Source: a virus. From it: DNA of 64,000 nucleotides. The stretch is from IMG/VR virus record IMGVR_UViG_3300012919_001127, positions 1-64,000 of that record; one strand, 5' to 3'. This document shows positions 1 to 64,000 of this stretch, piece after piece. Position 1 is the stretch's first letter. Every line of letters starts with the position of its first letter. A program made the position numbers and the translations under genes. The notes beneath the pieces were generated by a model, which ran no database searches, was not told the DNA's origin, and saw only the letters and a program-made list of their open reading frames with translations.

Positions 1-1026
1 CAACTCAGTGATTCCATCTTTGAATGCTGGTCCTACGTTTCCTAATGCAACAAAAGTTCCTTCAAGATTTTCCTTGATAGCAGGATCAACTGCCGCCAAC
101 AAAGCCTGAACTCTTTTATCATTCATTTGTTCTCTCAATGCTTCAGCGGCCTGCTTTCTTGTCATACCTGTAATTTTTGAAAGTCTGTCTAACTGCATGA
201 TGTATTGATTTGTACCTGCGGCTAGTTGTTTTGCATTTCTGCCTTCAACTCCACCTCTCATCTTTTGCAGTTCTAAGTAATCATTTGTAAATTCTGCTAC
301 CTGTTCATTGCTTACACCAAGTGCATTCAAACCTTTAATGTTTGGTTGCATTTCTCTACTTAAATTTGTAAATGCCCTTGCACCAGCTGTTGCTCCTCCA
401 AACAATGCCGCAAGATTGTTAGATCCATCTGATAATGCTCCAGCAAATGTTTCAAGGTTAAATGATGTTTGTGTGGCCATTTTTTGTACTTCAAACAATC
501 CGCCACCAAAGTCAATACCAGCATCACTTAGATTTCTAAATGAATCTATACTCATGTCTATAAAATTGACCAATGATTGTACAGCACCTCCTAGCATAGG
601 TCCAAGTAAAGGTATTGTACTGATCAGTCCTGTGACGTGTTGTGAGAAATCACTGAGCCTATTTCCGCCCATTAATAATTCTTTGCCCAATGCTCCTATT
701 GAAGCACCTGCGTTGGTAAGTCCACCAATAAGCATACCACCAACCCTTGAAGCCATGTTGCCCAATTTTTTGAGTGCGCCTGTTGTATCTTTTCCAGCCT
801 GACCTAGACCTTTTGTTGCTTCAGTGGTTTGTTTTGTTGCTTTTGTTTGGGCCTTATTGGCTCCTATCATGCCCTTGGCATTGGCTCCATCAAAGGCACC
901 CTGAGCTCCACCCGTATTACCGCCCTGCCCAGAAATGGCCTTTAAAAGTAGCTGTAATGTGGCTTCTGAAGCGGCGTTTGACGTAACACCGTCCATTCCT
1001 CCGCCTTGATAAGTAACTTGAACCAT
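1..1026 (-). CDS. Putative tail tape-measure protein, 3' part off the left edge
   Basis: An open frame starts at the ATG at 1026-1024 and runs to base 1 with no stop, so only the first 342 residues are visible. The protein is rich in Ala, Gly, Thr and Lys, with hydrophobic stretches at about residues 95-115 (GGMLIGGLTNAGASIGAL) and 132-158, and amphipathic helices after them. This is the usual look of the tape-measure protein that sets tail length and sits in the tail tube. It lies next to gp26, a hub-assembly gene, but on the opposite strand, with a late-promoter-like octamer (1088-1081) 55 nt upstream. The family is inferred from composition and context; another long hydrophobic virion protein is possible. 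Confidence 0.55.
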   Translation of the reverse strand, partial: MVQVTYQGGGMDGVTSNAASEATLQLLLKAISGQGGNTGGAQGAFDGANAKGMIGANKAQTKATKQTTEATKGLGQAGKDTTGALKKLGNMASRVGGMLIGGLTNAGASIGALGKELLMGGNRLSDFSQHVTGLISTIPLLGPMLGGAVQSLVNFIDMSIDSFRNLSDAGIDFGGGLFEVQKMATQTSFNLETFAGALSDGSNNLAALFGGATAGARAFTNLSREMQPNIKGLNALGVSNEQVAEFTNDYLELQKMRGGVEGRNAKQLAAGTNQYIMQLDRLSKITGMTRKQAAEALREQMNDKRVQALLAAVDPAIKENLEGTFVALGNVGPAFKDGITEL

Positions 1027-1053
1027 ATATTAAAACCCGATATAACTCCAACT

Positions 1054-1061
1054 CATAAATA
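1054..1061 (+). promoter_or_regulatory. T4-like late promoter octamer for gp26
   Basis: CATAAATA lies 39 nt before the gp26 start and matches the T4 late consensus TATAAATA at seven of eight positions. The gp55-like sigma encoded at 9.5-10.4 kb would be the expected reader. Confidence 0.55.
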
Positions 1062-1080
1062 TTGCATATGAATACTTTAT

Positions 1081-1088
1081 TATTTATG
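1081..1088 (-). promoter_or_regulatory. T4-like late promoter octamer for the tape-measure-like gene
   Basis: On the minus strand 1088-1081 reads CATAAATA, the same octamer as on the plus strand at 1054. It points away from gp26 toward the start at 1026. Each promoter lies upstream of its own gene, and the two transcripts would overlap head to head by about 20-30 nt. Confidence 0.55.
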
Positions 1089-1099
1089 CGGAGAAAATC

Positions 1100-1963
1100 A
1101 TGCCTAATGTAAAACAAACAGGACCTAATCCGTTACACAAATATTTCAGGCAACCTAAAATATATATCAACTTACCAAGTAATGGTAATTGGTATCCGGA
1201 AGGTGCTATTGAAAAAACGGAGAACAATGAATATCCAGTGTTTGCTATGACGGCCAAAGATGAACTTGCATTCAAAACACCAGATGCGTTGCTGAATGGA
1301 CAATCAGTTGTGACTGTTGTACAGAGCTGTGTTCCAAATATCAAAGATGCGTGGAATATGCCAACCATTGATGTAGATGCTTTACTAATCGCAATCAGAA
1401 TAGCAACATATGGTGAAAAACTTGAAATCAAAACTAAGGTGCCAGTAGCTGGTACTGATAGGGCTTTTGATCTTGATCTAAGAATGCTTTTAGACAAGTA
1501 TCAGAATGTCTCGTATGATTCAACAATGACAACTGGCAATTTGAAGATGACTTTGAAGCCTCAAACATATAGAGAGTTCACAAGAACTGCTATCAAGACG
1601 TTTGAAGAACAAAGGATCAATGCAGTTGTAAATGATCAAGAAATACCAGATGCAGAAAAATTAGAAAAGTTTGCACAGTCATTTAACAAACTAACAAACA
1701 TTACCATTGACATGGTATCTAATTCTATTGTACAGATTCAAGCTGATGACACAGTGGTTGTTGACAAGAATCACATCGCAGAATTTATTGCCAAAGGTGA
1801 TAAATCATTCTTTACTGATGTGGTTGATCATTTGTCAGCTCAAAAAGAAAAGTTTGATGTCAAACCTTTCAACATTGAAACCACAGCTGAAGAGCGTGAA
1901 GCTGGTGCACCTGAATCATTTGAAGTGCCTATTACGTTTGATCAATCAAATTTTTTCGCGTAA
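1100..1963 (+). CDS. 26: gp26-like baseplate hub protein
   Basis: 287 residues resembling the T4 gp26 family (T4_baseplate). The N-terminal NPLHKYFRQPKIYINLPS and the following NWYPEG segment are the conserved signature. In T4, gp26 takes part in assembly of the central hub of the baseplate. The start is the first ATG after the divergent late promoters, with GGAG about 7 nt upstream. The last in-frame codons are AAT TTT TTC GCG TAA and contain the heptamer T TTT TTC. The -1 frame is open from just before this point to 2187 and lacks a start codon, so part of translation probably continues as a 362-residue fusion. This resembles the gpG/gpGT tail chaperones next to tape-measure genes in other phages. 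Confidence 0.85.
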   Translation: MPNVKQTGPNPLHKYFRQPKIYINLPSNGNWYPEGAIEKTENNEYPVFAMTAKDELAFKTPDALLNGQSVVTVVQSCVPNIKDAWNMPTIDVDALLIAIRIATYGEKLEIKTKVPVAGTDRAFDLDLRMLLDKYQNVSYDSTMTTGNLKMTLKPQTYREFTRTAIKTFEEQRINAVVNDQEIPDAEKLEKFAQSFNKLTNITIDMVSNSIVQIQADDTVVVDKNHIAEFIAKGDKSFFTDVVDHLSAQKEKFDVKPFNIETTAEEREAGAPESFEVPITFDQSNFFA

Positions 1964-1993
1964 GGATCTTAAGTAGGTCTCTCGAAGAGATCC
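1951..1993 (+). promoter_or_regulatory. Probable programmed -1 ribosomal frameshift site
   Basis: T TTT TTC at 1951-1957 is in frame for gp26 and has the X XXY YYZ form of slippery heptamers. The 0-frame stop follows two codons later, at 1961-1963. Two alternative stems lie downstream: GGATCT (1964-1969) with AGATCC (1988-1993), 6 nt after the heptamer, or GGTCTCT (1976-1982) with AGAGATCC (1986-1993, one bulge). The heptamer, its phase and the stems are read directly from the sequence; efficiency is unknown. Confidence 0.7.
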
Positions 1994-2187
1994 TAAAAGA
2001 AGTTGAAAATTTAGATAACGAGACTAAAAACTTCAAGCTAGAACTTGCAAGACTATGCTGGTATATGCGTGGGGGTGTGACCCTTGACGAAATGTATGCA
2101 GTTGGTCCTGAGGATCGAGAGATATTCGCAAAACTTGTAAAAGAAAATCTAGAAACTGCTAAAAAGACAAATATGCCTTTCTTTTAG
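1957..2187 (+). CDS. -1 frameshift extension of gp26 (76 residues)
   Basis: The frame is -1 relative to gp26 and open from 1942 to the TAG at 2185-2187. It has no ATG, GTG or TTG before residues that look conserved (CWYMRGGVTLDEMY, then GPEDREIF and ENLETAKKTN). It can therefore only be made as a fusion to gp26 (286 + 76 residues) or from a rare start. Its stop overlaps the stop of the convergent gene at 2184 by two bases, so it fills the gap between two genes exactly, as a real coding segment would. The WYMRGG...EDRE segment resembles proteins found beside gp26 in other marine T4-like phages; that likeness is from memory and not aligned. Confidence 0.7.
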   Translation, partial: RVRILSRSLEEILKEVENLDNETKNFKLELARLCWYMRGGVTLDEMYAVGPEDREIFAKLVKENLETAKKTNMPFF

Positions 2188-4796
2188 GCTACTTGTTTTT
2201 GTGTAAGTTGTGCCTTAACGGCTTTTTGTAATCCAGCATCACTGATTTGACTTGCTAACGTAGGCAAGTCAATTTGCATTCCTGAACCAAGGTCTTTTCC
2301 AGTACCTGCACTTGCACCTGCTTTAGGTGGTTGACTTAATTGACTTTTAACTTGATCACCTATGCCAGCCTTTTTGATTTGATCAGCTAGTCCTGGTACA
2401 TCAACATCCATTCCTGTTGCTTGTTGTCCTTTGGCTGTGCCTGGTGGCTTAGGTTGTTTGCCGCCTATTGCAGTTTTACCTGCTGTGCCTGGTGGCTTAG
2501 GTTGCTTGTCACCTATTGCTTTTCCAATGCCGCTCTTAGGAGCATCAACTCCGTCTGCTGGTTTTGTTCCAGGCATCTGTATAACTTTGCCTGTCTTGTC
2601 GTCTTTGCCATCTTTGTTAGCATCAACTGGTTTTGCAGTAGCGTCAGTTGACTTTGGATCTTCACCTGGTTTTGCTGTTGCTCCGCCTGGTGTTGGTGCT
2701 TTAGGATCTTCTTCTCCTGCGTCTGGTTTTGCCGCTGGTTTCAAAGGTACCTTTGTGTTTGTTGCTATGGTACCGATGGATTCATCTGATAATCCTGCGT
2801 CAGATAAAATATTAACAATGGTTCCCATGTCTTTTGGTTTGCCCATCTTGGTCCAAGTCTTCATTAATTTTTCTTTGGTAATTTTGTTAGCTAATTGTTT
2901 TGCTCCGCTTTTAACTGCTCCTGCGGCTTTACCTACAGCACCTGAAACTTTTTCTCCTGCCTTGTCCATAGCATCACCAACCTTGTTGGCTCCTGCTTTT
3001 GCAAGTGCTTTCATTTTGTCTAACACCGGACCTTCTTCTAGGTTGTCTTCTAAGAAATCGTTGTAGTCTTCAACTATGCTGTTGTATTTTTCTATGTCTA
3101 TTGATTCTTCTTTTGCATCAGCCTTTTTATCGTCAGCTTTTTTATCGCCTGGTTTGACTTCCATGCCTGCTAATGCGCCGCCAAGTCCAACTGCCGCCGC
3201 GGCTTTAACAATATTTTGCGCCATATCGTCAACTGCTGTTTCCATTGATCCTGACGCTACGTTACTAAACACTTGTTTATATAATTCATCTCTTACATCA
3301 TCTGGTAAATTTTCTAAAGCCTTGTCTAGATTTTCTGTAAACGGATTAGCATCTACAAAAACACTTTTAATTTGGTAAACAGGATTTCCGTCTGCATCAA
3401 CACCTTCAATCATCGATTCAACAGTACCGCTGTATACAGTTCCGTCTGGTAATGTTTTACTAATAGTTGAGTTCCATGTTTGACCAACTTTAATATCATC
3501 CGGTACACCGTCGACTTGTATAGAATCACCAACAACAATTTCATTGGAGGCAGATATACTTGTACCCATCCATTCTTTTTGGGCTACTGCTCTTTCAAAT
3601 CCTTGTGCATTTTGTAATGCTTCAATATCTTCTTCTGTCAGACCAGCATCTAATAATTTTTGTGTGTTTTCAGTTATCCAGGCATTGTCTGGATAGTCTG
3701 CTGAATTTATTCCTGCGTCATTCAAATCATCTGCATCAAGTTTAGCAACAACTTCTGTATCAGTTGCATCTTCTATACCATCACCTGACACATCTGTAGT
3801 TTTTTGTATTTCAACATCTGTGCCTTCAATACCAAATTCGTCTTGCATGGAATCAATAGCCTGATTTAGGTTTCCGCCATCTTCTCCTGCAAGAGCAAAT
3901 ATCTTGTCGTTAACCTGTTTCAATTGACCTTGTAAAACTTCTTTTGCTTCTGCATCAAGATCAGTTGAACGCATCAATTCAGCCATTGCACTTCTTGATT
4001 GTATAAGTTCTTTGGCCGCATCAGCATCTAGGTCAGCCATGCTTGTTGCATCCATGCCGTCAAGTGCTGTTATGTCAATTTCGCCTGAAGCATCATTAAT
4101 GAATGTGTTTGTGATCTCTGGAGGTAACAGCTTGTCTAAAGCATCTCCTAATGCACCTGCCGCCGCACCAATTGCCGCACCTTTAACGGATTTAGCAACT
4201 GCTGTTGACAGTTGATCACCTTTCAATGTGTTACTTGCAAGTTTTAAAAAGAAACCAATTGCCGCACCAGATACAACACCACCACTTGCAAATGCAAGTA
4301 CAGAAGTCATTGCACCAATTACAAATGCCGCCTTGGCTGGATTTTCTTTTGCAAAGCCACCATAACCATCGACAACCTTGAGTATCTTTTGACCCATTGG
4401 GTTGCCTTGAAGTTTTGTTTTTAATTCTGCTTTTAGTTTTTCAAATTGTGCATCAAAGTTTTTTACAGGGCCACTGTTCTGTGCCGCTTTCAATAATTGA
4501 TCTATCTGTGCTTGTAATTTTTTTGCTTGATCGCCAACAACACCTGCGGCCTTGCCTAGTGCAGTTTTGTTGTCGCCACTTTGTACAGCAACTTTTTCTG
4601 CGTTTGTAAAGATGCCATCAATTTGTTTGTCAGTAAGTTCTGCTTCAAATAGTGTGTTGATGCTTTCAACTAATGGCCAAACATTCTTTTCCCATTTTCC
4701 AATATAAATGCGTTGTGCTTCTGTTAGCTCTTGCCAACCTTCCGCAAGTATTGTTTTTGATTTTAAATTATAAGATGTAACTTCACCTAGTTGCAT
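2184..4796 (-). CDS. Large Ala/Gly/Lys-rich putative virion protein (870 aa)
   Basis: Function not recognised. The N-terminal third is helical and contains a hydrophobic, possibly membrane-active stretch at about residues 155-195 (AAFVIGAMTSVLAFASGGVV). The middle (about 225-470) is acidic and Asp-rich. The C-terminal 200 residues are Pro/Lys/Gly low complexity with internal repeats: KQPKPPGTA occurs twice, and a module of about 28 residues occurs twice (MDVDVPGLADQIKKAGIGDQ and MQIDLPTLASQISDAGLQ). It follows the 188-residue gene by 9 nt and is probably co-transcribed from the late octamer at 5402-5395. Composition and position next to tail genes suggest a structural or ejected internal protein; this is inference. 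Confidence 0.7.
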   Translation of the reverse strand: MQLGEVTSYNLKSKTILAEGWQELTEAQRIYIGKWEKNVWPLVESINTLFEAELTDKQIDGIFTNAEKVAVQSGDNKTALGKAAGVVGDQAKKLQAQIDQLLKAAQNSGPVKNFDAQFEKLKAELKTKLQGNPMGQKILKVVDGYGGFAKENPAKAAFVIGAMTSVLAFASGGVVSGAAIGFFLKLASNTLKGDQLSTAVAKSVKGAAIGAAAGALGDALDKLLPPEITNTFINDASGEIDITALDGMDATSMADLDADAAKELIQSRSAMAELMRSTDLDAEAKEVLQGQLKQVNDKIFALAGEDGGNLNQAIDSMQDEFGIEGTDVEIQKTTDVSGDGIEDATDTEVVAKLDADDLNDAGINSADYPDNAWITENTQKLLDAGLTEEDIEALQNAQGFERAVAQKEWMGTSISASNEIVVGDSIQVDGVPDDIKVGQTWNSTISKTLPDGTVYSGTVESMIEGVDADGNPVYQIKSVFVDANPFTENLDKALENLPDDVRDELYKQVFSNVASGSMETAVDDMAQNIVKAAAAVGLGGALAGMEVKPGDKKADDKKADAKEESIDIEKYNSIVEDYNDFLEDNLEEGPVLDKMKALAKAGANKVGDAMDKAGEKVSGAVGKAAGAVKSGAKQLANKITKEKLMKTWTKMGKPKDMGTIVNILSDAGLSDESIGTIATNTKVPLKPAAKPDAGEEDPKAPTPGGATAKPGEDPKSTDATAKPVDANKDGKDDKTGKVIQMPGTKPADGVDAPKSGIGKAIGDKQPKPPGTAGKTAIGGKQPKPPGTAKGQQATGMDVDVPGLADQIKKAGIGDQVKSQLSQPPKAGASAGTGKDLGSGMQIDLPTLASQISDAGLQKAVKAQLTQKQVA

Positions 4797-4805
4797 TAAA
4801 CTTCC

Positions 4806-5372
4806 TTACAATAATTTTACTAATTCTGCTTTTTGTTGTGCATTCAATCCGTCAAGAGCTTTTTGTATGTTTGCCGGAATAGTTGCACCACCTTTTGCTG
4901 GAGCCGCCGCTTGATCAGTACCTCCTGCTGGCTTGTCACCGCCACCGTATTTTTGTCCTAGTGTTTGCGGAGCTTCAGCATCAGTTCCTGCTTGGGCTTT
5001 TCCAAGATCACCTTTGAATGTGTCCTGTGCAGTTTTTTGTAATATATCATCAACCTGTTTAGGAGTAATCTGTCCTTGCAATCCTTTTAGTCTCGTGGTA
5101 GAAAGACCTTGTTTTTGCATGAAGTCCTGTAAGGCATTTACAGATGGTGCTTTAGGATTGCCACCTGTTTGTCCCATATATTGACGATATTGAGTGAATA
5201 TTTCTTTGGCACGTTTGTTTGCGTCAACTTTTCCAGTCATTCCAGCGGCGGTGCCTTTGGCACCCACGGCGCCAGCCACTTTTGCGCCTACTTTACGTGC
5301 TATGTTACCTATTGCACTACCACCAGGAGCTTCGTTAACTGCATCTGTGCTTGTTATTTGCGTTATTTTCAT
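4806..5372 (-). CDS. Putative virion-associated protein (188 aa)
   Basis: Unrecognised. It opens with MKITQITSTDAVNEAPGGSA, a leader similar in style to that of the next gene. An Ala/Gly/Lys-rich helical segment (residues 20-55), a folded-looking core (about 55-125) and a low-complexity Gly/Ala/Pro linker follow. The C-terminal 25 residues (ANIQKALDGLNAQQKAELVK) look like an amphipathic helix. The start is supported by GGAG before the ATG and by the perfect TATAAATA late promoter 23 nt upstream. It forms a two-gene unit with the 870-residue protein. Confidence 0.7.
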   Translation of the reverse strand: MKITQITSTDAVNEAPGGSAIGNIARKVGAKVAGAVGAKGTAAGMTGKVDANKRAKEIFTQYRQYMGQTGGNPKAPSVNALQDFMQKQGLSTTRLKGLQGQITPKQVDDILQKTAQDTFKGDLGKAQAGTDAEAPQTLGQKYGGGDKPAGGTDQAAAPAKGGATIPANIQKALDGLNAQQKAELVKLL

Positions 5373-5394
5373 GGTTTACTCTCCTGTTACTTTA

Positions 5395-5402
5395 TATTTA
5401 TA
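5395..5402 (-). promoter_or_regulatory. Perfect T4-type late promoter TATAAATA
   Basis: The minus strand at 5402-5395 reads TATAAATA, identical to the T4 late consensus. The ATG of the 188-residue gene is at 5372, leaving room for a short leader that includes its GGAG. Confidence 0.7.
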
Positions 5403-5436
5403 CATAATTCATCGACTGTACCCCGTAAATATTGTA

Positions 5437-5631
5437 ATGCCTCAGACGAGATATAATGTTTTTGAGAAAGGCAACTCAGAACCCTTAACCCAATGTAGCG
5501 ATATGCACGAAGCGGATATTGTTATACAACAGTTAAAGGATGCCAATCCACACAAAGAATATGCAGTGGAACCTGTTGTTGTCTACGATAGTGATGCTTT
5601 TCGTTATGGACGCGATCCGGAATTGCATTAG
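5437..5631 (+). CDS. Small conserved-looking protein (64 aa)
   Basis: MPQTRYNVFEKGN... is 64 residues with a balanced, globular composition (VIQQLKDANPHKEYAVEPVV) and no membrane segment. The start at 5437 is chosen because the upstream extension of the frame is low-quality sequence antisense to the neighbouring gene. A strong terminator-like hairpin follows its stop by one base, which supports a real transcription unit ending here. Function unknown. Confidence 0.6.
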   Translation: MPQTRYNVFEKGNSEPLTQCSDMHEADIVIQQLKDANPHKEYAVEPVVVYDSDAFRYGRDPELH

Positions 5632-5632
5632 T

Positions 5633-5663
5633 AGTTGAGCTAAAGCTCAACTTTGTTTTCGTT
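5633..5663 (+). terminator. Rho-independent terminator-like hairpin
   Basis: AGTTGAGC (5633-5640), loop TAAA, GCTCAACT (5645-5652): a perfect 8-bp stem followed by TTGTTTTCGTT. No T-run follows it on the minus strand, so it should act on plus-strand transcripts from the 64-residue gene. Confidence 0.65.
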
Positions 5664-5689
5664 GTCACTCAAACAATTTTATTATATGA

Positions 5690-6040
5690 AATAAGTTGCG
5701 AAGCAACTGCTATCATGTAGATAGTTGAGCCATACTTCGCCCGTCTCCGGGCAAAGCAATGATGCCATCATGTAAGATGAGCTTACCATCTTAACTAAGA
5801 AGATTGCATTTCTGCATGGAGGCGGTAACCCGTCAACCCCCTACTTCAGCCTTCGCATAAGTTACGGAATATTAACACACCCTAGTTAAGCAAAGTGTGT
5901 TAACATTGTGGTTGCTTTTTCTCAGAGCCACGATCTTTTAATACCTAAGTTAGTATCAACCTTGCAACGCACCAGTTCCAGTCATAAGATCAGTATGACC
6001 TCAAGGTGAGTCGAGCTATCCCGACCAAACAATGTTGCTA
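5690..6040 (+). ncRNA. Candidate structured non-coding RNA in a 418-bp gene-free gap
   Basis: No credible ORF lies between 5632 and 6049, but inverted repeats are dense. Stems include 5695-5699/5703-5707, 5710-5714/5720-5724, 5739-5743/5748-5752 (GCCCG/CGGGC), 5773-5779/5787-5793 (7 bp), 5821-5825/5830-5834, 5872-5880/5895-5903 (9 bp), 5908-5913/5926-5931, 5932-5937/5986-5991, 5981-5985/5995-5999 and 6010-6013/6022-6025. TAGTTAA in the loop of the 9-bp stem complements TTAACTA at 5791-5797, a possible pseudoknot. AACATTGT (5902-5909) complements ACAATGTT (6029-6036). Two stems contain G-U pairs on the plus strand that become A-C mismatches on the minus strand, favouring plus-strand RNA. One stem is capped by UAAC. 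It matches no RNA class I could name: no tmRNA, RNase P or tRNA hallmark was found. Confidence 0.45.
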
Positions 6041-6049
6041 TATAGAATT

Positions 6050-6472
6050 TTATTTTGCCTTGAGTGCTTCTTTAAGTAATTTAGATCCGCCTACTCTCAC
6101 GTTTATTATGCCATTGTAGTATTCATCTGTTTCTAACACTCTACGTTCAAACTGTTCTCTTGCCTCTAAGTAACTTGCTACGCCTCTGCTTGGACAATAA
6201 TGTAATATTTCTCTTGTGAATTTTTCTTCGCCTAGTTTTTCTACGTCTGATTGCAAATGATCTGATGATCCCCAGTAGTCACGCCAGTCACTTTCAACTT
6301 TGCTTCTACGTTTGTTTATCTTACCCTTGAGAGGTGGGCGTGTCTTTCTGAATTTTGCTAGTTTTTTGCCGACATATTTCATACCGTTGGTTGTATTTGT
6401 GATCAAATACACAAATGCTTCACAGTCTTCAGGTAAGTTTTCTACGGTTTTTCCTTGATATGTCCAGTGCAT
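6050..6472 (-). CDS. GIY-YIG-like nuclease domain protein (140 aa)
   Basis: The N-terminal half has the GIY-YIG layout: a first strand FVYLITN (20-26), then NGMKYVGKK (29-37) where YVG stands for YIG, basic residues (42-57) and ESDWRDYWGSS (60-70). The possible catalytic Glu lies in YLEAREQF (101-108), followed by YYNGIIN. Enzymes of this superfamily cut DNA, often as homing or Seg-type endonucleases. Similar stand-alone proteins occur in T4-like marine phages. It is the last gene of the minus-strand early block and faces the candidate structured RNA. Whether it is an active endonuclease or a repair or recombination factor is not decidable here. Confidence 0.7.
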   Translation of the reverse strand: MHWTYQGKTVENLPEDCEAFVYLITNTTNGMKYVGKKLAKFRKTRPPLKGKINKRRSKVESDWRDYWGSSDHLQSDVEKLGEEKFTREILHYCPSRGVASYLEAREQFERRVLETDEYYNGIINVRVGGSKLLKEALKAK

Positions 6473-6489
6473 TATAAAGATACTTACAC

Positions 6490-6690
6490 TTAATCTTTAT
6501 TTGGATCTTCTTTTTTGGCTTTGTAGTCGTCTATTATTTCTTTTCTTCGGTCAGTAGCAAGTCTACGTATCTCGCTTAACCATTTTCTAGCAGAACGTTT
6601 AGTGCGTTCGCTCTTGCGTATTTCCCAGGCTTCGTTAGCCTTATAGTATTCTAGATATGCTTTTGTTAACTTGTCGTGTGTATCGTCCAT
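6490..6690 (-). CDS. Small charged helical protein (66 aa)
   Basis: MDDTHDKLTKAYLEYYKANE... is strongly charged (many Lys, Arg, Glu), predicted all-helical, with no Cys and no membrane segment. It resembles short hypotheticals found beside gp46 in marine T4-like phages. Its ATG touches the stop region of gp46, so it is translationally coupled within the gp55-gp47-gp46 block. Function unknown; nucleic-acid or protein binding is plausible from charge only. Confidence 0.65.
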   Translation of the reverse strand: MDDTHDKLTKAYLEYYKANEAWEIRKSERTKRSARKWLSEIRRLATDRRKEIIDDYKAKKEDPNKD

Positions 6691-8462
6691 TATGTCATTA
6701 CCTCTACATCATTATCATATGATGTAAATCCATTTTCTTTGATTACTTTCAACACGTTTGTAACACGACTTGCTAATTCTTCTTTGTGTGATATCAAATA
6801 AATGTTCTTTTGACGTTCTCTACCCATTTTCTTCAATACAGCAATGGCATTTTCTACACCATTTGCATCCATACCACTATCAACCAATTCATCAATAAAC
6901 AATAGGTTGATATTTTGATACAAACTTTCCCACACATCTCTAAATGCCCAACTCAATCCTAGTATTAATCTGTTTCTTTCACCTCTTGACAAGTTGTCAA
7001 AGTCTAAATCTTGTCCTAGTTGTGTGATTTCAACAGTTAGATCATTTTTAAACACCACTGTGTGTGGAAGTTGTAGTCTATCCAAATAATGTGTAAGTCT
7101 GTTGTTTAGATATGCTAGATTTTGATCAATAATCTTTTTCCTAATGAAAGAATCTTTGTTTGTCAACAGCTTGTATAAAAAGTCTTGGTGATCCTTTGTG
7201 TCATTTAGTTCATTAACGGCATCCCAGTTTACTTCTTGTATTGCAGTTTTTTCTAAATCCTCAATTTGTTCTGTGTATGGATCAAGTTCATCAGTCTTTT
7301 CTTTCAAACTTTGTTTCAAACTGTCAACGTTGCTTCTGTGTTGATATGCTTCTTTGGCAGTTTCATAAAATGTATTTGGCTTACTGTCAAGTTCGCCTAT
7401 GTCTTCAATAAGTTTTTCAACCTTTTGCATTTTTTCAGCCATGCTTGTTTGATAAACGTGTGCATCACCATAATCTTTTTGCAGTTTATCTTTCATTTCT
7501 TCAAGTTTGTCATCATGCAAGTCTTGACCACAAGCATAACATTTGGCAGTTTCAAGTTCATCAAGTTGTTTACCAAGTTTGTTTACATTATTATCAGCTT
7601 GTTCTAATGCACGTTCAACAGTTGCACGTTCTTTTCTTAAATTAGTAAGATGTTTACTGTTTTCTTCCCAAGTTTTTAGTTTTTCATGATCTTCAAGTTC
7701 ACTATCTATGTCAAGTTGCTCTAATTCACGTATTGCTTTTTCTAGTTTATCTCTGTCTTGTTTGTTTTGTGCAATCCAAGCCTTTTTTCTGCTGTGCAAT
7801 CTTTCAATATTTTCTTTGATCTTATCATTGCTGTTTGTGATTGCTTGTATTCTTGCGTTTTCTTCTGTAAGTTTATCTCTTGTTATTTTTGTTGCCTCTC
7901 TTAATAGATCAGCTTTTTCAGAAAGAATTGTAATACCAAGTAATTGTTCTATTATAGCACGTTGATCGTTTGGCTTTAGTGCTAAAAAGGGCTCTGTGTA
8001 AGTGTTAAGTGCCACAATATGCTTGAACATATCATGACTCATACCTAACAAGTCATTTATATCGCCTTGTGTTTTACGTGAATCACCTTGGCTTTCATCT
8101 GTAAGTTCTTGTTCTTTTTGATCTATGTAAAATTTAAGTGTGTTAGGTTTACGTCCTCTTTCTATTCTATAATCTTTGCCATTTTTAGTAAATGCAAGAG
8201 TAACTAACATACCTTTGTTGTTTGTTTTGTTTACAAGATTATCACGTCTAATGTTTGTAAGTGCTTGTCCGTAAAGTGCATAACTCAAAGCATTAATAAT
8301 TGTTGTTTTACCTGTACCGTTACGTGATCCACTGTCGTCTCCACCTTGATCTAAGTTTTCACCTAACACCAATGTAAGTTGTTGCTTGTTGAAATCTACT
8401 GCCTGTGTTGTGTTACCAACACTCATAAAATTTTTAACTGTCAAATCTTGTATTCTAATCAT
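6690..8462 (-). CDS. 46: gp46 recombination endonuclease subunit (Rad50/SbcC-like ATPase)
   Basis: 590 residues with all family landmarks: Walker A GSRNGTGKTT (45-54), a long coiled coil with the zinc-hook CYACGQ (C308, C311), the ABC signature LSRGERN (491-497), Walker B LLFIDE (520-525) and switch His in LISHKEE (556-562). With gp47 it forms the Mre11/Rad50-type complex that processes DNA ends for recombination-dependent replication and, in T4, degrades host DNA. Its start overlaps the end of gp47 by 8 nt, as expected for coupled subunits. Length is close to T4 gp46 (560). Confidence 0.97.
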   Translation of the reverse strand: MIRIQDLTVKNFMSVGNTTQAVDFNKQQLTLVLGENLDQGGDDSGSRNGTGKTTIINALSYALYGQALTNIRRDNLVNKTNNKGMLVTLAFTKNGKDYRIERGRKPNTLKFYIDQKEQELTDESQGDSRKTQGDINDLLGMSHDMFKHIVALNTYTEPFLALKPNDQRAIIEQLLGITILSEKADLLREATKITRDKLTEENARIQAITNSNDKIKENIERLHSRKKAWIAQNKQDRDKLEKAIRELEQLDIDSELEDHEKLKTWEENSKHLTNLRKERATVERALEQADNNVNKLGKQLDELETAKCYACGQDLHDDKLEEMKDKLQKDYGDAHVYQTSMAEKMQKVEKLIEDIGELDSKPNTFYETAKEAYQHRSNVDSLKQSLKEKTDELDPYTEQIEDLEKTAIQEVNWDAVNELNDTKDHQDFLYKLLTNKDSFIRKKIIDQNLAYLNNRLTHYLDRLQLPHTVVFKNDLTVEITQLGQDLDFDNLSRGERNRLILGLSWAFRDVWESLYQNINLLFIDELVDSGMDANGVENAIAVLKKMGRERQKNIYLISHKEELASRVTNVLKVIKENGFTSYDNDVEVMT

Positions 8463-9471
8463 CTTTGTTTAGGTCTCTATAAATTTGCAACAATTTACCT
8501 TTGTTAAATTGTTCTGATTCAATTGCTTCAATCTCTTTTGCAACTATTTCATCAACACTTTCAAACTTTGTAATGTCGATATCCGAATTCATTTCTTCTT
8601 CTTGTGTGTTTGGTATTAAACTTATCTCTCTACAGTTGTACTGATTGATAAAAGTTTCTTTTATGAAGTTTGCTTCTTCATAACTAATAGGCAAATCAAG
8701 TGTAACTCTTAGATACATCTTAGATTTTAGTATAGTTTCTTTTTCATCAAGCAGTCTTGATAATTTTATTGTTCTATACTTGGGGCAATTCCACCAATTG
8801 ATGTACTGCGGTTCGCCACCATGTTCTAGTATCATCATACCACGTTCATCATCCCACGCATCTGCGTAATTGTGTGGCAATGCGTTACCAATGTAATGCA
8901 CAGGACCTTTGACTTGGCGTTTGTGGAAGTGTCCACTGAACACATATTCTTGATGTTTAAAGTGATCTGCTTGTAATTCACCAGTGTCTGGCATCTGAAC
9001 CATTGCATTCATGTAAAAGTTAGGAAGTTCAAAGTGTCCAAAGATGTATTTGCTTTTTATTTTAGGAATCTTCTTCCATTCATCTCCAACCAACCACGGA
9101 ATAAGTGTAACATCACCTTCTGTCATCATCTCATTTACCATTGTGATGCCTTCAATGTGTCTTGCAAAGTCTATGGAGTTGATATCTCTTTTGTCTTTGT
9201 AGTATAAATCATGATTGCCAGGAAAGAAATAAAATTTTTCAAAAGCCTTGCCTAGCTTTTCAAGACTTCTAATAGTTGCGTCCATGGTCAGCATATTCAA
9301 ACTGTTTCTGTTGTGATGCCAGTCGCCACAAAAGATACCAGTTTCGCAACCGTTTTCTTTGGCTTGTTCTATATACCAATCAATAAATTCTTCACAGTCA
9401 TCATTGTGAATTTTTGAATTAGACTTCAATCCAAAATGGATGTCTGTAAATACTGCCGCTTTCTTAAACAA
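8455..9471 (-). CDS. 47: gp47 recombination endonuclease subunit (Mre11/SbcD-like)
   Basis: 338 residues with the calcineurin-like phosphoesterase motifs in order: FTDIHFG (8-14; D10 and H12 bind metal), CGDWHHNRN (48-56), PGNHD (84-88), FGHFE (144-148) and SGHFHKRQ (179-186). It is the manganese-dependent nuclease partner of gp46. A reasonable sigma-70 promoter (TTGACA, 17 nt, TACACT at 9522-9494) lies just upstream, so the pair could be expressed apart from gp55. Length equals the T4 protein (339). Confidence 0.97.
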   Translation of the reverse strand: MFKKAAVFTDIHFGLKSNSKIHNDDCEEFIDWYIEQAKENGCETGIFCGDWHHNRNSLNMLTMDATIRSLEKLGKAFEKFYFFPGNHDLYYKDKRDINSIDFARHIEGITMVNEMMTEGDVTLIPWLVGDEWKKIPKIKSKYIFGHFELPNFYMNAMVQMPDTGELQADHFKHQEYVFSGHFHKRQVKGPVHYIGNALPHNYADAWDDERGMMILEHGGEPQYINWWNCPKYRTIKLSRLLDEKETILKSKMYLRVTLDLPISYEEANFIKETFINQYNCREISLIPNTQEEEMNSDIDITKFESVDEIVAKEIEAIESEQFNKGKLLQIYRDLNKDD

Positions 9472-9493
9472 AATATTTCCTCGCGATTATCAT

Positions 9494-9522
9494 AGTGTAC
9501 ACGAAATAAGTGTATTTGTCAA
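9494..9522 (-). promoter_or_regulatory. sigma-70-type early promoter before gp47
   Basis: On the minus strand, TTGACA at 9522-9517, a 17-nt spacer and TACACT at 9499-9494. The -35 is perfect and the -10 matches four of six positions. It lies between gp55 and gp47. Confidence 0.5.
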
Positions 9523-9530
9523 ATACTTCC

Positions 9531-10361
9531 TTATTCTTTTTCTGTTGTTTTGTTTGCTTCTTTAACTTGTCTTTCCCAAGTGCCTTGGTTCTGTCTAGTA
9601 AAAGATGGATTCATGTGATTCATTTCTAGTATATCGTCACGTATGTTTTGATTACGTTTTTCAATATTAATGATTCTCACAAACGAATTTGTTACCGCCG
9701 CTGTGTAATATGCAAAAGGATTATTTGATTTTGATTCATCAAACTGCAAACCTATCTGTGTAAGTTGGAGAATAGCTTGTCCTTTCATTTCATCATTGTA
9801 TGTGTAACCTCTAACGTTACCTCTTGTTGCATATCTTTCACACAACTTCATCCACATCAATGCAAGTTTGTTAGTTGCCATTCCGTGGCTTTTATTAAAT
9901 CTACCATTTGACATTCCGCCTTCCCAATGGCTTTTGCCCACACATATCAATTCATCTTTTTCATTGAATTTGAAATGTTGGAATGGTGGAAAGTTCAATT
10001 TTGTCTTTGTATCAGCTACGTTTTTTGGATTTTTCTTTCTACCTTTTTCTTCTGGAATGTGATCATACGTCATAATTCGGAAAACAACATCAGTTTTTGC
10101 TATTTTTCTGTAGTCTACGGCACAATCAGCCTGCTTGACACGTTCACCTGCTTCTTTCCTTTGCTCATATTCCTGCAAACCAAGCCGTTTTGCCTTGTTT
10201 CTTTTGGCATCTGCTATGGTTCTGATGTTTATTTTGTCTATACTTGGAAGGATTATGTCATAACGTGCAAAATCGTCGTCTGTGTAACTGCAAAACGTGT
10301 TCTTTGACTTATGTATCTCCGCCAGTATATCTCTGTTATTGAGATAGTTTACTCTCTTCAT
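9531..10361 (-). CDS. 55: gp55-like late-transcription sigma factor
   Basis: A 276-residue protein related to T4 gp55, the small sigma factor that directs host RNA polymerase to TATAAATA late promoters together with the sliding clamp and gp33. Recognisable blocks are KLALMWMKLCERYATRGN, DEMKGQAILQLTQIGLQFD and FAYYTAAVTNSFVRIINIEK in the C-terminal half, comparable to sigma region 2. The frame continues upstream to a TTG at 10373, but the ATG at 10361 is preceded by GGAG at 7-nt spacing and is preferred. It is longer than T4 gp55 (185), with an N-terminal extension. It is transcribed from a consensus host promoter, as an early regulator should be. Confidence 0.85.
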   Translation of the reverse strand: MKRVNYLNNRDILAEIHKSKNTFCSYTDDDFARYDIILPSIDKINIRTIADAKRNKAKRLGLQEYEQRKEAGERVKQADCAVDYRKIAKTDVVFRIMTYDHIPEEKGRKKNPKNVADTKTKLNFPPFQHFKFNEKDELICVGKSHWEGGMSNGRFNKSHGMATNKLALMWMKLCERYATRGNVRGYTYNDEMKGQAILQLTQIGLQFDESKSNNPFAYYTAAVTNSFVRIINIEKRNQNIRDDILEMNHMNPSFTRQNQGTWERQVKEANKTTEKE

Positions 10362-10407
10362 TGTATTCTCCAAATATTCCGAGTTATAGACGGGGATGTC
10401 TTAAGTA

Positions 10408-10415
10408 AATAAATA
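10408..10415 (+). promoter_or_regulatory. Late promoter octamer for the gp48-gp53 structural operon
   Basis: AATAAATA at 10408-10415 lies 59 nt before the gp48 start, with a second related octamer ACTAAATA at 10446-10453. It is embedded in the divergent early promoter region for gp55. Confidence 0.5.
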
Positions 10416-10417
10416 TT

Positions 10418-10446
10418 ATTATAAACTACGCACATAACTTTGTCAA
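10418..10446 (-). promoter_or_regulatory. Perfect consensus sigma-70 promoter for gp55
   Basis: On the minus strand TTGACA (10446-10441) and TATAAT (10423-10418) are separated by exactly 17 nt, the full consensus for the host housekeeping sigma. The leader would be about 50 nt to the gp55 ATG at 10361. Confidence 0.85.
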
Positions 10447-10473
10447 CTAAATATATGTAAGGAGTTAGCCAAA

Positions 10474-11430
10474 ATGACTACATTTAGAAACGGAAAAATA
10501 TCAAAAGACAATATTGTTCGTGCAGATGGTTTCACTGATCGTGAACGTGCCAACGAATTTGATCTTGGTAACAAGCCAGTTGGATCTGATCCATCAGCTA
10601 ATGGTTTCTTCAACGGCAAAGACCCGTTTGTAAATGGAGTTAAGGACTTTTTCAATCCTAGTGAATTAGCAAAAAGTATACGCAGTAAAAATGCTCCTGT
10701 AGACGGTATAGGTAATGTACAAAAAGCTAAGGAATCTGCACCAGCAGGTTTCAAAAAATCAACGGAACAAGACTGGCGAGTAAAATTAAGTATTCCCACT
10801 ATTGAACCTTTTAAATCCTCTGCCTTGTTGGCGCCTTTAAGACACACTGGCGGTTTAGTTTTTCCATACACACCTTCAATCATTGTATCGCATAGTGCAA
10901 ACTACAATGCTATTGCCCCTACACATACTAATTATCCTTACTATGCTTATCAAAACTCACAAGTGGATCAGTTGGTTATCACTGGTGACTTTTTTGTACA
11001 GAATGGATTAGAAGCACAATATTGGGTAGCGGCTTTACATTACTTAAGAAGTATGTCAAAGATGTTCTTTGGAGGAGAAGCTGACACAATTGGTGCACCT
11101 CCGCCTATAGCAAAACTAAACGGATATGGAGATCACATTTTCAATAACGTTCCTGTAATTGTAACACAGTTTACAACTGACTTGCCGCAAGACGTTGATT
11201 ACATAGCAACAGGTTTTTCAACAGGCAAGGAACAAAAACGTCAAGTTGGTCCACAAGGAAGATACACAGAAACTTATTCCGACGGAAAACTTATGACAGG
11301 ATGGGCACCTACACAATCATTAATTACTGTAACTGTACAACCAGTCTACTCAAGAAGCGAGATTGCACAGTTCAGCTTAAACAAATATGTCAACGGTGGA
11401 TACATTGCCGATGGTAAAGGATTTATTTAA
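10474..11430 (+). CDS. 48: gp48-like baseplate tail tube cap protein
   Basis: 318 residues. The central region DWRVKLSIP, then GGLVFPYTPSIIVSHSANY and LVITGDFFVQN, with MFFGG and GAPPPIAKLNGYGDHIF, resembles marine T4-like gp48, which caps the baseplate centre and starts tail-tube polymerisation. The first about 95 residues are polar and Phe/Asn/Gly-rich, a likely extended arm. An AAGGAG Shine-Dalgarno lies 9 nt before the ATG. It starts the late block of overlapping wedge and hub genes. gp54, its T4 partner with a similar fold, was not found separately, so this gene may cover either role. Confidence 0.75.
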   Translation: MTTFRNGKISKDNIVRADGFTDRERANEFDLGNKPVGSDPSANGFFNGKDPFVNGVKDFFNPSELAKSIRSKNAPVDGIGNVQKAKESAPAGFKKSTEQDWRVKLSIPTIEPFKSSALLAPLRHTGGLVFPYTPSIIVSHSANYNAIAPTHTNYPYYAYQNSQVDQLVITGDFFVQNGLEAQYWVAALHYLRSMSKMFFGGEADTIGAPPPIAKLNGYGDHIFNNVPVIVTQFTTDLPQDVDYIATGFSTGKEQKRQVGPQGRYTETYSDGKLMTGWAPTQSLITVTVQPVYSRSEIAQFSLNKYVNGGYIADGKGFI

Positions 11431-11735
11431 TGCCAAATTACAGAGAGTCAAGTCCTTATGCTGACACAAATTATAATGAGACTAATGCTTACTTAGATCA
11501 TTTTAGGGTCAGACCTATTCCAGCTTCAAGCGATGATGTTGTGTATCAGATAGAACCACAATACCATCAAAGACCAGATTTGTTTGCTTATGACATATAC
11601 AACAATCCAAATCTATGGTGGGTGTTTTGTCAACGTAACATGGACACGATGGAAGATCCTATATATGATTTTAAATCTGGATCTAAAATTTATGTTCCAA
11701 AAGGGGCCGCATTAAAGAATATACTAGGAGTATAG
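11430..11735 (+). CDS. 53: gp53-like baseplate wedge protein
   Basis: 101 residues with the gp53/LysM-like core: VYQIEPQYHQRPDLFAYDIY, NLWWVFCQRN and PIYDFKSGSKIYVP. gp53 joins neighbouring wedges around the hub in T4. It is shorter than T4 gp53 (196) and holds the conserved core with little else. The ATG overlaps the gp48 stop by one base (TAATG), and the next gene begins 3 nt after its stop. Confidence 0.85.
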   Translation: MPNYRESSPYADTNYNETNAYLDHFRVRPIPASSDDVVYQIEPQYHQRPDLFAYDIYNNPNLWWVFCQRNMDTMEDPIYDFKSGSKIYVPKGAALKNILGV

Positions 11736-11738
11736 GCT

Positions 11739-14249
11739 ATGAGTGAAAGAATTATAGTTGACCTAGACAGAGCTGGCAAACTAGAAAGCGAAATAGAAAA
11801 AAAATTACAAAGCGGACAGTCCATTGGAAGTGTCATGGACGAATCTCTTGCAGTCGTAAAAAACGAAATATTCCAAACAGAAGAACTAGGTGGTTCAGCA
11901 ACAATAGATGTTGATTCAATTGTTGATGGTAGTACAAGTTCTTACACAGGAGCAACTACAACTAATAAAAAAGTAATTGCCAAGCAAAACACAGAAGAAG
12001 TTGTGCTTGATGACATAGACTATGACGCTAGTTTTAGAAAAATGCGTGACCACAAAGTTGATACAATAAATTTAGTTGAAAACGTGTTACACAAATATAG
12101 ATCTTTCAACACAATATGGTCAATGTTTTGTCTTACACCAGAAGAAATGGCAGATCCAGACAACACATACATGACTAGCGAACCACAAACTGTTTTAATT
12201 AGAGGTGCAGGTGGAATAGGAAATTATCAAAGTGAAAGACGTCCTAAAACAAGATTAGAAAGAGCAGGCGGCAAAGTTGAATATTACATAGAAGATGTAA
12301 ACATCAAATCAATAATAGGATCAAGTGGTCCAACCAGAATGCCTCCTGTGCATAATTTTAATTTTACTGTCAAAGAACCTTACAGCATGGGACAGTTTTT
12401 AGAACTATTACAGATTTCAGCCATGCAGGCAGGTTATGAAACTTACATTGGATCGCCTTTTTGTTTGATGTGCGAATTTATTGGACACACAGACAATGAC
12501 AAAACAGAAAGGGCTGGAAGAAGATTCTTTCCTATCCTTTTAAGTCAGTCCAATATGACTGTTGATGCGGGAGGTTGTGTATATGAAATACCAGCCATAA
12601 CAACATCAATGGGAACCAATGCTGATAGTGTGCAAACAATTAAACAAGATATCACTATCATAGGTGGAACTGTAGAAGAAGCATTACAAAGTGGATCACA
12701 AAGTTTAACAAGAGTTATTAATAGTGCATTACTAGATAGGGAAACAAAAGAAGAAACAACTTTCTCTGACGAATACATTATATTATTTCCAAAATCAAAA
12801 GATCTTTCAAGTCGCAAGTTTAAAGGTGAACAGCAGGGAGATTCAGAAACATCTGCAACTTATGATCCTGAAAAAGAATATGCTTCAAGATACGGAGAAA
12901 CCACAAGTGTGAGACAGGTTGATTATGAGACTTGGGTAAAAAACGTAACAGGATTTGCTGTTAAAAGATCAAAAACTTCAGATGCACTCAAAGCCAACTC
13001 TTTAAAACAAGAAAACATAAATCAAATTGGTCAAGGAAAATTATTAACAGACAAGCTAGGTAAAGGTGGCATACGTCCTGGAAACTACTATGCAAGTTAT
13101 GACAAAGAAAAAAATGTATTTGAACAAGGAGCAATAAGCATTCCACAGGACAAGAGAGCATTCAAGTTTGAAAAAGGAACAAAACTAAATCAAATTATCG
13201 AAGAGATGGTTGTGTCCAGTGAATGGGCTAAAAGCATTACAGATAAAGCAACTGACCCAGAAGGATTTAGAGATTGGTTTACAATTCAAACAAAGATGTA
13301 TTTTGTTCCTGTCAAAGACACAGCAGTTAAAAAAGGAAGAATGCCACGCATATATGTTTTCCAAGTTATTCCTTTCAAAGTACACAGTTCAATTTGGCAG
13401 GCACCAACAGAGCCATCAAAAGGAACAAAGGAAATATATAGAAAACTTTCAAAGGTTTACAATTATCTGTACACAGGAAGAAACAAAGATGTATTAGAGT
13501 TTGACATCAGATACAACACAAGATTTTTAACAAATGCTCCACTTACCAAAGGTAAGGACACAGCACAACAACAAGACAAGGGTGATTCAGCAACAAGTCA
13601 ACAAAATCCTGATGAACAAAACATTACACAAAAAGAAGGTAAGAAGGAAGAAGAAAGAGTTTATCCTGTCAAGAATTTACAGGACAGTGACATACAAGTT
13701 ATTACTTCTGGTATGCGTGGTACAGATGCAAGTACCAAAGACATTATCGCAAGGGAGTTTCATCAAGCATTGATCAATTCAAACGTGGACTTGGTAAGAT
13801 GTAGATTAAAGATAATGGGCGATCCTTGGTTTCTTTCTGACAGTGGCATGGGCAACTATCAAGCAGAAAGCAGTCCTATCATATTCAACACCAAAGACAG
13901 AACCATGGATTATGTGAGAGGATTTGTATACATTGGACTAAACTTCAGAACACCATATGATTACAGCAACAGAGGAATACTTGAAGGCGGAATGGTGGGC
14001 GGAGATTCTCTCAAAGTTCCACAGTTCAGTGGCTTGTATAGGGTAACTAAAGTTGAGCATGACTTTAGTGAAGGTCAATTCACACAGACACTTGAAATAC
14101 TGAGACAAATGAATCAAACAGGAATTGATACCAAACAAAGTTCAGATTCAGCTCAGGACATAGGTGGTAATGTAAAAGGCAAAGATGAAAGCAAGGAAGA
14201 AAAATTACCAGGATCATATCAAGATGCTAGTGGAGGAGTATTTGTATAA
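11739..14249 (+). CDS. Putative baseplate hub protein, gp27-like in role (836 aa)
   Basis: No name recognised with certainty. After a polar N-terminus (1-100), residues about 120-320 look like folded virion structure (HKYRSFNTIWSMFCLTPEEM, then FLELLQISAMQAGYETYIG). The last 150 residues contain KIMGDPWFLSDSG and end with YRVTKVEHDFSEGQFTQTLE, a pattern common to hub proteins of the gp27/gpD type (transition from hub to tail tube). A low-complexity Gln/Asp/Lys linker lies near residue 610-650. Position between gp53 and gp5 (gp27 and gp5 bind each other in T4) supports the hub idea. gp27 proper was not seen elsewhere in the window. Confidence 0.55.
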   Translation: MSERIIVDLDRAGKLESEIEKKLQSGQSIGSVMDESLAVVKNEIFQTEELGGSATIDVDSIVDGSTSSYTGATTTNKKVIAKQNTEEVVLDDIDYDASFRKMRDHKVDTINLVENVLHKYRSFNTIWSMFCLTPEEMADPDNTYMTSEPQTVLIRGAGGIGNYQSERRPKTRLERAGGKVEYYIEDVNIKSIIGSSGPTRMPPVHNFNFTVKEPYSMGQFLELLQISAMQAGYETYIGSPFCLMCEFIGHTDNDKTERAGRRFFPILLSQSNMTVDAGGCVYEIPAITTSMGTNADSVQTIKQDITIIGGTVEEALQSGSQSLTRVINSALLDRETKEETTFSDEYIILFPKSKDLSSRKFKGEQQGDSETSATYDPEKEYASRYGETTSVRQVDYETWVKNVTGFAVKRSKTSDALKANSLKQENINQIGQGKLLTDKLGKGGIRPGNYYASYDKEKNVFEQGAISIPQDKRAFKFEKGTKLNQIIEEMVVSSEWAKSITDKATDPEGFRDWFTIQTKMYFVPVKDTAVKKGRMPRIYVFQVIPFKVHSSIWQAPTEPSKGTKEIYRKLSKVYNYLYTGRNKDVLEFDIRYNTRFLTNAPLTKGKDTAQQQDKGDSATSQQNPDEQNITQKEGKKEEERVYPVKNLQDSDIQVITSGMRGTDASTKDIIAREFHQALINSNVDLVRCRLKIMGDPWFLSDSGMGNYQAESSPIIFNTKDRTMDYVRGFVYIGLNFRTPYDYSNRGILEGGMVGGDSLKVPQFSGLYRVTKVEHDFSEGQFTQTLEILRQMNQTGIDTKQSSDSAQDIGGNVKGKDESKEEKLPGSYQDASGGVFV

Positions 14250-15814
14250 TGAGTGATCTTCCACAAAAGAATACCAACATAGATAGAAACTCCAAGCACA
14301 CAACCGTGGTTGCAAAACCAGGTCCATATGAAGCAAGGGTAATCAACAATCTTGATCCTGAATACCAAGGAGCTCTCACTGTACAGCTTTTGAAAACCAA
14401 CACCAGTGGTAACGTTAACTTTGCAGAAGGTCAAGTTTACATTGCCAGATACCTTTCACCGTTTGCAGGACAAACACCATCTTGGGGTATAACAAAAAAT
14501 GATACCTACAAGGATGGACAACAAAGTTATGGTATGTGGTTTGTGCCACCAGATGTAGGCACAAAGGTATTGGTGATATTTGCTGAGGGAAATCCTAATC
14601 TGTGTTATTGGTTGGGTTGTGTTAATGACAAGTTCATGAACCATTCCGTTCCAGATCATGCGGCATCAACTTTCACAACTGACGGCACACCAGATGATCT
14701 CAAGGGTAAAAAATTACCAGTAACAGAATACAACAAACAGATTGAGACTGGTTCAGGCATTGATCCTACAAAATTTAAAAAGCCATATCAAAAATTGATA
14801 ACTGACACATTACAAGCACAGGGCTTGTTGGAAGATGAAACACGTGGTATCACAACATCAAGTGCAAGGAGAGAAGTTCCAAGTGCGGTGTTTGGAATAT
14901 CCACTCCAGGACCTGTGGACAAGACCAGCGGGTCACCAAAGGTTAGAGTTGGTACAAACGAAAACTTTAACAACATATTCAAGGCAAGATTGGGCGGAAC
15001 GTCATTAACATTTGATGATGGAAATGATAAATTTTTAAGAAAAAAATCTCCAAGTGAAGAATCACCAGACTATGCAAATGTAAATGTTGGTGAAACTGAT
15101 GGTGATGTAACAAGACCACACAACGAGTTGGTACGTTTGCGTACACGTACAGGACATCAAATACTTTTACACAACACAGAAGACTTGATATACATTGGCA
15201 ACAGCAGAGGTACTGCTTGGATTGAATTAACTTCAGACGGTAAGATTGATATATTTGCAGAAGACTCAATCAGTATGCACACCAAGAATGATTTCAATCT
15301 TACAGCAGACAGAAACTTTACCATTGAAGCGGGTGCTAATTTAAGTTTGAAAGCATCAGGTGATTATGTGGGAGACAAGATCCTCAAAGGAAGGGTACAG
15401 ATAGAATCAAACAAAAACACAAACATACTTGTAGGCGGTAGCACAAAGATCACAACAACTTCAGACTTTGATGTAAACACAGGTGGAGCAAACAAACTTA
15501 CAGCAGGAAGTACAACTGACATACTCAGCGGAGGCAACCATACAGAAACCGCTACCGAAATCCATATGAATGGACCGCAGGCGGCTACGGCCGCTGTCGC
15601 GTCCGCTCTGTCTACGCACCGCGTACCGGGTCATACGACCTACGGTATTCTTTCACAACGTTCTCCACAAGCTGAACCTTGGTCACATCATGAGAACTTG
15701 AACCCGTTAGCATTTAAAGTTGCTGTAACTGATAGAGATTTGGTCACAACAGTGGCAAATCCATTACCAACACCAACTACTCCAGACGTATTCAAAAAGG
15801 AGTTTAAAGCATAG
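14249..15814 (+). CDS. 5: gp5-like baseplate central spike protein
   Basis: 521 residues. Residues about 20-140 form the OB-fold region (YEARVINNLDPEYQGALTVQ, then WFVPPDVGTKVLVIFAEGN and NLCYWLGCV). From about 320 the sequence becomes a regular beta-helix (GKIDIFAEDSISMHTKNDFN, TIEAGANLSLKASGD), as in the T4 gp5 needle and VgrG. No lysozyme domain is visible between them, unlike T4 gp5, so this spike appears non-enzymatic. The linker TEIHMNGPQAATAAV near residue 430-445 is encoded by a strikingly GC-rich stretch (about 15571-15640) unlike the rest of the genome. It overlaps the upstream hub-like gene by one base. Confidence 0.85.
   Translation: MSDLPQKNTNIDRNSKHTTVVAKPGPYEARVINNLDPEYQGALTVQLLKTNTSGNVNFAEGQVYIARYLSPFAGQTPSWGITKNDTYKDGQQSYGMWFVPPDVGTKVLVIFAEGNPNLCYWLGCVNDKFMNHSVPDHAASTFTTDGTPDDLKGKKLPVTEYNKQIETGSGIDPTKFKKPYQKLITDTLQAQGLLEDETRGITTSSARREVPSAVFGISTPGPVDKTSGSPKVRVGTNENFNNIFKARLGGTSLTFDDGNDKFLRKKSPSEESPDYANVNVGETDGDVTRPHNELVRLRTRTGHQILLHNTEDLIYIGNSRGTAWIELTSDGKIDIFAEDSISMHTKNDFNLTADRNFTIEAGANLSLKASGDYVGDKILKGRVQIESNKNTNILVGGSTKITTTSDFDVNTGGANKLTAGSTTDILSGGNHTETATEIHMNGPQAATAAVASALSTHRVPGHTTYGILSQRSPQAEPWSHHENLNPLAFKVAVTDRDLVTTVANPLPTPTTPDVFKKEFKA
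15548..15655 (+). other. GC-rich patch inside gp5
   Basis: Bases 15571-15640 hold 49 G or C of 70 (70 percent), in a region otherwise around one third GC. Codons switch to GCG, GCC, GTC, CTG, CGC, CCG, ACC and GGT while the frame stays open. The encoded segment is a conserved-looking part of the spike, so this is a codon-usage change and not an insertion of foreign protein. Confidence 0.7.
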
Positions 15815-15826
15815 GTAAATATTGAT

Positions 15827-16258
15827 ATGGCAGACTTATACAAAAAAATTACAGTTCCTTCAGGAGAAAACATACAACCAACTACAACTAACCGTGCCTA
15901 TAAAGGTATAAGCACAGTAAATCCTGAGAACAACAGCAAATCATTGTTTGATATAGCATTGATAAAACAAGACATCATTAACAGTTTTCATATCAAACAG
16001 GGCGAAAAGCTGATGAATCCAGAATTTGGAACCATTATATGGGATGCCATACACGAGCCACTGACAGAAGATTTAAAAGAAGCAATAGCAAAAAATGTAA
16101 GTGATATTATTAATAGCGATCCTCGTGTAGTTGCAGGTACCATAGAGTGTGACAGTTACGAGAGCGGAATACTAATTGACGTAGATTTGACATATCTACC
16201 ATACAATATTTCGGAACGTTTGAGACTTAAATTTGACGAAGATGCCGGACAGTTTTAA
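15827..16258 (+). CDS. 25: gp25-like baseplate wedge protein
   Basis: 143 residues of the GPW/gp25 family, the sheath initiator that nucleates the contractile sheath. Core motifs are SLFDIALIKQDIINSFHI, KLMNPEFGTIIWDAIHEP, then VSDIINSDPRV. Length is close to T4 gp25 (132). It lies between gp5 and gp6, the usual marine T4-like order. Confidence 0.92.
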   Translation: MADLYKKITVPSGENIQPTTTNRAYKGISTVNPENNSKSLFDIALIKQDIINSFHIKQGEKLMNPEFGTIIWDAIHEPLTEDLKEAIAKNVSDIINSDPRVVAGTIECDSYESGILIDVDLTYLPYNISERLRLKFDEDAGQF

Positions 16259-16278
16259 GTACGCACTTAATGGATTAA

Positions 16279-16286
16279 AATAAATA
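16279..16286 (+). promoter_or_regulatory. Late promoter octamer before gp6
   Basis: AATAAATA at 16279-16286, 20 nt before the gp6 ATG; a GGA-type ribosome site (AAGGAAAG) follows. Confidence 0.5.
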
Positions 16287-16305
16287 CTTATAATAAGGAA
16301 AGCAA

Positions 16306-19300
16306 ATGTCATCGACAAATAAACAAAATAGATTATTGTTAGCTGAAGACTGGAAGAAGGTCTATCAGTCATTCAGAAATGCGGAGTTTAAGTCCTACGA
16401 CTTTGATAATCTCCGTAGGACAATGATCAACTATTTGCGTCAAAATTATCCAGAAGATTTCAATGATTACATCGAATCAAGTGAGTACCTAGCATTAATT
16501 GATCTTATTGCTTTCCTCGGTCAAAACATTTCATACAGAATTGACTTGAATGCAAGGGAAAACTTTTTAGAGTTAGCTGAACGTAGAGAGTCAATACTGC
16601 GTTTAGCTAGACTTCTTTCTTATAATCCAAAAAGAAACCAAACAGCAAATGGATTATTAAAATTTGAATCTATTGCAACCACTGAAGATATTGTTGACAG
16701 CAACGGAACAAATTTAGCAAACCAAACAGTATTATGGAACGATCCTGCAAACACTAATTGGCGTGAACAATTTGAAAAAGTTTTAAATGCCGCTTTGCCT
16801 GTAAACAGCATTGTAGGTAAACCAATTAAGTCAGACACAGTTGAAGGTGTTCCAACTTTCCAATATAGATTTGACGCAAGTAACTCAGATGTTCCTGTTT
16901 ATACATTTAGTAAAAATGTTGATGGAAAAAATATGCAGTTTCAGGTTGTGTCAACAGATGTTAACGATGGTATCATTTATGAAGAAGCACCATTGCCAGG
17001 AAACAGTTTAGGATTTTTATACAGAGATGATGGAAGAGGACCAGGAAGTTCTAACTCAGGATATTTTGTACATTTCAGACAAGGAGTGTTAGATACTGGT
17101 ACTTTCCAAATTGATGCACCAAGCACAAATCAATCAGTTGGTTTAGAAGCAACTAACATCAACAACACAGACATTTGGCTTTACAAATTAAATTCAATTG
17201 GTACTGAAGATCAATTATGGACCAAGGTTGATTCAGTAGAAGGAAATAATATTGTTTATAATAGTTTGCGTAAAAGTGTAAGAAACATTTACGGAGTTTT
17301 AAGTAAAACACAAGATAAAGTTGATTTAATTTTTAGTGATGGAACTTTTGGAAACTTACCACAAGGCTCTTTTAGAACTTATTATAGAACATCGTTAAAT
17401 GATCAATATAATATTGTTCCTTCTGATCTTGTGTCAATTAGTGTAAACATTCCTTATACAAGCAAAGCAGGAAACAGTGAAACAATAAGTTTAACACTTG
17501 AACTAAAATACACAGTTGATAACGCAACAGTATCAGAAAGTAATGCAAGTATTAGAGAGAATGCACCAGCAACTTATTATACACAAAATAGAATGGTTAC
17601 TGGAGAAGACTATCAGGTAAGTCCGTTAAGCATAAGTCAAGAAATTATAAAAGTAAAAAGTGTAAACAGAACATCATCTGGCATTTCAAGATATTATGAT
17701 CTTTTAGATGCAACAGGAAAATATTCAAGCACAAACTTGTACGGTGCAGATGGAGTGCTATACAAAGATAGTTTCACAGAAAAGACCAGTTTTACTTTTG
17801 TAACTAAAACAGATATACAAGGAACCATTGCAAATACAGTTACACCATTGTTAAGTAAAAAATCAATGGTAAATTATTTCTTAACAAACTTTCCAAAAAC
17901 ATTAGTTGCTGACCTTGGTGCAAAATGGTCATCAACAAGCACAAAAACAAATATGTCAACAGGAAAATTTGTTGACTCTAATTCAACGCCTTTACAAGTA
18001 GGATCATTTACTGCAAGTGCTTTAAAATTTATTGAACCTGGCACATTAATTAAATTTACTGCTCCTACAGGTTATCATTTTATGGCAGATAATTCACACA
18101 AATTAATGATTGGTGCGGCAGATCATAAAAATGCAATAACTTACAAATGGATGAAAGTTGTTAGTGTAACCGGAGATGGCACAACTGATAATGCAGATGG
18201 GACAGGTCCTATAATTTTAAATGACATAATAGATTCTAATGCAATACTGTCTGAACTAAAACCTAAATTTAGTAAAACTTTACTTGCAGATGTGCAATCA
18301 CAGATGACTGATCAAATATTTGCTTACAAGACATTTGGATTAAGATATGACAGTTCATTAAGACAATGGAGAATGATCACTGAAAACAATTTAGATATTT
18401 CAAGTGCATTTAGTACAGGTAAAACAGGTGACGTCACTGACCAACAACTTGATGCAAGTTGGCTGTTATTATTTGAAACTGATGGAGAGAAGTATACAAT
18501 TACTACAAGAGGACAGAGATATATCTTTGAAAGTAATGAAGAAATAAGATTTTATTACGACAGCACACAAAAAATTTATGATAATAGAACAGGACAGATT
18601 ATAAAAGATAAAATTAAAATATTAAACATCAACACGCAACCTGATTCAACTTCACCATTCAATGTAGATTATCCATGGGAAATATCTTCGGAATATAGAG
18701 ATGGAGATGGATACATTGATAGTAAGAAAGTTGAAGTTACTTTCTTTGATTCAGATGATGATGGTGTTGTAGACGATCCAGAAACTTTTGTAACCTTAGT
18801 AAACGAAACAACAAACGCACTTTCAAAATATGTATTCTTAAAAAAATACACAACAAGTGACGGAATAGAAGATTACAAATACATGGACAATTCAACAGGT
18901 ACAGTAATTATTAAACAAAATGAAAGTTTTGTTGGTGCATTAAGTCAATACACTAATGGACAAGTGTTTTATCTAGTTACAGAAGGAGTGTTTAAAGTTT
19001 ATAATTCATCTTCAGCTTCAATCGATTTAACAACAGATTACAAAGCATACATTGGTAGAGATGGATTAAAGTTCCATTACATACATTCTGCAGATGATGA
19101 TAGTAGAATAGATCCAAGTTCAAGCAACATTGTGGACACATATCTGTTAACAAGAACTTATGACACAAACTTTAGACAATATTTAGATGGTAACATTGAA
19201 AATTTACCATTGCCACCAAGCAGTGATAATTTGTTTAACAATTATGGATCGTCAATTAGTAAAATTAAATCTATCAGTGATGATGTAATATATCATCCTG

Positions 19301-19878
19301 TGAAATACAAAATATTATTTGGAGCAAAAGCAGATGCTCGATTACAGGCAAGTATAAAAATTGTTAAAAACCCAGACCAAGTTGTTAATGACAATGATAT
19401 AAAAGCAAGAGTTGTTACTGCAATTAATCAATATTTTGCTTTAGAAAATTGGGATTTTGGTGATACTTTTCATTTCTCAGAGATGGCTACGTATGTAATG
19501 AACAAAACAGCGCCTGATCTTGTAAATCTTGTAATTGTTCCAAATCAAGAAAGTCAAGCATTTGGAAGTTTATATGAGATTAAATCAGAAGCAGACGAAA
19601 TCTTTATAAGTGCGGCAACAGTTGATGACATAGCAATTATTGATGCCATCACAGCAAGTAAACTTAAAGCGTCAGGCAATGTAGTTACAACAACTACAAG
19701 TGCCACAACAGGCGTAACAAGTGGTGCAACTTATACAACTGGATCAGTTTCAAGTTCATACAGCAATTCAAGTTCTACAAGTACTTCAAGTTCAAGTTCA
19801 AGTTCTAGTTCATCTAGTTCAAGTTCTTCAAGCTCTTCTAGTTCTTCAGGTGGCGGATCCTCTGGGAGTGGATACTAA
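16306..19878 (+). CDS. 6: gp6-like baseplate wedge protein with poly-Ser tail
   Basis: 1190 residues, well above T4 gp6 (660). The N-terminal 110 residues (DFNDYIESSEYLALIDLIAF, GQNISYRIDLNAREN, then LLSYNPKRNQTANG) are typical of gp6, the J-family protein that forms the inner ring of the wedge. The C-terminal wedge region (KILFGAKADARLQASI, then DIKARVVTAINQYFALENW and GDTFHFSEMATYVM) is also conserved. The extra length is a polar beta-rich insertion at about 560-930. The last about 40 residues are almost pure Ser ending GGGSSGSGY. Its stop TAA overlaps the ATG of the giant gene by one base. Confidence 0.88.
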   Translation: MSSTNKQNRLLLAEDWKKVYQSFRNAEFKSYDFDNLRRTMINYLRQNYPEDFNDYIESSEYLALIDLIAFLGQNISYRIDLNARENFLELAERRESILRLARLLSYNPKRNQTANGLLKFESIATTEDIVDSNGTNLANQTVLWNDPANTNWREQFEKVLNAALPVNSIVGKPIKSDTVEGVPTFQYRFDASNSDVPVYTFSKNVDGKNMQFQVVSTDVNDGIIYEEAPLPGNSLGFLYRDDGRGPGSSNSGYFVHFRQGVLDTGTFQIDAPSTNQSVGLEATNINNTDIWLYKLNSIGTEDQLWTKVDSVEGNNIVYNSLRKSVRNIYGVLSKTQDKVDLIFSDGTFGNLPQGSFRTYYRTSLNDQYNIVPSDLVSISVNIPYTSKAGNSETISLTLELKYTVDNATVSESNASIRENAPATYYTQNRMVTGEDYQVSPLSISQEIIKVKSVNRTSSGISRYYDLLDATGKYSSTNLYGADGVLYKDSFTEKTSFTFVTKTDIQGTIANTVTPLLSKKSMVNYFLTNFPKTLVADLGAKWSSTSTKTNMSTGKFVDSNSTPLQVGSFTASALKFIEPGTLIKFTAPTGYHFMADNSHKLMIGAADHKNAITYKWMKVVSVTGDGTTDNADGTGPIILNDIIDSNAILSELKPKFSKTLLADVQSQMTDQIFAYKTFGLRYDSSLRQWRMITENNLDISSAFSTGKTGDVTDQQLDASWLLLFETDGEKYTITTRGQRYIFESNEEIRFYYDSTQKIYDNRTGQIIKDKIKILNINTQPDSTSPFNVDYPWEISSEYRDGDGYIDSKKVEVTFFDSDDDGVVDDPETFVTLVNETTNALSKYVFLKKYTTSDGIEDYKYMDNSTGTVIIKQNESFVGALSQYTNGQVFYLVTEGVFKVYNSSSASIDLTTDYKAYIGRDGLKFHYIHSADDDSRIDPSSSNIVDTYLLTRTYDTNFRQYLDGNIENLPLPPSSDNLFNNYGSSISKIKSISDDVIYHPVKYKILFGAKADARLQASIKIVKNPDQVVNDNDIKARVVTAINQYFALENWDFGDTFHFSEMATYVMNKTAPDLVNLVIVPNQESQAFGSLYEIKSEADEIFISAATVDDIAIIDAITASKLKASGNVVTTTTSATTGVTSGATYTTGSVSSSYSNSSSTSTSSSSSSSSSSSSSSSSSSSSSGGGSSGSGY
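19744..19868 (+). repeat. Poly-serine low-complexity repeat in gp6
   Basis: A run of Ser codons (mixed TCA, AGT, TCT, TCC, AGC) encodes a Thr/Ser then pure Ser tail. Codon mixing argues that the Ser tract is selected at protein level and is not just a slipped DNA repeat. Confidence 0.8.
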
Positions 19879-22800
19879 TGGCCTATAATGCAAACCAAGA
19901 AGAATATCCATTACCGGCAGGAGATCAAAGTAAAGCCCAGCACCGCAGAACAAGTGCGGAACATCTTCCTAAATATTTTAGAACTGCACACAATAAAAAG
20001 TTTTTAAGTGCTACACTTGATCAATTACTAAATCCAGGTGTTGCTGAAAAAATTAGTGCATACTATGGCAGAAGAATAGCAACTGCTCGTAAGGCGGCAG
20101 ACACTTATGTATCTGATGTTAGCACTGAAAGAGAAGAATATCAGTTTGAACCAGCAACTGTAATCAAAGATAATTTAAACAATGTAACTTTTTACAAAGA
20201 TTACAATGATCTTAAAAATCAAATCAAAGCATTCAACGGAACAGTAGACGATGACAGTAAAGCATTTAGACAAGAATACTATGCTTGGAATCCGCACATT
20301 GATTGGGATAAATTTACAAACTTTAGAGATTACTATTGGCTACCAAACGGACCATTGTCAATACCTGTAACAGGACAAGCTAAAGGAATTACAAGTACCT
20401 ACACAGTAACCAGCATTGACAACTTGGATAACAAGGCATACGTTTTTACTCCAGACGGAAAAACAAACAATCCTACATTAAAACTTTATAGAGGTCAAAC
20501 ATATAAGTTTGAAGTTAATACTCCTGGAATGCCTTTAAGTTTCAGAACTGCAAGAACTTTAGACAATGACTATCTATACAGCTCAGGCATAAGTGATAGC
20601 ACACATTCTACTGATGTTGGCACAATAGAATTTACAGTAGACTTACTTGCACCAGACACTTTATATTATGTAAACAGTAATGATATAAATGCAAGTGGGC
20701 TTATTCAAGTATATGATGTTTTAGAAAACTCTGCTATAGATGTTGAAGCAGAAATACTGGGCAAGAAAACTTACAAGATGACCAATGGCTATGAAATGTC
20801 AAATGGTATGAAAGTTAATTTTGAAGGCACAGTAACACCTGCCAAATATGCTACAGGCAGTTGGTATGTAGAAGGTGTAGGAGATGAAATAAAACTTATT
20901 GCTGAACAAGATGTAATGATACCTGGTACATATTCAACAAGCAGAGCCAATCCTTTTGACTCTGAAGGATTTGACAGAAGTCCTTTTAGTACTGCCAGTG
21001 CTTATGCAGATGCACATGATTACATTGTACAAAATAGATCAGCGACAAGTAGAAGTCCATGGTCAAGATATAATAAATGGTTTCATAAAAGTGTGCTTGA
21101 AAATATTGCAACAATACTTGACGAACCAGCAGACATAAATCAAACAGGTAGAGCGGCAAGGCCTATTATAGAATTTGATGCTCAATTAAAATTGTATGGC
21201 TTTGGTACACAGGCAAAAGATGATGTTGATCTATTAGACACATTTACAGCCGACGTGTTTAGTACAATAGAAGGTGCAATAGGTTACAATATTGATGGAG
21301 TAGACGTAGGTGACAATATGAGAATATTGTTCACAGCTGATCCAGACACAAGAGTAGCAGGTAAAATTTTTAAAGTAAAATTTATTACACATAACAACGT
21401 TAGACAGATAAGCCTTATTGAAGAAACAGATTCATCTCCATTAGAAAATGAGTGTGTGCTTGTACAACAAGGAGAAACTTACAAGGGCAAGATGTGGTAT
21501 TACAATGGTACCAAATGGTTAGCTGGACAAGAAAAAACATCAGTAAACCAAAGTCCAACCTTTGACCTGTACGATGTTAATGGAAATGATTTTAAAGATG
21601 CAACAACTTACCCAAGTTCTACTTTTACAGGAACAAAACTTTTCAGTTACAAACGTGGAACAGGAGCCAATGATAGTGTTTTAGGTTTTCCTTTAACATA
21701 CAGAGCATTAGTAAACACAGGAGATATTGTATTTGATTTCAATCTACTTACTGATACTTTTACATATCAACAGATGAACGCAACGTTTTCTGGAAAAACA
21801 GATGTAGGTTTATTAAGAAGATATACAGATAGAACAACATTTACATACGCATCTGGTTGGACAAAAGGATATGAAGAAAGCAAACAGTTGGTGCGTAGAC
21901 AATATATTGTAAACACACAGCTAAATGACTTTGCTATTGATGTTTATAACAGAAGTGGTGACATTAACGATTTATGGGCAAGAGTTTATGTAAACAATAA
22001 AGCAAAATCAAGCGGAGTTGATTACACAATAAACAGATTAAATGGAATTGCTTATATAAGATTTGTAAATGATTTAGCTGTTGATGATATATTAGTTATT
22101 AAAACAAAAAGTGCAACAGTTAAAAATTCAAATGGTGTTTATGAAATTGCAGGAAACTTAGAACGTAATCCTTTAAATGATAACATTGGAAGTTTTACTT
22201 TAGGAGAAGTAAATGATCATGTGTCTAGTATTGTTGAAATGCGTGATGACTTTTCTGGCGTGTTTCCAGGCACTGGAAATTTAAGAGACCTTGGAAACTT
22301 ATCTGCATATGGAACAAGATTTATTCAATCAAGTGGACCTTTTAATTTAGCAAATTATCATGTAACAAGCAAAGATGCAAACATTGTTCATTCATTAAGA
22401 TTTGCAAGAAAAGAATATGGCAAATTTAGAAAGTTATTTTTACAAACAGCAACTGGTTTAGGATTTGATGGAGCAACAAAAATACACTTTGACAAAGTGA
22501 TGGAAGAATTGAACAAAAGTAAAACCAACGATATGCCGTTTTACTTTAGTGACATGATTGGTTATGGAACGTTTAAGAAATCTACACACGTTGTTGAAAA
22601 TACATCTACTCAGTATTATGCTTTGGCAACAAATTTTGATCTTACAGCTTTATCAAATAGAGCTGTCAGCATTTACATCAACGGAGTTCAGTTGATACAT
22701 GGCACTGATTACAAATTTGAATCCGCCTATGCAGGTTTTGTAACAATTACAAAAACAAAAGCTATAAATGATGTAATTGAAATATTTGAATATGAAAATA

Positions 22801-25800
22801 CTGACGGAAGTTACATTCCGCCAACTCCTACAAAGCTAGGTTTGTATCCTAAATTTAAGCCAGAAATTTTTGTAGACAACACTTACCAAACTCCTACAAA
22901 AGTTATTCAAGGACATGATGGAAGTATATTTGTTGCTTACAATGATTTTAGAGACGACTTACTACTTGAATTAGAAAAAAGAATTTACAATAATATAAAG
23001 GTAGAATATGATGTTGACATTGTAAACATACATGACTTCATTGGCGGAGAATCAAGAGATACAGGATTCAGTAGAGCGGCGAGAGACAAAGCATTACTAC
23101 CTGACTTTGTTGAATGGAACAGAGCAGTAGGTGATCCAGATTACACAGACTTTTCTTTCTGGTCAAGAACTAATAGTTTTACATACAATTATAAAAATAC
23201 TAGTTCACCAACGCAAAAAACAAATCCAGGTTATTGGAGAGCAGTTTACAAAGAAGCATATGATACGGATCGTCCGCATACGCATCCATGGGAAATATTA
23301 GGATATAGCGAAGAGCCAACTTGGTGGCAAACTGTTTATGGTGCGGCTCCTTATACAAGTGAAAATAAAATACTTTGGCAAGACATTGAAAAAGGTGCTT
23401 ACAGAATACCTAATGTGCCAATGGTTTACAACGAAAAATATGCACGACCAAACATAACAAAGCATATACCAGTTGATGATGGCGGTAACCTATTAAGTCC
23501 ATTAGACAGTAACTATGCAAAAAATTATATTAGCAATAGAACGCAAGAACCTTTTGTGTTTGGTGATCAAGCACCAACTGAAAATGCTTGGCGTAGAAGT
23601 TCTGAATATCCTTTTAGTTTAGTAACTGCATGGATATTAAACCAACCTACTAAAATTATTGGTTTAGGATTAGACAGATCAAGACTTAAAAGGAATCTTG
23701 CTAAAGAAATAATTTATACAGAAACTAGTAAAAGATTAAGATTAAAAGATATTGTGTTTCCTAACACAGTATCTGATACTGAACGTGTACAAACAGCAGG
23801 TTTGATAAACTATGTCGCAGAGTATATGAATAGCAAAACTGTAAAATACTATAACAACTATCAAACTGATTTGAAGAGTATCACTAATCAATTAGGATTA
23901 AAGATAGGCGGATTTACTGATAAAGCTAAATTCAAACTCATACTTGATAGCAGAACTCCATACAATGAAGGCAATGTTTTTGTACCAGATGAAAACTATC
24001 AAATATTTTTAAACAAGAGTAGTGTAGTTGACCTTGTGCCTTACAGTGGTGTTATAATTGAGAAAGTAGCAAGTGGCTTTATTATTAAAGGTTATGATTA
24101 TGACAATCCTTACTTTAAATATATCACACCAATTGAACTTGCAGATGATCCGTTGGTAAGTGTTGGCGGAGTTAGCGAAGACTTTGTTAGCTGGACATCA
24201 GGACAAGTTTATTCACCAGGATTTATTGTAAAATTTGCAGACGAGTTTTACATGACAGAAACTTTGCATACTGCTGGTGATAGTTTTGAACAAGCAAACT
24301 TTGTAAGATTATCAGAACTTCCTGTAAAAGGAGGCAGACAAGCATTTTTCAGACGTCAATGGAACGAAGGAATAAATCAACAACCAACTGAACTAGCTTA
24401 TGGTACACAAATTAGAACTATACAGGGAGTTGTCGACTTCTTATTAGGATATGAAAGATATTTAAAATCACAAGGTTTTATATTTGAAAATTACAATAAA
24501 GAAATAAACGAAGTTGAAGATTGGTCTTTAAGTGCAAAAGAATTTATGTTTTGGACTACACAAAATTGGCAAGCCAATAGTGTAATTACATTAAGCCCGG
24601 GAGCAATTAATTTACAATTTTATAGAAAGTATCATGTTGCAGATAATTTGTTTGATAATTTTTATGGATACAACTTATTCAAAGCAGACGGTAAAAAATT
24701 ATTACAAGCAAACGTAAATGTTTATAGAGATAATGATAACAATTTAGGTATATCAACTAAGAATACAACAGATGGAGTCTTTGCTGTTAAAGTTCCTTTG
24801 GTACAAATTGAACACGTTTGTTTACTTGACAACAGAACTGTGTTCAGTGATTTCATCTATGATTTAGAACCTGGTTATAGACAAGAACGTATTAAGGTAC
24901 TGGGTTATAGAACAGATGACTGGACAGGTGGTTTAAATATTCCAGGATTTGTATATGATGACGTAAACATTTCAGAATGGGATTCATGGAAAGATTATGC
25001 TATAGGCGATACAGTAAAATATAAAGAGTTTTATTACGTTGCAAAACAAAAGATTCCAGGCAAAGAAGTTTTTGTTGATACTGATTGGCAAAGACTCAAC
25101 GGAGCACCACAGTCTGGGTTACAAGCAAACTTAGATTACAAAGCAAAACAATTTGCAGACTTTTACGATCTTGACACGGATAATTTTGATACAGACCAAC
25201 AAAGGGTAGCACAGCATCTTATTGGATATCAAAAAAGAAAATATTTAGAAAACATTATCAATGATGATGTGAGTCAATACAAATTTTATCAAGGCTTTAT
25301 ACAAGATAAAGGAACACTCAATAGTTTAACTAAATTGTTTGATGCTTTATCTAACACAGATAATGATAGTGTTAATTTTTATGAAGAATGGGCAGTAAGA
25401 TTAGGACAGTTAGGTTCATCGCAATCTTTTGAAGAAGTTGAGTATAAGCTAGATGAAAGTAAATTTAGATTAAGTCCACAGCCGGTCGAATTAGTACAAA
25501 CAGTTACAGGTGACGAAACTGATTTAATTTATAGACAAAGACCATTTGAAACTTATTTAAAACCAGATGGTTACGATCATAGTCCTTTTCCAACAAAGTA
25601 TAAAGATGACGATTACATAGAGACTGCTGGTTATGTCAATAGTGCAGATGTCAAACAAACAGTTGCAAAATATGACGATATTCTAAATTTAACTCTTACA
25701 ACTTTAAATGTAGGAGATTACATTTGGACAGGAACAAGTAAAACAGATGACTGGGACGTTCTGAAATACGTAAGAACAAATGACAAGGTTGTAAAAGTTA

Positions 25801-28800
25801 CTAAAAATGGAACTACAAATGAAGTTGAAATACAACTTAACAACCAAGCAAATTATGTCAAAGATGATATCATTGGTATTGTTGATGTTGCAGATACTGA
25901 AAAGTTTTTCAAAGTATTAAGATCTGAATTAGATACTGTATTCTGTACAGACAATGGTGAAACTTCAGATGTAGAAACTGCAAACGGCTTTGTAACAACA
26001 TTTACATCTGCAAGAGTTGCCAACCTAGAAGAAGCAAACACAAGATTGTTTGCTGGTGAATTCCAAGTTGGTGAATTACTTTGGGTAGACAATGATAGCA
26101 CCAACCGTTGGATTGTTTTAAAGAATACACCGCAACACAGCGAGTTACAAGTTATTAGTAACGTTGAAACTGGAGACTCAAGTACAAACTTTGGAAAAGT
26201 AATTGGTGCTGATGATAGAAACACAACTCTTGTAGTTGGTGCAAGTGAATCAAACAAGGTTTACATATTCCAAAGAACAAACGATAACACAACTTATAAT
26301 CATGCACAGACGCTTGATGCTCCTGCGAATTTATACACAGGTGATGGTAAGTTTGGTACAGGGTTAGATATAAGTTCAGATGCTAAATGGATTGTAATTG
26401 GAGCACCAAATGCCAGCAACGCAAAAACAAAATTCAAAGGCACATTTGCAAGTAACGTAAGCTACACAGAAAAAGATATTATACAATATCAAGAAAACTT
26501 TTGGGAGGCACAATTTCCTATTTCTGCGGCACAGGGAACACTTACTTTTAATAGCTTCTATGATCCTACACAGTTAGCAAAAACAACATGGACAGGCACA
26601 GCTTATCCAGAGATAGTTTATGCAATAAGAGGAAATTATAATTTTAATTTGCCAACGGATCATATTTTAGTGAGAGCACCTACTGTACAATACGAAGGAT
26701 CAGCAGTAGGAGATACATTAGTATTCAATTGGAAACAATATTCTCAAAACTATCCAAATGGCATTTTACCTTTTGGATCATCAGGACCTGCAATCAGTGA
26801 ACTTGAAGGAAACAAAATTATACAAGCAAAAGTTGATGCTGTATTATATTTTGATAATCTTTTAAGAACGCCACAGGTAGGAGATCTAATTAGCACAGGA
26901 TCAGCGATAGGAACTGTAAATGCAATCAGTGTACAGAACGTAAACCAAGCAGTGATTTACATCAGTAACATGAACGGACAGTTTTTAGCAAGTGATTCAG
27001 CAACACTTGGTGGCGTAGCAATGGGTACATACACATTGGTAGAACCTGTAAATTCACAAGCGTCATTTGGTGGTTGGTGGAAAATAGATGTTGCAACTTC
27101 TTTCAACACAACAGTTAAAACAATTACTACACCACAGTTTGTAATACAGGATATCATCACCCAAAATGAAAGCAAGTCTGCAGAAATTTATTACAACACA
27201 ATGGATGATGTATATGCTTTAAACCAAGTTACTGATCCAACCAAAGGCGGAAGGTTAGGACATTTAAGTTTCTACAATAAACAAGGACAGTCAGACATGA
27301 GTCCATTCTGGTTCTTTAGAGGACCTAAGGCTTGGACGGATACTTTAAATGTAGCCAATACGTTTACAATGAGAGTAAATGAAATAAGAGGCGGAGCAGG
27401 ATTTACTTTATATGATCCAGGTGTGCTTGGATTATCTTTCACTTATCTCAATGACACTTTACATACTGTTTATGATTTATGGGACGGATTTGTTGATGTA
27501 ACATTTACAAATTTTGACAACAATGGTAATCCTTTTATTCCACAGGTGGGTGATATAATTGTTGACCAACAGTCAGGAGCAACTGCCACAGTGGCTTATC
27601 TACAGGAACAGTTATTAGATTGTAGATTGTATGTCAAAAATAGAAGTGGATCATTTAAGTTTGGTAATTTACACAGTGATACAAGCACCATTGCAATCAA
27701 AGATGGCGTAAGTGCAGGAGTTGATAGACTTTCAGGTAGACTTGACAATGCAAATATGTCTGGAAGTATTGCAGGTAAACTTGTTGTTGTTAAAAACACA
27801 GATAGTACAATGTTGCCTGTTACTGTACCAACATTTAGAGATGAATTAGAAATTTATGTTTACAACAATAGAACAGTAAATGGTGTTGCAAGAACGCCTA
27901 ACACTCCTAATCCTTTAAACAAAGACTGGGCTCAAGTGTCTGCTTTAAAATTAGATACGACTGGAACTCCTAGTAGCTTTACAAATGAAGGAGCATATTT
28001 TGTTTACGAAAGAATGGGAACAGGACTTTACAGTTTCCAACATGGTTACACAAATCCTCAAAGAGAGTCAAGCAGATTCTTAGGAACTATTGTCAAGTTA
28101 ACAAAATCTACACAAAGCGAATTGTATAGATTATTTGTTTCTGCTCCAGGTAACAATACAACAAGTAACAGTGGTAGAATACATCTAGTCACACATGGTA
28201 GAGATACTGACGGTACAACTTATGAATGGGCTAGAAGTAAAAACTATTACTTCAAGGGTGAATTCAGTGATTCTATTCCTTACTACACAAACGATATTGT
28301 GTTGTATAATGGAGCATTTTATGAAGCAAAAACAAACTTAACCGCAGGTGCTTGGGACGTAACATACTGGACATTAATTGATGCGTTCATTGACTACATA
28401 GGCTATCTACCAAATGATACTAATCTAGCAGTTACTGATGATAGCACGTTTGAAAAAACAAACTTAACAAATTATGCACACCCATTTGCAGTTGCAAAAT
28501 TTGGTGACGTGATTGCAACTGTGGCTGACTTTGACAACAGCGATCCTAAAATTATAATTTATAGATTTATTAGAGGACATTATGGATTCTCACAAATGAT
28601 ACCAGCACCAGTCAATGGCATAGGGTTTGGATCAAGTATTGCTGTAAGCGATGACGGTTCAATGGTTGCCGTTGGTGCACCTTTGGCAGATGATAGAGCA
28701 AATGACAATGGTAAGGTATTTGTATACACAAACAATCTTGGAACGTTTAGTTTAACACAAACATTGTATAGTCCAGAAAAAGATGTTGCTGAAAGATTTG

Positions 28801-31800
28801 GAGCCGCTATAGACTTCAATGGCAATGATTTAGTTGTAAGTTCAAAGGGTGGTGACCTTGTTACAAACACAACGTTTGACAACCTTACAACAACTTTTGA
28901 CAATAACCTAACACAATTTGAAAAAGTAAACAGTGATAGTGGTCAGGTGTTTATGTATCAACAGGTAAAAAACAAATTGCTATACGCAGAAAAATTTAAT
29001 TACAAAAATCCTGCAACTGAAAGATTTGGTGAATTCTTGTTGTTTAATGAAAACCACGTTTATGTACCAATGCCAGAACTGTCCATCACAGATGATAACT
29101 TTATTGGAACATTAATTGATTTCAAGAGAACACGTGATATTATGCCTTGGGCAGTTTTACACAGTCCATTGGATCAAGTTGATTTAACAAAATTCAAAGG
29201 AGTGTTCATATATAATATCTCAGAAAATCCTGTTGCAAGAGCAATAGATTATATTGATCCTATACAAGGAAAGATAGCTGGAGCGGCGGAAGAAGAACTT
29301 ACTTTCAAAACGCATTATGATCCAGCAGTATACACTAACGGTACAGCTTCGCCAACAACTGTAATTGATTCAGAAAATTATTGGAATGACAAATGGGTTG
29401 GAAGACTATGGTGGGATCTAAGCACAGCTAAATTTGTAAATCCTTATCAAGGAAATATAATCTATAATACAGCTAATTGGAACAAGTTATTTACAGGAGC
29501 ATCAATTGATGTTTATGAATGGGTTGAAACAACACTTACTCCTACCCAGTGGGCCGCACAGGCAGATACAGAGGAAGGACTCACAAAAGGAATAAGTGGT
29601 ACTCCTAAAGACACATCAACATTTGTACAGATACAAAAATTTGATAGTGTTGCAAAGAGCTTTTTCAACAAATATTACTATTGGGTAAAAAATACAAAAA
29701 TTATTCCTCAGGTAACGTTTAGAAAAACATCTGCTTATGATGTTGCACAATTAATTCAAGATCCTGCAGGACAAGGACAAAGATTTGTTGCACTTTATTC
29801 TGACAGCAGATTTGGTTTATACAACTGTGAAACACTTGTAAGTGGACCTGAAAATGCAATCAACTTTAGATACTGGACTATTGAAAACAAAGAAATCAAT
29901 ACTCATAATCAATATCAATTGATCACTGAAGGTTTAGATACAAGCAGACCAAACAGAGATCTTGAACGCAAATGGTATGACAGTTTAATAGGTGTAGACA
30001 CCAACGAAAGACCTGTACCAGATACTGTGTTAAGTCCTAAACAAGCATATGGTATTTTAGACAGACCAAGACAAAGTATGTTTAAAAATAAAACAGAAGC
30101 ATTAAAGCAAACTATAGAAAGAGCAAATAGAGTTTTACTACAAAACTTAATTGTAGATGAATACAACTTGACACAGTTCTTAAGTAAAGATCCAACACCT
30201 ACTTTGTTAAGTAGGAAGTATGACAAAGCAATTGACACTTATGCGGAAATAGGTTTAGTAGGAGTTTCCAATGTTATTCCTGCTGTCCTTACTCCAGTGT
30301 TTGTTAACGGAAAACTTACAAGGGTAGATATAACAAACGGTGGTAAAGGTTACATCACTGTTCCTACATATGAGTTTGGTAATGTTGGCAATGGAACTGA
30401 TGCAGAAATTACTTTGACAATGGATGCCAATGGTACTATCACAAGTGCAACAGTAAAAAATGAAGGACAAGATTATGGACCTAACACAACACTTGAAGTT
30501 AGAAAATATAGTGTATTGGTTAGAACAGATGAAAGTGTAAATTCAAGATGGTCCATATACGCATATCAAAGTGTTTCTAAAACTTGGTCAAGAACTACAA
30601 GTTCTGCATATGATGTAACACAATGGTGGAGTTACACTGATTGGTATGATGTTGGATACAGTGAATTCACTGAAGTTGATTATTTGATTGATTACTCATA
30701 TGAACTTGATTCATTGACTGACCAAGTAGGTGATATTGTAAAAATTTCAACCATAGGTTCAGGTGGTTGGTTGTTGTTAGAAAAAATTAGCAACGATGGT
30801 TCAGACTACACAACAAAATATAAAACAGTTGGTAGAGAAAATGGAACTATTAGATTAAGCAACAGCTTGTATGATAGTGCTAATAGTAACATAGGTTATG
30901 ATGGATTAAGTTATGATACATCATTCTATGATAATCAACCAACTAGAGAATTAAGAATTATTTTAGAATCATTAAGAGATGATATATTCATTAATGATCT
31001 TGCTGTTGAATACAACAAAATGTTTTTTGCAAGTGTTAGATATGCTTTCTCAGAACAAGCAAATATTGATTGGGCATTTAAAACAAGTTTCATAAAAGCA
31101 AAACACAATGCAGGAGATTTACAACAAAAAGTTAATTTCCAAAATGATAACTTACCAAGTTACGAGGATTTTGTTAAAGAAACTAAACCATATAAAACAA
31201 AAATTAGAGAATATGTTAGTAACTATACAAAAACAGAATTAACAAACAGTGGTGTTACAGACTTTGATATTCCTCCGGCATACAGCATCAATGATGGTAA
31301 GATTGTACCTGCAAGTCTAAAAGTTAATAATGATTTAATTGTAGGTCAAGATGCTTCTATTACAACTTACCCTAACAAATATTGGGCTGACAATGTTGGA
31401 TTTGAAGTATTAAGAGTAAACATCAAGAATGGTGGTACACAATATTTAGAAACTCCTTTAGTTAAATTTGTAGGTGGAGGTGGTAGCGGTGCTGTGGCAA
31501 AAGCAACACTTGGTACAAATGGAACAATCAAATATATTACCGTAACGAATCCAGGTAGAGGATATCTGTCTGCTCCAACTGTAACCATTGAAGGAACTCA
31601 AGACACATCTGGAATACCAGCAGTTGTATCAGCTCAACTAGGAAACAGTAAAGTAAGATCTAATCATATAGTAAGTAAATTTGATAGAGTAACAGGAACG
31701 TTCTTAATTACAACATTAACGGAAGTTGAAAACTTTACTGGCACCGGCAGTCAAACAATTTTTGATCTTAAGTTTCCTATGGATCTAAGAACAACAACGA

Positions 31801-34601
31801 TTACTGTTACAGTGGCAGGAATTGAATCTTTACAAAGTGAATACAGTATTTCAAATGTTGAAGACACAACTAAATCTTATATAAGAAAAAGAGGAAGAGT
31901 AACATTTACAGAACCTCCAGCAAACAATAGTGCGATAGTTATAACTTACAGCAAATCTATTGAAATGTTGCAAGGACAAGATAGAATCAACTTATTTTAT
32001 AATCCTACAACTGGAATGCTTGGTAATGATGTATCACAACTAATGGACGGAATAGATTACGGTGGAGTTGAAGTTAAGAGTTTCACATTTGGTGCAGGTA
32101 CTGGTTGGTCAAGTGAACCATACTACACAACAAGTTATGACACATATGATAACACGTATGAAGATGAAGTGTTCACACTTGACGGAAGTACTAATCTGTT
32201 TACATTGGCTAAACCATTGGAAAATGGTGTTGTGTACAACGTGTACAAAAATGGTGTTAGAATAGATGACGTAAATTATGATGGAAGTACAATTGGTACA
32301 ACAGGTAATCCAAATGCAGTTATGTTACCAATCACAGGTGCTGGACAAACAACTATACAATTAGATGAAACTAAAGTACCTACTGTTGCTAATGATGTAA
32401 TTGTAATTAGAAAATCTACAAGTGATGGATCATTTATTCCTGATCCAGATGGATATGATACTTTACTTCAAGGTGGAGATCTTGCTTATGCAACTGCACG
32501 TGGTTTAGCGGCAGAAGAAATTGTTGTAGATGGTGATGGTTTTGTAACACCATTGACTTCCAAAGGTCCTGAAGAACTTGTTCCAGGACAGGTGCTTGAT
32601 ACTTTAGATATAAAGGTTTATGATAGAACAGGTGACGGATCAAGTATATTGCACAGCTACAATTACTTGGGTGACGGTAATAACAAAGAATTTGATATTA
32701 ATTTTGTTCCAATGAGTCAAAAAGATGTTTGGATAAAAGTTAATGGCACAATTTACAGTGATAGTCAATTCAGTGTTGATTATCAAAACAAAAAAATTAA
32801 ATTTACAACTGCTCCAGGATTAAATCATCCTGTGCATATTATTACAATGAGCAACAATGGTGAGAAAATACTTGACATTGATACTTTTGTAGGTGATGGG
32901 TCAACAGCACAATTTGTTGTTCCTGTAAAATATAAATCAACTTTAAGTCATTATTTGACAGTAGATGGTGAAACTGTCAACGTAACTTTAGCAGAAACTG
33001 ATACAACTTACACAGGACAAAAAGGAATGAGTGTGTTTAAGTTAGGTACTGCTCCTGCCAATGGTGCTGTTATACAATATGCAATATTCGATAGTGCAAG
33101 TAAAAGTTTCTCACAGATTACAACAGACACATTTACTGGCGATGGAAACACAAAATCATTTACTTTAGCACAGGCTCCGTTTACACAGGAACCTTTAGAA
33201 CATAATGTTATTGTAAAAGTTGGAAACAATATTTTAAATGCAGGATACAATCAAAGATTTGTTGTAAGTGCTACTAGAGAATACAAACTTAAAGACTATC
33301 AAATACCACAAGCTGGTATAGATGCAAACAAAGTAAGAGTGTTCTTGAATGGGGAAGAGATTACAATTACACAAAGCTGGAGTTGGAATACTTTCAATGC
33401 CACTGTAAACTTATTCAGTGATGTTGGTGTTGCAGGAGATATTTTAAATGTTTACATAAGAAATGATGGAGATTACGCATTTGGATATTTTGATAACAAT
33501 GGACTATGGGTAGCTACTCCTAATCAAATACATTTTGATACTGCACCAGCAAACAGTTCACAGGTAACAGTATATCAATTTAGTAAACATGACATTAGAA
33601 AAATAGAAAGAATTAACCTTGATGTTGTAACAAGAAATCCAATTACAATAGGCACGGATAATTATGCTGAATATCATCAATTGACAAATGGAATAATTAA
33701 ATTACGCAAACTTGCCATTGATGCTGAGTATGTTTGGATAGTTGTCAACGGCACATTGTTGACTCCTAGTGTTGATTACTACTTACAAGATGATAGACAG
33801 ACTGTAAGAATTGTTACAGATATAAATGCAAATGATGTTGTTGAGCTTATACACTTCTCAAACGATGTAATAGTTCCTAAATTTGGATACAGACAGTTTA
33901 AAGATATGTTGAACAGAACACACTTCAAACGTTTAGGAGATGATGTTGAATACACATTAGCGGAAGATTTAAATTGGTATGATACAAAGATATTTGTAAC
34001 AAATTATGACGATTTACCTACTCCAAACAAAGACAAACAAATTCCAGGCATTGTGTTTATTGGTGGAGAACGCATAGAATATTACCTGAAAGAAGATGGT
34101 GTATTAAGACAGCTTAGAAGAGGAACTCTTGGAACAGGAGTTAAGACTAAACACAGCAAAGGAAGTATTGTGTTAGATCAAAGCAGAGAGCAAACAGTTC
34201 CTTACAAAGATGAGATATTGACCTTGAATTTTACTTCAGATGGGTCAACGAAGTCATACACATTAGACTTTGTACCACAAGATCCAGAAGGATCAGGTAC
34301 AGTTATGGATTTAGTTGAAGTATTTGTTGGAGGTAAGAGATTACGTAAAAATTCAGTAAGTTCATTCAATCCAGCAACTAATTTGGATAGTCCTGAAGCA
34401 GATACTACACTTCCAGCAGAATTTAGTATGACAGCAGGCAGTACTACCTTAACATTGACTGAACAACCTCCTATTAACACCAAGATTATGGTGGTTAGAC
34501 GTATAGGAAAAAGATGGACTGACCCAGGAACTCCACTAAGATCAGCGGAAAATAACATTGGAAGGTTCTTAAGAAACAAAGAGGTGGCGTTACCTAAATA
34601 A
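19878..34601 (+). CDS. Giant modular virion protein (4907 aa)
   Basis: Single open frame of 14.7 kb, about 23 percent of the window. The N-terminus (HRRTSAEHLPKYFRTAHNKK) resembles large structural proteins placed after gp6 in marine T4-like phages. Visible modules: a cupredoxin-like beta sandwich without evident copper ligands (about 190-275); FG-GAP/integrin-type propeller repeats at about 2090-2190 and 2905-3020 (FGTGLDISSDAKWIVIGAPN, FGSSIAVSDDGSMVAVGAP); paired Gly-rich repeats near 3475-3545 and 3850-3905 (TNPGRGYLSAPTVTIEG); and at least six FxGDGSTxxF modules from about 3950 to the end. Separate gp7, gp8 or gp10 genes are not seen, so it may combine wedge-periphery and adhesion roles. 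That is inference; no enzymatic motif was found. Confidence 0.8.
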   Translation: MAYNANQEEYPLPAGDQSKAQHRRTSAEHLPKYFRTAHNKKFLSATLDQLLNPGVAEKISAYYGRRIATARKAADTYVSDVSTEREEYQFEPATVIKDNLNNVTFYKDYNDLKNQIKAFNGTVDDDSKAFRQEYYAWNPHIDWDKFTNFRDYYWLPNGPLSIPVTGQAKGITSTYTVTSIDNLDNKAYVFTPDGKTNNPTLKLYRGQTYKFEVNTPGMPLSFRTARTLDNDYLYSSGISDSTHSTDVGTIEFTVDLLAPDTLYYVNSNDINASGLIQVYDVLENSAIDVEAEILGKKTYKMTNGYEMSNGMKVNFEGTVTPAKYATGSWYVEGVGDEIKLIAEQDVMIPGTYSTSRANPFDSEGFDRSPFSTASAYADAHDYIVQNRSATSRSPWSRYNKWFHKSVLENIATILDEPADINQTGRAARPIIEFDAQLKLYGFGTQAKDDVDLLDTFTADVFSTIEGAIGYNIDGVDVGDNMRILFTADPDTRVAGKIFKVKFITHNNVRQISLIEETDSSPLENECVLVQQGETYKGKMWYYNGTKWLAGQEKTSVNQSPTFDLYDVNGNDFKDATTYPSSTFTGTKLFSYKRGTGANDSVLGFPLTYRALVNTGDIVFDFNLLTDTFTYQQMNATFSGKTDVGLLRRYTDRTTFTYASGWTKGYEESKQLVRRQYIVNTQLNDFAIDVYNRSGDINDLWARVYVNNKAKSSGVDYTINRLNGIAYIRFVNDLAVDDILVIKTKSATVKNSNGVYEIAGNLERNPLNDNIGSFTLGEVNDHVSSIVEMRDDFSGVFPGTGNLRDLGNLSAYGTRFIQSSGPFNLANYHVTSKDANIVHSLRFARKEYGKFRKLFLQTATGLGFDGATKIHFDKVMEELNKSKTNDMPFYFSDMIGYGTFKKSTHVVENTSTQYYALATNFDLTALSNRAVSIYINGVQLIHGTDYKFESAYAGFVTITKTKAINDVIEIFEYENTDGSYIPPTPTKLGLYPKFKPEIFVDNTYQTPTKVIQGHDGSIFVAYNDFRDDLLLELEKRIYNNIKVEYDVDIVNIHDFIGGESRDTGFSRAARDKALLPDFVEWNRAVGDPDYTDFSFWSRTNSFTYNYKNTSSPTQKTNPGYWRAVYKEAYDTDRPHTHPWEILGYSEEPTWWQTVYGAAPYTSENKILWQDIEKGAYRIPNVPMVYNEKYARPNITKHIPVDDGGNLLSPLDSNYAKNYISNRTQEPFVFGDQAPTENAWRRSSEYPFSLVTAWILNQPTKIIGLGLDRSRLKRNLAKEIIYTETSKRLRLKDIVFPNTVSDTERVQTAGLINYVAEYMNSKTVKYYNNYQTDLKSITNQLGLKIGGFTDKAKFKLILDSRTPYNEGNVFVPDENYQIFLNKSSVVDLVPYSGVIIEKVASGFIIKGYDYDNPYFKYITPIELADDPLVSVGGVSEDFVSWTSGQVYSPGFIVKFADEFYMTETLHTAGDSFEQANFVRLSELPVKGGRQAFFRRQWNEGINQQPTELAYGTQIRTIQGVVDFLLGYERYLKSQGFIFENYNKEINEVEDWSLSAKEFMFWTTQNWQANSVITLSPGAINLQFYRKYHVADNLFDNFYGYNLFKADGKKLLQANVNVYRDNDNNLGISTKNTTDGVFAVKVPLVQIEHVCLLDNRTVFSDFIYDLEPGYRQERIKVLGYRTDDWTGGLNIPGFVYDDVNISEWDSWKDYAIGDTVKYKEFYYVAKQKIPGKEVFVDTDWQRLNGAPQSGLQANLDYKAKQFADFYDLDTDNFDTDQQRVAQHLIGYQKRKYLENIINDDVSQYKFYQGFIQDKGTLNSLTKLFDALSNTDNDSVNFYEEWAVRLGQLGSSQSFEEVEYKLDESKFRLSPQPVELVQTVTGDETDLIYRQRPFETYLKPDGYDHSPFPTKYKDDDYIETAGYVNSADVKQTVAKYDDILNLTLTTLNVGDYIWTGTSKTDDWDVLKYVRTNDKVVKVTKNGTTNEVEIQLNNQANYVKDDIIGIVDVADTEKFFKVLRSELDTVFCTDNGETSDVETANGFVTTFTSARVANLEEANTRLFAGEFQVGELLWVDNDSTNRWIVLKNTPQHSELQVISNVETGDSSTNFGKVIGADDRNTTLVVGASESNKVYIFQRTNDNTTYNHAQTLDAPANLYTGDGKFGTGLDISSDAKWIVIGAPNASNAKTKFKGTFASNVSYTEKDIIQYQENFWEAQFPISAAQGTLTFNSFYDPTQLAKTTWTGTAYPEIVYAIRGNYNFNLPTDHILVRAPTVQYEGSAVGDTLVFNWKQYSQNYPNGILPFGSSGPAISELEGNKIIQAKVDAVLYFDNLLRTPQVGDLISTGSAIGTVNAISVQNVNQAVIYISNMNGQFLASDSATLGGVAMGTYTLVEPVNSQASFGGWWKIDVATSFNTTVKTITTPQFVIQDIITQNESKSAEIYYNTMDDVYALNQVTDPTKGGRLGHLSFYNKQGQSDMSPFWFFRGPKAWTDTLNVANTFTMRVNEIRGGAGFTLYDPGVLGLSFTYLNDTLHTVYDLWDGFVDVTFTNFDNNGNPFIPQVGDIIVDQQSGATATVAYLQEQLLDCRLYVKNRSGSFKFGNLHSDTSTIAIKDGVSAGVDRLSGRLDNANMSGSIAGKLVVVKNTDSTMLPVTVPTFRDELEIYVYNNRTVNGVARTPNTPNPLNKDWAQVSALKLDTTGTPSSFTNEGAYFVYERMGTGLYSFQHGYTNPQRESSRFLGTIVKLTKSTQSELYRLFVSAPGNNTTSNSGRIHLVTHGRDTDGTTYEWARSKNYYFKGEFSDSIPYYTNDIVLYNGAFYEAKTNLTAGAWDVTYWTLIDAFIDYIGYLPNDTNLAVTDDSTFEKTNLTNYAHPFAVAKFGDVIATVADFDNSDPKIIIYRFIRGHYGFSQMIPAPVNGIGFGSSIAVSDDGSMVAVGAPLADDRANDNGKVFVYTNNLGTFSLTQTLYSPEKDVAERFGAAIDFNGNDLVVSSKGGDLVTNTTFDNLTTTFDNNLTQFEKVNSDSGQVFMYQQVKNKLLYAEKFNYKNPATERFGEFLLFNENHVYVPMPELSITDDNFIGTLIDFKRTRDIMPWAVLHSPLDQVDLTKFKGVFIYNISENPVARAIDYIDPIQGKIAGAAEEELTFKTHYDPAVYTNGTASPTTVIDSENYWNDKWVGRLWWDLSTAKFVNPYQGNIIYNTANWNKLFTGASIDVYEWVETTLTPTQWAAQADTEEGLTKGISGTPKDTSTFVQIQKFDSVAKSFFNKYYYWVKNTKIIPQVTFRKTSAYDVAQLIQDPAGQGQRFVALYSDSRFGLYNCETLVSGPENAINFRYWTIENKEINTHNQYQLITEGLDTSRPNRDLERKWYDSLIGVDTNERPVPDTVLSPKQAYGILDRPRQSMFKNKTEALKQTIERANRVLLQNLIVDEYNLTQFLSKDPTPTLLSRKYDKAIDTYAEIGLVGVSNVIPAVLTPVFVNGKLTRVDITNGGKGYITVPTYEFGNVGNGTDAEITLTMDANGTITSATVKNEGQDYGPNTTLEVRKYSVLVRTDESVNSRWSIYAYQSVSKTWSRTTSSAYDVTQWWSYTDWYDVGYSEFTEVDYLIDYSYELDSLTDQVGDIVKISTIGSGGWLLLEKISNDGSDYTTKYKTVGRENGTIRLSNSLYDSANSNIGYDGLSYDTSFYDNQPTRELRIILESLRDDIFINDLAVEYNKMFFASVRYAFSEQANIDWAFKTSFIKAKHNAGDLQQKVNFQNDNLPSYEDFVKETKPYKTKIREYVSNYTKTELTNSGVTDFDIPPAYSINDGKIVPASLKVNNDLIVGQDASITTYPNKYWADNVGFEVLRVNIKNGGTQYLETPLVKFVGGGGSGAVAKATLGTNGTIKYITVTNPGRGYLSAPTVTIEGTQDTSGIPAVVSAQLGNSKVRSNHIVSKFDRVTGTFLITTLTEVENFTGTGSQTIFDLKFPMDLRTTTITVTVAGIESLQSEYSISNVEDTTKSYIRKRGRVTFTEPPANNSAIVITYSKSIEMLQGQDRINLFYNPTTGMLGNDVSQLMDGIDYGGVEVKSFTFGAGTGWSSEPYYTTSYDTYDNTYEDEVFTLDGSTNLFTLAKPLENGVVYNVYKNGVRIDDVNYDGSTIGTTGNPNAVMLPITGAGQTTIQLDETKVPTVANDVIVIRKSTSDGSFIPDPDGYDTLLQGGDLAYATARGLAAEEIVVDGDGFVTPLTSKGPEELVPGQVLDTLDIKVYDRTGDGSSILHSYNYLGDGNNKEFDINFVPMSQKDVWIKVNGTIYSDSQFSVDYQNKKIKFTTAPGLNHPVHIITMSNNGEKILDIDTFVGDGSTAQFVVPVKYKSTLSHYLTVDGETVNVTLAETDTTYTGQKGMSVFKLGTAPANGAVIQYAIFDSASKSFSQITTDTFTGDGNTKSFTLAQAPFTQEPLEHNVIVKVGNNILNAGYNQRFVVSATREYKLKDYQIPQAGIDANKVRVFLNGEEITITQSWSWNTFNATVNLFSDVGVAGDILNVYIRNDGDYAFGYFDNNGLWVATPNQIHFDTAPANSSQVTVYQFSKHDIRKIERINLDVVTRNPITIGTDNYAEYHQLTNGIIKLRKLAIDAEYVWIVVNGTLLTPSVDYYLQDDRQTVRIVTDINANDVVELIHFSNDVIVPKFGYRQFKDMLNRTHFKRLGDDVEYTLAEDLNWYDTKIFVTNYDDLPTPNKDKQIPGIVFIGGERIEYYLKEDGVLRQLRRGTLGTGVKTKHSKGSIVLDQSREQTVPYKDEILTLNFTSDGSTKSYTLDFVPQDPEGSGTVMDLVEVFVGGKRLRKNSVSSFNPATNLDSPEADTTLPAEFSMTAGSTTLTLTEQPPINTKIMVVRRIGKRWTDPGTPLRSAENNIGRFLRNKEVALPK
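31736..34330 (+). repeat. Repeated F-x-GDGST module in the giant protein
   Basis: Related units begin near 31736 (FTGTGSQTIFDL), 32173 (FTLDGSTNLFTL), 32664 (YLGDGNNKEFDI), 32884 (FVGDGSTAQFVV), 33129 (FTGDGNTKSFTL) and 34228 (FTSDGSTKSYTL). Most are followed by a VxVNGxxL-type strand and a TAP turn. The units are diverged at DNA level. Confidence 0.7.
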
Positions 34602-34604
34602 ATA
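34597..34604 (+). promoter_or_regulatory. Late promoter octamer before the 204-residue virion gene
   Basis: AATAAATA at 34597-34604, overlapping the stop of the giant gene and 18 nt before the next ATG at 34623. Confidence 0.5.
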
Positions 34605-34622
34605 CACTTGTAGGATATTAAT

Positions 34623-35237
34623 ATGATAGACAATTTTAATGACAAATCAGGAGTTCTTTTGCAAGGACACATAAAGATACACAATCCAGAATCTGGAGAA
34701 ATTCTGGTTGATAAACGTAATGCTATTCACTATGAAAACATGAGTATTTCATTAGCTGAATCATTAGCAAACCAAGGGCAAGGAATGGTATATTCAATGG
34801 CTTTTGGTAATGGTGGAACATCCGTCGATCCAACGGGTATAATTACATACCTTTCACCCAACTCAACAGGAACAAATGCTAGTTTATACAACCAAACATA
34901 CACTAAAGTAATTGACGATAATTCAATCAACAACACAGATCCTACAAGAAACAAGATTGAAACACGTCACGTTAGTGGCACAAACTACACAGATATCATT
35001 GCAACTTGTTTGCTTGATTACGGTGAACCTTCAGGACAAGATGCATTAGACAATGCAACAGGTTCAGACAGTTTATATGTGTTTGACGAACTAGGTTTAG
35101 TAAGTTATGCAACATCAGGTACAGGTAGATTACTTACACACGTAATATTTCACCCAGTACAAAAAAGTTTAAACAGATTAATTCAAATAGACTACACAGT
35201 TAGAGTACAAAGTTTAACTGGTTTTAACGAGGCGTAA
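34623..35237 (+). CDS. Putative virion structural protein (204 aa)
   Basis: Beta-rich protein with no recognised domain. The opening (GVLLQGHIKIHNPESGEILV then KRNAIHYENMSISLAESLAN) and closing (GRLLTHVIFHPVQKS then IDYTVRVQ) segments resemble hypothetical structural proteins that sit before tail fibre genes in cyanophages. It lies between the giant protein and the fibre set, with its own late octamer, which fits a fibre-attachment or wedge-tip protein. Function is inferred from position only. Confidence 0.65.
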   Translation: MIDNFNDKSGVLLQGHIKIHNPESGEILVDKRNAIHYENMSISLAESLANQGQGMVYSMAFGNGGTSVDPTGIITYLSPNSTGTNASLYNQTYTKVIDDNSINNTDPTRNKIETRHVSGTNYTDIIATCLLDYGEPSGQDALDNATGSDSLYVFDELGLVSYATSGTGRLLTHVIFHPVQKSLNRLIQIDYTVRVQSLTGFNEA

Positions 35238-35240
35238 TAG

Positions 35241-37274
35241 ATGGCTTATACTGTAAATTATACAGACGTTGCTAATAAAGGTAGCATTAGTGTTGAAGAT
35301 AATACTATCAACCAACAAACATCTCTGTCCATACCAGGCAGAAATACCACAGCATACGGAACAGCCATTGCAGAAAACTTTTTACATCTTTTAGAAAATT
35401 TTACAAACAGCACAGCACCAGGTAATCCAGTTGAAGGACAACTTTGGTATGATAACACACCAGGCGTTGATCAATTAAAATTATATGATGGAACAACTTG
35501 GATAAGTGCTTCAGGACTTAAGAAAGCAACCAACGCCCCAGGTGCCGCACAATCAGTGACAGGTGACCTTTGGGTAGACACTGACAATCAACAATTATAT
35601 TTGTACACAGGTTCGGGTTGGGTGTTAGTTGGTCCTTCATTCAGTGATGGACTTTCAACAGGAGTAAGAGCAACTTCTATTACAGGAACAAATAATGTTG
35701 CATACACTTGTTTGATAGTTGAAGTTAGTGCAAAAACTTTAGCAATATATTCAACAGCAACATTTACACCTAAAACAACTATACAAGGTTTCACAACAAT
35801 TAATCCAGGATTTAATTTAAGCACAGCAGACATCACAGGCTCTGGTGCAGGAAAATATTATGGAGTAGCTGAAAAGGCCGAAGCACTTGTGATTGGAAAT
35901 GAAACTATTCCAGCAACAAATTTTATACGTAATGATGCATTATCACAAAGTTTATATCCTATCACAGTAAAAAACAACGGTGGTATCACAGTTGGTGCTT
36001 CAAGTTTTATGACAGTAGGTGTTGAAGGACAAGCAGGAATAATTAGTCACCAAACTTCAGGATCAAACATTGATATCAGAGTAAACAACAATGGTACTAC
36101 TGAAACAGTAATGAGAATAGATTCAACTTCAAAAGTTGGAATAAACAATTTATCTCCAGATCAAGCATTAGATGTTACAGGTAACATACAAGTTTCTAAT
36201 TCAATGCTTGTAGATGGAACAACTGATGCCACTACAATCAATACAGGAAGTTTAATTACAAAAGGTGGTGTAGGAATTGCCAAAAGATTATTTGTTGGAA
36301 GTGATGCCAATGTAGCAGGATTAACGACAACAGGAAATATTGTACCTAATGCAACAACCACAAGGAATTTAGGAACACAAAACGAACAATGGTTAAATGT
36401 ATATGCACAAAACTTTGTAGGTAACCTTACAGGTAACGTAACAGGTACGGTATCAGGACGTTCAGGATCTACAGATAAACTTGCAAGTGCAACTACATTT
36501 AAAATGACAGGAGATGTAACAGCACCAGACTTTACATTTGACGGACAAGATTCTGCAACAAAAACTTTTACAACAAGTATTTCAAATGCTTTTATTAGTA
36601 ACAAAGCAGAAGTTTCAAGTTCAGTATCAACAGATGAATTATTAATTAACAGAACATCTGGTGATACAGGCGTTTATAAAATATCAAGAACAAACTTGTT
36701 CAAAGCTATTCCTACTTTACCAGTTGGTATGATTACACCATACGGTGGAATTACTGAACCAACTAATTGGTTATTTTGTTATGGACAAGAAGTTAATATT
36801 GCTGACTATCAAAATTTATTTAATGTAATAGGATATCAGTTTAAAGACCAGTCATTGGTATCAGCAGGAAAATTTGCTATTCCTGATTTTAGAGGCAGAA
36901 TGCCACTAGGTAAAGATAACATGGGTGGCGGAAGTGCAAACGTTGTTACTGATTCATCGGCTGACACAGTAGGTAGTGTAAACGGACAACAAACACAAAC
37001 ATTATCAACAAGCAATCTTCCAGAACACGAACACGATTTAAGAGGACCAAGTGGAGACCAGTATTACACAATTAGAGATATATCTGGAACTCCAAATGAT
37101 TCACAGGGTATAACTTATGATGCTCCAACAGGCACAGGAGCAGGCCAGGCATATCCTACTTCAGGTGGTGTGTTGACTAACAGTAGTTTAGGTAATTCAT
37201 TTAATATTATGAATCCTTACATGACTGTAAACTACATAATTTACGCAGGGGAAAACACATTTCTAGCAAGTTAA
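35241..37274 (+). CDS. Tail fibre or collar protein with C-terminal tail collar domain
   Basis: 677 residues. The N-terminal about 110 residues (ENFLHLLENFTNSTAP, GQLWYD, LKLYDGTTW) form a module shared with the next two genes. A repetitive beta middle follows with fibre-like ADVTGNIQ/NVGGL elements. The C-terminal about 170 residues are a phage tail collar domain: PVGMITPYGG, TNWLFCYGQEVN, FAIPDFRGRMPLGKDNMGGG. Such proteins are receptor-binding fibres or tip proteins. It starts three nt after the previous stop and is followed closely by its paralogues. Confidence 0.82.
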   Translation: MAYTVNYTDVANKGSISVEDNTINQQTSLSIPGRNTTAYGTAIAENFLHLLENFTNSTAPGNPVEGQLWYDNTPGVDQLKLYDGTTWISASGLKKATNAPGAAQSVTGDLWVDTDNQQLYLYTGSGWVLVGPSFSDGLSTGVRATSITGTNNVAYTCLIVEVSAKTLAIYSTATFTPKTTIQGFTTINPGFNLSTADITGSGAGKYYGVAEKAEALVIGNETIPATNFIRNDALSQSLYPITVKNNGGITVGASSFMTVGVEGQAGIISHQTSGSNIDIRVNNNGTTETVMRIDSTSKVGINNLSPDQALDVTGNIQVSNSMLVDGTTDATTINTGSLITKGGVGIAKRLFVGSDANVAGLTTTGNIVPNATTTRNLGTQNEQWLNVYAQNFVGNLTGNVTGTVSGRSGSTDKLASATTFKMTGDVTAPDFTFDGQDSATKTFTTSISNAFISNKAEVSSSVSTDELLINRTSGDTGVYKISRTNLFKAIPTLPVGMITPYGGITEPTNWLFCYGQEVNIADYQNLFNVIGYQFKDQSLVSAGKFAIPDFRGRMPLGKDNMGGGSANVVTDSSADTVGSVNGQQTQTLSTSNLPEHEHDLRGPSGDQYYTIRDISGTPNDSQGITYDAPTGTGAGQAYPTSGGVLTNSSLGNSFNIMNPYMTVNYIIYAGENTFLAS

Positions 37275-37283
37275 GGATAAACT

Positions 37284-39095
37284 ATGGGATATAAATTAAA
37301 CAAGACAGACGGAACATTACTAGTAGATTTAGTTGACGGACAATTAGATACCACTACTACTTCCATCGGTCTGATTGGAAAAAATTATACAGGATTTGGT
37401 GAAACCCTAAACGAAAACATGATCAAGATGTTGGAGAATTTTGCCAACACATCAGCACCATCTGTTCCATTAAAAGGACAGCTTTGGTATGATACTGCAT
37501 CAGCAAGAATAAAAGTTTATGATGGCACTTCATTTAAAGAAAGTGGAGGTCCTATTGTGTCTACTTCACAACCTAACAACATGGTGTCAGGAGATTTATG
37601 GTTAAACAGTTTAACAAACCAATTATACTTTTATGATGGAACTGATCTAACTTTAGCAGGACCAGTATACACAGCACAGCAAGGTAAATCAGGATTTGAA
37701 ACTGTCACAGCATTAGATACACAAAACAATAGTAAAACAACTGTAAGATTTTTTATAGGTGGCACACTTGTAGGAGTTTTTGCAAACGAAGAATTTACTC
37801 CAGCAGTAGGATACACAGTTCCAGGAATAACTGGAAATATCAAAAAAGGTTTTAACTTAATAGATGGTGTAAACTTTGTATACAGAGGCACAGCGGATTC
37901 GGCCTTGTCATTAACAGATAGCCAAGGAAATACAAGAACACCAGCACAGCTTTTACCAGCAGATTCAAATGGTGTAACAATAGGAACTTTGACAGTTAGT
38001 AACTCAGGTGGACTTACAATAGGAACAGCACAAAACAACATACAAAAAATTGTTGGTACAAGTTATGTTACAGAAAACCAACTTTCAAATCATGATTGGA
38101 AAGTAAGAGTTAGAAAAACTACAGGTTACGTTGATGCAATCGTTGTTGATACTGATCTATCTAATGTAGGAATATTTAAGTCACAGCCATTACATACTTT
38201 ACACGTTGGTGGAGATGTGAAAGTTGACGGACAATTAATTGTTACTGGTACAACTACAAGCATTGATACACAAAATTTAAGAGTTGAAGATAAGAATATA
38301 GAACTTGCAATACAATCAGACAGTACTGTAGGCAACAATGCCGCAGTAGATGGTGGTGGTATTATTTTAAAATCATCAGACTTAGACAAAGAATTTGTTT
38401 GGAGAAACAATACCCAATCTTGGACATCAAGTGAAAACATTGATCTTGCCGCAACTAAAGGTTTCAAGGTCAACGGAAACGAAGTGTTAAATGAGACAGC
38501 TTTAGGATCACAGGTTACAAGTGCATTAGGTTTAACACAGATAGGTACACTTACAACTTTAAGTGTAGATAATATTACTTTAAATGATTATGCCATATCA
38601 ACATCAGGTGGTGGATTGCAGATCACAAGTGATGGTACTATTACAATCACTAACAATCAAAAGATTACAGGACTTGCAAATCCAACTACTGATACTGATG
38701 CTTCTAACAAGTTTTACGTTGATGATTCAATTGACAACGAGCCAGTAATTGTTCCATTGGATATTACAGGACTTACAAACGCCAATATTGCAACAATTAT
38801 AGAAGACATTTATCCAGCGGCAAATAAGAAAAATGGATCATATGCTTATGTTCCAACATCAACATTAACTGGTGCAACAGTCAGTGGTATTGATGTAAAC
38901 TCTGTTGCTAACAAATCTTTCATAGCAGTTGATGCCAATGGTGTGCAAAATCAGAGTGTTTTGCAAGATATTGCGTTTAATAATGCATCAGGTACAGTTA
39001 GTTCATCTGTTGCTAGAGGCCTTAAAAGGTATAAAGTACAAGCAGGAGTATGGGTATTTGACACAGATCTAGGTAGTAGCGGCGGACTGTGGTAA
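37284..39095 (+). CDS. Tail fibre paralogue (603 aa)
   Basis: The N-terminal module (GKNYTGFGETLNENMIKMLE, GQLWYD, IKVYDGTSF) matches those of the flanking fibre genes. The middle contains LHTLHVGGDVKVDGQLIV and LRVEDKNIELAI, typical of trimeric fibre shafts. The C-terminus is unique and Ser/Gly-rich, without collar or chaperone domain. It probably forms a fibre or a fibre segment. It follows the collar-domain gene by 9 nt. Confidence 0.75.
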   Translation: MGYKLNKTDGTLLVDLVDGQLDTTTTSIGLIGKNYTGFGETLNENMIKMLENFANTSAPSVPLKGQLWYDTASARIKVYDGTSFKESGGPIVSTSQPNNMVSGDLWLNSLTNQLYFYDGTDLTLAGPVYTAQQGKSGFETVTALDTQNNSKTTVRFFIGGTLVGVFANEEFTPAVGYTVPGITGNIKKGFNLIDGVNFVYRGTADSALSLTDSQGNTRTPAQLLPADSNGVTIGTLTVSNSGGLTIGTAQNNIQKIVGTSYVTENQLSNHDWKVRVRKTTGYVDAIVVDTDLSNVGIFKSQPLHTLHVGGDVKVDGQLIVTGTTTSIDTQNLRVEDKNIELAIQSDSTVGNNAAVDGGGIILKSSDLDKEFVWRNNTQSWTSSENIDLAATKGFKVNGNEVLNETALGSQVTSALGLTQIGTLTTLSVDNITLNDYAISTSGGGLQITSDGTITITNNQKITGLANPTTDTDASNKFYVDDSIDNEPVIVPLDITGLTNANIATIIEDIYPAANKKNGSYAYVPTSTLTGATVSGIDVNSVANKSFIAVDANGVQNQSVLQDIAFNNASGTVSSSVARGLKRYKVQAGVWVFDTDLGSSGGLW

Positions 39096-39097
39096 AA

Positions 39098-39105
39098 GAT
39101 AAATA
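39098..39105 (+). promoter_or_regulatory. Late promoter octamer before the third fibre gene
   Basis: GATAAATA at 39098-39105, 19 nt before the ATG at 39125, in the short gap between fibre genes. Confidence 0.45.
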
Positions 39106-39124
39106 GTTACATAGGGGTTATAGA

Positions 39125-40612
39125 ATGGCATATACTATAGATAGATACAGCGGAGTTACACTTACAACGGTGGAAGACGGTACAGTTGATCAAACTACCG
39201 ATATTAAACTTGTTGGTAAGAATTACGCTGGATATGGTGAAATACAAAACGAGAATTTTTTACATTTATTAGAAAATTTTAGCGGTACATCACAACCACC
39301 GAAAGCAATTTCAGGGCAAATTTGGTTTGATCAAACTGCAAGTAAATTAAAATTTTATGATGGTTCTAGATTTAGAACAACAGGTGGTGCAGAAGTAAGT
39401 GCTACACAACCAGCTGGTTTAGCCACTGGTGATCTATGGTGGGATTCTACTAACCAACAATTATATGCTTACAGCGGATCAGGATATGTTTTAATTGGTC
39501 CACAAGGTGCAGGTGCAACTGTAACACAGATGAAATCTGCAACAATCAGAGACACCACAAACACAAACAGATTAGTTATTAAAGCGATTGTCAACGACGA
39601 AGTAATATTCATTATTAGTGCAGTATCATTTACAATAGATAGCACAGATCCATCAAATGCTGTAACAGGTTTTGATGTAATCAAAAAAGGACTTACTTTA
39701 AGAAACACAATGAACGCAACAGGAGGTGTAACAAGCACCACTGATTACTATTGGGGTACAGCAAGTAACTCATTAAAACTTGGTGGATATAGTGCATCAG
39801 ATTTTGCTTTAGCAGGATCAGGAGCATTCAACAGCCTAGTTACATTTGCAGATGCTGGTATTGCCATTGGTGATTCAAGCGATTTAAAAATTTATGTTGA
39901 AAATGACAATCAAGGAGTAATTCAAAACGAAGTTGGACAAATGATCAAGTTCAAGGTTGATGATGCACAAGGAACTGTGCATGAGCCTGTACGTTTAGAA
40001 GCAACAGGTTTAAATCCATCAGCAAACTTACAATACAATTTAGGAACATCTACTTTACAGTACAACTCAGTGTTTGCAAGTTCTTTCAACGGAACTGCAA
40101 CAAAAGCCGCTACTTTACAAGTAGGTACAAATTTTAGATCAGGATCAACTGCGGCAACAAATAACACGGTTGCAGTTAGAGACGGATCAGGTAACTTGGT
40201 AGCAAACTTATTCACAGGTACAGCTACACAGGCACAATACGCTGACTTGGCAGAGAAATATACAACTGACCAAGAACATCCAGTAGGAACAATTATGACT
40301 ATTCCTACTATGAGAGATGGCGATATGGGTGATGCCGAAATGATAGCTTGTGATTTAGATGGTATACCAACAGGTGTTATATCCGACAAACCAGCATACT
40401 TAATGAATGCTGAGGCAGAAGGTCAAGCAGTAGCACTTAAAGGTAAAGTTCCAGTTAGAGTCACAGGTCCAGTATTCAAAGGCGATCCGATTTATTCAAA
40501 CATCGACGGTGTGGGTTCACAAATTATCCAAGATGGTAAAATGATTGGTATTGCACTTGAAACAAACGAAGACGAAGAAGAAAAATTAGTCGAAGTATTT
40601 TTGAAGGTGTAA
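39125..40612 (+). CDS. Tail fibre paralogue with distinct C-terminal domain (495 aa)
   Basis: Third copy of the N-terminal fibre module (GKNYAGYGEIQNENFLHLLE, GQIWFD, LKFYDGSRF). The C-terminal about 130 residues are DLAEKYTTDQEHPVGTIMT, AYLMNAEAEGQAVALKGKVP, VRVTGPVFKGDPIYSN and VEVFLKV. This compact beta domain is common at the end of cyanophage fibre-like proteins and resembles G2-type or chaperone ends; I cannot say whether it is cleaved. It has its own late octamer. Confidence 0.75.
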   Translation: MAYTIDRYSGVTLTTVEDGTVDQTTDIKLVGKNYAGYGEIQNENFLHLLENFSGTSQPPKAISGQIWFDQTASKLKFYDGSRFRTTGGAEVSATQPAGLATGDLWWDSTNQQLYAYSGSGYVLIGPQGAGATVTQMKSATIRDTTNTNRLVIKAIVNDEVIFIISAVSFTIDSTDPSNAVTGFDVIKKGLTLRNTMNATGGVTSTTDYYWGTASNSLKLGGYSASDFALAGSGAFNSLVTFADAGIAIGDSSDLKIYVENDNQGVIQNEVGQMIKFKVDDAQGTVHEPVRLEATGLNPSANLQYNLGTSTLQYNSVFASSFNGTATKAATLQVGTNFRSGSTAATNNTVAVRDGSGNLVANLFTGTATQAQYADLAEKYTTDQEHPVGTIMTIPTMRDGDMGDAEMIACDLDGIPTGVISDKPAYLMNAEAEGQAVALKGKVPVRVTGPVFKGDPIYSNIDGVGSQIIQDGKMIGIALETNEDEEEKLVEVFLKV

Positions 40613-40616
40613 TTAA

Positions 40617-41507
40617 ATGGCAATAGGTGATATTATCACAGCGGCAAGGTACAACAACTTGCAATCAAGAGTAGCAACGATAATGGGAACAGGGTCAGGA
40701 GACGATGGCTACGGTCAAACTCTAAATTCTGCTCAGGTTGCCGCGAGTGCAACAGTAAACGCAACTGATATGTCCACCCTTTATACAGATATTGCAAATG
40801 GCAGAGTACACCAAACAGGAGTAACACCAACTGAGATAGCTATTATTTCACAATCAGATGTTGTGTTAGATAGTGATACTATTAATAAAAAAGGTGTTGC
40901 ACAATTTGAAAATTTAACTACTACCTTAGAGAATGAAAAGTTTCAAATACATTCATCACAAGGTACAGCAGAAGCGGCCATTTCCGCTCAGTACACATCA
41001 AACTGGAATGGAACATTAGCACACTTAATAGATGTAACATTTACTGATGCAGATCATAGAAGACAATTTTTTAATGCTGGTGGAGAAATCCGTACAGCGG
41101 CAAATATTGCAAAAAACAGTCCGCCTGCTAAAACACTTGACTGGATGACCATGCTTTCAAACATGGGTACAGTGAAAATGGGTTACACTTCAACAAGTGC
41201 AACAGGATCAGGATCAGGTACAACTGTTGGATTTCATGATCTAACTACATCTTTTCAGGACTTATTTGTTAAAAATGGTACTGGTTTGTATGCGGCCAAC
41301 AACTATACACTCAAAGGCAGAATAGTTGGAACCAATCAAGTTCAATTAAGAGCTGAATTTAATGACGCAAACACAGGTAATCCAAACTATGATGAAGATG
41401 TTGAAGGTACTTTAACAAGTACGGTCACTCAATTTAGAGCAACTGGCTCTTATGTTTCTGTTCCAACACCAACTTACCAAACAAACGCTGGTTCAAACTT
41501 AACGTAA
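40617..41507 (+). CDS. Putative virion structural protein (296 aa)
   Basis: Starts MAIGDIITAARYNNLQSRVA, an opening I associate with fibre-adjacent virion proteins of marine T4-like phages. The N-terminal third is helical and the rest is beta-rich with Gly/Ser/Thr turns (TGSGSGTTVGFHDLTTSFQD). It has no enzymatic motif. It is the last gene of the late structural run, beginning 4 nt after the fibre stop. Confidence 0.7.
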   Translation: MAIGDIITAARYNNLQSRVATIMGTGSGDDGYGQTLNSAQVAASATVNATDMSTLYTDIANGRVHQTGVTPTEIAIISQSDVVLDSDTINKKGVAQFENLTTTLENEKFQIHSSQGTAEAAISAQYTSNWNGTLAHLIDVTFTDADHRRQFFNAGGEIRTAANIAKNSPPAKTLDWMTMLSNMGTVKMGYTSTSATGSGSGTTVGFHDLTTSFQDLFVKNGTGLYAANNYTLKGRIVGTNQVQLRAEFNDANTGNPNYDEDVEGTLTSTVTQFRATGSYVSVPTPTYQTNAGSNLT

Positions 41508-41522
41508 CCAATCACTTTTTTA

Positions 41523-41530
41523 TCTAAATA
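41523..41530 (+). promoter_or_regulatory. Late promoter octamer before the accessory block
   Basis: TCTAAATA at 41523-41530, 23 nt before the ATG at 41554. If used, the first accessory genes would be transcribed late. Confidence 0.45.
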
Positions 41531-41553
41531 GTAGTAGCAACTGGATTATTACT

Positions 41554-41916
41554 ATGGATGAACGATTACAAAAAGCATTAGATTTTTCAAATTACATGGT
41601 AACTCTTAATAACCAAAAGAGAGTGCTAAAGGAACAGTATTTTGAAAACAGAATTCATTACTTTAACGGTGGACAATTTTCTGTAACAAATGAATTGTTA
41701 TCTTTTGTAGGATTGCTATGCGAAAAAGGTGACACAACTAATATCCCTATCATTGACGATAATGATGTTCCTGTGAAAATACCTGATCTCAATGTGTTCT
41801 TTGATGACATCATGGATGTCTACTTTCAATCTTCAAATGAATATCACGCAGAGTATGAAAAAATTAGAACTAAGAGAAAAGTTTCTGGGTTGGTAGACTA
41901 TGACGAAGACAAATAA
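41554..41916 (+). CDS. Conserved T4-like hypothetical protein (120 aa)
   Basis: MDERLQKALDFSNYMVTLNN... is mostly helical, with VTNELLSFVGLLCEKG and a C-terminal VYFQSSNEYHAEYEKIRTKR. It resembles a family of hypothetical proteins in marine T4-like phages and is probably core phage and not accessory. It overlaps the first glycosyltransferase-like gene by 17 nt. Function unknown. Confidence 0.65.
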   Translation: MDERLQKALDFSNYMVTLNNQKRVLKEQYFENRIHYFNGGQFSVTNELLSFVGLLCEKGDTTNIPIIDDNDVPVKIPDLNVFFDDIMDVYFQSSNEYHAEYEKIRTKRKVSGLVDYDEDK

Positions 41917-42760
41917 AGGTGCATTAATCTTTGCTAGAAACAATGCTCAGATTGATTATATAAAACAAGCACGTTTTTCTGCACAAAGAATAAGAAAACA
42001 TTTAGATATCCCAACTAGTATTGTTACTGATAGTGTTGAATATTTGCAAAACACTTACAAAGACTACAATGAAGTTTTTGATCAAGTAATAGAAGTACCA
42101 TACAAAACAGAATTTACAAATAAAAAATATTTTGACGGTAGCGGAGTGTTCAAACACCTGCAATTTAAAAATGATTTACGCACAAAAGCCTATGAACTTA
42201 CTCCTTATGATGAAACTTTATTATTAGACAGCGATTATGTAATTGCAAATGATTTGTTTAAAAATTGTTTTGCACAAGAACACGATTTCTTAATATACAA
42301 AGACGCAAAGGATCTTACAAATTTCCGTAACACAGAAGAATTTCAAAAGATAAGTGATACAAGTGTAGATTTTTATTGGGCCACTGTAATATATTTTAAA
42401 AAATCAGAACAAAACAAAATATTTTTTGACCTCACACAGCATATACAAGAAAACTGGGATCATTACAACAGCATATTCCAAGTAAACAAAGGAATATTTA
42501 GAAATGATCATGTGTTTAGTATAGCAATACACATCATGAATGGTTATCAAAAGGGTGACTTTGCACATAAGTTGCCTGGAATAAAATATTATACAGCAGA
42601 TAGAGATATCTTATGGGATCTTGAAGATGATAATTTTTTCTTTTTGTTAGAGAAACAAAATCATCTGGGAGAATATACACCTTTGCGTATCAAAGGTAGT
42701 AGTGTTCATGTTATGAACAAATTTAGTTTGAACAGAATCATAGATAAAGGAGAAATGTAA
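41900..42760 (+). CDS. GT8-like glycosyltransferase (286 aa)
   Basis: GT-A type layout: an N-terminal Rossmann-like strand (GALIFARNNAQIDYIKQA), then a DxD-type motif LLLDSDYVI (D110, D112), which binds the metal and the sugar nucleotide in this fold. Related to the 277-residue protein at 43080, with similar spacing of the opening segment and the DxD. Likely transfers a sugar to a surface glycan, a fibre protein or a lipid; acceptor unknown. Start overlaps the previous gene; its stop overlaps the next ATG (TAATGG). Confidence 0.6.
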   Translation: MTKTNKGALIFARNNAQIDYIKQARFSAQRIRKHLDIPTSIVTDSVEYLQNTYKDYNEVFDQVIEVPYKTEFTNKKYFDGSGVFKHLQFKNDLRTKAYELTPYDETLLLDSDYVIANDLFKNCFAQEHDFLIYKDAKDLTNFRNTEEFQKISDTSVDFYWATVIYFKKSEQNKIFFDLTQHIQENWDHYNSIFQVNKGIFRNDHVFSIAIHIMNGYQKGDFAHKLPGIKYYTADRDILWDLEDDNFFFLLEKQNHLGEYTPLRIKGSSVHVMNKFSLNRIIDKGEM

Positions 42761-42948
42761 TGGAAATAATCTGGGCTTTAATGTTGCAGGTATGCAGTTC
42801 GTTAGGATGCCAAGATCAAATGGTTGCAGAATTCAACACACAAGATAATTGCCACATAGCACAATGGCAACATGAACAAATTCCAACTGACGGTCCTTGG
42901 AAAAGTGTTGAGTATAAATGTATACCAAAAGGGAGCATAGGTGCATAA
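42760..42948 (+). CDS. Small Cys-containing protein (62 aa)
   Basis: MEIIWALMLQVCSSLGCQDQ... has a short hydrophobic N-terminus and four Cys (12, 17, 30, 53). It could be a small membrane-anchored or exported protein, but no clear signal-peptide cleavage site is visible. It sits between two glycosyltransferase-like genes and overlaps both its neighbours. Not recognised. Confidence 0.45.
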   Translation: MEIIWALMLQVCSSLGCQDQMVAEFNTQDNCHIAQWQHEQIPTDGPWKSVEYKCIPKGSIGA

Positions 42949-43087
42949 GATAGTTTACGTAACAGAGGAACATATTTCCTGTACAGGTGAGAATGATGAT
43001 CACCCTAAGGTATATTACACACTTAAAAGTGGAGAAGCAGTATGTATGTACTGCAATATTAAATTTGTATTGAAAAAAGATGACTAA
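42941..43087 (+). CDS. zf-CHCC zinc-finger mini-protein (48 aa)
   Basis: GTG start at 42941 overlapping the previous stop by 8 nt; stop at 43085-43087 overlaps the next ATG. The 48 residues contain ISCTGENDDHPKVYYTL and EAVCMYCNIKFVL, the Cys-His-Cys-Cys pattern (C14, H21, C35, C38) of the zf-CHCC family. That family forms the mitochondrial complex I subunit NDUFS6 and short stand-alone proteins in alphaproteobacteria. The pattern is complete and equal in spacing to cellular members. Its presence in a phage suggests host origin; its role here is unknown. Confidence 0.72.
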   Translation: MHKIVYVTEEHISCTGENDDHPKVYYTLKSGEAVCMYCNIKFVLKKDD

Positions 43088-43913
43088 AGGATTTGTATTA
43101 ATAGCACAAAACAGCGAATATGACTACGTACAACAGGCGTGTGCGTTGGCAATGAGTATACAAGCTACTAATGAAGCAAAGATTTGTTTAATAACCAACG
43201 ATAAAGTGCCATCTAGGTATGAAAAATTGTTTGATGTCATAAAACCTATACCTTGGTCCGATGATGCACAAAGCAAAGATTGGAAAGTAGACAACAGATG
43301 GAAATTGTATCATGCAAGTCCATATGATCAAACTATTGTGTTGGATACAGATATGCTTGTACTACAAAATTTAGACAGTTGGTGGAAATTTTTAGAGAAC
43401 TATGAAGTGTTTTATGTAAGTAACGTGCAAACATATCGCGGAGATACAGTAGTTGACAACTATTATAGAAAAACATACAAAGCAAACAACTTGCCAAACA
43501 TATATGCAGGATTTCATTACTTTAAAAAATGTGCGTTTGCAAAAGAATTTTACACAATGTTAGAAATTGTAATGAACAACTGGGAAATGTTCTATGGCAA
43601 ATATGCAAAGGAACAATATCAAAAGTTTTTAAGTGTTGATACAAGCACAGCCATTGTAACAAAAATATTAGATTGTGAAGATAGGATTACTAACAGCAGA
43701 GTTAAATTTCCTACTTTCACCCATATGAAAACACACATACAAGGTTGGAAGAATGCCAGTGCAACATGGCGCAGTAGAGTAGGTGCTTACTTGACAGACA
43801 ACTTAGAACTTAAAATAGGCAACCATTTACAATCAGGAATATTTCATTACACGGAAAAAGAGTTTTTAGATGATAATAAAATTAAAAAATACGAAAGGTA
43901 TCTGAAAATATGA
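43080..43913 (+). CDS. GT8-like glycosyltransferase (277 aa)
   Basis: Contains the DxD motif TIVLDTDMLVL (D89, D91) after a GT-A N-terminal domain (GFVLIAQNSEYDYVQQACAL). The later segment NLPNIYAGFHYFKKC resembles the acceptor region of GT8-like enzymes, and HMKTHIQGW supplies candidate His metal ligands. Related to the protein at 41900. Overlaps the zinc-finger gene at its start and the next gene by 4 nt. Confidence 0.62.
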   Translation: MTKGFVLIAQNSEYDYVQQACALAMSIQATNEAKICLITNDKVPSRYEKLFDVIKPIPWSDDAQSKDWKVDNRWKLYHASPYDQTIVLDTDMLVLQNLDSWWKFLENYEVFYVSNVQTYRGDTVVDNYYRKTYKANNLPNIYAGFHYFKKCAFAKEFYTMLEIVMNNWEMFYGKYAKEQYQKFLSVDTSTAIVTKILDCEDRITNSRVKFPTFTHMKTHIQGWKNASATWRSRVGAYLTDNLELKIGNHLQSGIFHYTEKEFLDDNKIKKYERYLKI

Positions 43914-44500
43914 AACTTTCGATAACATTAAAGAATGAGAGATTCGCTGTGTTTAATCCAGACACAGGGGAGCTACTGTCTTTGCCCAATGAAAAACCAA
44001 CCCAAGGGTCTTACATACCAGTTGCTGAAGAAGATGTAAAACCTATTTTAGAGGGCAGAGACAGTATGCAATTTTATTATGTGCATTATATTAAAAGAGC
44101 AAAAACATATGAGCTAAGACAAAGAGCAAATCATGACATTGATAGTTATTTTGTTGATGATATGATTTATGAAGTGCCAACAAGCAAACAAGATAATGCA
44201 GATATAACAATTACAAAAAATGTAAAAGATACCTGTTGGAAAGTTACAGTAGGAGGAGAGTTGTACGAAAATATACTTGCACAAAAAATAAGTTTGGGCA
44301 ACAGTAGGTTTAGTTTTAGTTGTACCAAGAAGGACGATCCTAATATTTTGTATAAAACAATTAAATTTACATTTGATAAATTGATAGACGGTAAGTACAT
44401 TGTTGTTCCTTTCAGCGAAAAGTTTGAATTTAATAACGATCCTATTGGAGTGTATACGATTAAAAAGTTTGAAAAGTATGCGTATGAGGTGATAGAATGA
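43910..44500 (+). CDS. Unknown accessory protein (196 aa)
   Basis: Unrecognised. The sequence is mixed alpha/beta with KNERFAVFNPDTGELLSLPN near the start and a beta-rich C-terminal half (KVTVGGELYENILAQKIS). It has no membrane segment, no conserved Cys cluster and no nucleotide motif. Coupled to both neighbours by 4-nt ATGA-type overlaps, so it is likely made with the glycosyltransferase-like proteins. Confidence 0.5.
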   Translation: MKLSITLKNERFAVFNPDTGELLSLPNEKPTQGSYIPVAEEDVKPILEGRDSMQFYYVHYIKRAKTYELRQRANHDIDSYFVDDMIYEVPTSKQDNADITITKNVKDTCWKVTVGGELYENILAQKISLGNSRFSFSCTKKDDPNILYKTIKFTFDKLIDGKYIVVPFSEKFEFNNDPIGVYTIKKFEKYAYEVIE

Positions 44501-45390
44501 AACTAAACATAGCAGAGCAAGATATTATATTTTTAAGTTATGATGAGCCTAACTGTGAAAAAAATTATGTTGACCTTGTATCTAAATGTCCGTGGGCTAA
44601 AAGAGTGCATGGTGTAGAAGGATCTGATGCGGCACATAAAGCCTGTGCTGAATTGTCAGAAACTAAACATTTTGTTACAGTAGATGGTGACACTATTATT
44701 GATCCTAATTTTCTAAATGTTGTTTTAGACTTAGATGAAATGGGAGTTGATGATGATTATCAATTTAGTTGGTGTGGCAAAATCAACATCAATGGACTAA
44801 AATATGGTAACGGCAGTTTGAAAATGTGGACCAAAGATTTTGTTAAAAATATGAAAACGCATGAAAATACAGATGGCAGTGATGATACGCAAATAGAATT
44901 TTGTTACTTCGATAATTACTACCAAATGAATGACAACTTTAGTGAAAGTATTATTAATGCAACACCGCACCAAGCCTGGAGAGCAGGATTTAGAGAAGGT
45001 GTAAAGATGAGCTTAAACAGAGGAACAAAAGTTCAAGACGTTGCAAACGAAACATGGTGGCAAAATTATCATAGACTATTGATATGGATGAATGTTGGCA
45101 TGGACGTTGTTAATGGTGAATATGCAATACTTGGAGCAAGAGAAGGTTGCTATAAAGTTTTAGGAACAGATTGGGATCACAGTCAGACCAGAGACTTTAC
45201 AATACTAAACCAACTATGGGAAGAAAAATGTTTTAAAGAATCGCCAGCTATAGAACGTATTACGCATCTTGGACAGAAATTACAAGAGCTAGAATTACCT
45301 ATTAGCAAACAACCTCTTGATGCAAAACAAAGTGAATTTTTCAAAACAGTTTACATCAACACCGAAAGGGTGCTTGGTAGAAAGTTTTAA
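44497..45390 (+). CDS. Glycosyltransferase-like protein (297 aa)
   Basis: Opens with DIIFLSYDEPNCEKNYVDL, followed by AKRVHGVEGSDAAHKACAEL and the acidic motif FVTVDGDTIIDPNF (D63, D65). This layout is shared with the 227-residue protein at 53090. DGD suggests a GT-A-like active site. The C-terminal half (NETWWQNYHRLLIWMNVGMD) has no recognised role. It ends one base into the first radical SAM gene (TAATGAG). Confidence 0.5.
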   Translation: MKLNIAEQDIIFLSYDEPNCEKNYVDLVSKCPWAKRVHGVEGSDAAHKACAELSETKHFVTVDGDTIIDPNFLNVVLDLDEMGVDDDYQFSWCGKININGLKYGNGSLKMWTKDFVKNMKTHENTDGSDDTQIEFCYFDNYYQMNDNFSESIINATPHQAWRAGFREGVKMSLNRGTKVQDVANETWWQNYHRLLIWMNVGMDVVNGEYAILGAREGCYKVLGTDWDHSQTRDFTILNQLWEEKCFKESPAIERITHLGQKLQELELPISKQPLDAKQSEFFKTVYINTERVLGRKF

Positions 45391-46769
45391 TGAGTGAATT
45401 AGGTAAAATTAAACAGTTGATGCCTTTTATCGAAGATCAAACTTCGAAAACATTCTGTTTGGCCAAATGGCATCACACAACAATTTATCTTGCAACAGGC
45501 GAAACGCATAGTTGTTATCACCCTGCTCCGCATAAAATACCTTTAGAAGAACTTAAAAATAATCCAAGTGCGTTGCACAACACAATAGAAAAGAAAGCAC
45601 AACGTAAGATGATGCTTGACGGTCATAAGCCAGATGGTTGTAGCTATTGTTGGAACATTGAATCTATGGGTAAAGACTTTGTAAGTGATAGACACATTAA
45701 AACAACAAGCATTTACACAGAAGAAAGATTAGAAGAAATAAAAACAAAAGCCGCGGACTTCAATGTCAATCCAGAATACATAGAAATAAGTTTCAGTAAC
45801 GAATGCAATTTCAAATGTGGATATTGTCACCCTAAAGCATCAAGTAGATATTGGAATGAAATAAAACAACATGGACCTTATGCAAAGTCTACTGTTCATA
45901 GACAGGACATTGATTGGTTCAAGGTATATGCAAAGGAAGAAGAAAATCCTTACGTAGATGCATGGTGGGAATGGTGGCCAGAAGTAAGCAAAACTTTAAA
46001 TATTTTACGTATCACTGGTGGTGAACCTTTGATGCACAAAAGTTTATGGGAACTGTTTGATAGATTAGACAAAGATCCCAAGCCACACTTACAAATAGAA
46101 GTAAACAGCAACATGGGTGTTAAGCCCAAATTGGTACAAAAATTAACTGATACTGTTAAGAATTTGAAGAAAGATGGTAAGATTCGCAGTTTTAAATTGT
46201 ACACTAGTATTGATACATGGGGACCTAAGGCTGAATATGCCAGAACAGGTTTGGATATTGCTTTGTGGGAAAAGAACCTTGATTATTATCTAAGCAATAC
46301 AGGTTGGCCAGTAACGTTTATGATTACATTTAATATCTTTAGTGTTACAAGTTTTCATTTGCTATTGGAAAAAATACTTGAATGGAGACGCAAGTACAAC
46401 AGTGATAATAACAGCACCCAATGGCAACGCATAAGATTTGATACACCTCATTTAAAGGAACCAACTATATATGACATGAACATACTGCCAAAGGAAAAGT
46501 TTATGCCATTCATGTATAAACATTTACAATTTATGCAGGCACATCAAGATGACGCTGACAGGACAAAATTTAGTTCATTGGAAGTAGAAAAATTTAGGCG
46601 TGTTGTTGTTTACATGGCATCAACACATTATGAGCCATTGAAGTTAGAACAAGCACACAAAGACTTTTATAATTGGTTCACTGAATTTGATAAACGTAGG
46701 AATTGTAGTTTACCAGGTACGTTTCCTGAACTGAAAGGATTTTACAATGATTGTTCCAAAATGGTATAG
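45390..46769 (+). CDS. Radical SAM enzyme with N-terminal Cys-rich domain (459 aa)
   Basis: Radical SAM motif CNFKCGYC (C139, C143, C146), which binds a 4Fe-4S cluster and S-adenosylmethionine. The first 90 residues carry four Cys (23, 42, 84, 87) in a SPASM-like arrangement, placed before instead of after the core. The core continues with LRITGGEPLMHKSLWELF, the GGEP motif of the family. It ends with CSLPGTFPELKGFYNDC, a variant of the FPEL ending shared with the proteins at 47670, 59120 and 62629. Such enzymes carry out radical chemistry on peptides, sugars or nucleotides; substrate unknown. Confidence 0.8.
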   Translation: MSELGKIKQLMPFIEDQTSKTFCLAKWHHTTIYLATGETHSCYHPAPHKIPLEELKNNPSALHNTIEKKAQRKMMLDGHKPDGCSYCWNIESMGKDFVSDRHIKTTSIYTEERLEEIKTKAADFNVNPEYIEISFSNECNFKCGYCHPKASSRYWNEIKQHGPYAKSTVHRQDIDWFKVYAKEEENPYVDAWWEWWPEVSKTLNILRITGGEPLMHKSLWELFDRLDKDPKPHLQIEVNSNMGVKPKLVQKLTDTVKNLKKDGKIRSFKLYTSIDTWGPKAEYARTGLDIALWEKNLDYYLSNTGWPVTFMITFNIFSVTSFHLLLEKILEWRRKYNSDNNSTQWQRIRFDTPHLKEPTIYDMNILPKEKFMPFMYKHLQFMQAHQDDADRTKFSSLEVEKFRRVVVYMASTHYEPLKLEQAHKDFYNWFTEFDKRRNCSLPGTFPELKGFYNDCSKMV

Positions 46770-47670
46770 TTTCAAACCTCATCACAGTCATAATGACGGA
46801 ATGTTTATTGATTGTAAAAAGATCATAATAAATCACAACAACATCAAACCGCCACACATTAATCAAAACGTGCAAAATACAGAGTTTTGGATCAAACGTA
46901 AAAGAAAAGAATGCACAGTTGTTCTAGGAGAAAGTTGGACTTATGGCGAAGCACTATTAAACCTTGTGTCATCTAACCTACAAAAGTATGATTTAGAAAC
47001 ACAAATAAAATATTGTTGGGGTCCCACAACTGCAACATTACTAGATACAGATTATTATCAGTATGCAGTTCCAGGTAACAACAATGCAACTATTTTTGGA
47101 GCAGTTGAAAGGATTTTAGAAACTGTGAGTCCTTTGTATGATACTGTGTATTTGCTGATACAGATGACAGAACCATCTCGTGAAGAAATTATTGTAAATG
47201 ACTTGCAGGAACAAAAACATCCACTTGCAAAACTATACGATCAAGATTATGTAAAAGGAATGACAGTGAAGGAATGGTGTGTAGAAAATGAAGATATAAT
47301 GTTTACACAACTTAAAACAACATTATTAAAATTTAAAAATGTAAAAACAACTGCTTGGAAAAACTTTTGCACATTACAAAATAAAAAGGATTATAATTTT
47401 AAAATTTTAGAAGAAACATGGATTGAATTTAGTGCAAGAATAAATGGACACAAAGTAAATAGCCCAGACTTTTATGTTGCAGGGTGGCTTAATAACCATT
47501 TAAAAACATATTCAGGAATAGAAAATACTCCTAAATACTTTAATGAACAATTAGATTTGATTGAAGCATCAAATAAATTTTTACATGATTGTCACGACCA
47601 CATACCACACCCTGGAGTAGGTGCACATAAACTTTGGGGTTATAACGTGTTTCAACTTATGGACAAGTAA
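46747..47670 (+). CDS. SGNH-hydrolase-like protein (307 aa)
   Basis: Contains VVLGESWTYGEAL (S63), the GxS block of SGNH hydrolases, then a Gly/Asn block (AVPGNNNATIFGAVE). A C-terminal His-containing segment HPGVGAHKLWGYNVF follows, where block V would supply the catalytic His. Related enzymes are esterases or acyltransferases that add or remove O-acyl groups on glycans. Similarity is weak and the exact catalytic Asp/His pair is not certain. Overlaps the preceding radical SAM gene by 23 nt and is coupled to the next (TAATG). Confidence 0.5.
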   Translation: MIVPKWYSFKPHHSHNDGMFIDCKKIIINHNNIKPPHINQNVQNTEFWIKRKRKECTVVLGESWTYGEALLNLVSSNLQKYDLETQIKYCWGPTTATLLDTDYYQYAVPGNNNATIFGAVERILETVSPLYDTVYLLIQMTEPSREEIIVNDLQEQKHPLAKLYDQDYVKGMTVKEWCVENEDIMFTQLKTTLLKFKNVKTTAWKNFCTLQNKKDYNFKILEETWIEFSARINGHKVNSPDFYVAGWLNNHLKTYSGIENTPKYFNEQLDLIEASNKFLHDCHDHIPHPGVGAHKLWGYNVFQLMDK

Positions 47671-48845
47671 TGAGCAAAACAATTTGTATTTTACCATGGA
47701 TTCATATGTACGTCAATGCCGACGGAAATGTTTTGCCTTGTTGCATAGGTGATTATAAACAACCTCTAGGTAATACACACAACAGAAGCATAGAAGATAT
47801 ATGGAACAGCCATGAATACAAAACATTAAGAAAACAATTAATGAATGGTGAAAAGCCTAGTGTATGTCATCAGTGCTGGAAACACGAAGAAGCAGGCAAC
47901 AACAGTTCACGCATCAGTAACAACAAAAGATTCAAAGAAGACTTTCATATTGTGGATAAAACAAATACTGATGGTAGCTTAGACACCATGGATCTACGAT
48001 ACTTTGATGTGCGTTGGAGCAATATTTGTAATTTTAAATGCAGAACTTGTAGTGCAACATACAGCAGTAATTGGGCAGTTGAAGATAATCAACATGGAGA
48101 CAACAAACCTGTGTACATATTTGCAGGAGGTGACAGCAACGATAGTTTATACAATCAGTTTAAACCTCACTTTAAAAACATAAAAGTTTTTTATTTTGCA
48201 GGTGGTGAGCCATTAATGACTGACAAGCATTATGAAATATTAGAACATTTAATTGAGACAGGCAACACAAAAGTTACATTAGAATACAATTCAAACGTAA
48301 GTAGATTAAAATACAAAAACAAAAGCATAATAGATTTATGGAACAAGTTTGAAAATGTTACTGTAAGTGCAAGTTTAGACAGTTGGGGATCACGTGCAGA
48401 ATACATACGTGAAGGAACTGACTGGGACAAAGTTGAAAGCAATTTGCAAACAATTAAAGAAAAATGTCCACACGTTAAGATAAGTTTTAACACAGTTGTA
48501 AGCATTTTTAATTTATGCACTCTAACAGATTTTTTAAAATACATCACAGCAAGGGGATTCAACACAAACAATGGCAGTTTGTATAACATTGTTGATCCTA
48601 ATTATTATAGTGTTAGTGCCATGCCACAACAACTTAAAAACACAGCCAAAAGCAAGATTGAAGATTACATGAACGACAATCCTGGCAAATTTTCACATCA
48701 ACTTAAAGGTGTTTTGCGTTACATAGACAATAGCAAGTTTGATGAAAATGCTTATAAGCTATTCAAAGCAAAAACTTTTTATTATGATAAAATTAGGAAT
48801 AGAGATTTTGTTGAAACATTTCCTGAATTAGTAGATGTAATTTAA
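47670..48845 (+). CDS. Radical SAM enzyme with N-terminal Cys-rich domain (391 aa)
   Basis: The N-terminal ILPWIHMYVNADGNVLPCC (C6, C24, C25) and VCHQCW (C66, C69) form a SPASM-like cluster site ahead of the radical SAM core CNFKCRTC (C120, C124, C127) and FAGGEPLMT. It ends DFVETFPELVDVI. It is the clearest member of the four-gene subfamily, with 59120 as its closest relative in the window by motif. Stops tail to tail with a minus-strand gene at 48842, overlapping by two bases. Substrate unknown. Confidence 0.82.
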   Translation: MSKTICILPWIHMYVNADGNVLPCCIGDYKQPLGNTHNRSIEDIWNSHEYKTLRKQLMNGEKPSVCHQCWKHEEAGNNSSRISNNKRFKEDFHIVDKTNTDGSLDTMDLRYFDVRWSNICNFKCRTCSATYSSNWAVEDNQHGDNKPVYIFAGGDSNDSLYNQFKPHFKNIKVFYFAGGEPLMTDKHYEILEHLIETGNTKVTLEYNSNVSRLKYKNKSIIDLWNKFENVTVSASLDSWGSRAEYIREGTDWDKVESNLQTIKEKCPHVKISFNTVVSIFNLCTLTDFLKYITARGFNTNNGSLYNIVDPNYYSVSAMPQQLKNTAKSKIEDYMNDNPGKFSHQLKGVLRYIDNSKFDENAYKLFKAKTFYYDKIRNRDFVETFPELVDVI

Positions 48846-49720
48846 ACTAAAGTTAATCTATTGTCCGGTTGAGATGGTGCTACAATTTTAGTTTCGTAAA
48901 AAAACATTTTCATCCAACGTTCATTCATCTTGTATACATTGAAGAATTCTTGTCTTATTTCATATGGCCTTGCCGCGTCTTGCAGTAGTTTCTTCCATTT
49001 ATCAAATGCTTCACTTACTGCGGCATCAGTAGTATCTTTCCAGTCATGTTTAAAAACTTCTTTCAGGTAAGCATAATGTTCAAAAGGATTAGGATGTCCA
49101 TCTTTGAAATATCTGTTTATTAATTTAGAATCTTGTTTAAATTTTTTCTTAAGTTGATTGCTGTATAAAACATCATAGAAGCTGGGTATTAGATTCTCTA
49201 ATGTTTCATGATACAATGCGTGTAACTTATTAAGTTCAATATCTTCTTTCTTAGTCTCCAGATCCCATTGATCTTTAAATGCTGTAATATCCAACATTTG
49301 TAAAAAGTGCCATTGTGTTTTATGTTTTAGCATTTCATGAGCCGCCTTTATAAAAGCATAGTCACGCAAAGATGCACCATACTCTGTAAAGTATTTGCGT
49401 ACAAATTCTAAATCATATGTTGTTTGTGAATATATGTTTCCAGGCGTAAGCCATTCATCTGTGTATCTATCTTCTCTGCTTACATTAGTCCATTGTACCA
49501 TAACTAGATCTTCATGTGTAAAATTATACATGGCATCTGCCTGCATTAGTGAATTGAATATGTAATAATTACCTGCACCTGCTCTGCCAAAGTTGTAAAA
49601 TTCAATTGGCTCTAATTCTTTCGCAAGTACGTTTGCCCATGTGCCCCAGTTGTATCCTGTGAAGCTACAACCAAATGTAAACAATCGTTTGGGCTGATTA
49701 TGTATTAATACTTTTTTCAT
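48842..49720 (-). CDS. SGNH-hydrolase-like protein (292 aa)
   Basis: Blocks in order: LFTFGCSFTG (GCSF, residues 17-20; S19 the likely nucleophile), NFGRAGAGNYYIF (Gly block) and DGHPNPFEHYAYL near residue 220 (D and H of the DxxH block). This is a fair SGNH layout. It may remove or transfer an acyl group on a surface sugar. Overlaps the upstream 429-residue gene on the same strand by 23 nt. Confidence 0.6.
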   Translation of the reverse strand: MKKVLIHNQPKRLFTFGCSFTGYNWGTWANVLAKELEPIEFYNFGRAGAGNYYIFNSLMQADAMYNFTHEDLVMVQWTNVSREDRYTDEWLTPGNIYSQTTYDLEFVRKYFTEYGASLRDYAFIKAAHEMLKHKTQWHFLQMLDITAFKDQWDLETKKEDIELNKLHALYHETLENLIPSFYDVLYSNQLKKKFKQDSKLINRYFKDGHPNPFEHYAYLKEVFKHDWKDTTDAAVSEAFDKWKKLLQDAARPYEIRQEFFNVYKMNERWMKMFFYETKIVAPSQPDNRLTLV

Positions 49721-50987
49721 CTGCTAACTTTCTCATTAAACATACTGCTTGTTTGAATTGTTTTTTCTTGTACTTACCTTTTAACATAACTTCAAAATTG
49801 TGTTTAAGGACATCTGAATTTTGAAATTTCCAATTGATTTGTCTATCTAAAGGCATCTTCCTTATATTATCAATTATGCCTTGGCATTGTGTCCATAATG
49901 CTCTCCATCTTTTTGTGTTGTCTTTTATGTCATCAAAACTTAAATTAAACCAATCCTTGTAAGTGCGATAACCATAATCATTTAGTTTTTGATTTGCTCC
50001 TGGCTGTCCCCATATCACAAAAGGTTGCATATGGTACATACTTCTAAAAGTCTTTTCACTCCAGAACAAACTAGTACCTAAGTAATCTTCTACAAACGTT
50101 TCGTTTACTATTTGAAATAAAGTTGAATCATGCAAATTGCTGTGCAATCCAAGTGCATGATTAGTTTTAAAATCTTCTGTGTCAACTGTAAGTGGTAATG
50201 CTTTTTTAAATTTACCAAGATGCTTTTCTGTAATACCACTGTTCTTAGGCAAATTATTTGAGTAAAAATTAAGGTTGTCTGTAATTTGATCGTGGCTTAC
50301 AAGTCCGTCTTTGAAATATTCACTGTTAAAAATATCATATGCACTTAAAGTTCTGTGAGGCCTATTAACTCTGCTTAGGCTTAAAAATATTTTACCAAAC
50401 TTTTCATCTCTGTATAATTTTTTTGTTTGTTCTACACTGGTGTTAAATCTTTTATGAATTACATCAGCATAAGGAAAGTTTTTATCATTTAAAGGAATTG
50501 TGGATATTTCAACTTGTCCTTGTACCCCAAGTATCATAGGTTCAAAATTTAAGTATGGAAAAACATTAATACTTTTTTCTATTCTATGTACCATATTGTA
50601 TCTTGTTAGGTTTTCAACATCTTTCATATTACTGCTGAAAAAGAAAATTCTTTCAGGATCAACTCCATATATTTTTGCATTGTGGTACAGCATATCATAA
50701 TATGGTTCTTGGTGTATTGTGCTGAATCCTTCTGTACTTGCATCAAACACAAAAAAAGTTTTTTTATTCTTACGTAATTTTTTACGAGCTTTTGGTTTAA
50801 TATATTGGAATATATCAGTGGTTGTCGTCCATTGTTTTGGATATGAAATAAGCACACACATCACTGTGATATCGTCACTAGGTATTTGGTTTAGGACAAA
50901 TGCTTCACGTAAATTAACAGTCGTAAGAGTAAATGTAGGTTCTACTACATATTGGTTCTGTGTTAGAAAGCCGTGAATGTGTTCCAT
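49698..50987 (-). CDS. Putative glycosyltransferase-like protein (429 aa)
   Basis: Unrecognised with certainty. The middle carries FLSLSRVNRPHRTLSAYD. The C-terminal third has SEKTFRSMYHMQPFVIWGQP then DYGYRTYKDWFNLSFDD. The latter pattern (EKT, PF, G-xx-T, WxxxSxD) recurs in large families of marine-virus proteins that are thought to be glycosyltransferases of GT-B type; that assignment is inference. A perfect late octamer lies 29 nt upstream (51023-51016). Confidence 0.5.
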   Translation of the reverse strand: MEHIHGFLTQNQYVVEPTFTLTTVNLREAFVLNQIPSDDITVMCVLISYPKQWTTTTDIFQYIKPKARKKLRKNKKTFFVFDASTEGFSTIHQEPYYDMLYHNAKIYGVDPERIFFFSSNMKDVENLTRYNMVHRIEKSINVFPYLNFEPMILGVQGQVEISTIPLNDKNFPYADVIHKRFNTSVEQTKKLYRDEKFGKIFLSLSRVNRPHRTLSAYDIFNSEYFKDGLVSHDQITDNLNFYSNNLPKNSGITEKHLGKFKKALPLTVDTEDFKTNHALGLHSNLHDSTLFQIVNETFVEDYLGTSLFWSEKTFRSMYHMQPFVIWGQPGANQKLNDYGYRTYKDWFNLSFDDIKDNTKRWRALWTQCQGIIDNIRKMPLDRQINWKFQNSDVLKHNFEVMLKGKYKKKQFKQAVCLMRKLADEKSINT

Positions 50988-51001
50988 AGTGTTTAATTTT
51001 C

Positions 51002-51009
51002 CATAAATA
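51002..51009 (+). promoter_or_regulatory. Late promoter octamer for the UDP-sugar dehydrogenase run
   Basis: CATAAATA at 51002-51009, 40 nt before the GTG start at 51050. Forms a divergent pair with the octamer on the minus strand a few bases away. Confidence 0.55.
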
Positions 51010-51015
51010 CTACTA

Positions 51016-51023
51016 TATTTATA
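51016..51023 (-). promoter_or_regulatory. Perfect T4-type late promoter TATAAATA
   Basis: Minus strand 51023-51016 reads TATAAATA, upstream of the 429-residue gene (ATG at 50987). Confidence 0.6.
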
Positions 51024-51049
51024 TACGCATTTAATGGTAGGAGATTAGT

Positions 51050-52222
51050 GTGAAGATTAGTTTTTTAGGACTAGGTAAACTAGGTTTACCTTGTGCAGAA
51101 GCAGTTGCACAAAAAAATCATGATGTAACAGGTTATGATGTAGTAAATGTAAAAAGTGACCTTGTTGCAGTAAAACAAACAATCAGAGAAGCTGTACAGG
51201 ATAGAGACATTGTCTTTGTTGCTGTACCAACACCACACCACCCTGACTATGATGGTCGTCAACCTACCGCACATTTAGAGCCAAAAGATTTTTCTTATGA
51301 TATAGTAATTGATGTATTGCGTGAAGCCGACAGGCATATGAATAATAAACAATTATTAGTTTTAATATCAACAGTTTTACCTGGAACGACTAGACGTGAA
51401 TTTGTACCATTAATAAAAAATGCAAGATTCATTTATAATCCTTATCTCATTGCTATGGGTACAGTGGCATGGGATATGGTCAACCCTGAGATGGTAATGG
51501 TAGGCACTGAAGACGGAACCAAGACAGGTGATGCAAAACAATTAATTGACTTTTATGCAACAGTGATGGAAAATCACCCTAGGTATGAGGTAGGTACTTG
51601 GGACGAGTGCGAGTGTATTAAAATATTTTACAACACATTCATAAGCATGAAGATAGGATTTGTAAACATGATACAAGACGTTGCTGAAAAACAAGGCAAC
51701 ATTGATGTTGATGTAGTGACAGAAGCACTTGCGTCAAGCAAACAAAGAATAATAAGCAAACGTTACATGACAGCAGGAATGGGCGATGGAGGTGCTTGTC
51801 ACCCAAGGGACAATATTGCATTACGTTGGATGGCACAAAAATTAGATCTCAAGTATGATATATTTGATGCAATCATGAATGCAAGAGAAGTACAAGCAAA
51901 AAATTTAGCTATGTATCTTGTAAAATTAGCTGAAGAGAATGATTTACCAATCATGTTAAATGGTGTTGCATACAAACCAGGAGTGCCATATGTAGATGGT
52001 AGTTACAGTTTACTGGTTGGTCATTATTGTAAAGAATTAGGATATGACTGTATGAAAGTTGATCCTCATGTGTTTCCAGACAAAGGCCCTTATAGTGCGG
52101 TGGTGCTATTGGCACATGAAGAATTGTATTGTAAATTAAATGACGACAGCATCATTGTTGATCCATGGAGAAACTTCCAATCAAAAACATTTAAAGTAAT
52201 ACATTACGGAAATACTAGATGA
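51050..52222 (+). CDS. UDP-sugar / GDP-sugar 6-dehydrogenase family
   Basis: Rossmann motif FLGLGKLGLP (5-14); a C-terminal segment GVAYKPGVPYVDGSYS like the family's third domain; EcIKIFYNTF at 189-197 where the family has its catalytic Lys; and GGACHPRD (C250), equal to the GGxCxPKD block with the catalytic Cys. Enzymes of this family oxidise UDP-glucose, UDP-N-acetyl sugars or GDP-mannose to uronic acids for capsule and lipopolysaccharide. Start is GTG at 51050 with GGTAGGAG upstream. Followed by overlapping SGNH and glycosyltransferase-like genes. Confidence 0.82.
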   Translation: MKISFLGLGKLGLPCAEAVAQKNHDVTGYDVVNVKSDLVAVKQTIREAVQDRDIVFVAVPTPHHPDYDGRQPTAHLEPKDFSYDIVIDVLREADRHMNNKQLLVLISTVLPGTTRREFVPLIKNARFIYNPYLIAMGTVAWDMVNPEMVMVGTEDGTKTGDAKQLIDFYATVMENHPRYEVGTWDECECIKIFYNTFISMKIGFVNMIQDVAEKQGNIDVDVVTEALASSKQRIISKRYMTAGMGDGGACHPRDNIALRWMAQKLDLKYDIFDAIMNAREVQAKNLAMYLVKLAEENDLPIMLNGVAYKPGVPYVDGSYSLLVGHYCKELGYDCMKVDPHVFPDKGPYSAVVLLAHEELYCKLNDDSIIVDPWRNFQSKTFKVIHYGNTR

Positions 52223-53097
52223 GTAGAATATTAATATGCGGCGACAGTAATAGTCTGGGCGAATGGGGGACAGTGATTCCTGGACCAGCTGTGGCAAACA
52301 ATGACCATCCAGATATATTTAAACCATACAACAAAGAAGAATATTTAAAAGAACCTCATGCAAAACCTTTCAATGTAGTGTGGCCAGGGTTTGGTTATGA
52401 ATTAGATCAAAAAGGTCATGCAACAGTAAATTATAGCATAGGCGGTGGAACTAATATTGAGGCAATATTCAAAGTTGAAGAAGCACTAGGACTTGCTCCA
52501 CCATTTACCAGTCCTGTATTTTACAGCCCTGATGTTATAATACTCATGCTGACTGAGCCTATACGAGATTTGACTCCACCACGTTGGCCTCCAGAAGCAG
52601 GTTTAAAAGACTTAGAAAAATATTACGTGCAAAGAGATGAAGCTGTAAAACAAGCAACAAGTATAAAAGATTTAAATGATAGATTGTTAAAAATAATCTT
52701 TGATGGAGCTCAAAAAATATACAACGAAACAAACATTCCTTGGATAATAATTGAAGGTTGGGGAAAATGTCCTGCTATTGACGACTACACTTTCATAAAA
52801 TATATCCACAAAGATTGGATGTCTAAATTACTAGGACATGAGATACCATTAATGAGCAGTTGGCCAACTGTTAATTTATTACGCAGAGCAAGACCAGATC
52901 TTGCAGATGCTAGTGCAACAAAATTTTTACAAAAACATTTACCTATAGAGCAAAAGGAAACAGAATTTAAAAAAATAGTTGACGATTATGAACGCACAAT
53001 AAACACCATGCAGGAACACAAACAGTTTCCAGACAACTGTCATCCTGATAGATTCATACATCAACAACTTGCTAAAGAATTGGAACCTTATGTATGA
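52219..53097 (+). CDS. SGNH-hydrolase-like protein (292 aa)
   Basis: ILICGDSNSLGEWG (GDS, residues 8-10, S10 candidate nucleophile), a Gly block NYSIGGGTNIEA and a C-terminal CHPDRFIHQQLA (D and H). The glycan-directed esterase or acyltransferase role is inferred from neighbours. The 3' end overlaps the next start. Distinct from the two other SGNH-like proteins in the block; identity to them is low by eye. Confidence 0.58.
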   Translation: MSRILICGDSNSLGEWGTVIPGPAVANNDHPDIFKPYNKEEYLKEPHAKPFNVVWPGFGYELDQKGHATVNYSIGGGTNIEAIFKVEEALGLAPPFTSPVFYSPDVIILMLTEPIRDLTPPRWPPEAGLKDLEKYYVQRDEAVKQATSIKDLNDRLLKIIFDGAQKIYNETNIPWIIIEGWGKCPAIDDYTFIKYIHKDWMSKLLGHEIPLMSSWPTVNLLRRARPDLADASATKFLQKHLPIEQKETEFKKIVDDYERTINTMQEHKQFPDNCHPDRFIHQQLAKELEPYV

Positions 53098-53773
53098 TAT
53101 ATGTTTCATAAGTTATAACGAACCTGACGCAGAGGAAAGATACGAAAAGCTATCTAAACGTTTCCCTAGAATAAAAAGGGTACACGGCGTCAAAGGTATT
53201 CATCAAGCTCACATCACTGCCGCAAAGAAATGCTCAACAAAAATGTTTTGGGTCATAGATGGTGATGCTGACTTGTTACCCGAATTCAATTTGGATCATG
53301 TTGTGAACGAATATGATTTAGATTGTGTCCATGTGTGGCGTAGCCGAAATCCTATCAACGATTTAGTCTATGGTTATGGTGGCGTAAAACTCCTACCAAG
53401 ACGACTAACCATGAACGTAGATGTAAACAGCAGTGATATGACTACTTCAATATCAGATAGGTTCAAGGCTATGCCAGACGTGAGTAACGTTACTTGTTTT
53501 AACACAGATGAATTTAGCACTTGGAAAAGTGCATTTAGAGAATGTGCAAAATTAAGTAGCAAAACAATTAACAGACAAGAAGAAGGAGAAACAAATGAAA
53601 GACTTAAAATATGGACCACTAAAGCTAATGGAAGATTTTGTGAATTTGCGATTCGAGGTGCTAATGCTGGTATGGAGTTTGGCCTTTCTGATGGGGTTGA
53701 CCTTCGGCTAATAAATGACTTTGACTGGTTACGTCAACGTTTTCATATGGATGAAATGAATGATACCATTTAA
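53090..53773 (+). CDS. Glycosyltransferase-like protein, paralogue of 44497 (227 aa)
   Basis: MYDICFISYNEPDAEERYEK, then RVHGVKGIHQAHITAA and FWVIDGDADLLPEF (D57, D59). This repeats the order of blocks seen at 44497: Y-x-EP, RVHGV-x-G, A-x-K/E, DGD. A longer frame reaches a TTG at 53069, but the ATG at 53090 overlaps the preceding stop by 8 nt and starts right at the conserved block. The C-terminal half is shorter than in the paralogue. Confidence 0.55.
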   Translation: MYDICFISYNEPDAEERYEKLSKRFPRIKRVHGVKGIHQAHITAAKKCSTKMFWVIDGDADLLPEFNLDHVVNEYDLDCVHVWRSRNPINDLVYGYGGVKLLPRRLTMNVDVNSSDMTTSISDRFKAMPDVSNVTCFNTDEFSTWKSAFRECAKLSSKTINRQEEGETNERLKIWTTKANGRFCEFAIRGANAGMEFGLSDGVDLRLINDFDWLRQRFHMDEMNDTI

Positions 53774-54722
53774 AAGGATTCAGAAACTAGGACATACTAA
53801 TATGTTAAACAAGAAGTTGTTTAATGTAAGCTGGATCCTTGGACGTTTTTGTAATTATGATTGTAGTTATTGTTGGCCCTATGCAAGAAGTAAAACACTT
53901 GATCATAGACCCTTTGAAGTTTACACAAGAACAATAGATGAAATAAAACGTCAAGCAAAAGCAAATGGATTTGACCAGTTTCATTTTAGTTTTAGTGGAG
54001 GCGAACCAACTACATACAAAAAATTTATAGATCTAGTTAATCACTATGAGGACTTTGAAAGTGAATATCTAAGCATACACATGACAAGTAATTGTAGTCC
54101 GGGTAAGCGTTGGTGGAAACGCTGGCTTGATGCAACACATTATCTAGATAGAAGAAGCATCACTGCAAGTTTTCATGCAGAATTTGCCGATGAAAAAGAA
54201 TTTGGTGATAAACTTTTATATTTACAGGACAACGATGTCCTTGTAACAATCAATCAGGTAATGGTGCCTGAACACTGGGAGGAATATTATGAACGAAGTA
54301 AACGTTTTGGTGATAGGGGGCTTCACGTTACACTCAAGCCTCAGTCTGATCCTACTGCTAGTTTTGTCGTGGGCGGTTATACGGAAGAGCAAAAAAACAT
54401 ATTGCAACAGGACAATCAACAAACCACACCGCAAATCATCTTGCAAGATGATAATGGAATAGAGTATTGGATTGATCAAGCAGAAAGATTAAATGCTTAT
54501 GGCTTCAATAAATTTAAAGATTGGAACTGTTGGGCAGGTTATCAAAGTTGTATAATACGAGAACCAGGCGGTGAAGTTAAACGTGCATATAGTTGCCATG
54601 ATGAGCCTTTAGGCACGTTAGACGACGGATTTGAGCTGTTTAAAGCACCAATGCCGTGCGTTACTCCGACCTGTGTAAGTAGTGCTGATAGCAAGATACC
54701 AAAGGAGAGAGTCAATGTATAA
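53760..54722 (+). CDS. Radical SAM/SPASM-like enzyme (320 aa)
   Basis: Core motif CNYDCSYC (C31, C35, C38) after NVSWILGRF, and FSFSGGEPTTYKKF. The C-terminal part contains WNCWAGYQSC, RAYSCHDEP and MPCVTPTCVS, a Cys-rich auxiliary cluster region placed as in typical SPASM proteins. Closest in layout to the 303-residue protein at 61008, with which it shares the WNCWAG block. Overlaps its predecessor by 14 nt; an internal ATG at 53802 is an alternative start with weaker spacing. Confidence 0.78.
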   Translation: MIPFKRIQKLGHTNMLNKKLFNVSWILGRFCNYDCSYCWPYARSKTLDHRPFEVYTRTIDEIKRQAKANGFDQFHFSFSGGEPTTYKKFIDLVNHYEDFESEYLSIHMTSNCSPGKRWWKRWLDATHYLDRRSITASFHAEFADEKEFGDKLLYLQDNDVLVTINQVMVPEHWEEYYERSKRFGDRGLHVTLKPQSDPTASFVVGGYTEEQKNILQQDNQQTTPQIILQDDNGIEYWIDQAERLNAYGFNKFKDWNCWAGYQSCIIREPGGEVKRAYSCHDEPLGTLDDGFELFKAPMPCVTPTCVSSADSKIPKERVNV

Positions 54723-55266
54723 AATGGTTGAATGGAATGAAACTTTGGATCTAGAAGAATTTTATCAGGAAGCAGAAAGAAGGGGTCATAGGAACAATGC
54801 AAATCAAAAATCTATGATTGATTGTTTTAAAAATGAAGACAAATGGAATGCGTGGATATTGTACAAACATGAAAAAGCTATTGGTAGTGTTGTTGCACAT
54901 ACATTTCCTGAAATGAATGGATATAGAATACTTGCAAGAACCTGTGTGTTGGATGGAGTGCGTGACGGAAAAGGATTAGGAACTGGTAGAAGATACATAG
55001 TTGAACATCAAAATTTAACAAGTCAATATTTTGTTCCGACTTGTATAGAGTGGTGTGGTGTAGATTCAGATATGTATGTAACCAGCAACAACGAAGAAGC
55101 AGGTTCACAGAGGTTAGTAAATAAAATATACTTTCCTTTGTTAGAAAAGCAAGGTGAATTTAGTAAAGTAAAGGAAATAAATTATAGAAACACAGAACAG
55201 ATTGTTTGGAAACTAAACGCACATAAGTTTTTAGAAAATTTAAGAAAGTACCCATGTATAAAATAG
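54715..55266 (+). CDS. GNAT-like acetyltransferase (183 aa)
   Basis: The layout fits the GNAT fold: strands around KAIGSVVAHTFPEMNGYRIL and RTCVLDGVRDGKGLGTGRRY, where GKGLGTG stands for the acetyl-CoA pyrophosphate loop (R/Q-x-x-G-x-G/A). Start chosen at 54715, since AAAGGAGAG lies 8 nt before this ATG; it overlaps the preceding stop by 8 nt. Overlaps the next radical SAM gene by 13 nt. Acceptor unknown; an amino sugar is a reasonable guess. Confidence 0.55.
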   Translation: MYKMVEWNETLDLEEFYQEAERRGHRNNANQKSMIDCFKNEDKWNAWILYKHEKAIGSVVAHTFPEMNGYRILARTCVLDGVRDGKGLGTGRRYIVEHQNLTSQYFVPTCIEWCGVDSDMYVTSNNEEAGSQRLVNKIYFPLLEKQGEFSKVKEINYRNTEQIVWKLNAHKFLENLRKYPCIK

Positions 55267-56246
55267 AAGATATCAAAGCAATACATTTAGAAGTCACAAG
55301 TAGGTGTCAAGCAAAGTGTCCTATGTGTGCAAGACGTATCAATGGAGGTCCTTTGAATCCTTTTATGGGGTTAGATGAAATAAGCATAGACAAATTTATG
55401 GAATGGTTTCCAATAGACTTTATAAAACAACTTAATCATCTTGCAATATGTGGTAACTTAGGTGATCCTATTGTCGCAAAAGATACTTTGCCTATATACG
55501 AATATTTGAGAGAAGCAAATCCTACCATGACTTTACAAATGCACACAAACGGAAGTGGTAGAACTAAAGAGTGGTGGCAAAAAATTGCAAAACTACGAGT
55601 ACAAACTGTTTTTGCAATAGATGGACTAGCAGATACTCATGCCAAGTATAGAATAAACACTGATTGGAAAAAAATAATTGACAATGTAATGACTTTTGTT
55701 GATGCTGGTGGAAAAGCAAGATGGGATATGCTAGTGTTCCAACACAATGAACATCAAGTTGAAGAGTGTAGAACTTTATCGCAAAGATTAGGTATGGAAA
55801 GTTTCACTATAAAACACACAACACGTTTTAAAGATGGTAAGTTTGATGTTCTTAATGAACAAGGACAAACAATAGATACATTATATCCAACAGAATTAAG
55901 TAAAAAGATGATGGGCAAGGTTAAAAAAGCATCTGCTGAACAGCTACCTACAATAAAATGCAAAGCAGTGAAGGATAGTATGCTGTATGTAAGTGCTTTA
56001 GGTAGTGTAACTCCTTGTTGTTGGTTAGATCAGCAGTTTTATCCGCATACACATGAGAATAGAATAGATTACATGAACAAAATTAAGGTTTGGCCTAACT
56101 TAAATAATACTACTATGAAAGATATATTTGCAAGTGGCTACTTTGACCTTATAGCTGGTTGTTGGAATACAACAGGCTTGAAAGAATGTTCAAAACAATG
56201 TGGCAGTTTTGACAAATTAAATGAACAATTCGTAGAAAGGACGTAA
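55254..56246 (+). CDS. Radical SAM/SPASM enzyme (330 aa)
   Basis: Motif CQAKCPMC (C18, C22, C25) inside EVTSRCQAKCPMCARRINGG. The C-terminal SPASM-like Cys set is KCKAVKDSMLYVSALG, TPCCWLDQ and GCWNTT with KECSKQCGS. This is the conventional order: SAM core first, auxiliary cluster last. It resembles other SPASM proteins that modify peptides or small molecules. Third of three distinguishable radical SAM types in the block. Confidence 0.82.
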   Translation: MYKIEDIKAIHLEVTSRCQAKCPMCARRINGGPLNPFMGLDEISIDKFMEWFPIDFIKQLNHLAICGNLGDPIVAKDTLPIYEYLREANPTMTLQMHTNGSGRTKEWWQKIAKLRVQTVFAIDGLADTHAKYRINTDWKKIIDNVMTFVDAGGKARWDMLVFQHNEHQVEECRTLSQRLGMESFTIKHTTRFKDGKFDVLNEQGQTIDTLYPTELSKKMMGKVKKASAEQLPTIKCKAVKDSMLYVSALGSVTPCCWLDQQFYPHTHENRIDYMNKIKVWPNLNNTTMKDIFASGYFDLIAGCWNTTGLKECSKQCGSFDKLNEQFVERT

Positions 56247-56247
56247 A

Positions 56248-56538
56248 ATGATATTTTGGATAGGATTTACAGTGATGGTGTTGAATGAAGGATTTGTAAT
56301 AATGCGTCATGTACACCCTTGGTTTGCTAACAAAAGAGATCATCTAATTGCAACGTATGGTGCGAAGTGGAAAAAGTTTCACGCAACACTTGATTACGTA
56401 TGGATAGGTGGTGTCAGTTTAGGAATACTGTTAGATTTTTCTAATTGGAAATTATATGCAACAGCATTAGGAATCTTTTGGGGTATAGTTGCCGTAGGTG
56501 TTTACTTACCACTGTTAATAAAGAAACTTAAAAAATGA
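56248..56538 (+). CDS. Small membrane protein (96 aa)
   Basis: Three hydrophobic segments at about 1-18 (MIFWIGFTVMVLNEGFVI), 46-64 and 66-89, with a basic loop RHVHPWFANKRDH between the first two and a Lys-rich tail (KKLKK). Likely inner-membrane. One nt after the SPASM gene and overlapping the next by 4 nt. No family recognised. Confidence 0.6.
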   Translation: MIFWIGFTVMVLNEGFVIMRHVHPWFANKRDHLIATYGAKWKKFHATLDYVWIGGVSLGILLDFSNWKLYATALGIFWGIVAVGVYLPLLIKKLKK

Positions 56539-57272
56539 AAAAGAAAACACTTGCATACATAATTGGCGGTGAAGCTAGATTGGTAGCAGAAACGTTTAGA
56601 CAAGATGAAATTTATCAACAGTTGTGTGAGAAGTACAAGGTGCATACGTATATACACAGTTGGACACAGCTTGGTAGATGGACCAAAGCGAATGAAAAGT
56701 ATCGTTTTGGTACAAGGCCAGAAACCTCAAAGTTTTATCCGCCTGATTTTGAGATAGTAAAAAATTACAGGGAAGTTATCATGGAAGAGTATAGCATATA
56801 CAATCCTAGGTTTATTGAAGTTGAAGATTATGATACATCTTTCAATGTTGAAAACTTTCCTTGTGGACAATATATTAGCAGGGCAAAAGCATTTAGAAGC
56901 ATAGCTGGATTTAATTTAAAGAACGCAGAAAAATACGATTATGTTTGGTTAGGAAGATCTGATGCGGCGGGCAAAGGTCAGTTGCCAGAGTTTCAAAAAG
57001 GCAAAATACATTGTCCTGAAATAAGTTTTGATGACAACATTTTTAGAGCCGAAGATTGGTATTATGCAGGACCATATGATATGTTTAAAAATTTAGTTGT
57101 ATGGGCAGATGATCCTATTACATCAATACAATCGATAATTAACAATCCTTGGATTATGGAATTAGGAGATAGAGTAAAGAATACACACGTTTGGCAAGCC
57201 ATACTTACTGGTGATGCAGGAGAAAATATTTTTTTAAGAGATGAAATAAAATGGAAACTGTTAACTTACTAA
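56535..57272 (+). CDS. Hypothetical, glycosyltransferase-like (245 aa)
   Basis: Opens IIGGEARLVAETFRQ and later has EKYDYVWLGRSDAAGKGQLP. Many marine-virus glycosyltransferase-like proteins carry a comparable opening followed by YDYVxRxRxD. The resemblance is only by eye. No DxD motif is certain. It is coupled to the membrane-protein gene (4-nt overlap) and overlaps the HAD gene by 22 nt. Confidence 0.4.
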   Translation: MKKKTLAYIIGGEARLVAETFRQDEIYQQLCEKYKVHTYIHSWTQLGRWTKANEKYRFGTRPETSKFYPPDFEIVKNYREVIMEEYSIYNPRFIEVEDYDTSFNVENFPCGQYISRAKAFRSIAGFNLKNAEKYDYVWLGRSDAAGKGQLPEFQKGKIHCPEISFDDNIFRAEDWYYAGPYDMFKNLVVWADDPITSIQSIINNPWIMELGDRVKNTHVWQAILTGDAGENIFLRDEIKWKLLTY

Positions 57273-57835
57273 TACTTGATTACGATGGCACACTTGCAGA
57301 TTGCAAGGAACTGCATCAACAGGCTTTTAGAAAGGCTTGTATGAAAGTGAATAACGCAATACGTTATACTGACGAAGAAGTAGAAGGAATGCCTACCTTT
57401 GTTAAGATTGATTATTTGAAAGCAAAAGGATATCAGTTTGACGAAACACTATTAATGGATCTTAAACAAGAATATACAATGAATGATATTAGCAAATATG
57501 TTAAGTTTGATCAAGAACTAAAAGATATATTTGTTAGATTAAGCAAAAAATATAGACTTGCAGTTTGTTCAAATGCTACTCGTAAATTTGTAGATAAAAG
57601 TTTAGCAATACAAAAGTTAGATATGTTTGAGCCTGTGTGTACAGCAACAGAACACAAACCTAAACCAGAAGTTGATATGTATTACAATGCCATGTATCAT
57701 TACGGAGTATCGCCAATGCAAACAGTAATATTTGAAGATAGTCCACTAGGAATACAAGCGGCAACTTCAACCACGGCTACTGTAAAGCAAGTTAAAAATG
57801 TAGAACATTTAAAGGGGTTGTTGAATGAGTATTAA
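57251..57835 (+). CDS. HAD-superfamily phosphatase (beta-phosphoglucomutase-like, 194 aa)
   Basis: LLILDYDGTLAD (D10 nucleophile, D12), VCSNATRK (motif II), KPKPEVDMY (motif III Lys) and VIFEDSPLGIQAA (motif IV). This full HAD set has a small helical cap between motifs I and II. It would remove or move a phosphate on a small molecule such as a sugar phosphate. It precedes a nucleotidyltransferase by overlap, an arrangement common in activated-sugar or phosphocholine pathways. Confidence 0.85.
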   Translation: METVNLLILDYDGTLADCKELHQQAFRKACMKVNNAIRYTDEEVEGMPTFVKIDYLKAKGYQFDETLLMDLKQEYTMNDISKYVKFDQELKDIFVRLSKKYRLAVCSNATRKFVDKSLAIQKLDMFEPVCTATEHKPKPEVDMYYNAMYHYGVSPMQTVIFEDSPLGIQAATSTTATVKQVKNVEHLKGLLNEY

Positions 57836-58529
57836 GTTAATAATGCCTATGGCAGGTGATGGAAACAGGTTCAAAGAAAAAGGATATGATATACCCAAGC
57901 CTTTGGTTCCTGTAAAAGGTATACCAATGTTTCAATATGCTGAACAACAGATAGGTATTGACTTTGATGAACGTATTTTTATAGTGCGTAAGGATCATAA
58001 CATCACTGACAAAATTAAAGATTTATATTCTAATGCAACAGTCATAGAACTGGACCAACTTACAGAAGGTACTGCTTGTACACTTTACAAAGCCAAAGAA
58101 CTATTCGCTGAAGGAGATAGTGTGTTTGTTAGCAACTGTGATCAAAGTGTTGCATGGGATAGCAACAAGGTTAGAATAATTATAGACAATGGTATAGATG
58201 GACTTATAGCAACCTTTACGTGTCCGGATAAAAATCCTAAATGGAGTTATGCAAAAACAGTTGCAGACAAAGTTGTAGAGGTTGCAGAAAAGAAAGCAAT
58301 ATCAGACAGAGCAACAGTAGGATATTATTATTGGCGTGATGCAAAACAAATGTTTAGGAACATAGATCAAATGATTGAAGCTAATGATAGGGTCAACAAT
58401 GAATTTTACACTTGCCCTGTGTATAATTACACTATTAAGGAAGGTGCAAATGTGTGTGCATTTGATGTTGTTTCAATGCAAGGTATTGGGACACCAGAAG
58501 ATCTAGAAAGTTACATAAATGAAAATTGA
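57825..58529 (+). CDS. NTP-transferase family nucleotidyltransferase (234 aa)
   Basis: The N-terminal signature LIMPMAGDGNRFKEKGYDIP then KPLVPVKGIPM matches the GxGxRF...PKPL nucleotide-binding block. It would couple a nucleotide to a sugar phosphate or to phosphocholine-like compounds. VSNCDQSVAW near residue 105 is the position of the metal-binding Asp. It overlaps the HAD gene by 11 nt and the methyltransferase by 11 nt. Confidence 0.82.
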   Translation: MSIKLIMPMAGDGNRFKEKGYDIPKPLVPVKGIPMFQYAEQQIGIDFDERIFIVRKDHNITDKIKDLYSNATVIELDQLTEGTACTLYKAKELFAEGDSVFVSNCDQSVAWDSNKVRIIIDNGIDGLIATFTCPDKNPKWSYAKTVADKVVEVAEKKAISDRATVGYYYWRDAKQMFRNIDQMIEANDRVNNEFYTCPVYNYTIKEGANVCAFDVVSMQGIGTPEDLESYINEN

Positions 58530-59127
58530 TATTAATGACATAAAATTTTGGATGGATGCAATCCGCAACAGTGATGATAGAGATCGCACACTTGAAACTT
58601 TTTGGGGAGGGCAAATCAAAAGCAAGTTGTGGTTAATAGAACAACTTGAGAAACACAAAGCAATTAGAAACGCAGAATGTATCATACACGGAGGTTGGAA
58701 TGGATTGTTGGCTTGTATGATATTCAATAGTGAACTTGGAATAAAACATATTACTAGCATAGACATAGATCCTAAATGTAAAGAAATTGCATCAACAATG
58801 AATAAACGTTATGAGATGGAAGGTAAATTTGAATCTGTTACAGCAGATATGTGTGAATATGAATACAAAACTAATCCTTATTTTGTAATTAATACAAGTT
58901 GTGAACACATAACACAGGAACAATATAACAAGTGGTTAGATAAAGTGCCAGGTGATGCACAGATTGTTTTACAAAGCAACAATTATTTCGAACTAGAAGA
59001 ACACGTGAATTGTATGAAAAGTCTTGCAGATTTTGAAAGAAAAAGTAAATTAAAAGTTTCTGAAAAGATGGAACTTGAATTACCTAAGTATACAAGATAT
59101 ATGTTAATAGGAAGGAAAGATGACTAA
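58519..59127 (+). CDS. Class I SAM-dependent methyltransferase-like protein (202 aa)
   Basis: Glycine-rich motif I IIHGGWNGLLACMI (54-67), acidic motif SIDIDPKCKEI where the ribose-binding acidic residue is expected, and a conserved-looking ADMCEYEY then VINTSCEHIT. This fits a Rossmann-type methyltransferase. The substrate is unknown; small molecule or sugar is likely from the context. Confidence 0.62.
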   Translation: MKIDINDIKFWMDAIRNSDDRDRTLETFWGGQIKSKLWLIEQLEKHKAIRNAECIIHGGWNGLLACMIFNSELGIKHITSIDIDPKCKEIASTMNKRYEMEGKFESVTADMCEYEYKTNPYFVINTSCEHITQEQYNKWLDKVPGDAQIVLQSNNYFELEEHVNCMKSLADFERKSKLKVSEKMELELPKYTRYMLIGRKDD

Positions 59128-60424
59128 AACTTTTTGCCCTTTGCCTTGGATACATTTAGCTACAAGACCTAATGGAGATGTTAGAGTGTGTTGTACTGCC
59201 AATGCCAGTGGTGCAGGTAAAGAAGATGAAAAGACAGCAGGACTTGTTAAGAAAGATGGTATAGCAATGAATTTGCGTGACCATACAATAGAAGAAGTGT
59301 GGAACAGTGAACACATGAGAAGAACAAGACTGCAAATGTTAAATGGCGAAGTGCCAAGCAGTTGCGTAAAATGTTTTAATGAAGAAGCAAAAGGTATAAC
59401 AAGTAAACGCCAATGGGAAACTGAAGAATGGAAACAACGTTTAGACTTTAACAAACTTATTGCAAGTACACAAGATGATGGTACTGCACCTGTAAATATT
59501 CCTTACTTTGATCTTCGTTTAGGTAACTTATGTCAACTTAAATGTGTAATGTGTAGTCCACATGATAGTTCAAGTTGGATCAAAGAATGGAAACTACAAT
59601 ATCCACAGTATAAAAACAAAGATTTAATTGCAGATCAAGGCTGGGACGATCAATATGATTATACTTGGTACAAGAAAGGATCTTTTATAGATTCGATGAA
59701 AAGTCAAGCAAAGCACATACAGGAACTATACTTTGCAGGTGGTGAACCATTATTGATACCTGAACACTATGCAATATTAGAATTTATGGTTGCGGAAGGA
59801 TATGCAAAAGACTGTAATTTAAGATATAATTCAAATGGTTTAGAATTACCAGACAAATTATTTCAGTTATGGGATCATTTCAAAGAAATTAGATTTAATT
59901 TTAGCATAGATGCTTACGGAACACGTAATGAATATATACGTTATCCAAGCAAGTGGTCGGACGTTGAAACCAACTTAAAAAGACTTGATCAAAATACAAA
60001 GGACAACACAGTTATCAATATTGCCTGTGCAGTACAATTATTAAATGCAGGGTACATAGATGAACTAGCTGAATGGAAAATGGATCAAGGATTTAGTAAA
60101 ATCAATCCTTCAATGTTCGGCGGAGGAATAATAGGAACACATTTAGTCTATTTGCCATCATACTTGAACGTACAAGTTTTACCTAAATCAGCTAAAGATT
60201 GGATTAAGGAAAAAGTAGAAACTTTTATAGATAGACAAAAATTTAATTTAGAATTTAATCAACATCCGTATGGAGCACAACGTTGGCATGGTTTGTTAAA
60301 ATACATGATGCAAGAAGACTGGAGTCACAAGTTACCAGCTTTACAAGAATATTTAAAAGTAACAGATGAAAGACGTGGGACAGATTTTAGAAAAACGTTT
60401 CCTGAACTAGGACAGTTTATATGA
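59120..60424 (+). CDS. Radical SAM enzyme with N-terminal Cys-rich domain (434 aa)
   Basis: FCPLPWIHLATRPNGDVRVCC (C6, C24, C25) and SSCVKCFN (C82, C85) come first, then the core CQLKCVMC (C138, C142, C145) and LYFAGGEPLLIPEHY. It ends DFRKTFPELGQFI. Same plan and near-equal cysteine spacing as 47670. Starts 8 nt inside the methyltransferase gene and ends in a 4-nt ATGA overlap with the SDR gene. Confidence 0.83.
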   Translation: MTKTFCPLPWIHLATRPNGDVRVCCTANASGAGKEDEKTAGLVKKDGIAMNLRDHTIEEVWNSEHMRRTRLQMLNGEVPSSCVKCFNEEAKGITSKRQWETEEWKQRLDFNKLIASTQDDGTAPVNIPYFDLRLGNLCQLKCVMCSPHDSSSWIKEWKLQYPQYKNKDLIADQGWDDQYDYTWYKKGSFIDSMKSQAKHIQELYFAGGEPLLIPEHYAILEFMVAEGYAKDCNLRYNSNGLELPDKLFQLWDHFKEIRFNFSIDAYGTRNEYIRYPSKWSDVETNLKRLDQNTKDNTVINIACAVQLLNAGYIDELAEWKMDQGFSKINPSMFGGGIIGTHLVYLPSYLNVQVLPKSAKDWIKEKVETFIDRQKFNLEFNQHPYGAQRWHGLLKYMMQEDWSHKLPALQEYLKVTDERRGTDFRKTFPELGQFI

Positions 60425-61011
60425 GAAAAATAATTGTAACAGGCAGTGAAAGTGTAATAGGAAAAGCTATAATGGAGGGTCTGTGGTGGTTTGTTGATGA
60501 TTACGAGATAATAGGACTTGATAAGAAAAATGGTCAAGATGTGCTAGACAATCTTGAGCTGATAGCAACAGCAGACATACTGATCAACAACGCATATATT
60601 CCTGTAGATCAAAACGCATTGTTTATGGCTTGGTGTAAGACAAACAAGGACAAGGCCAAACTGTGTGTAAATATTAGCAGTCAAATTGCTAGTGCAGAAG
60701 ATCCTAGCAAGTTTGCAACAGAACAGTATTACATAGATAAAAAGTATATGGACGAACAGAGTGTAGAGATAAACAAGAATCATTGGAAGTGCAAAGTTAG
60801 TGTAATAAGCCCTAACATCACTAAATCAAATTTATCTGAGCTAAACCTAGCAACGGGGCCTTTTAAAAAATGGGTTGAAAATTTATATAGTACCCACGAA
60901 AAAAATGGTACTTTGATAAAAGAAGAATCAATATCAAATTGTGTAAAATACATAATTGAAAGTTGGTTAGAAGGAACACACATTTCAAGAATAGAGGTTA
61001 GGAACCCATGA
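60421..61011 (+). CDS. Short-chain dehydrogenase/reductase family (196 aa)
   Basis: TGSESVIGKAI (7-17) stands for the TGxxxGIG cofactor loop; LINNAYIP for NNAG; VNISSQIA for the Ser block; YYIDKKYM for the YxxxK catalytic pair. Short for the family but complete in these blocks. Would oxidise or reduce a hydroxyl or keto group, or act as an epimerase, on a sugar or similar compound. Overlaps the radical SAM genes on both sides by 4 nt. Confidence 0.75.
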   Translation: MRKIIVTGSESVIGKAIMEGLWWFVDDYEIIGLDKKNGQDVLDNLELIATADILINNAYIPVDQNALFMAWCKTNKDKAKLCVNISSQIASAEDPSKFATEQYYIDKKYMDEQSVEINKNHWKCKVSVISPNITKSNLSELNLATGPFKKWVENLYSTHEKNGTLIKEESISNCVKYIIESWLEGTHISRIEVRNP

Positions 61012-61919
61012 AACTAACATACAAAGATCCTGCAAAAAATAATTGGTTCCTAGTCAGTTGGACATTGTCTAACAAGTGTAATTATAGATGTGAATACTGT
61101 CCAGACATATTACATAATGGAAGTACAGGACAACCTCAATGGTCAACTGTAAAAAGATTTGTGCAAAACTTTAATTTAAAAGATAAAAAAATTTGTTATA
61201 GATTAAGTGGAGGAGAACCTACTTATTGGAAACACTTTATTGATCTTGCAGAACTTGTTAAAGAAGAAGGTCACAAGTTTACCTTTATAAGTAATGGCAG
61301 TCAAAGTCCTGAGTATTTTAAAAAGATTGCTCCTTACACAGATGGTATGATGTTAAGTTATCATAAAGCATACGCAAATCCTGAACATTTCATAAAAATT
61401 ATAAATGAAAGCAAAATAGAAACTGTGATAAACATGATGTTATTGCCTTGTGACTTCGAAGAAATTTTTGCACTTGCTGAAAAAATTTATAGCTCAACTG
61501 CAAGAGCTAGTATAGTTCCTAAGGTTATAGTTGACAAAACAAGTTCTGAAAACATCACAAATGAAGTTATGACATACACAGAAGCACAAAAACAATTAAT
61601 TAAAGATTGGCCTTTTTCACGTAAAGTAAATGATGAAGAATTACATAGGGGTGCTATGATGTTAAATGATGAAGTTGTAAATGCTAATGATTTAATATTG
61701 CAAGATAAAAACAAGTTTAGTGGTTGGAACTGTTGGGCAGGATTACACGGAGTCAATATAGATATGTGGGGAAATATGTATAGGGCTGACTGTCAGTTTG
61801 GCGGAGCAATAGGAAACTTAGAAAGATACAAACTGCCAAAGGAAAAAATACTTTGTGGCAAAGAAAGATGCAGTTGTTTAAGCGACATATACATAAGGAA
61901 AGAAAATGAAAAAGTATAA
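61008..61919 (+). CDS. Radical SAM/SPASM-like enzyme (303 aa)
   Basis: SNKCNYRCEYCPDIL (C24, C28, C31), YRLSGGEPTYWKHF and SNGSQSPEYF. The C-terminal Cys set is WNCWAG, RADCQFGG, ILCGKERCSC. It shares the WNCWAG block and layout with 53760, so the two form a second subfamily, with similar length and auxiliary Cys region. Confidence 0.8.
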   Translation: MKLTYKDPAKNNWFLVSWTLSNKCNYRCEYCPDILHNGSTGQPQWSTVKRFVQNFNLKDKKICYRLSGGEPTYWKHFIDLAELVKEEGHKFTFISNGSQSPEYFKKIAPYTDGMMLSYHKAYANPEHFIKIINESKIETVINMMLLPCDFEEIFALAEKIYSSTARASIVPKVIVDKTSSENITNEVMTYTEAQKQLIKDWPFSRKVNDEELHRGAMMLNDEVVNANDLILQDKNKFSGWNCWAGLHGVNIDMWGNMYRADCQFGGAIGNLERYKLPKEKILCGKERCSCLSDIYIRKENEKV

Positions 61920-62097
61920 AATTGGATTAATTCAGGCAGTTATAGTTTTAGTGCCAACATACTTGGTAGCATATCTCACAGATAAGATGGTTTATACCAT
62001 TCCAATGTTAGCGGCCGCAAGTTTTATTGCCGCATCATTTAGTAAAGACACAACTACTAAACGTATTGATGATATCTCTAAAGAAGGTAAAGATTAA
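61906..62097 (+). CDS. Small membrane protein (63 aa)
   Basis: Two hydrophobic segments (7-24 and 31-46; the first includes IGLIQAVIVLVPTYL) with a short charged tail SKDTTTKRIDDISKEGKD. Likely a membrane hairpin. Overlaps the radical SAM gene by 14 nt and the next gene by one base. Unrecognised. Confidence 0.55.
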   Translation: MKKYKIGLIQAVIVLVPTYLVAYLTDKMVYTIPMLAAASFIAASFSKDTTTKRIDDISKEGKD

Positions 62098-62648
62098 TGA
62101 AAATATTAGTTACAGGTAATCCAAACTATGAAGGACTATGCAAAGGTATATACGAAGCATACAATCATAATTTTGTAGAATTTATAGGAAGATGGAATGG
62201 TTGGGATCTTACAGATTATGAAAAGGTAGCAAATTATGCCAAGTCATATGATGTATTTGTTAACAGCCAATACGGTCCTAACGGAGAACAAGTTGAGATG
62301 TTAGATGCTGTATACGAAAAGTTTGATAGCGGACACATAATTAACATAAGCAGTACAAGTTCTTACTGGGGTGATGGTTACAGTCCTAAAAATTACGTCG
62401 AAAATAAAACTTTGCTTGACGGAAGAAGCAAAAGGTTAGCAAAAAATGTATGCTGGGGTGACAGTAAAATACGGATCAGTAATATTGCTTTTGGTCAACT
62501 AAACAGTCAAAGTCAAAAAAATAAAGATGATAATAGACACAAGATAAGTTTGCTCGAAGCAGGAAAATATGTGAAGTGGGTAATAGATTCACCTCGTGAT
62601 ATTAATCTACATTATATCGCTTTGGATCCTATCCAAACAGGGGAGTAA
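62097..62648 (+). CDS. SDR/epimerase-like protein (183 aa)
   Basis: KILVTGNPNYEGLCKGIYEA (TGxxxxG block at 6-12), DVFVNSQYGP for the NNAG position and IINISSTSSYWGDG for the Ser block. The segment NYVENKTLLDG may carry the equivalent of YxxxK. It resembles extended SDR or epimerase proteins with a truncated end. It is the last plus-strand gene; its 3' end overlaps the minus-strand radical SAM gene by 20 nt. Confidence 0.55.
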   Translation: MKILVTGNPNYEGLCKGIYEAYNHNFVEFIGRWNGWDLTDYEKVANYAKSYDVFVNSQYGPNGEQVEMLDAVYEKFDSGHIINISSTSSYWGDGYSPKNYVENKTLLDGRSKRLAKNVCWGDSKIRISNIAFGQLNSQSQKNKDDNRHKISLLEAGKYVKWVIDSPRDINLHYIALDPIQTGE

Positions 62649-63753
62649 GTTCTGGACAATGATCTAGTACTTTTGTGTTTCTAATTTTATCTAAATCATT
62701 TGTGTAGTTTATAAAAGCATCAATATACTTAGGTGCTTGTTCAGATTGTGTATAATTTATCTTAGGTAATTTAAAATCAATCTTATCTAATATCTCGTTA
62801 GGCAAAACTCTTGGATTCAAATAAGGAGGGGCTGTAACCACATTGTTGAAATATATTTCCCAGTTGTCTTTTTTGTTTTCTTCAAACCACCAATGTATTT
62901 TATCAAGGTGTGCTATGTTGTAAGCCATCACAGTCACAGCAATAATTATTCTATCAAAATCATATTGTTTTAAATTTTCATTTAGTTGTTCAAATGTAAA
63001 ATTTTTTCCGCCTCGAATGTATTCATATAAACCATCTGTGCCTTCCAAACTCACAGTCCATTTTGTTTCCTTGTATTGTTTGGCCAATTGAGCGACTTCT
63101 TCATCTACTATTGTGCCATTAGTAGTCCAGTCTATAGTTATGTTCTTTGCTATTCCTAAATCAATAAATTTTTTAAGTATCAACTTATTTGCAGGTTCCA
63201 TGTAAGGTTCGCCACCTTTGATGCTAAGATATCTCAAGTTCATGAATGGTGTTGGATCCTCAAACAGTCTAGCAACTATTTCATCGCTTTTATTGGTGTA
63301 TCCGAATTCTGGATCATCTATTCTACGTCCATAGGGGTTACCGTTTTGTGCTAATTTAAGATCATCTTTTACCCAAGCACTTGAATTTATTCCATCGCAC
63401 ATTCTACACTTTAGGTTACAGATATTGCTCATATTGAATTCCAAAAAGTAGATATCTGTGAAGTTTTTGGAGTAATCATAATTGGTATTTTCTAGCATTG
63501 GATTCAAAATATCTTTGAAAAATAATCTCCTGCTATGACCCACAGAGAGCTCTTTTAAAGCACATTGTTGACACTCGGGCGGTAAGTGGCCCGCTCTTAT
63601 TGAATCACGTGTGTATGACGCTGTATAGCTGTTTAAAAGGTCATTTAAAGACGATTCTAGCACGTTTCCGTAACGTTTTAAGTACACACCATCAGGTACT
63701 ATGTCACCATTAAAACGTACCAAAATACTATGCCATGGTGCGAAGCATTTCAT
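62629..63753 (-). CDS. Radical SAM enzyme, divergent member of the N-terminal Cys family (374 aa)
   Basis: Core CNLKCRMC (C112, C116, C119) and LSIKGGEPYMEPANK. The N-terminal MKCFAPWHSILVRFNGD (C3) and ECQQC (C61, C64) copy the family, but the CC pair is replaced by PDG, so an auxiliary cluster there may be missing or differently bound. It ends DHCPELTPLFG, again the family ending. A longer frame begins at TTG 63768; the ATG at 63753, with GGAG close upstream, is chosen. It overlaps the kinase-like gene by 26 nt. Confidence 0.76.
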   Translation of the reverse strand: MKCFAPWHSILVRFNGDIVPDGVYLKRYGNVLESSLNDLLNSYTASYTRDSIRAGHLPPECQQCALKELSVGHSRRLFFKDILNPMLENTNYDYSKNFTDIYFLEFNMSNICNLKCRMCDGINSSAWVKDDLKLAQNGNPYGRRIDDPEFGYTNKSDEIVARLFEDPTPFMNLRYLSIKGGEPYMEPANKLILKKFIDLGIAKNITIDWTTNGTIVDEEVAQLAKQYKETKWTVSLEGTDGLYEYIRGGKNFTFEQLNENLKQYDFDRIIIAVTVMAYNIAHLDKIHWWFEENKKDNWEIYFNNVVTAPPYLNPRVLPNEILDKIDFKLPKINYTQSEQAPKYIDAFINYTNDLDKIRNTKVLDHCPELTPLFG

Positions 63754-64000
63754 CGTATTTTTCTCCAAAAGCTGATCGTAGATCGCTTTCCATTTTTGTT
63801 TGAATTTCCTGTGGTGAATATATTCCTACGTTATCCCAATCTACAAGATAAGTGTTATCTCCATCTAAAAGTATATTGCTTAACACCCAATCATAGTGTG
63901 CATATGGCAAAGTTTGATCTAATGTTTCATTACAAAAAGTGTATATCCTTTTAAAAAATTTTGGTGTGTGTGGCACTTTGTTTGCCGGCGTGCCAGGTAC
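63728..64000 (-). CDS. Kinase-like (APH/choline kinase fold) C-terminal fragment
   Basis: The frame is open to the right edge, so the N-terminus is missing. It holds YAHYDWVLSNILLDGDNTYL followed by VDWDNVGIYSP. That is the HxDxxxxNxL and xDWD blocks of aminoglycoside phosphotransferase/choline kinase folds, here H-Y-D as the catalytic loop and DWD as the metal-binding block. Such kinases phosphorylate small alcohols. GTG at 63976 could be read as a start but is probably internal. It overlaps the radical SAM start by 26 nt. Confidence 0.62.
   Translation of the reverse strand, partial: VPGTPANKVPHTPKFFKRIYTFCNETLDQTLPYAHYDWVLSNILLDGDNTYLVDWDNVGIYSPQEIQTKMESDLRSAFGEKYDEMLRTMA

Follow-up and report, generated by a model that had tools for sequence, protein, structure and literature searches.

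The window analyzed here, the whole 64,000-nt stretch of viral DNA, begins with a truncated structural gene on the minus strand, followed on the plus strand by a homologue of phage T4 gene 26 with a slippery sequence near its 3′ end and a second open reading frame in the −1 register. The features of this locus are as follows.

1..1026 (−): N-terminal part of a divergent virion structural gene, a probable tape measure gene truncated at the contig end (phrog_14121, E = 7e-11; note on the RaK2 homologue; conserved beside gp26 in most relatives).
1100..1963 (+): gp26, putative TAC-N, 287 aa (PF12322, phrog_150, fold match to T4-like hub assembly proteins).
1951..1957 (+): slippery heptamer T TTT TTC, in phase (invariant in 40 non-redundant relatives; 187/188 loci).
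1961..1963 (+): 0-frame stop TAA, 3 nt past the heptamer (equal spacing in 43/43 loci of the first search and 66/68 of the profile search).
1963..1970 (+): stem 5′ arm, AGGAUCUU, 5 nt past the heptamer (covariation in 30 relatives).
1987..1994 (+): stem 3′ arm, GAGAUCCU (covariation in 30 relatives).
1957..2187 (+): −1 extension (putative TAC-C domain), 76 residues plus stop, giving with gp26 residues 1-286 a predicted 362-aa TAC-NC (dN/dS 0.27 in the −1 frame only; homologues in isolates and hundreds of contigs).

The 0-frame product of 1100-1963 (+) is the 287-aa gp26. Its codons end AAT TTT TTC GCG TAA, so the heptamer T TTT TTC (1951-1957) lies in phase, with a single codon between it and the TAA at 1961-1963. 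From 1942 the −1 frame stays open as far as a TAG at 2185-2187 (81 codons), and after gp26 it reads FRVRILSRSLEEILKEVENLDNETKNFKLELARLCWYMRGGVTLDEMYAVGPEDREIFAKLVKENLETAKKTNMPFF; a shifted product would comprise 286 gp26 residues and 76 extension residues (362 residues). These readings agree with the first-pass annotation of this DNA, which had placed the heptamer in phase near the end of gp26 and given the same open frame, extension length and product size. The TAG and the stop codon of the convergent gene at 2184-4796 (−) overlap, and the annotation had also ended the frame there; that gene encodes an 870-residue protein with Pro/Lys/Gly-rich repeats near its C-terminus. The claim that the extension has no start codon was right for the part ahead of the conserved core and wrong within it, where the only in-frame ATGs of the −1 frame are found (2065 and 2092). 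A second in-phase slippery heptamer, A AAT TTT (1948-1954), overlaps the first in the window and is not general among relatives. We counted 116 in-phase X XXY YYZ sites in the open reading frames of the window, and apart from a case of gene overlap (54682-55266) the gp26 site was the only one followed by a −1 frame reaching at least 30 codons past the stop.

Profile comparison of gp26 revealed matches to PF12322 (41.8 bits, cutoff 24.5; E = 1.3e-10) and to the baseplate hub family phrog_150 (E = 3.6e-15). A structural model of gp26 (pLDDT 83) matched the fold of T4-like baseplate hub assembly proteins (E = 6.6e-23); no match to the model was found in the PDB. These similarities point to gp26 as the short chaperone, TAC-N. 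With gp26 as query, a single copy was found in the 75-kb record, itself a fragment, and no separate fused long form was detected there. An SbcC/SbcD-like pair of the T4 gp46/gp47 type at 6690-9471 (−) confirms that this is a T4-like phage.

The divergent gene at 1-1026 (−) matched phrog_14121 (E = 7e-11), a family that PHROGs files under head/packaging structural proteins, and no family model names it as a tape measure. Its RaK2 homologue is annotated as similar to tail tape measure protein, and the divergent structural gene adjoins gp26 in most relatives. Homologues in relatives exceed 840 residues, and one 842-residue portion holds a long hydrophobic segment. We consider this gene a probable tape measure gene on the basis of these comparisons.

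The heptamer comparison across relatives that the first-pass annotation had proposed drew on three protein searches of viral contigs. Of 188 distinct loci, 187 had TTTTTTC unchanged and in phase, distinctness being judged within each search and the three sets overlapping in part. A search with the extension only, whose patterns exclude the heptamer, returned 80 loci, and TTTTTTC was present in all 78 that reached far enough upstream; a second profile search (at least 590 matching stretches) and a search with cyanophage gp51 brought the total to 187/188. Identity of the extension falls to approximately 50% among relatives that keep the heptamer. Across 40 non-redundant relatives (extensions less than 85% identical to each other, including isolates picked for having TTTTTTC) the seven bases had zero entropy and the flanking positions were variable. 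Three isolates left out of that set, XacN1, RAS14 and pf16, carry TTTTTTT in the same place. The isolates with the heptamer include Atu_ph07, Phosso, 121Q, RaK2, PA5oct, KVP40, S-PM2 and P-SSM2. Given two Phe residues and gp26 codon use, the chance of T|TTT|TTC is about 0.075 per independent lineage; since the lineages share ancestry and are not independent, we claim no product of these probabilities. The 0-frame stop lay 3 nt past the heptamer in 43/43 distinct close loci from the first search and in 66/68 from the profile search, and from its constancy in the 43 close loci the short form gp26 looks to have been retained.

Selection on the extension was analyzed between relatives. In the −1 frame dN/dS was 0.27 downstream of the gp26 stop; the first 15 codons of this frame gave 0.49, and the same DNA in the other two frames gave 1.0 and 1.9. 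Substitutions between close pairs numbered 200, 102 and 704 at the first, second and third codon positions of the −1 frame. The extension is thus under purifying selection in the −1 frame only, and the conserved-looking protein that had been noticed there is conserved indeed, with homologues in relatives. Slip site, coding −1 frame and its conservation are, like the stem described below, read directly from the sequence. A break in frame, taken alone, is also what a frameshift mutation, a decayed gene or an assembly error would leave, yet independent assemblies show the identical break at 187/188 distinct loci, many isolates share it, and purifying selection acts on both frames; the probability of such an origin is negligible. 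Assembly error and pseudogene were rejected for this conservation of the break across loci and isolates.

We also examined whether the extension could instead be a gene in its own right (gp51), expressed through re-initiation or from a weak start of its own after the gp26 stop, with the run of T incidental. Some relatives support this proposal: 75/77 distinct cyanophage-type loci have an ATG, GTG or TTG within the first 15 extension codons, and in P-SSM2, S-PM2, KVP40 and 121Q an ATG lies 2-5 nt past the gp26 stop and the two reading frames are annotated as separate genes. At one cyanophage-type locus, L183, the heptamer is absent and the extension starts with an ATG of its own. The first-pass annotation had held that homologues with a proper start for the extension would count against a frameshift; many cyanophages do have such an ATG, yet 76/77 of these loci keep the heptamer in phase. 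No ATG, GTG or TTG is present in the first 15 extension codons of the window or of 31/43 distinct close relatives, and the −1 residues that precede any start codon are conserved (FR[IVLM][RK][IL]). In four phages (Serratia phage BF, RaK2, Munch and XaC1) the 0 frame continues for 18 or 33 nt past the heptamer before its stop, and the homologous −1 residues begin at the heptamer, upstream of that stop, which excludes a post-stop start as the sole route in these phages. Separate initiation may operate in cyanophages in addition to frameshifting; as an explanation of the locus in place of frameshifting we regard it as improbable. The annotation had likewise named homologues with the two frames already fused, and no homologue was fused at the locus. 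At L183 (about 1486-1525), the sole cyanophage-type locus of 77 without the heptamer, gp26 ends ..QFIS and is followed by the gp51 ATG; its sequence indicates a natural loss of the frameshift site.

Downstream of the heptamer, beginning 5 nt past it, AGGAUCUU (1963-1970) pairs with GAGAUCCU (1987-1994). In 30 relatives 89.6% of stem cells were paired, compared with 25-55% in slid registers, and 15 cells were altered on both sides, a number matched by 0/500 shuffles. Examples of this covariation are GGAUC/GAUCC to GGAUA/UAUCC, accompanied by replacement of E by D in the protein, and AGG/CCU to AAA/UUU. In a set of 40 representatives drawn from every group, the 45-nt stretch downstream folded more stably than its shuffled versions (z averaging −1.37 ± 0.29); for control windows inside the extension z was about 0. 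The fold of the window's own RNA (z −1.40 vs shuffles) was modest and not significant alone. RNAalifold applied to the full 40-sequence alignment found no common structure, and we therefore claim the stem for the closer 30 sequences only; the exact stem is lost in more distant subfamilies. The first-pass annotation had placed a stem 6 or 18 nt downstream: the conserved stem begins at 5 nt, and the hairpin at approximately 18 nt, which shares the 3′ arm of the stem, is mainly peculiar to the window sequence.

The stem also bears on transcription as a source of the fusion. RNA polymerase slippage on the six-T run could add one U to some transcripts, and the homopolymer, extended to seven T in XacN1, RAS14 and pf16, is of the kind this would call for. 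Six T are nevertheless short for transcriptional realignment, and polymerase slippage needs neither the conserved C at the seventh base nor a downstream stem at a fixed 5-nt spacing. The conserved C and the stem therefore favor ribosomal slippage, and slippage of the polymerase appears very improbable.

The nature of the extension was approached through gp51. Coverage of the phrog_150 profile was 5-232 for P-SSM2 gp26, 239-278 for P-SSM2 gp51 and 13-280 for T4 gp51; T4 gp51 accordingly represents the long form, with both parts fused, and cyanophage gp51 only its C-terminal part. Cyanophage gp51 matched the C-terminus of T4 gp51 (E = 5.4e-7), and the KVP40 record states that its gp51 resembles a 40-residue stretch at the T4 gp51 C-terminus. 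The window extension aligned in register, and weakly, with cyanophage gp51 (E = 0.0019) and in the same register, again weakly, with T4/Aeromonas gp51 (hhalign, E = 0.004, probability 8%). Nothing significant was found for the extension in Pfam or PHROGs; its model consists of three helices (pLDDT 84), and Foldseek found no match among viral structures. Position and intermediates suggest that the extension corresponds to cyanophage gp51 and the C-terminal tail of T4 gp51, the direct link to T4 gp51 being weak by itself. It is also possible, if unlikely, that the extension of the marine/jumbo branch is a separately acquired domain (WYMRGG...PFF) that is not of the gp51 type and has another partner, the slip site working with a lineage-specific stem. 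If so, the frameshift switch was kept and the payload exchanged.

Taken together, the comparative evidence strongly supports the first-pass proposal of a programmed frameshift at gp26, and we assign a probability of roughly 0.9 to a programmed −1 ribosomal frameshift that makes both tail assembly chaperone forms of this T4-like phage. We infer that ribosomes slip here and that the products serve as chaperones, and likewise the efficiency of the slip and the partners bound. Most ribosomes would complete gp26 (TAC-N, 287 aa), and a minority would slip −1 at U UUU UUC to give the 362-aa gp26-extension fusion (TAC-NC). The slip would be a tandem one of tRNA-Phe, with TTT in the P site and TTC in the A site, aided by the stem-loop 5 nt downstream. 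By analogy with lambda gpG/gpGT, many gp26 copies may coat the tape measure protein, and the C-terminal domain of a few fusion proteins may recruit tail-tube or baseplate-hub subunits. The abundant gp26 and the minor fusion would in this way help tail assembly around the tape measure.

What the locus would share with lambda gpG/gpGT is a −1 shift late in a short chaperone gene, yielding a minor long form; the lambda slippery sequence is G GGA AAG. In lambda the tape measure gene is directly downstream, whereas in the window the probable tape measure gene is divergent. Vladimirov, Gautam and Davidson reportedly described frameshifting in several T4-like groups in 2022, with T4 itself having 26 and 51 as separate genes. 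The cyanophage/KVP40 gp26-gp51 pair resembles the window in having gp51 in the −1 frame right after gp26, TTTTTTC and a 3-nt stop distance; its extension is shorter than that of the window, usually has an ATG and is annotated as a separate gene. T4 shares the gp26 family (PF12322), and T4 gp51 consists of a gp26-like domain and a C-terminal tail matching cyanophage gp51. T4 gene 26 has no slip site, ending GAG TTC TTT GAG TTA CTA TAA (EFFELL), and, unlike in the window, the long form in T4 comes from a gene of its own that is already fused and divergently placed.

A frameshift-made chaperone pair is not a new class, and the link to lambda-type G/GT chaperones that the first-pass annotation had drawn, which comparison strongly supports, is already in the literature. 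PMC12846349, with reference to Vladimirov et al. 2022, states that −1 signals of the poly-T slippery type are already known from the TAC-N genes of T4-like phages, and the corresponding part of PMC10885494, which cites the same work, describes some T4-like phages that instead carry a short gene and a fused long gene. Because these passages already describe such TAC arrangements, the window belongs to a known kind, of which it is a well-supported further case. With the T4-like TAC-N/TAC-NC systems described there (gp26 as TAC-N, gp51 or a gp26-extension as TAC-NC) it shares a gp26 homologue, a 3′ poly-T slip site and a −1 C-terminal domain; it differs in representing an uncultured marine/jumbo-phage branch, with a near-absolute TTTTTTC and a stem that covaries within its subfamily.

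What this analysis adds is the breadth (at least 590 matching stretches in one profile search), a heptamer that is near-absolute, a stem that covaries, and a correction to how jumbo phages such as Atu_ph07, Phosso, 121Q and RaK2 are annotated. Among the T4-like phages sampled, hundreds of uncultured marine ones included, the putative frameshift chaperone pair is near-universal at gp26 once the T4 lineage proper is set aside, and the separate fused gene 51 of T4 therefore looks like a derived exception. In most cases annotation either misses the extension or lists it as a hypothetical gene of its own, which can now be corrected. The slip site would also constitute a simple frameshift cassette.

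Elsewhere in the window, 19878-34601 (+) holds a 4,907-residue open reading frame, among the largest of phage genes, that matches the virion structural family phrog_10938. A cluster at 47670-60424, possibly concerned with surface glycans or modification, encodes a UDP-glucose dehydrogenase as well as radical SAM/SPASM proteins.
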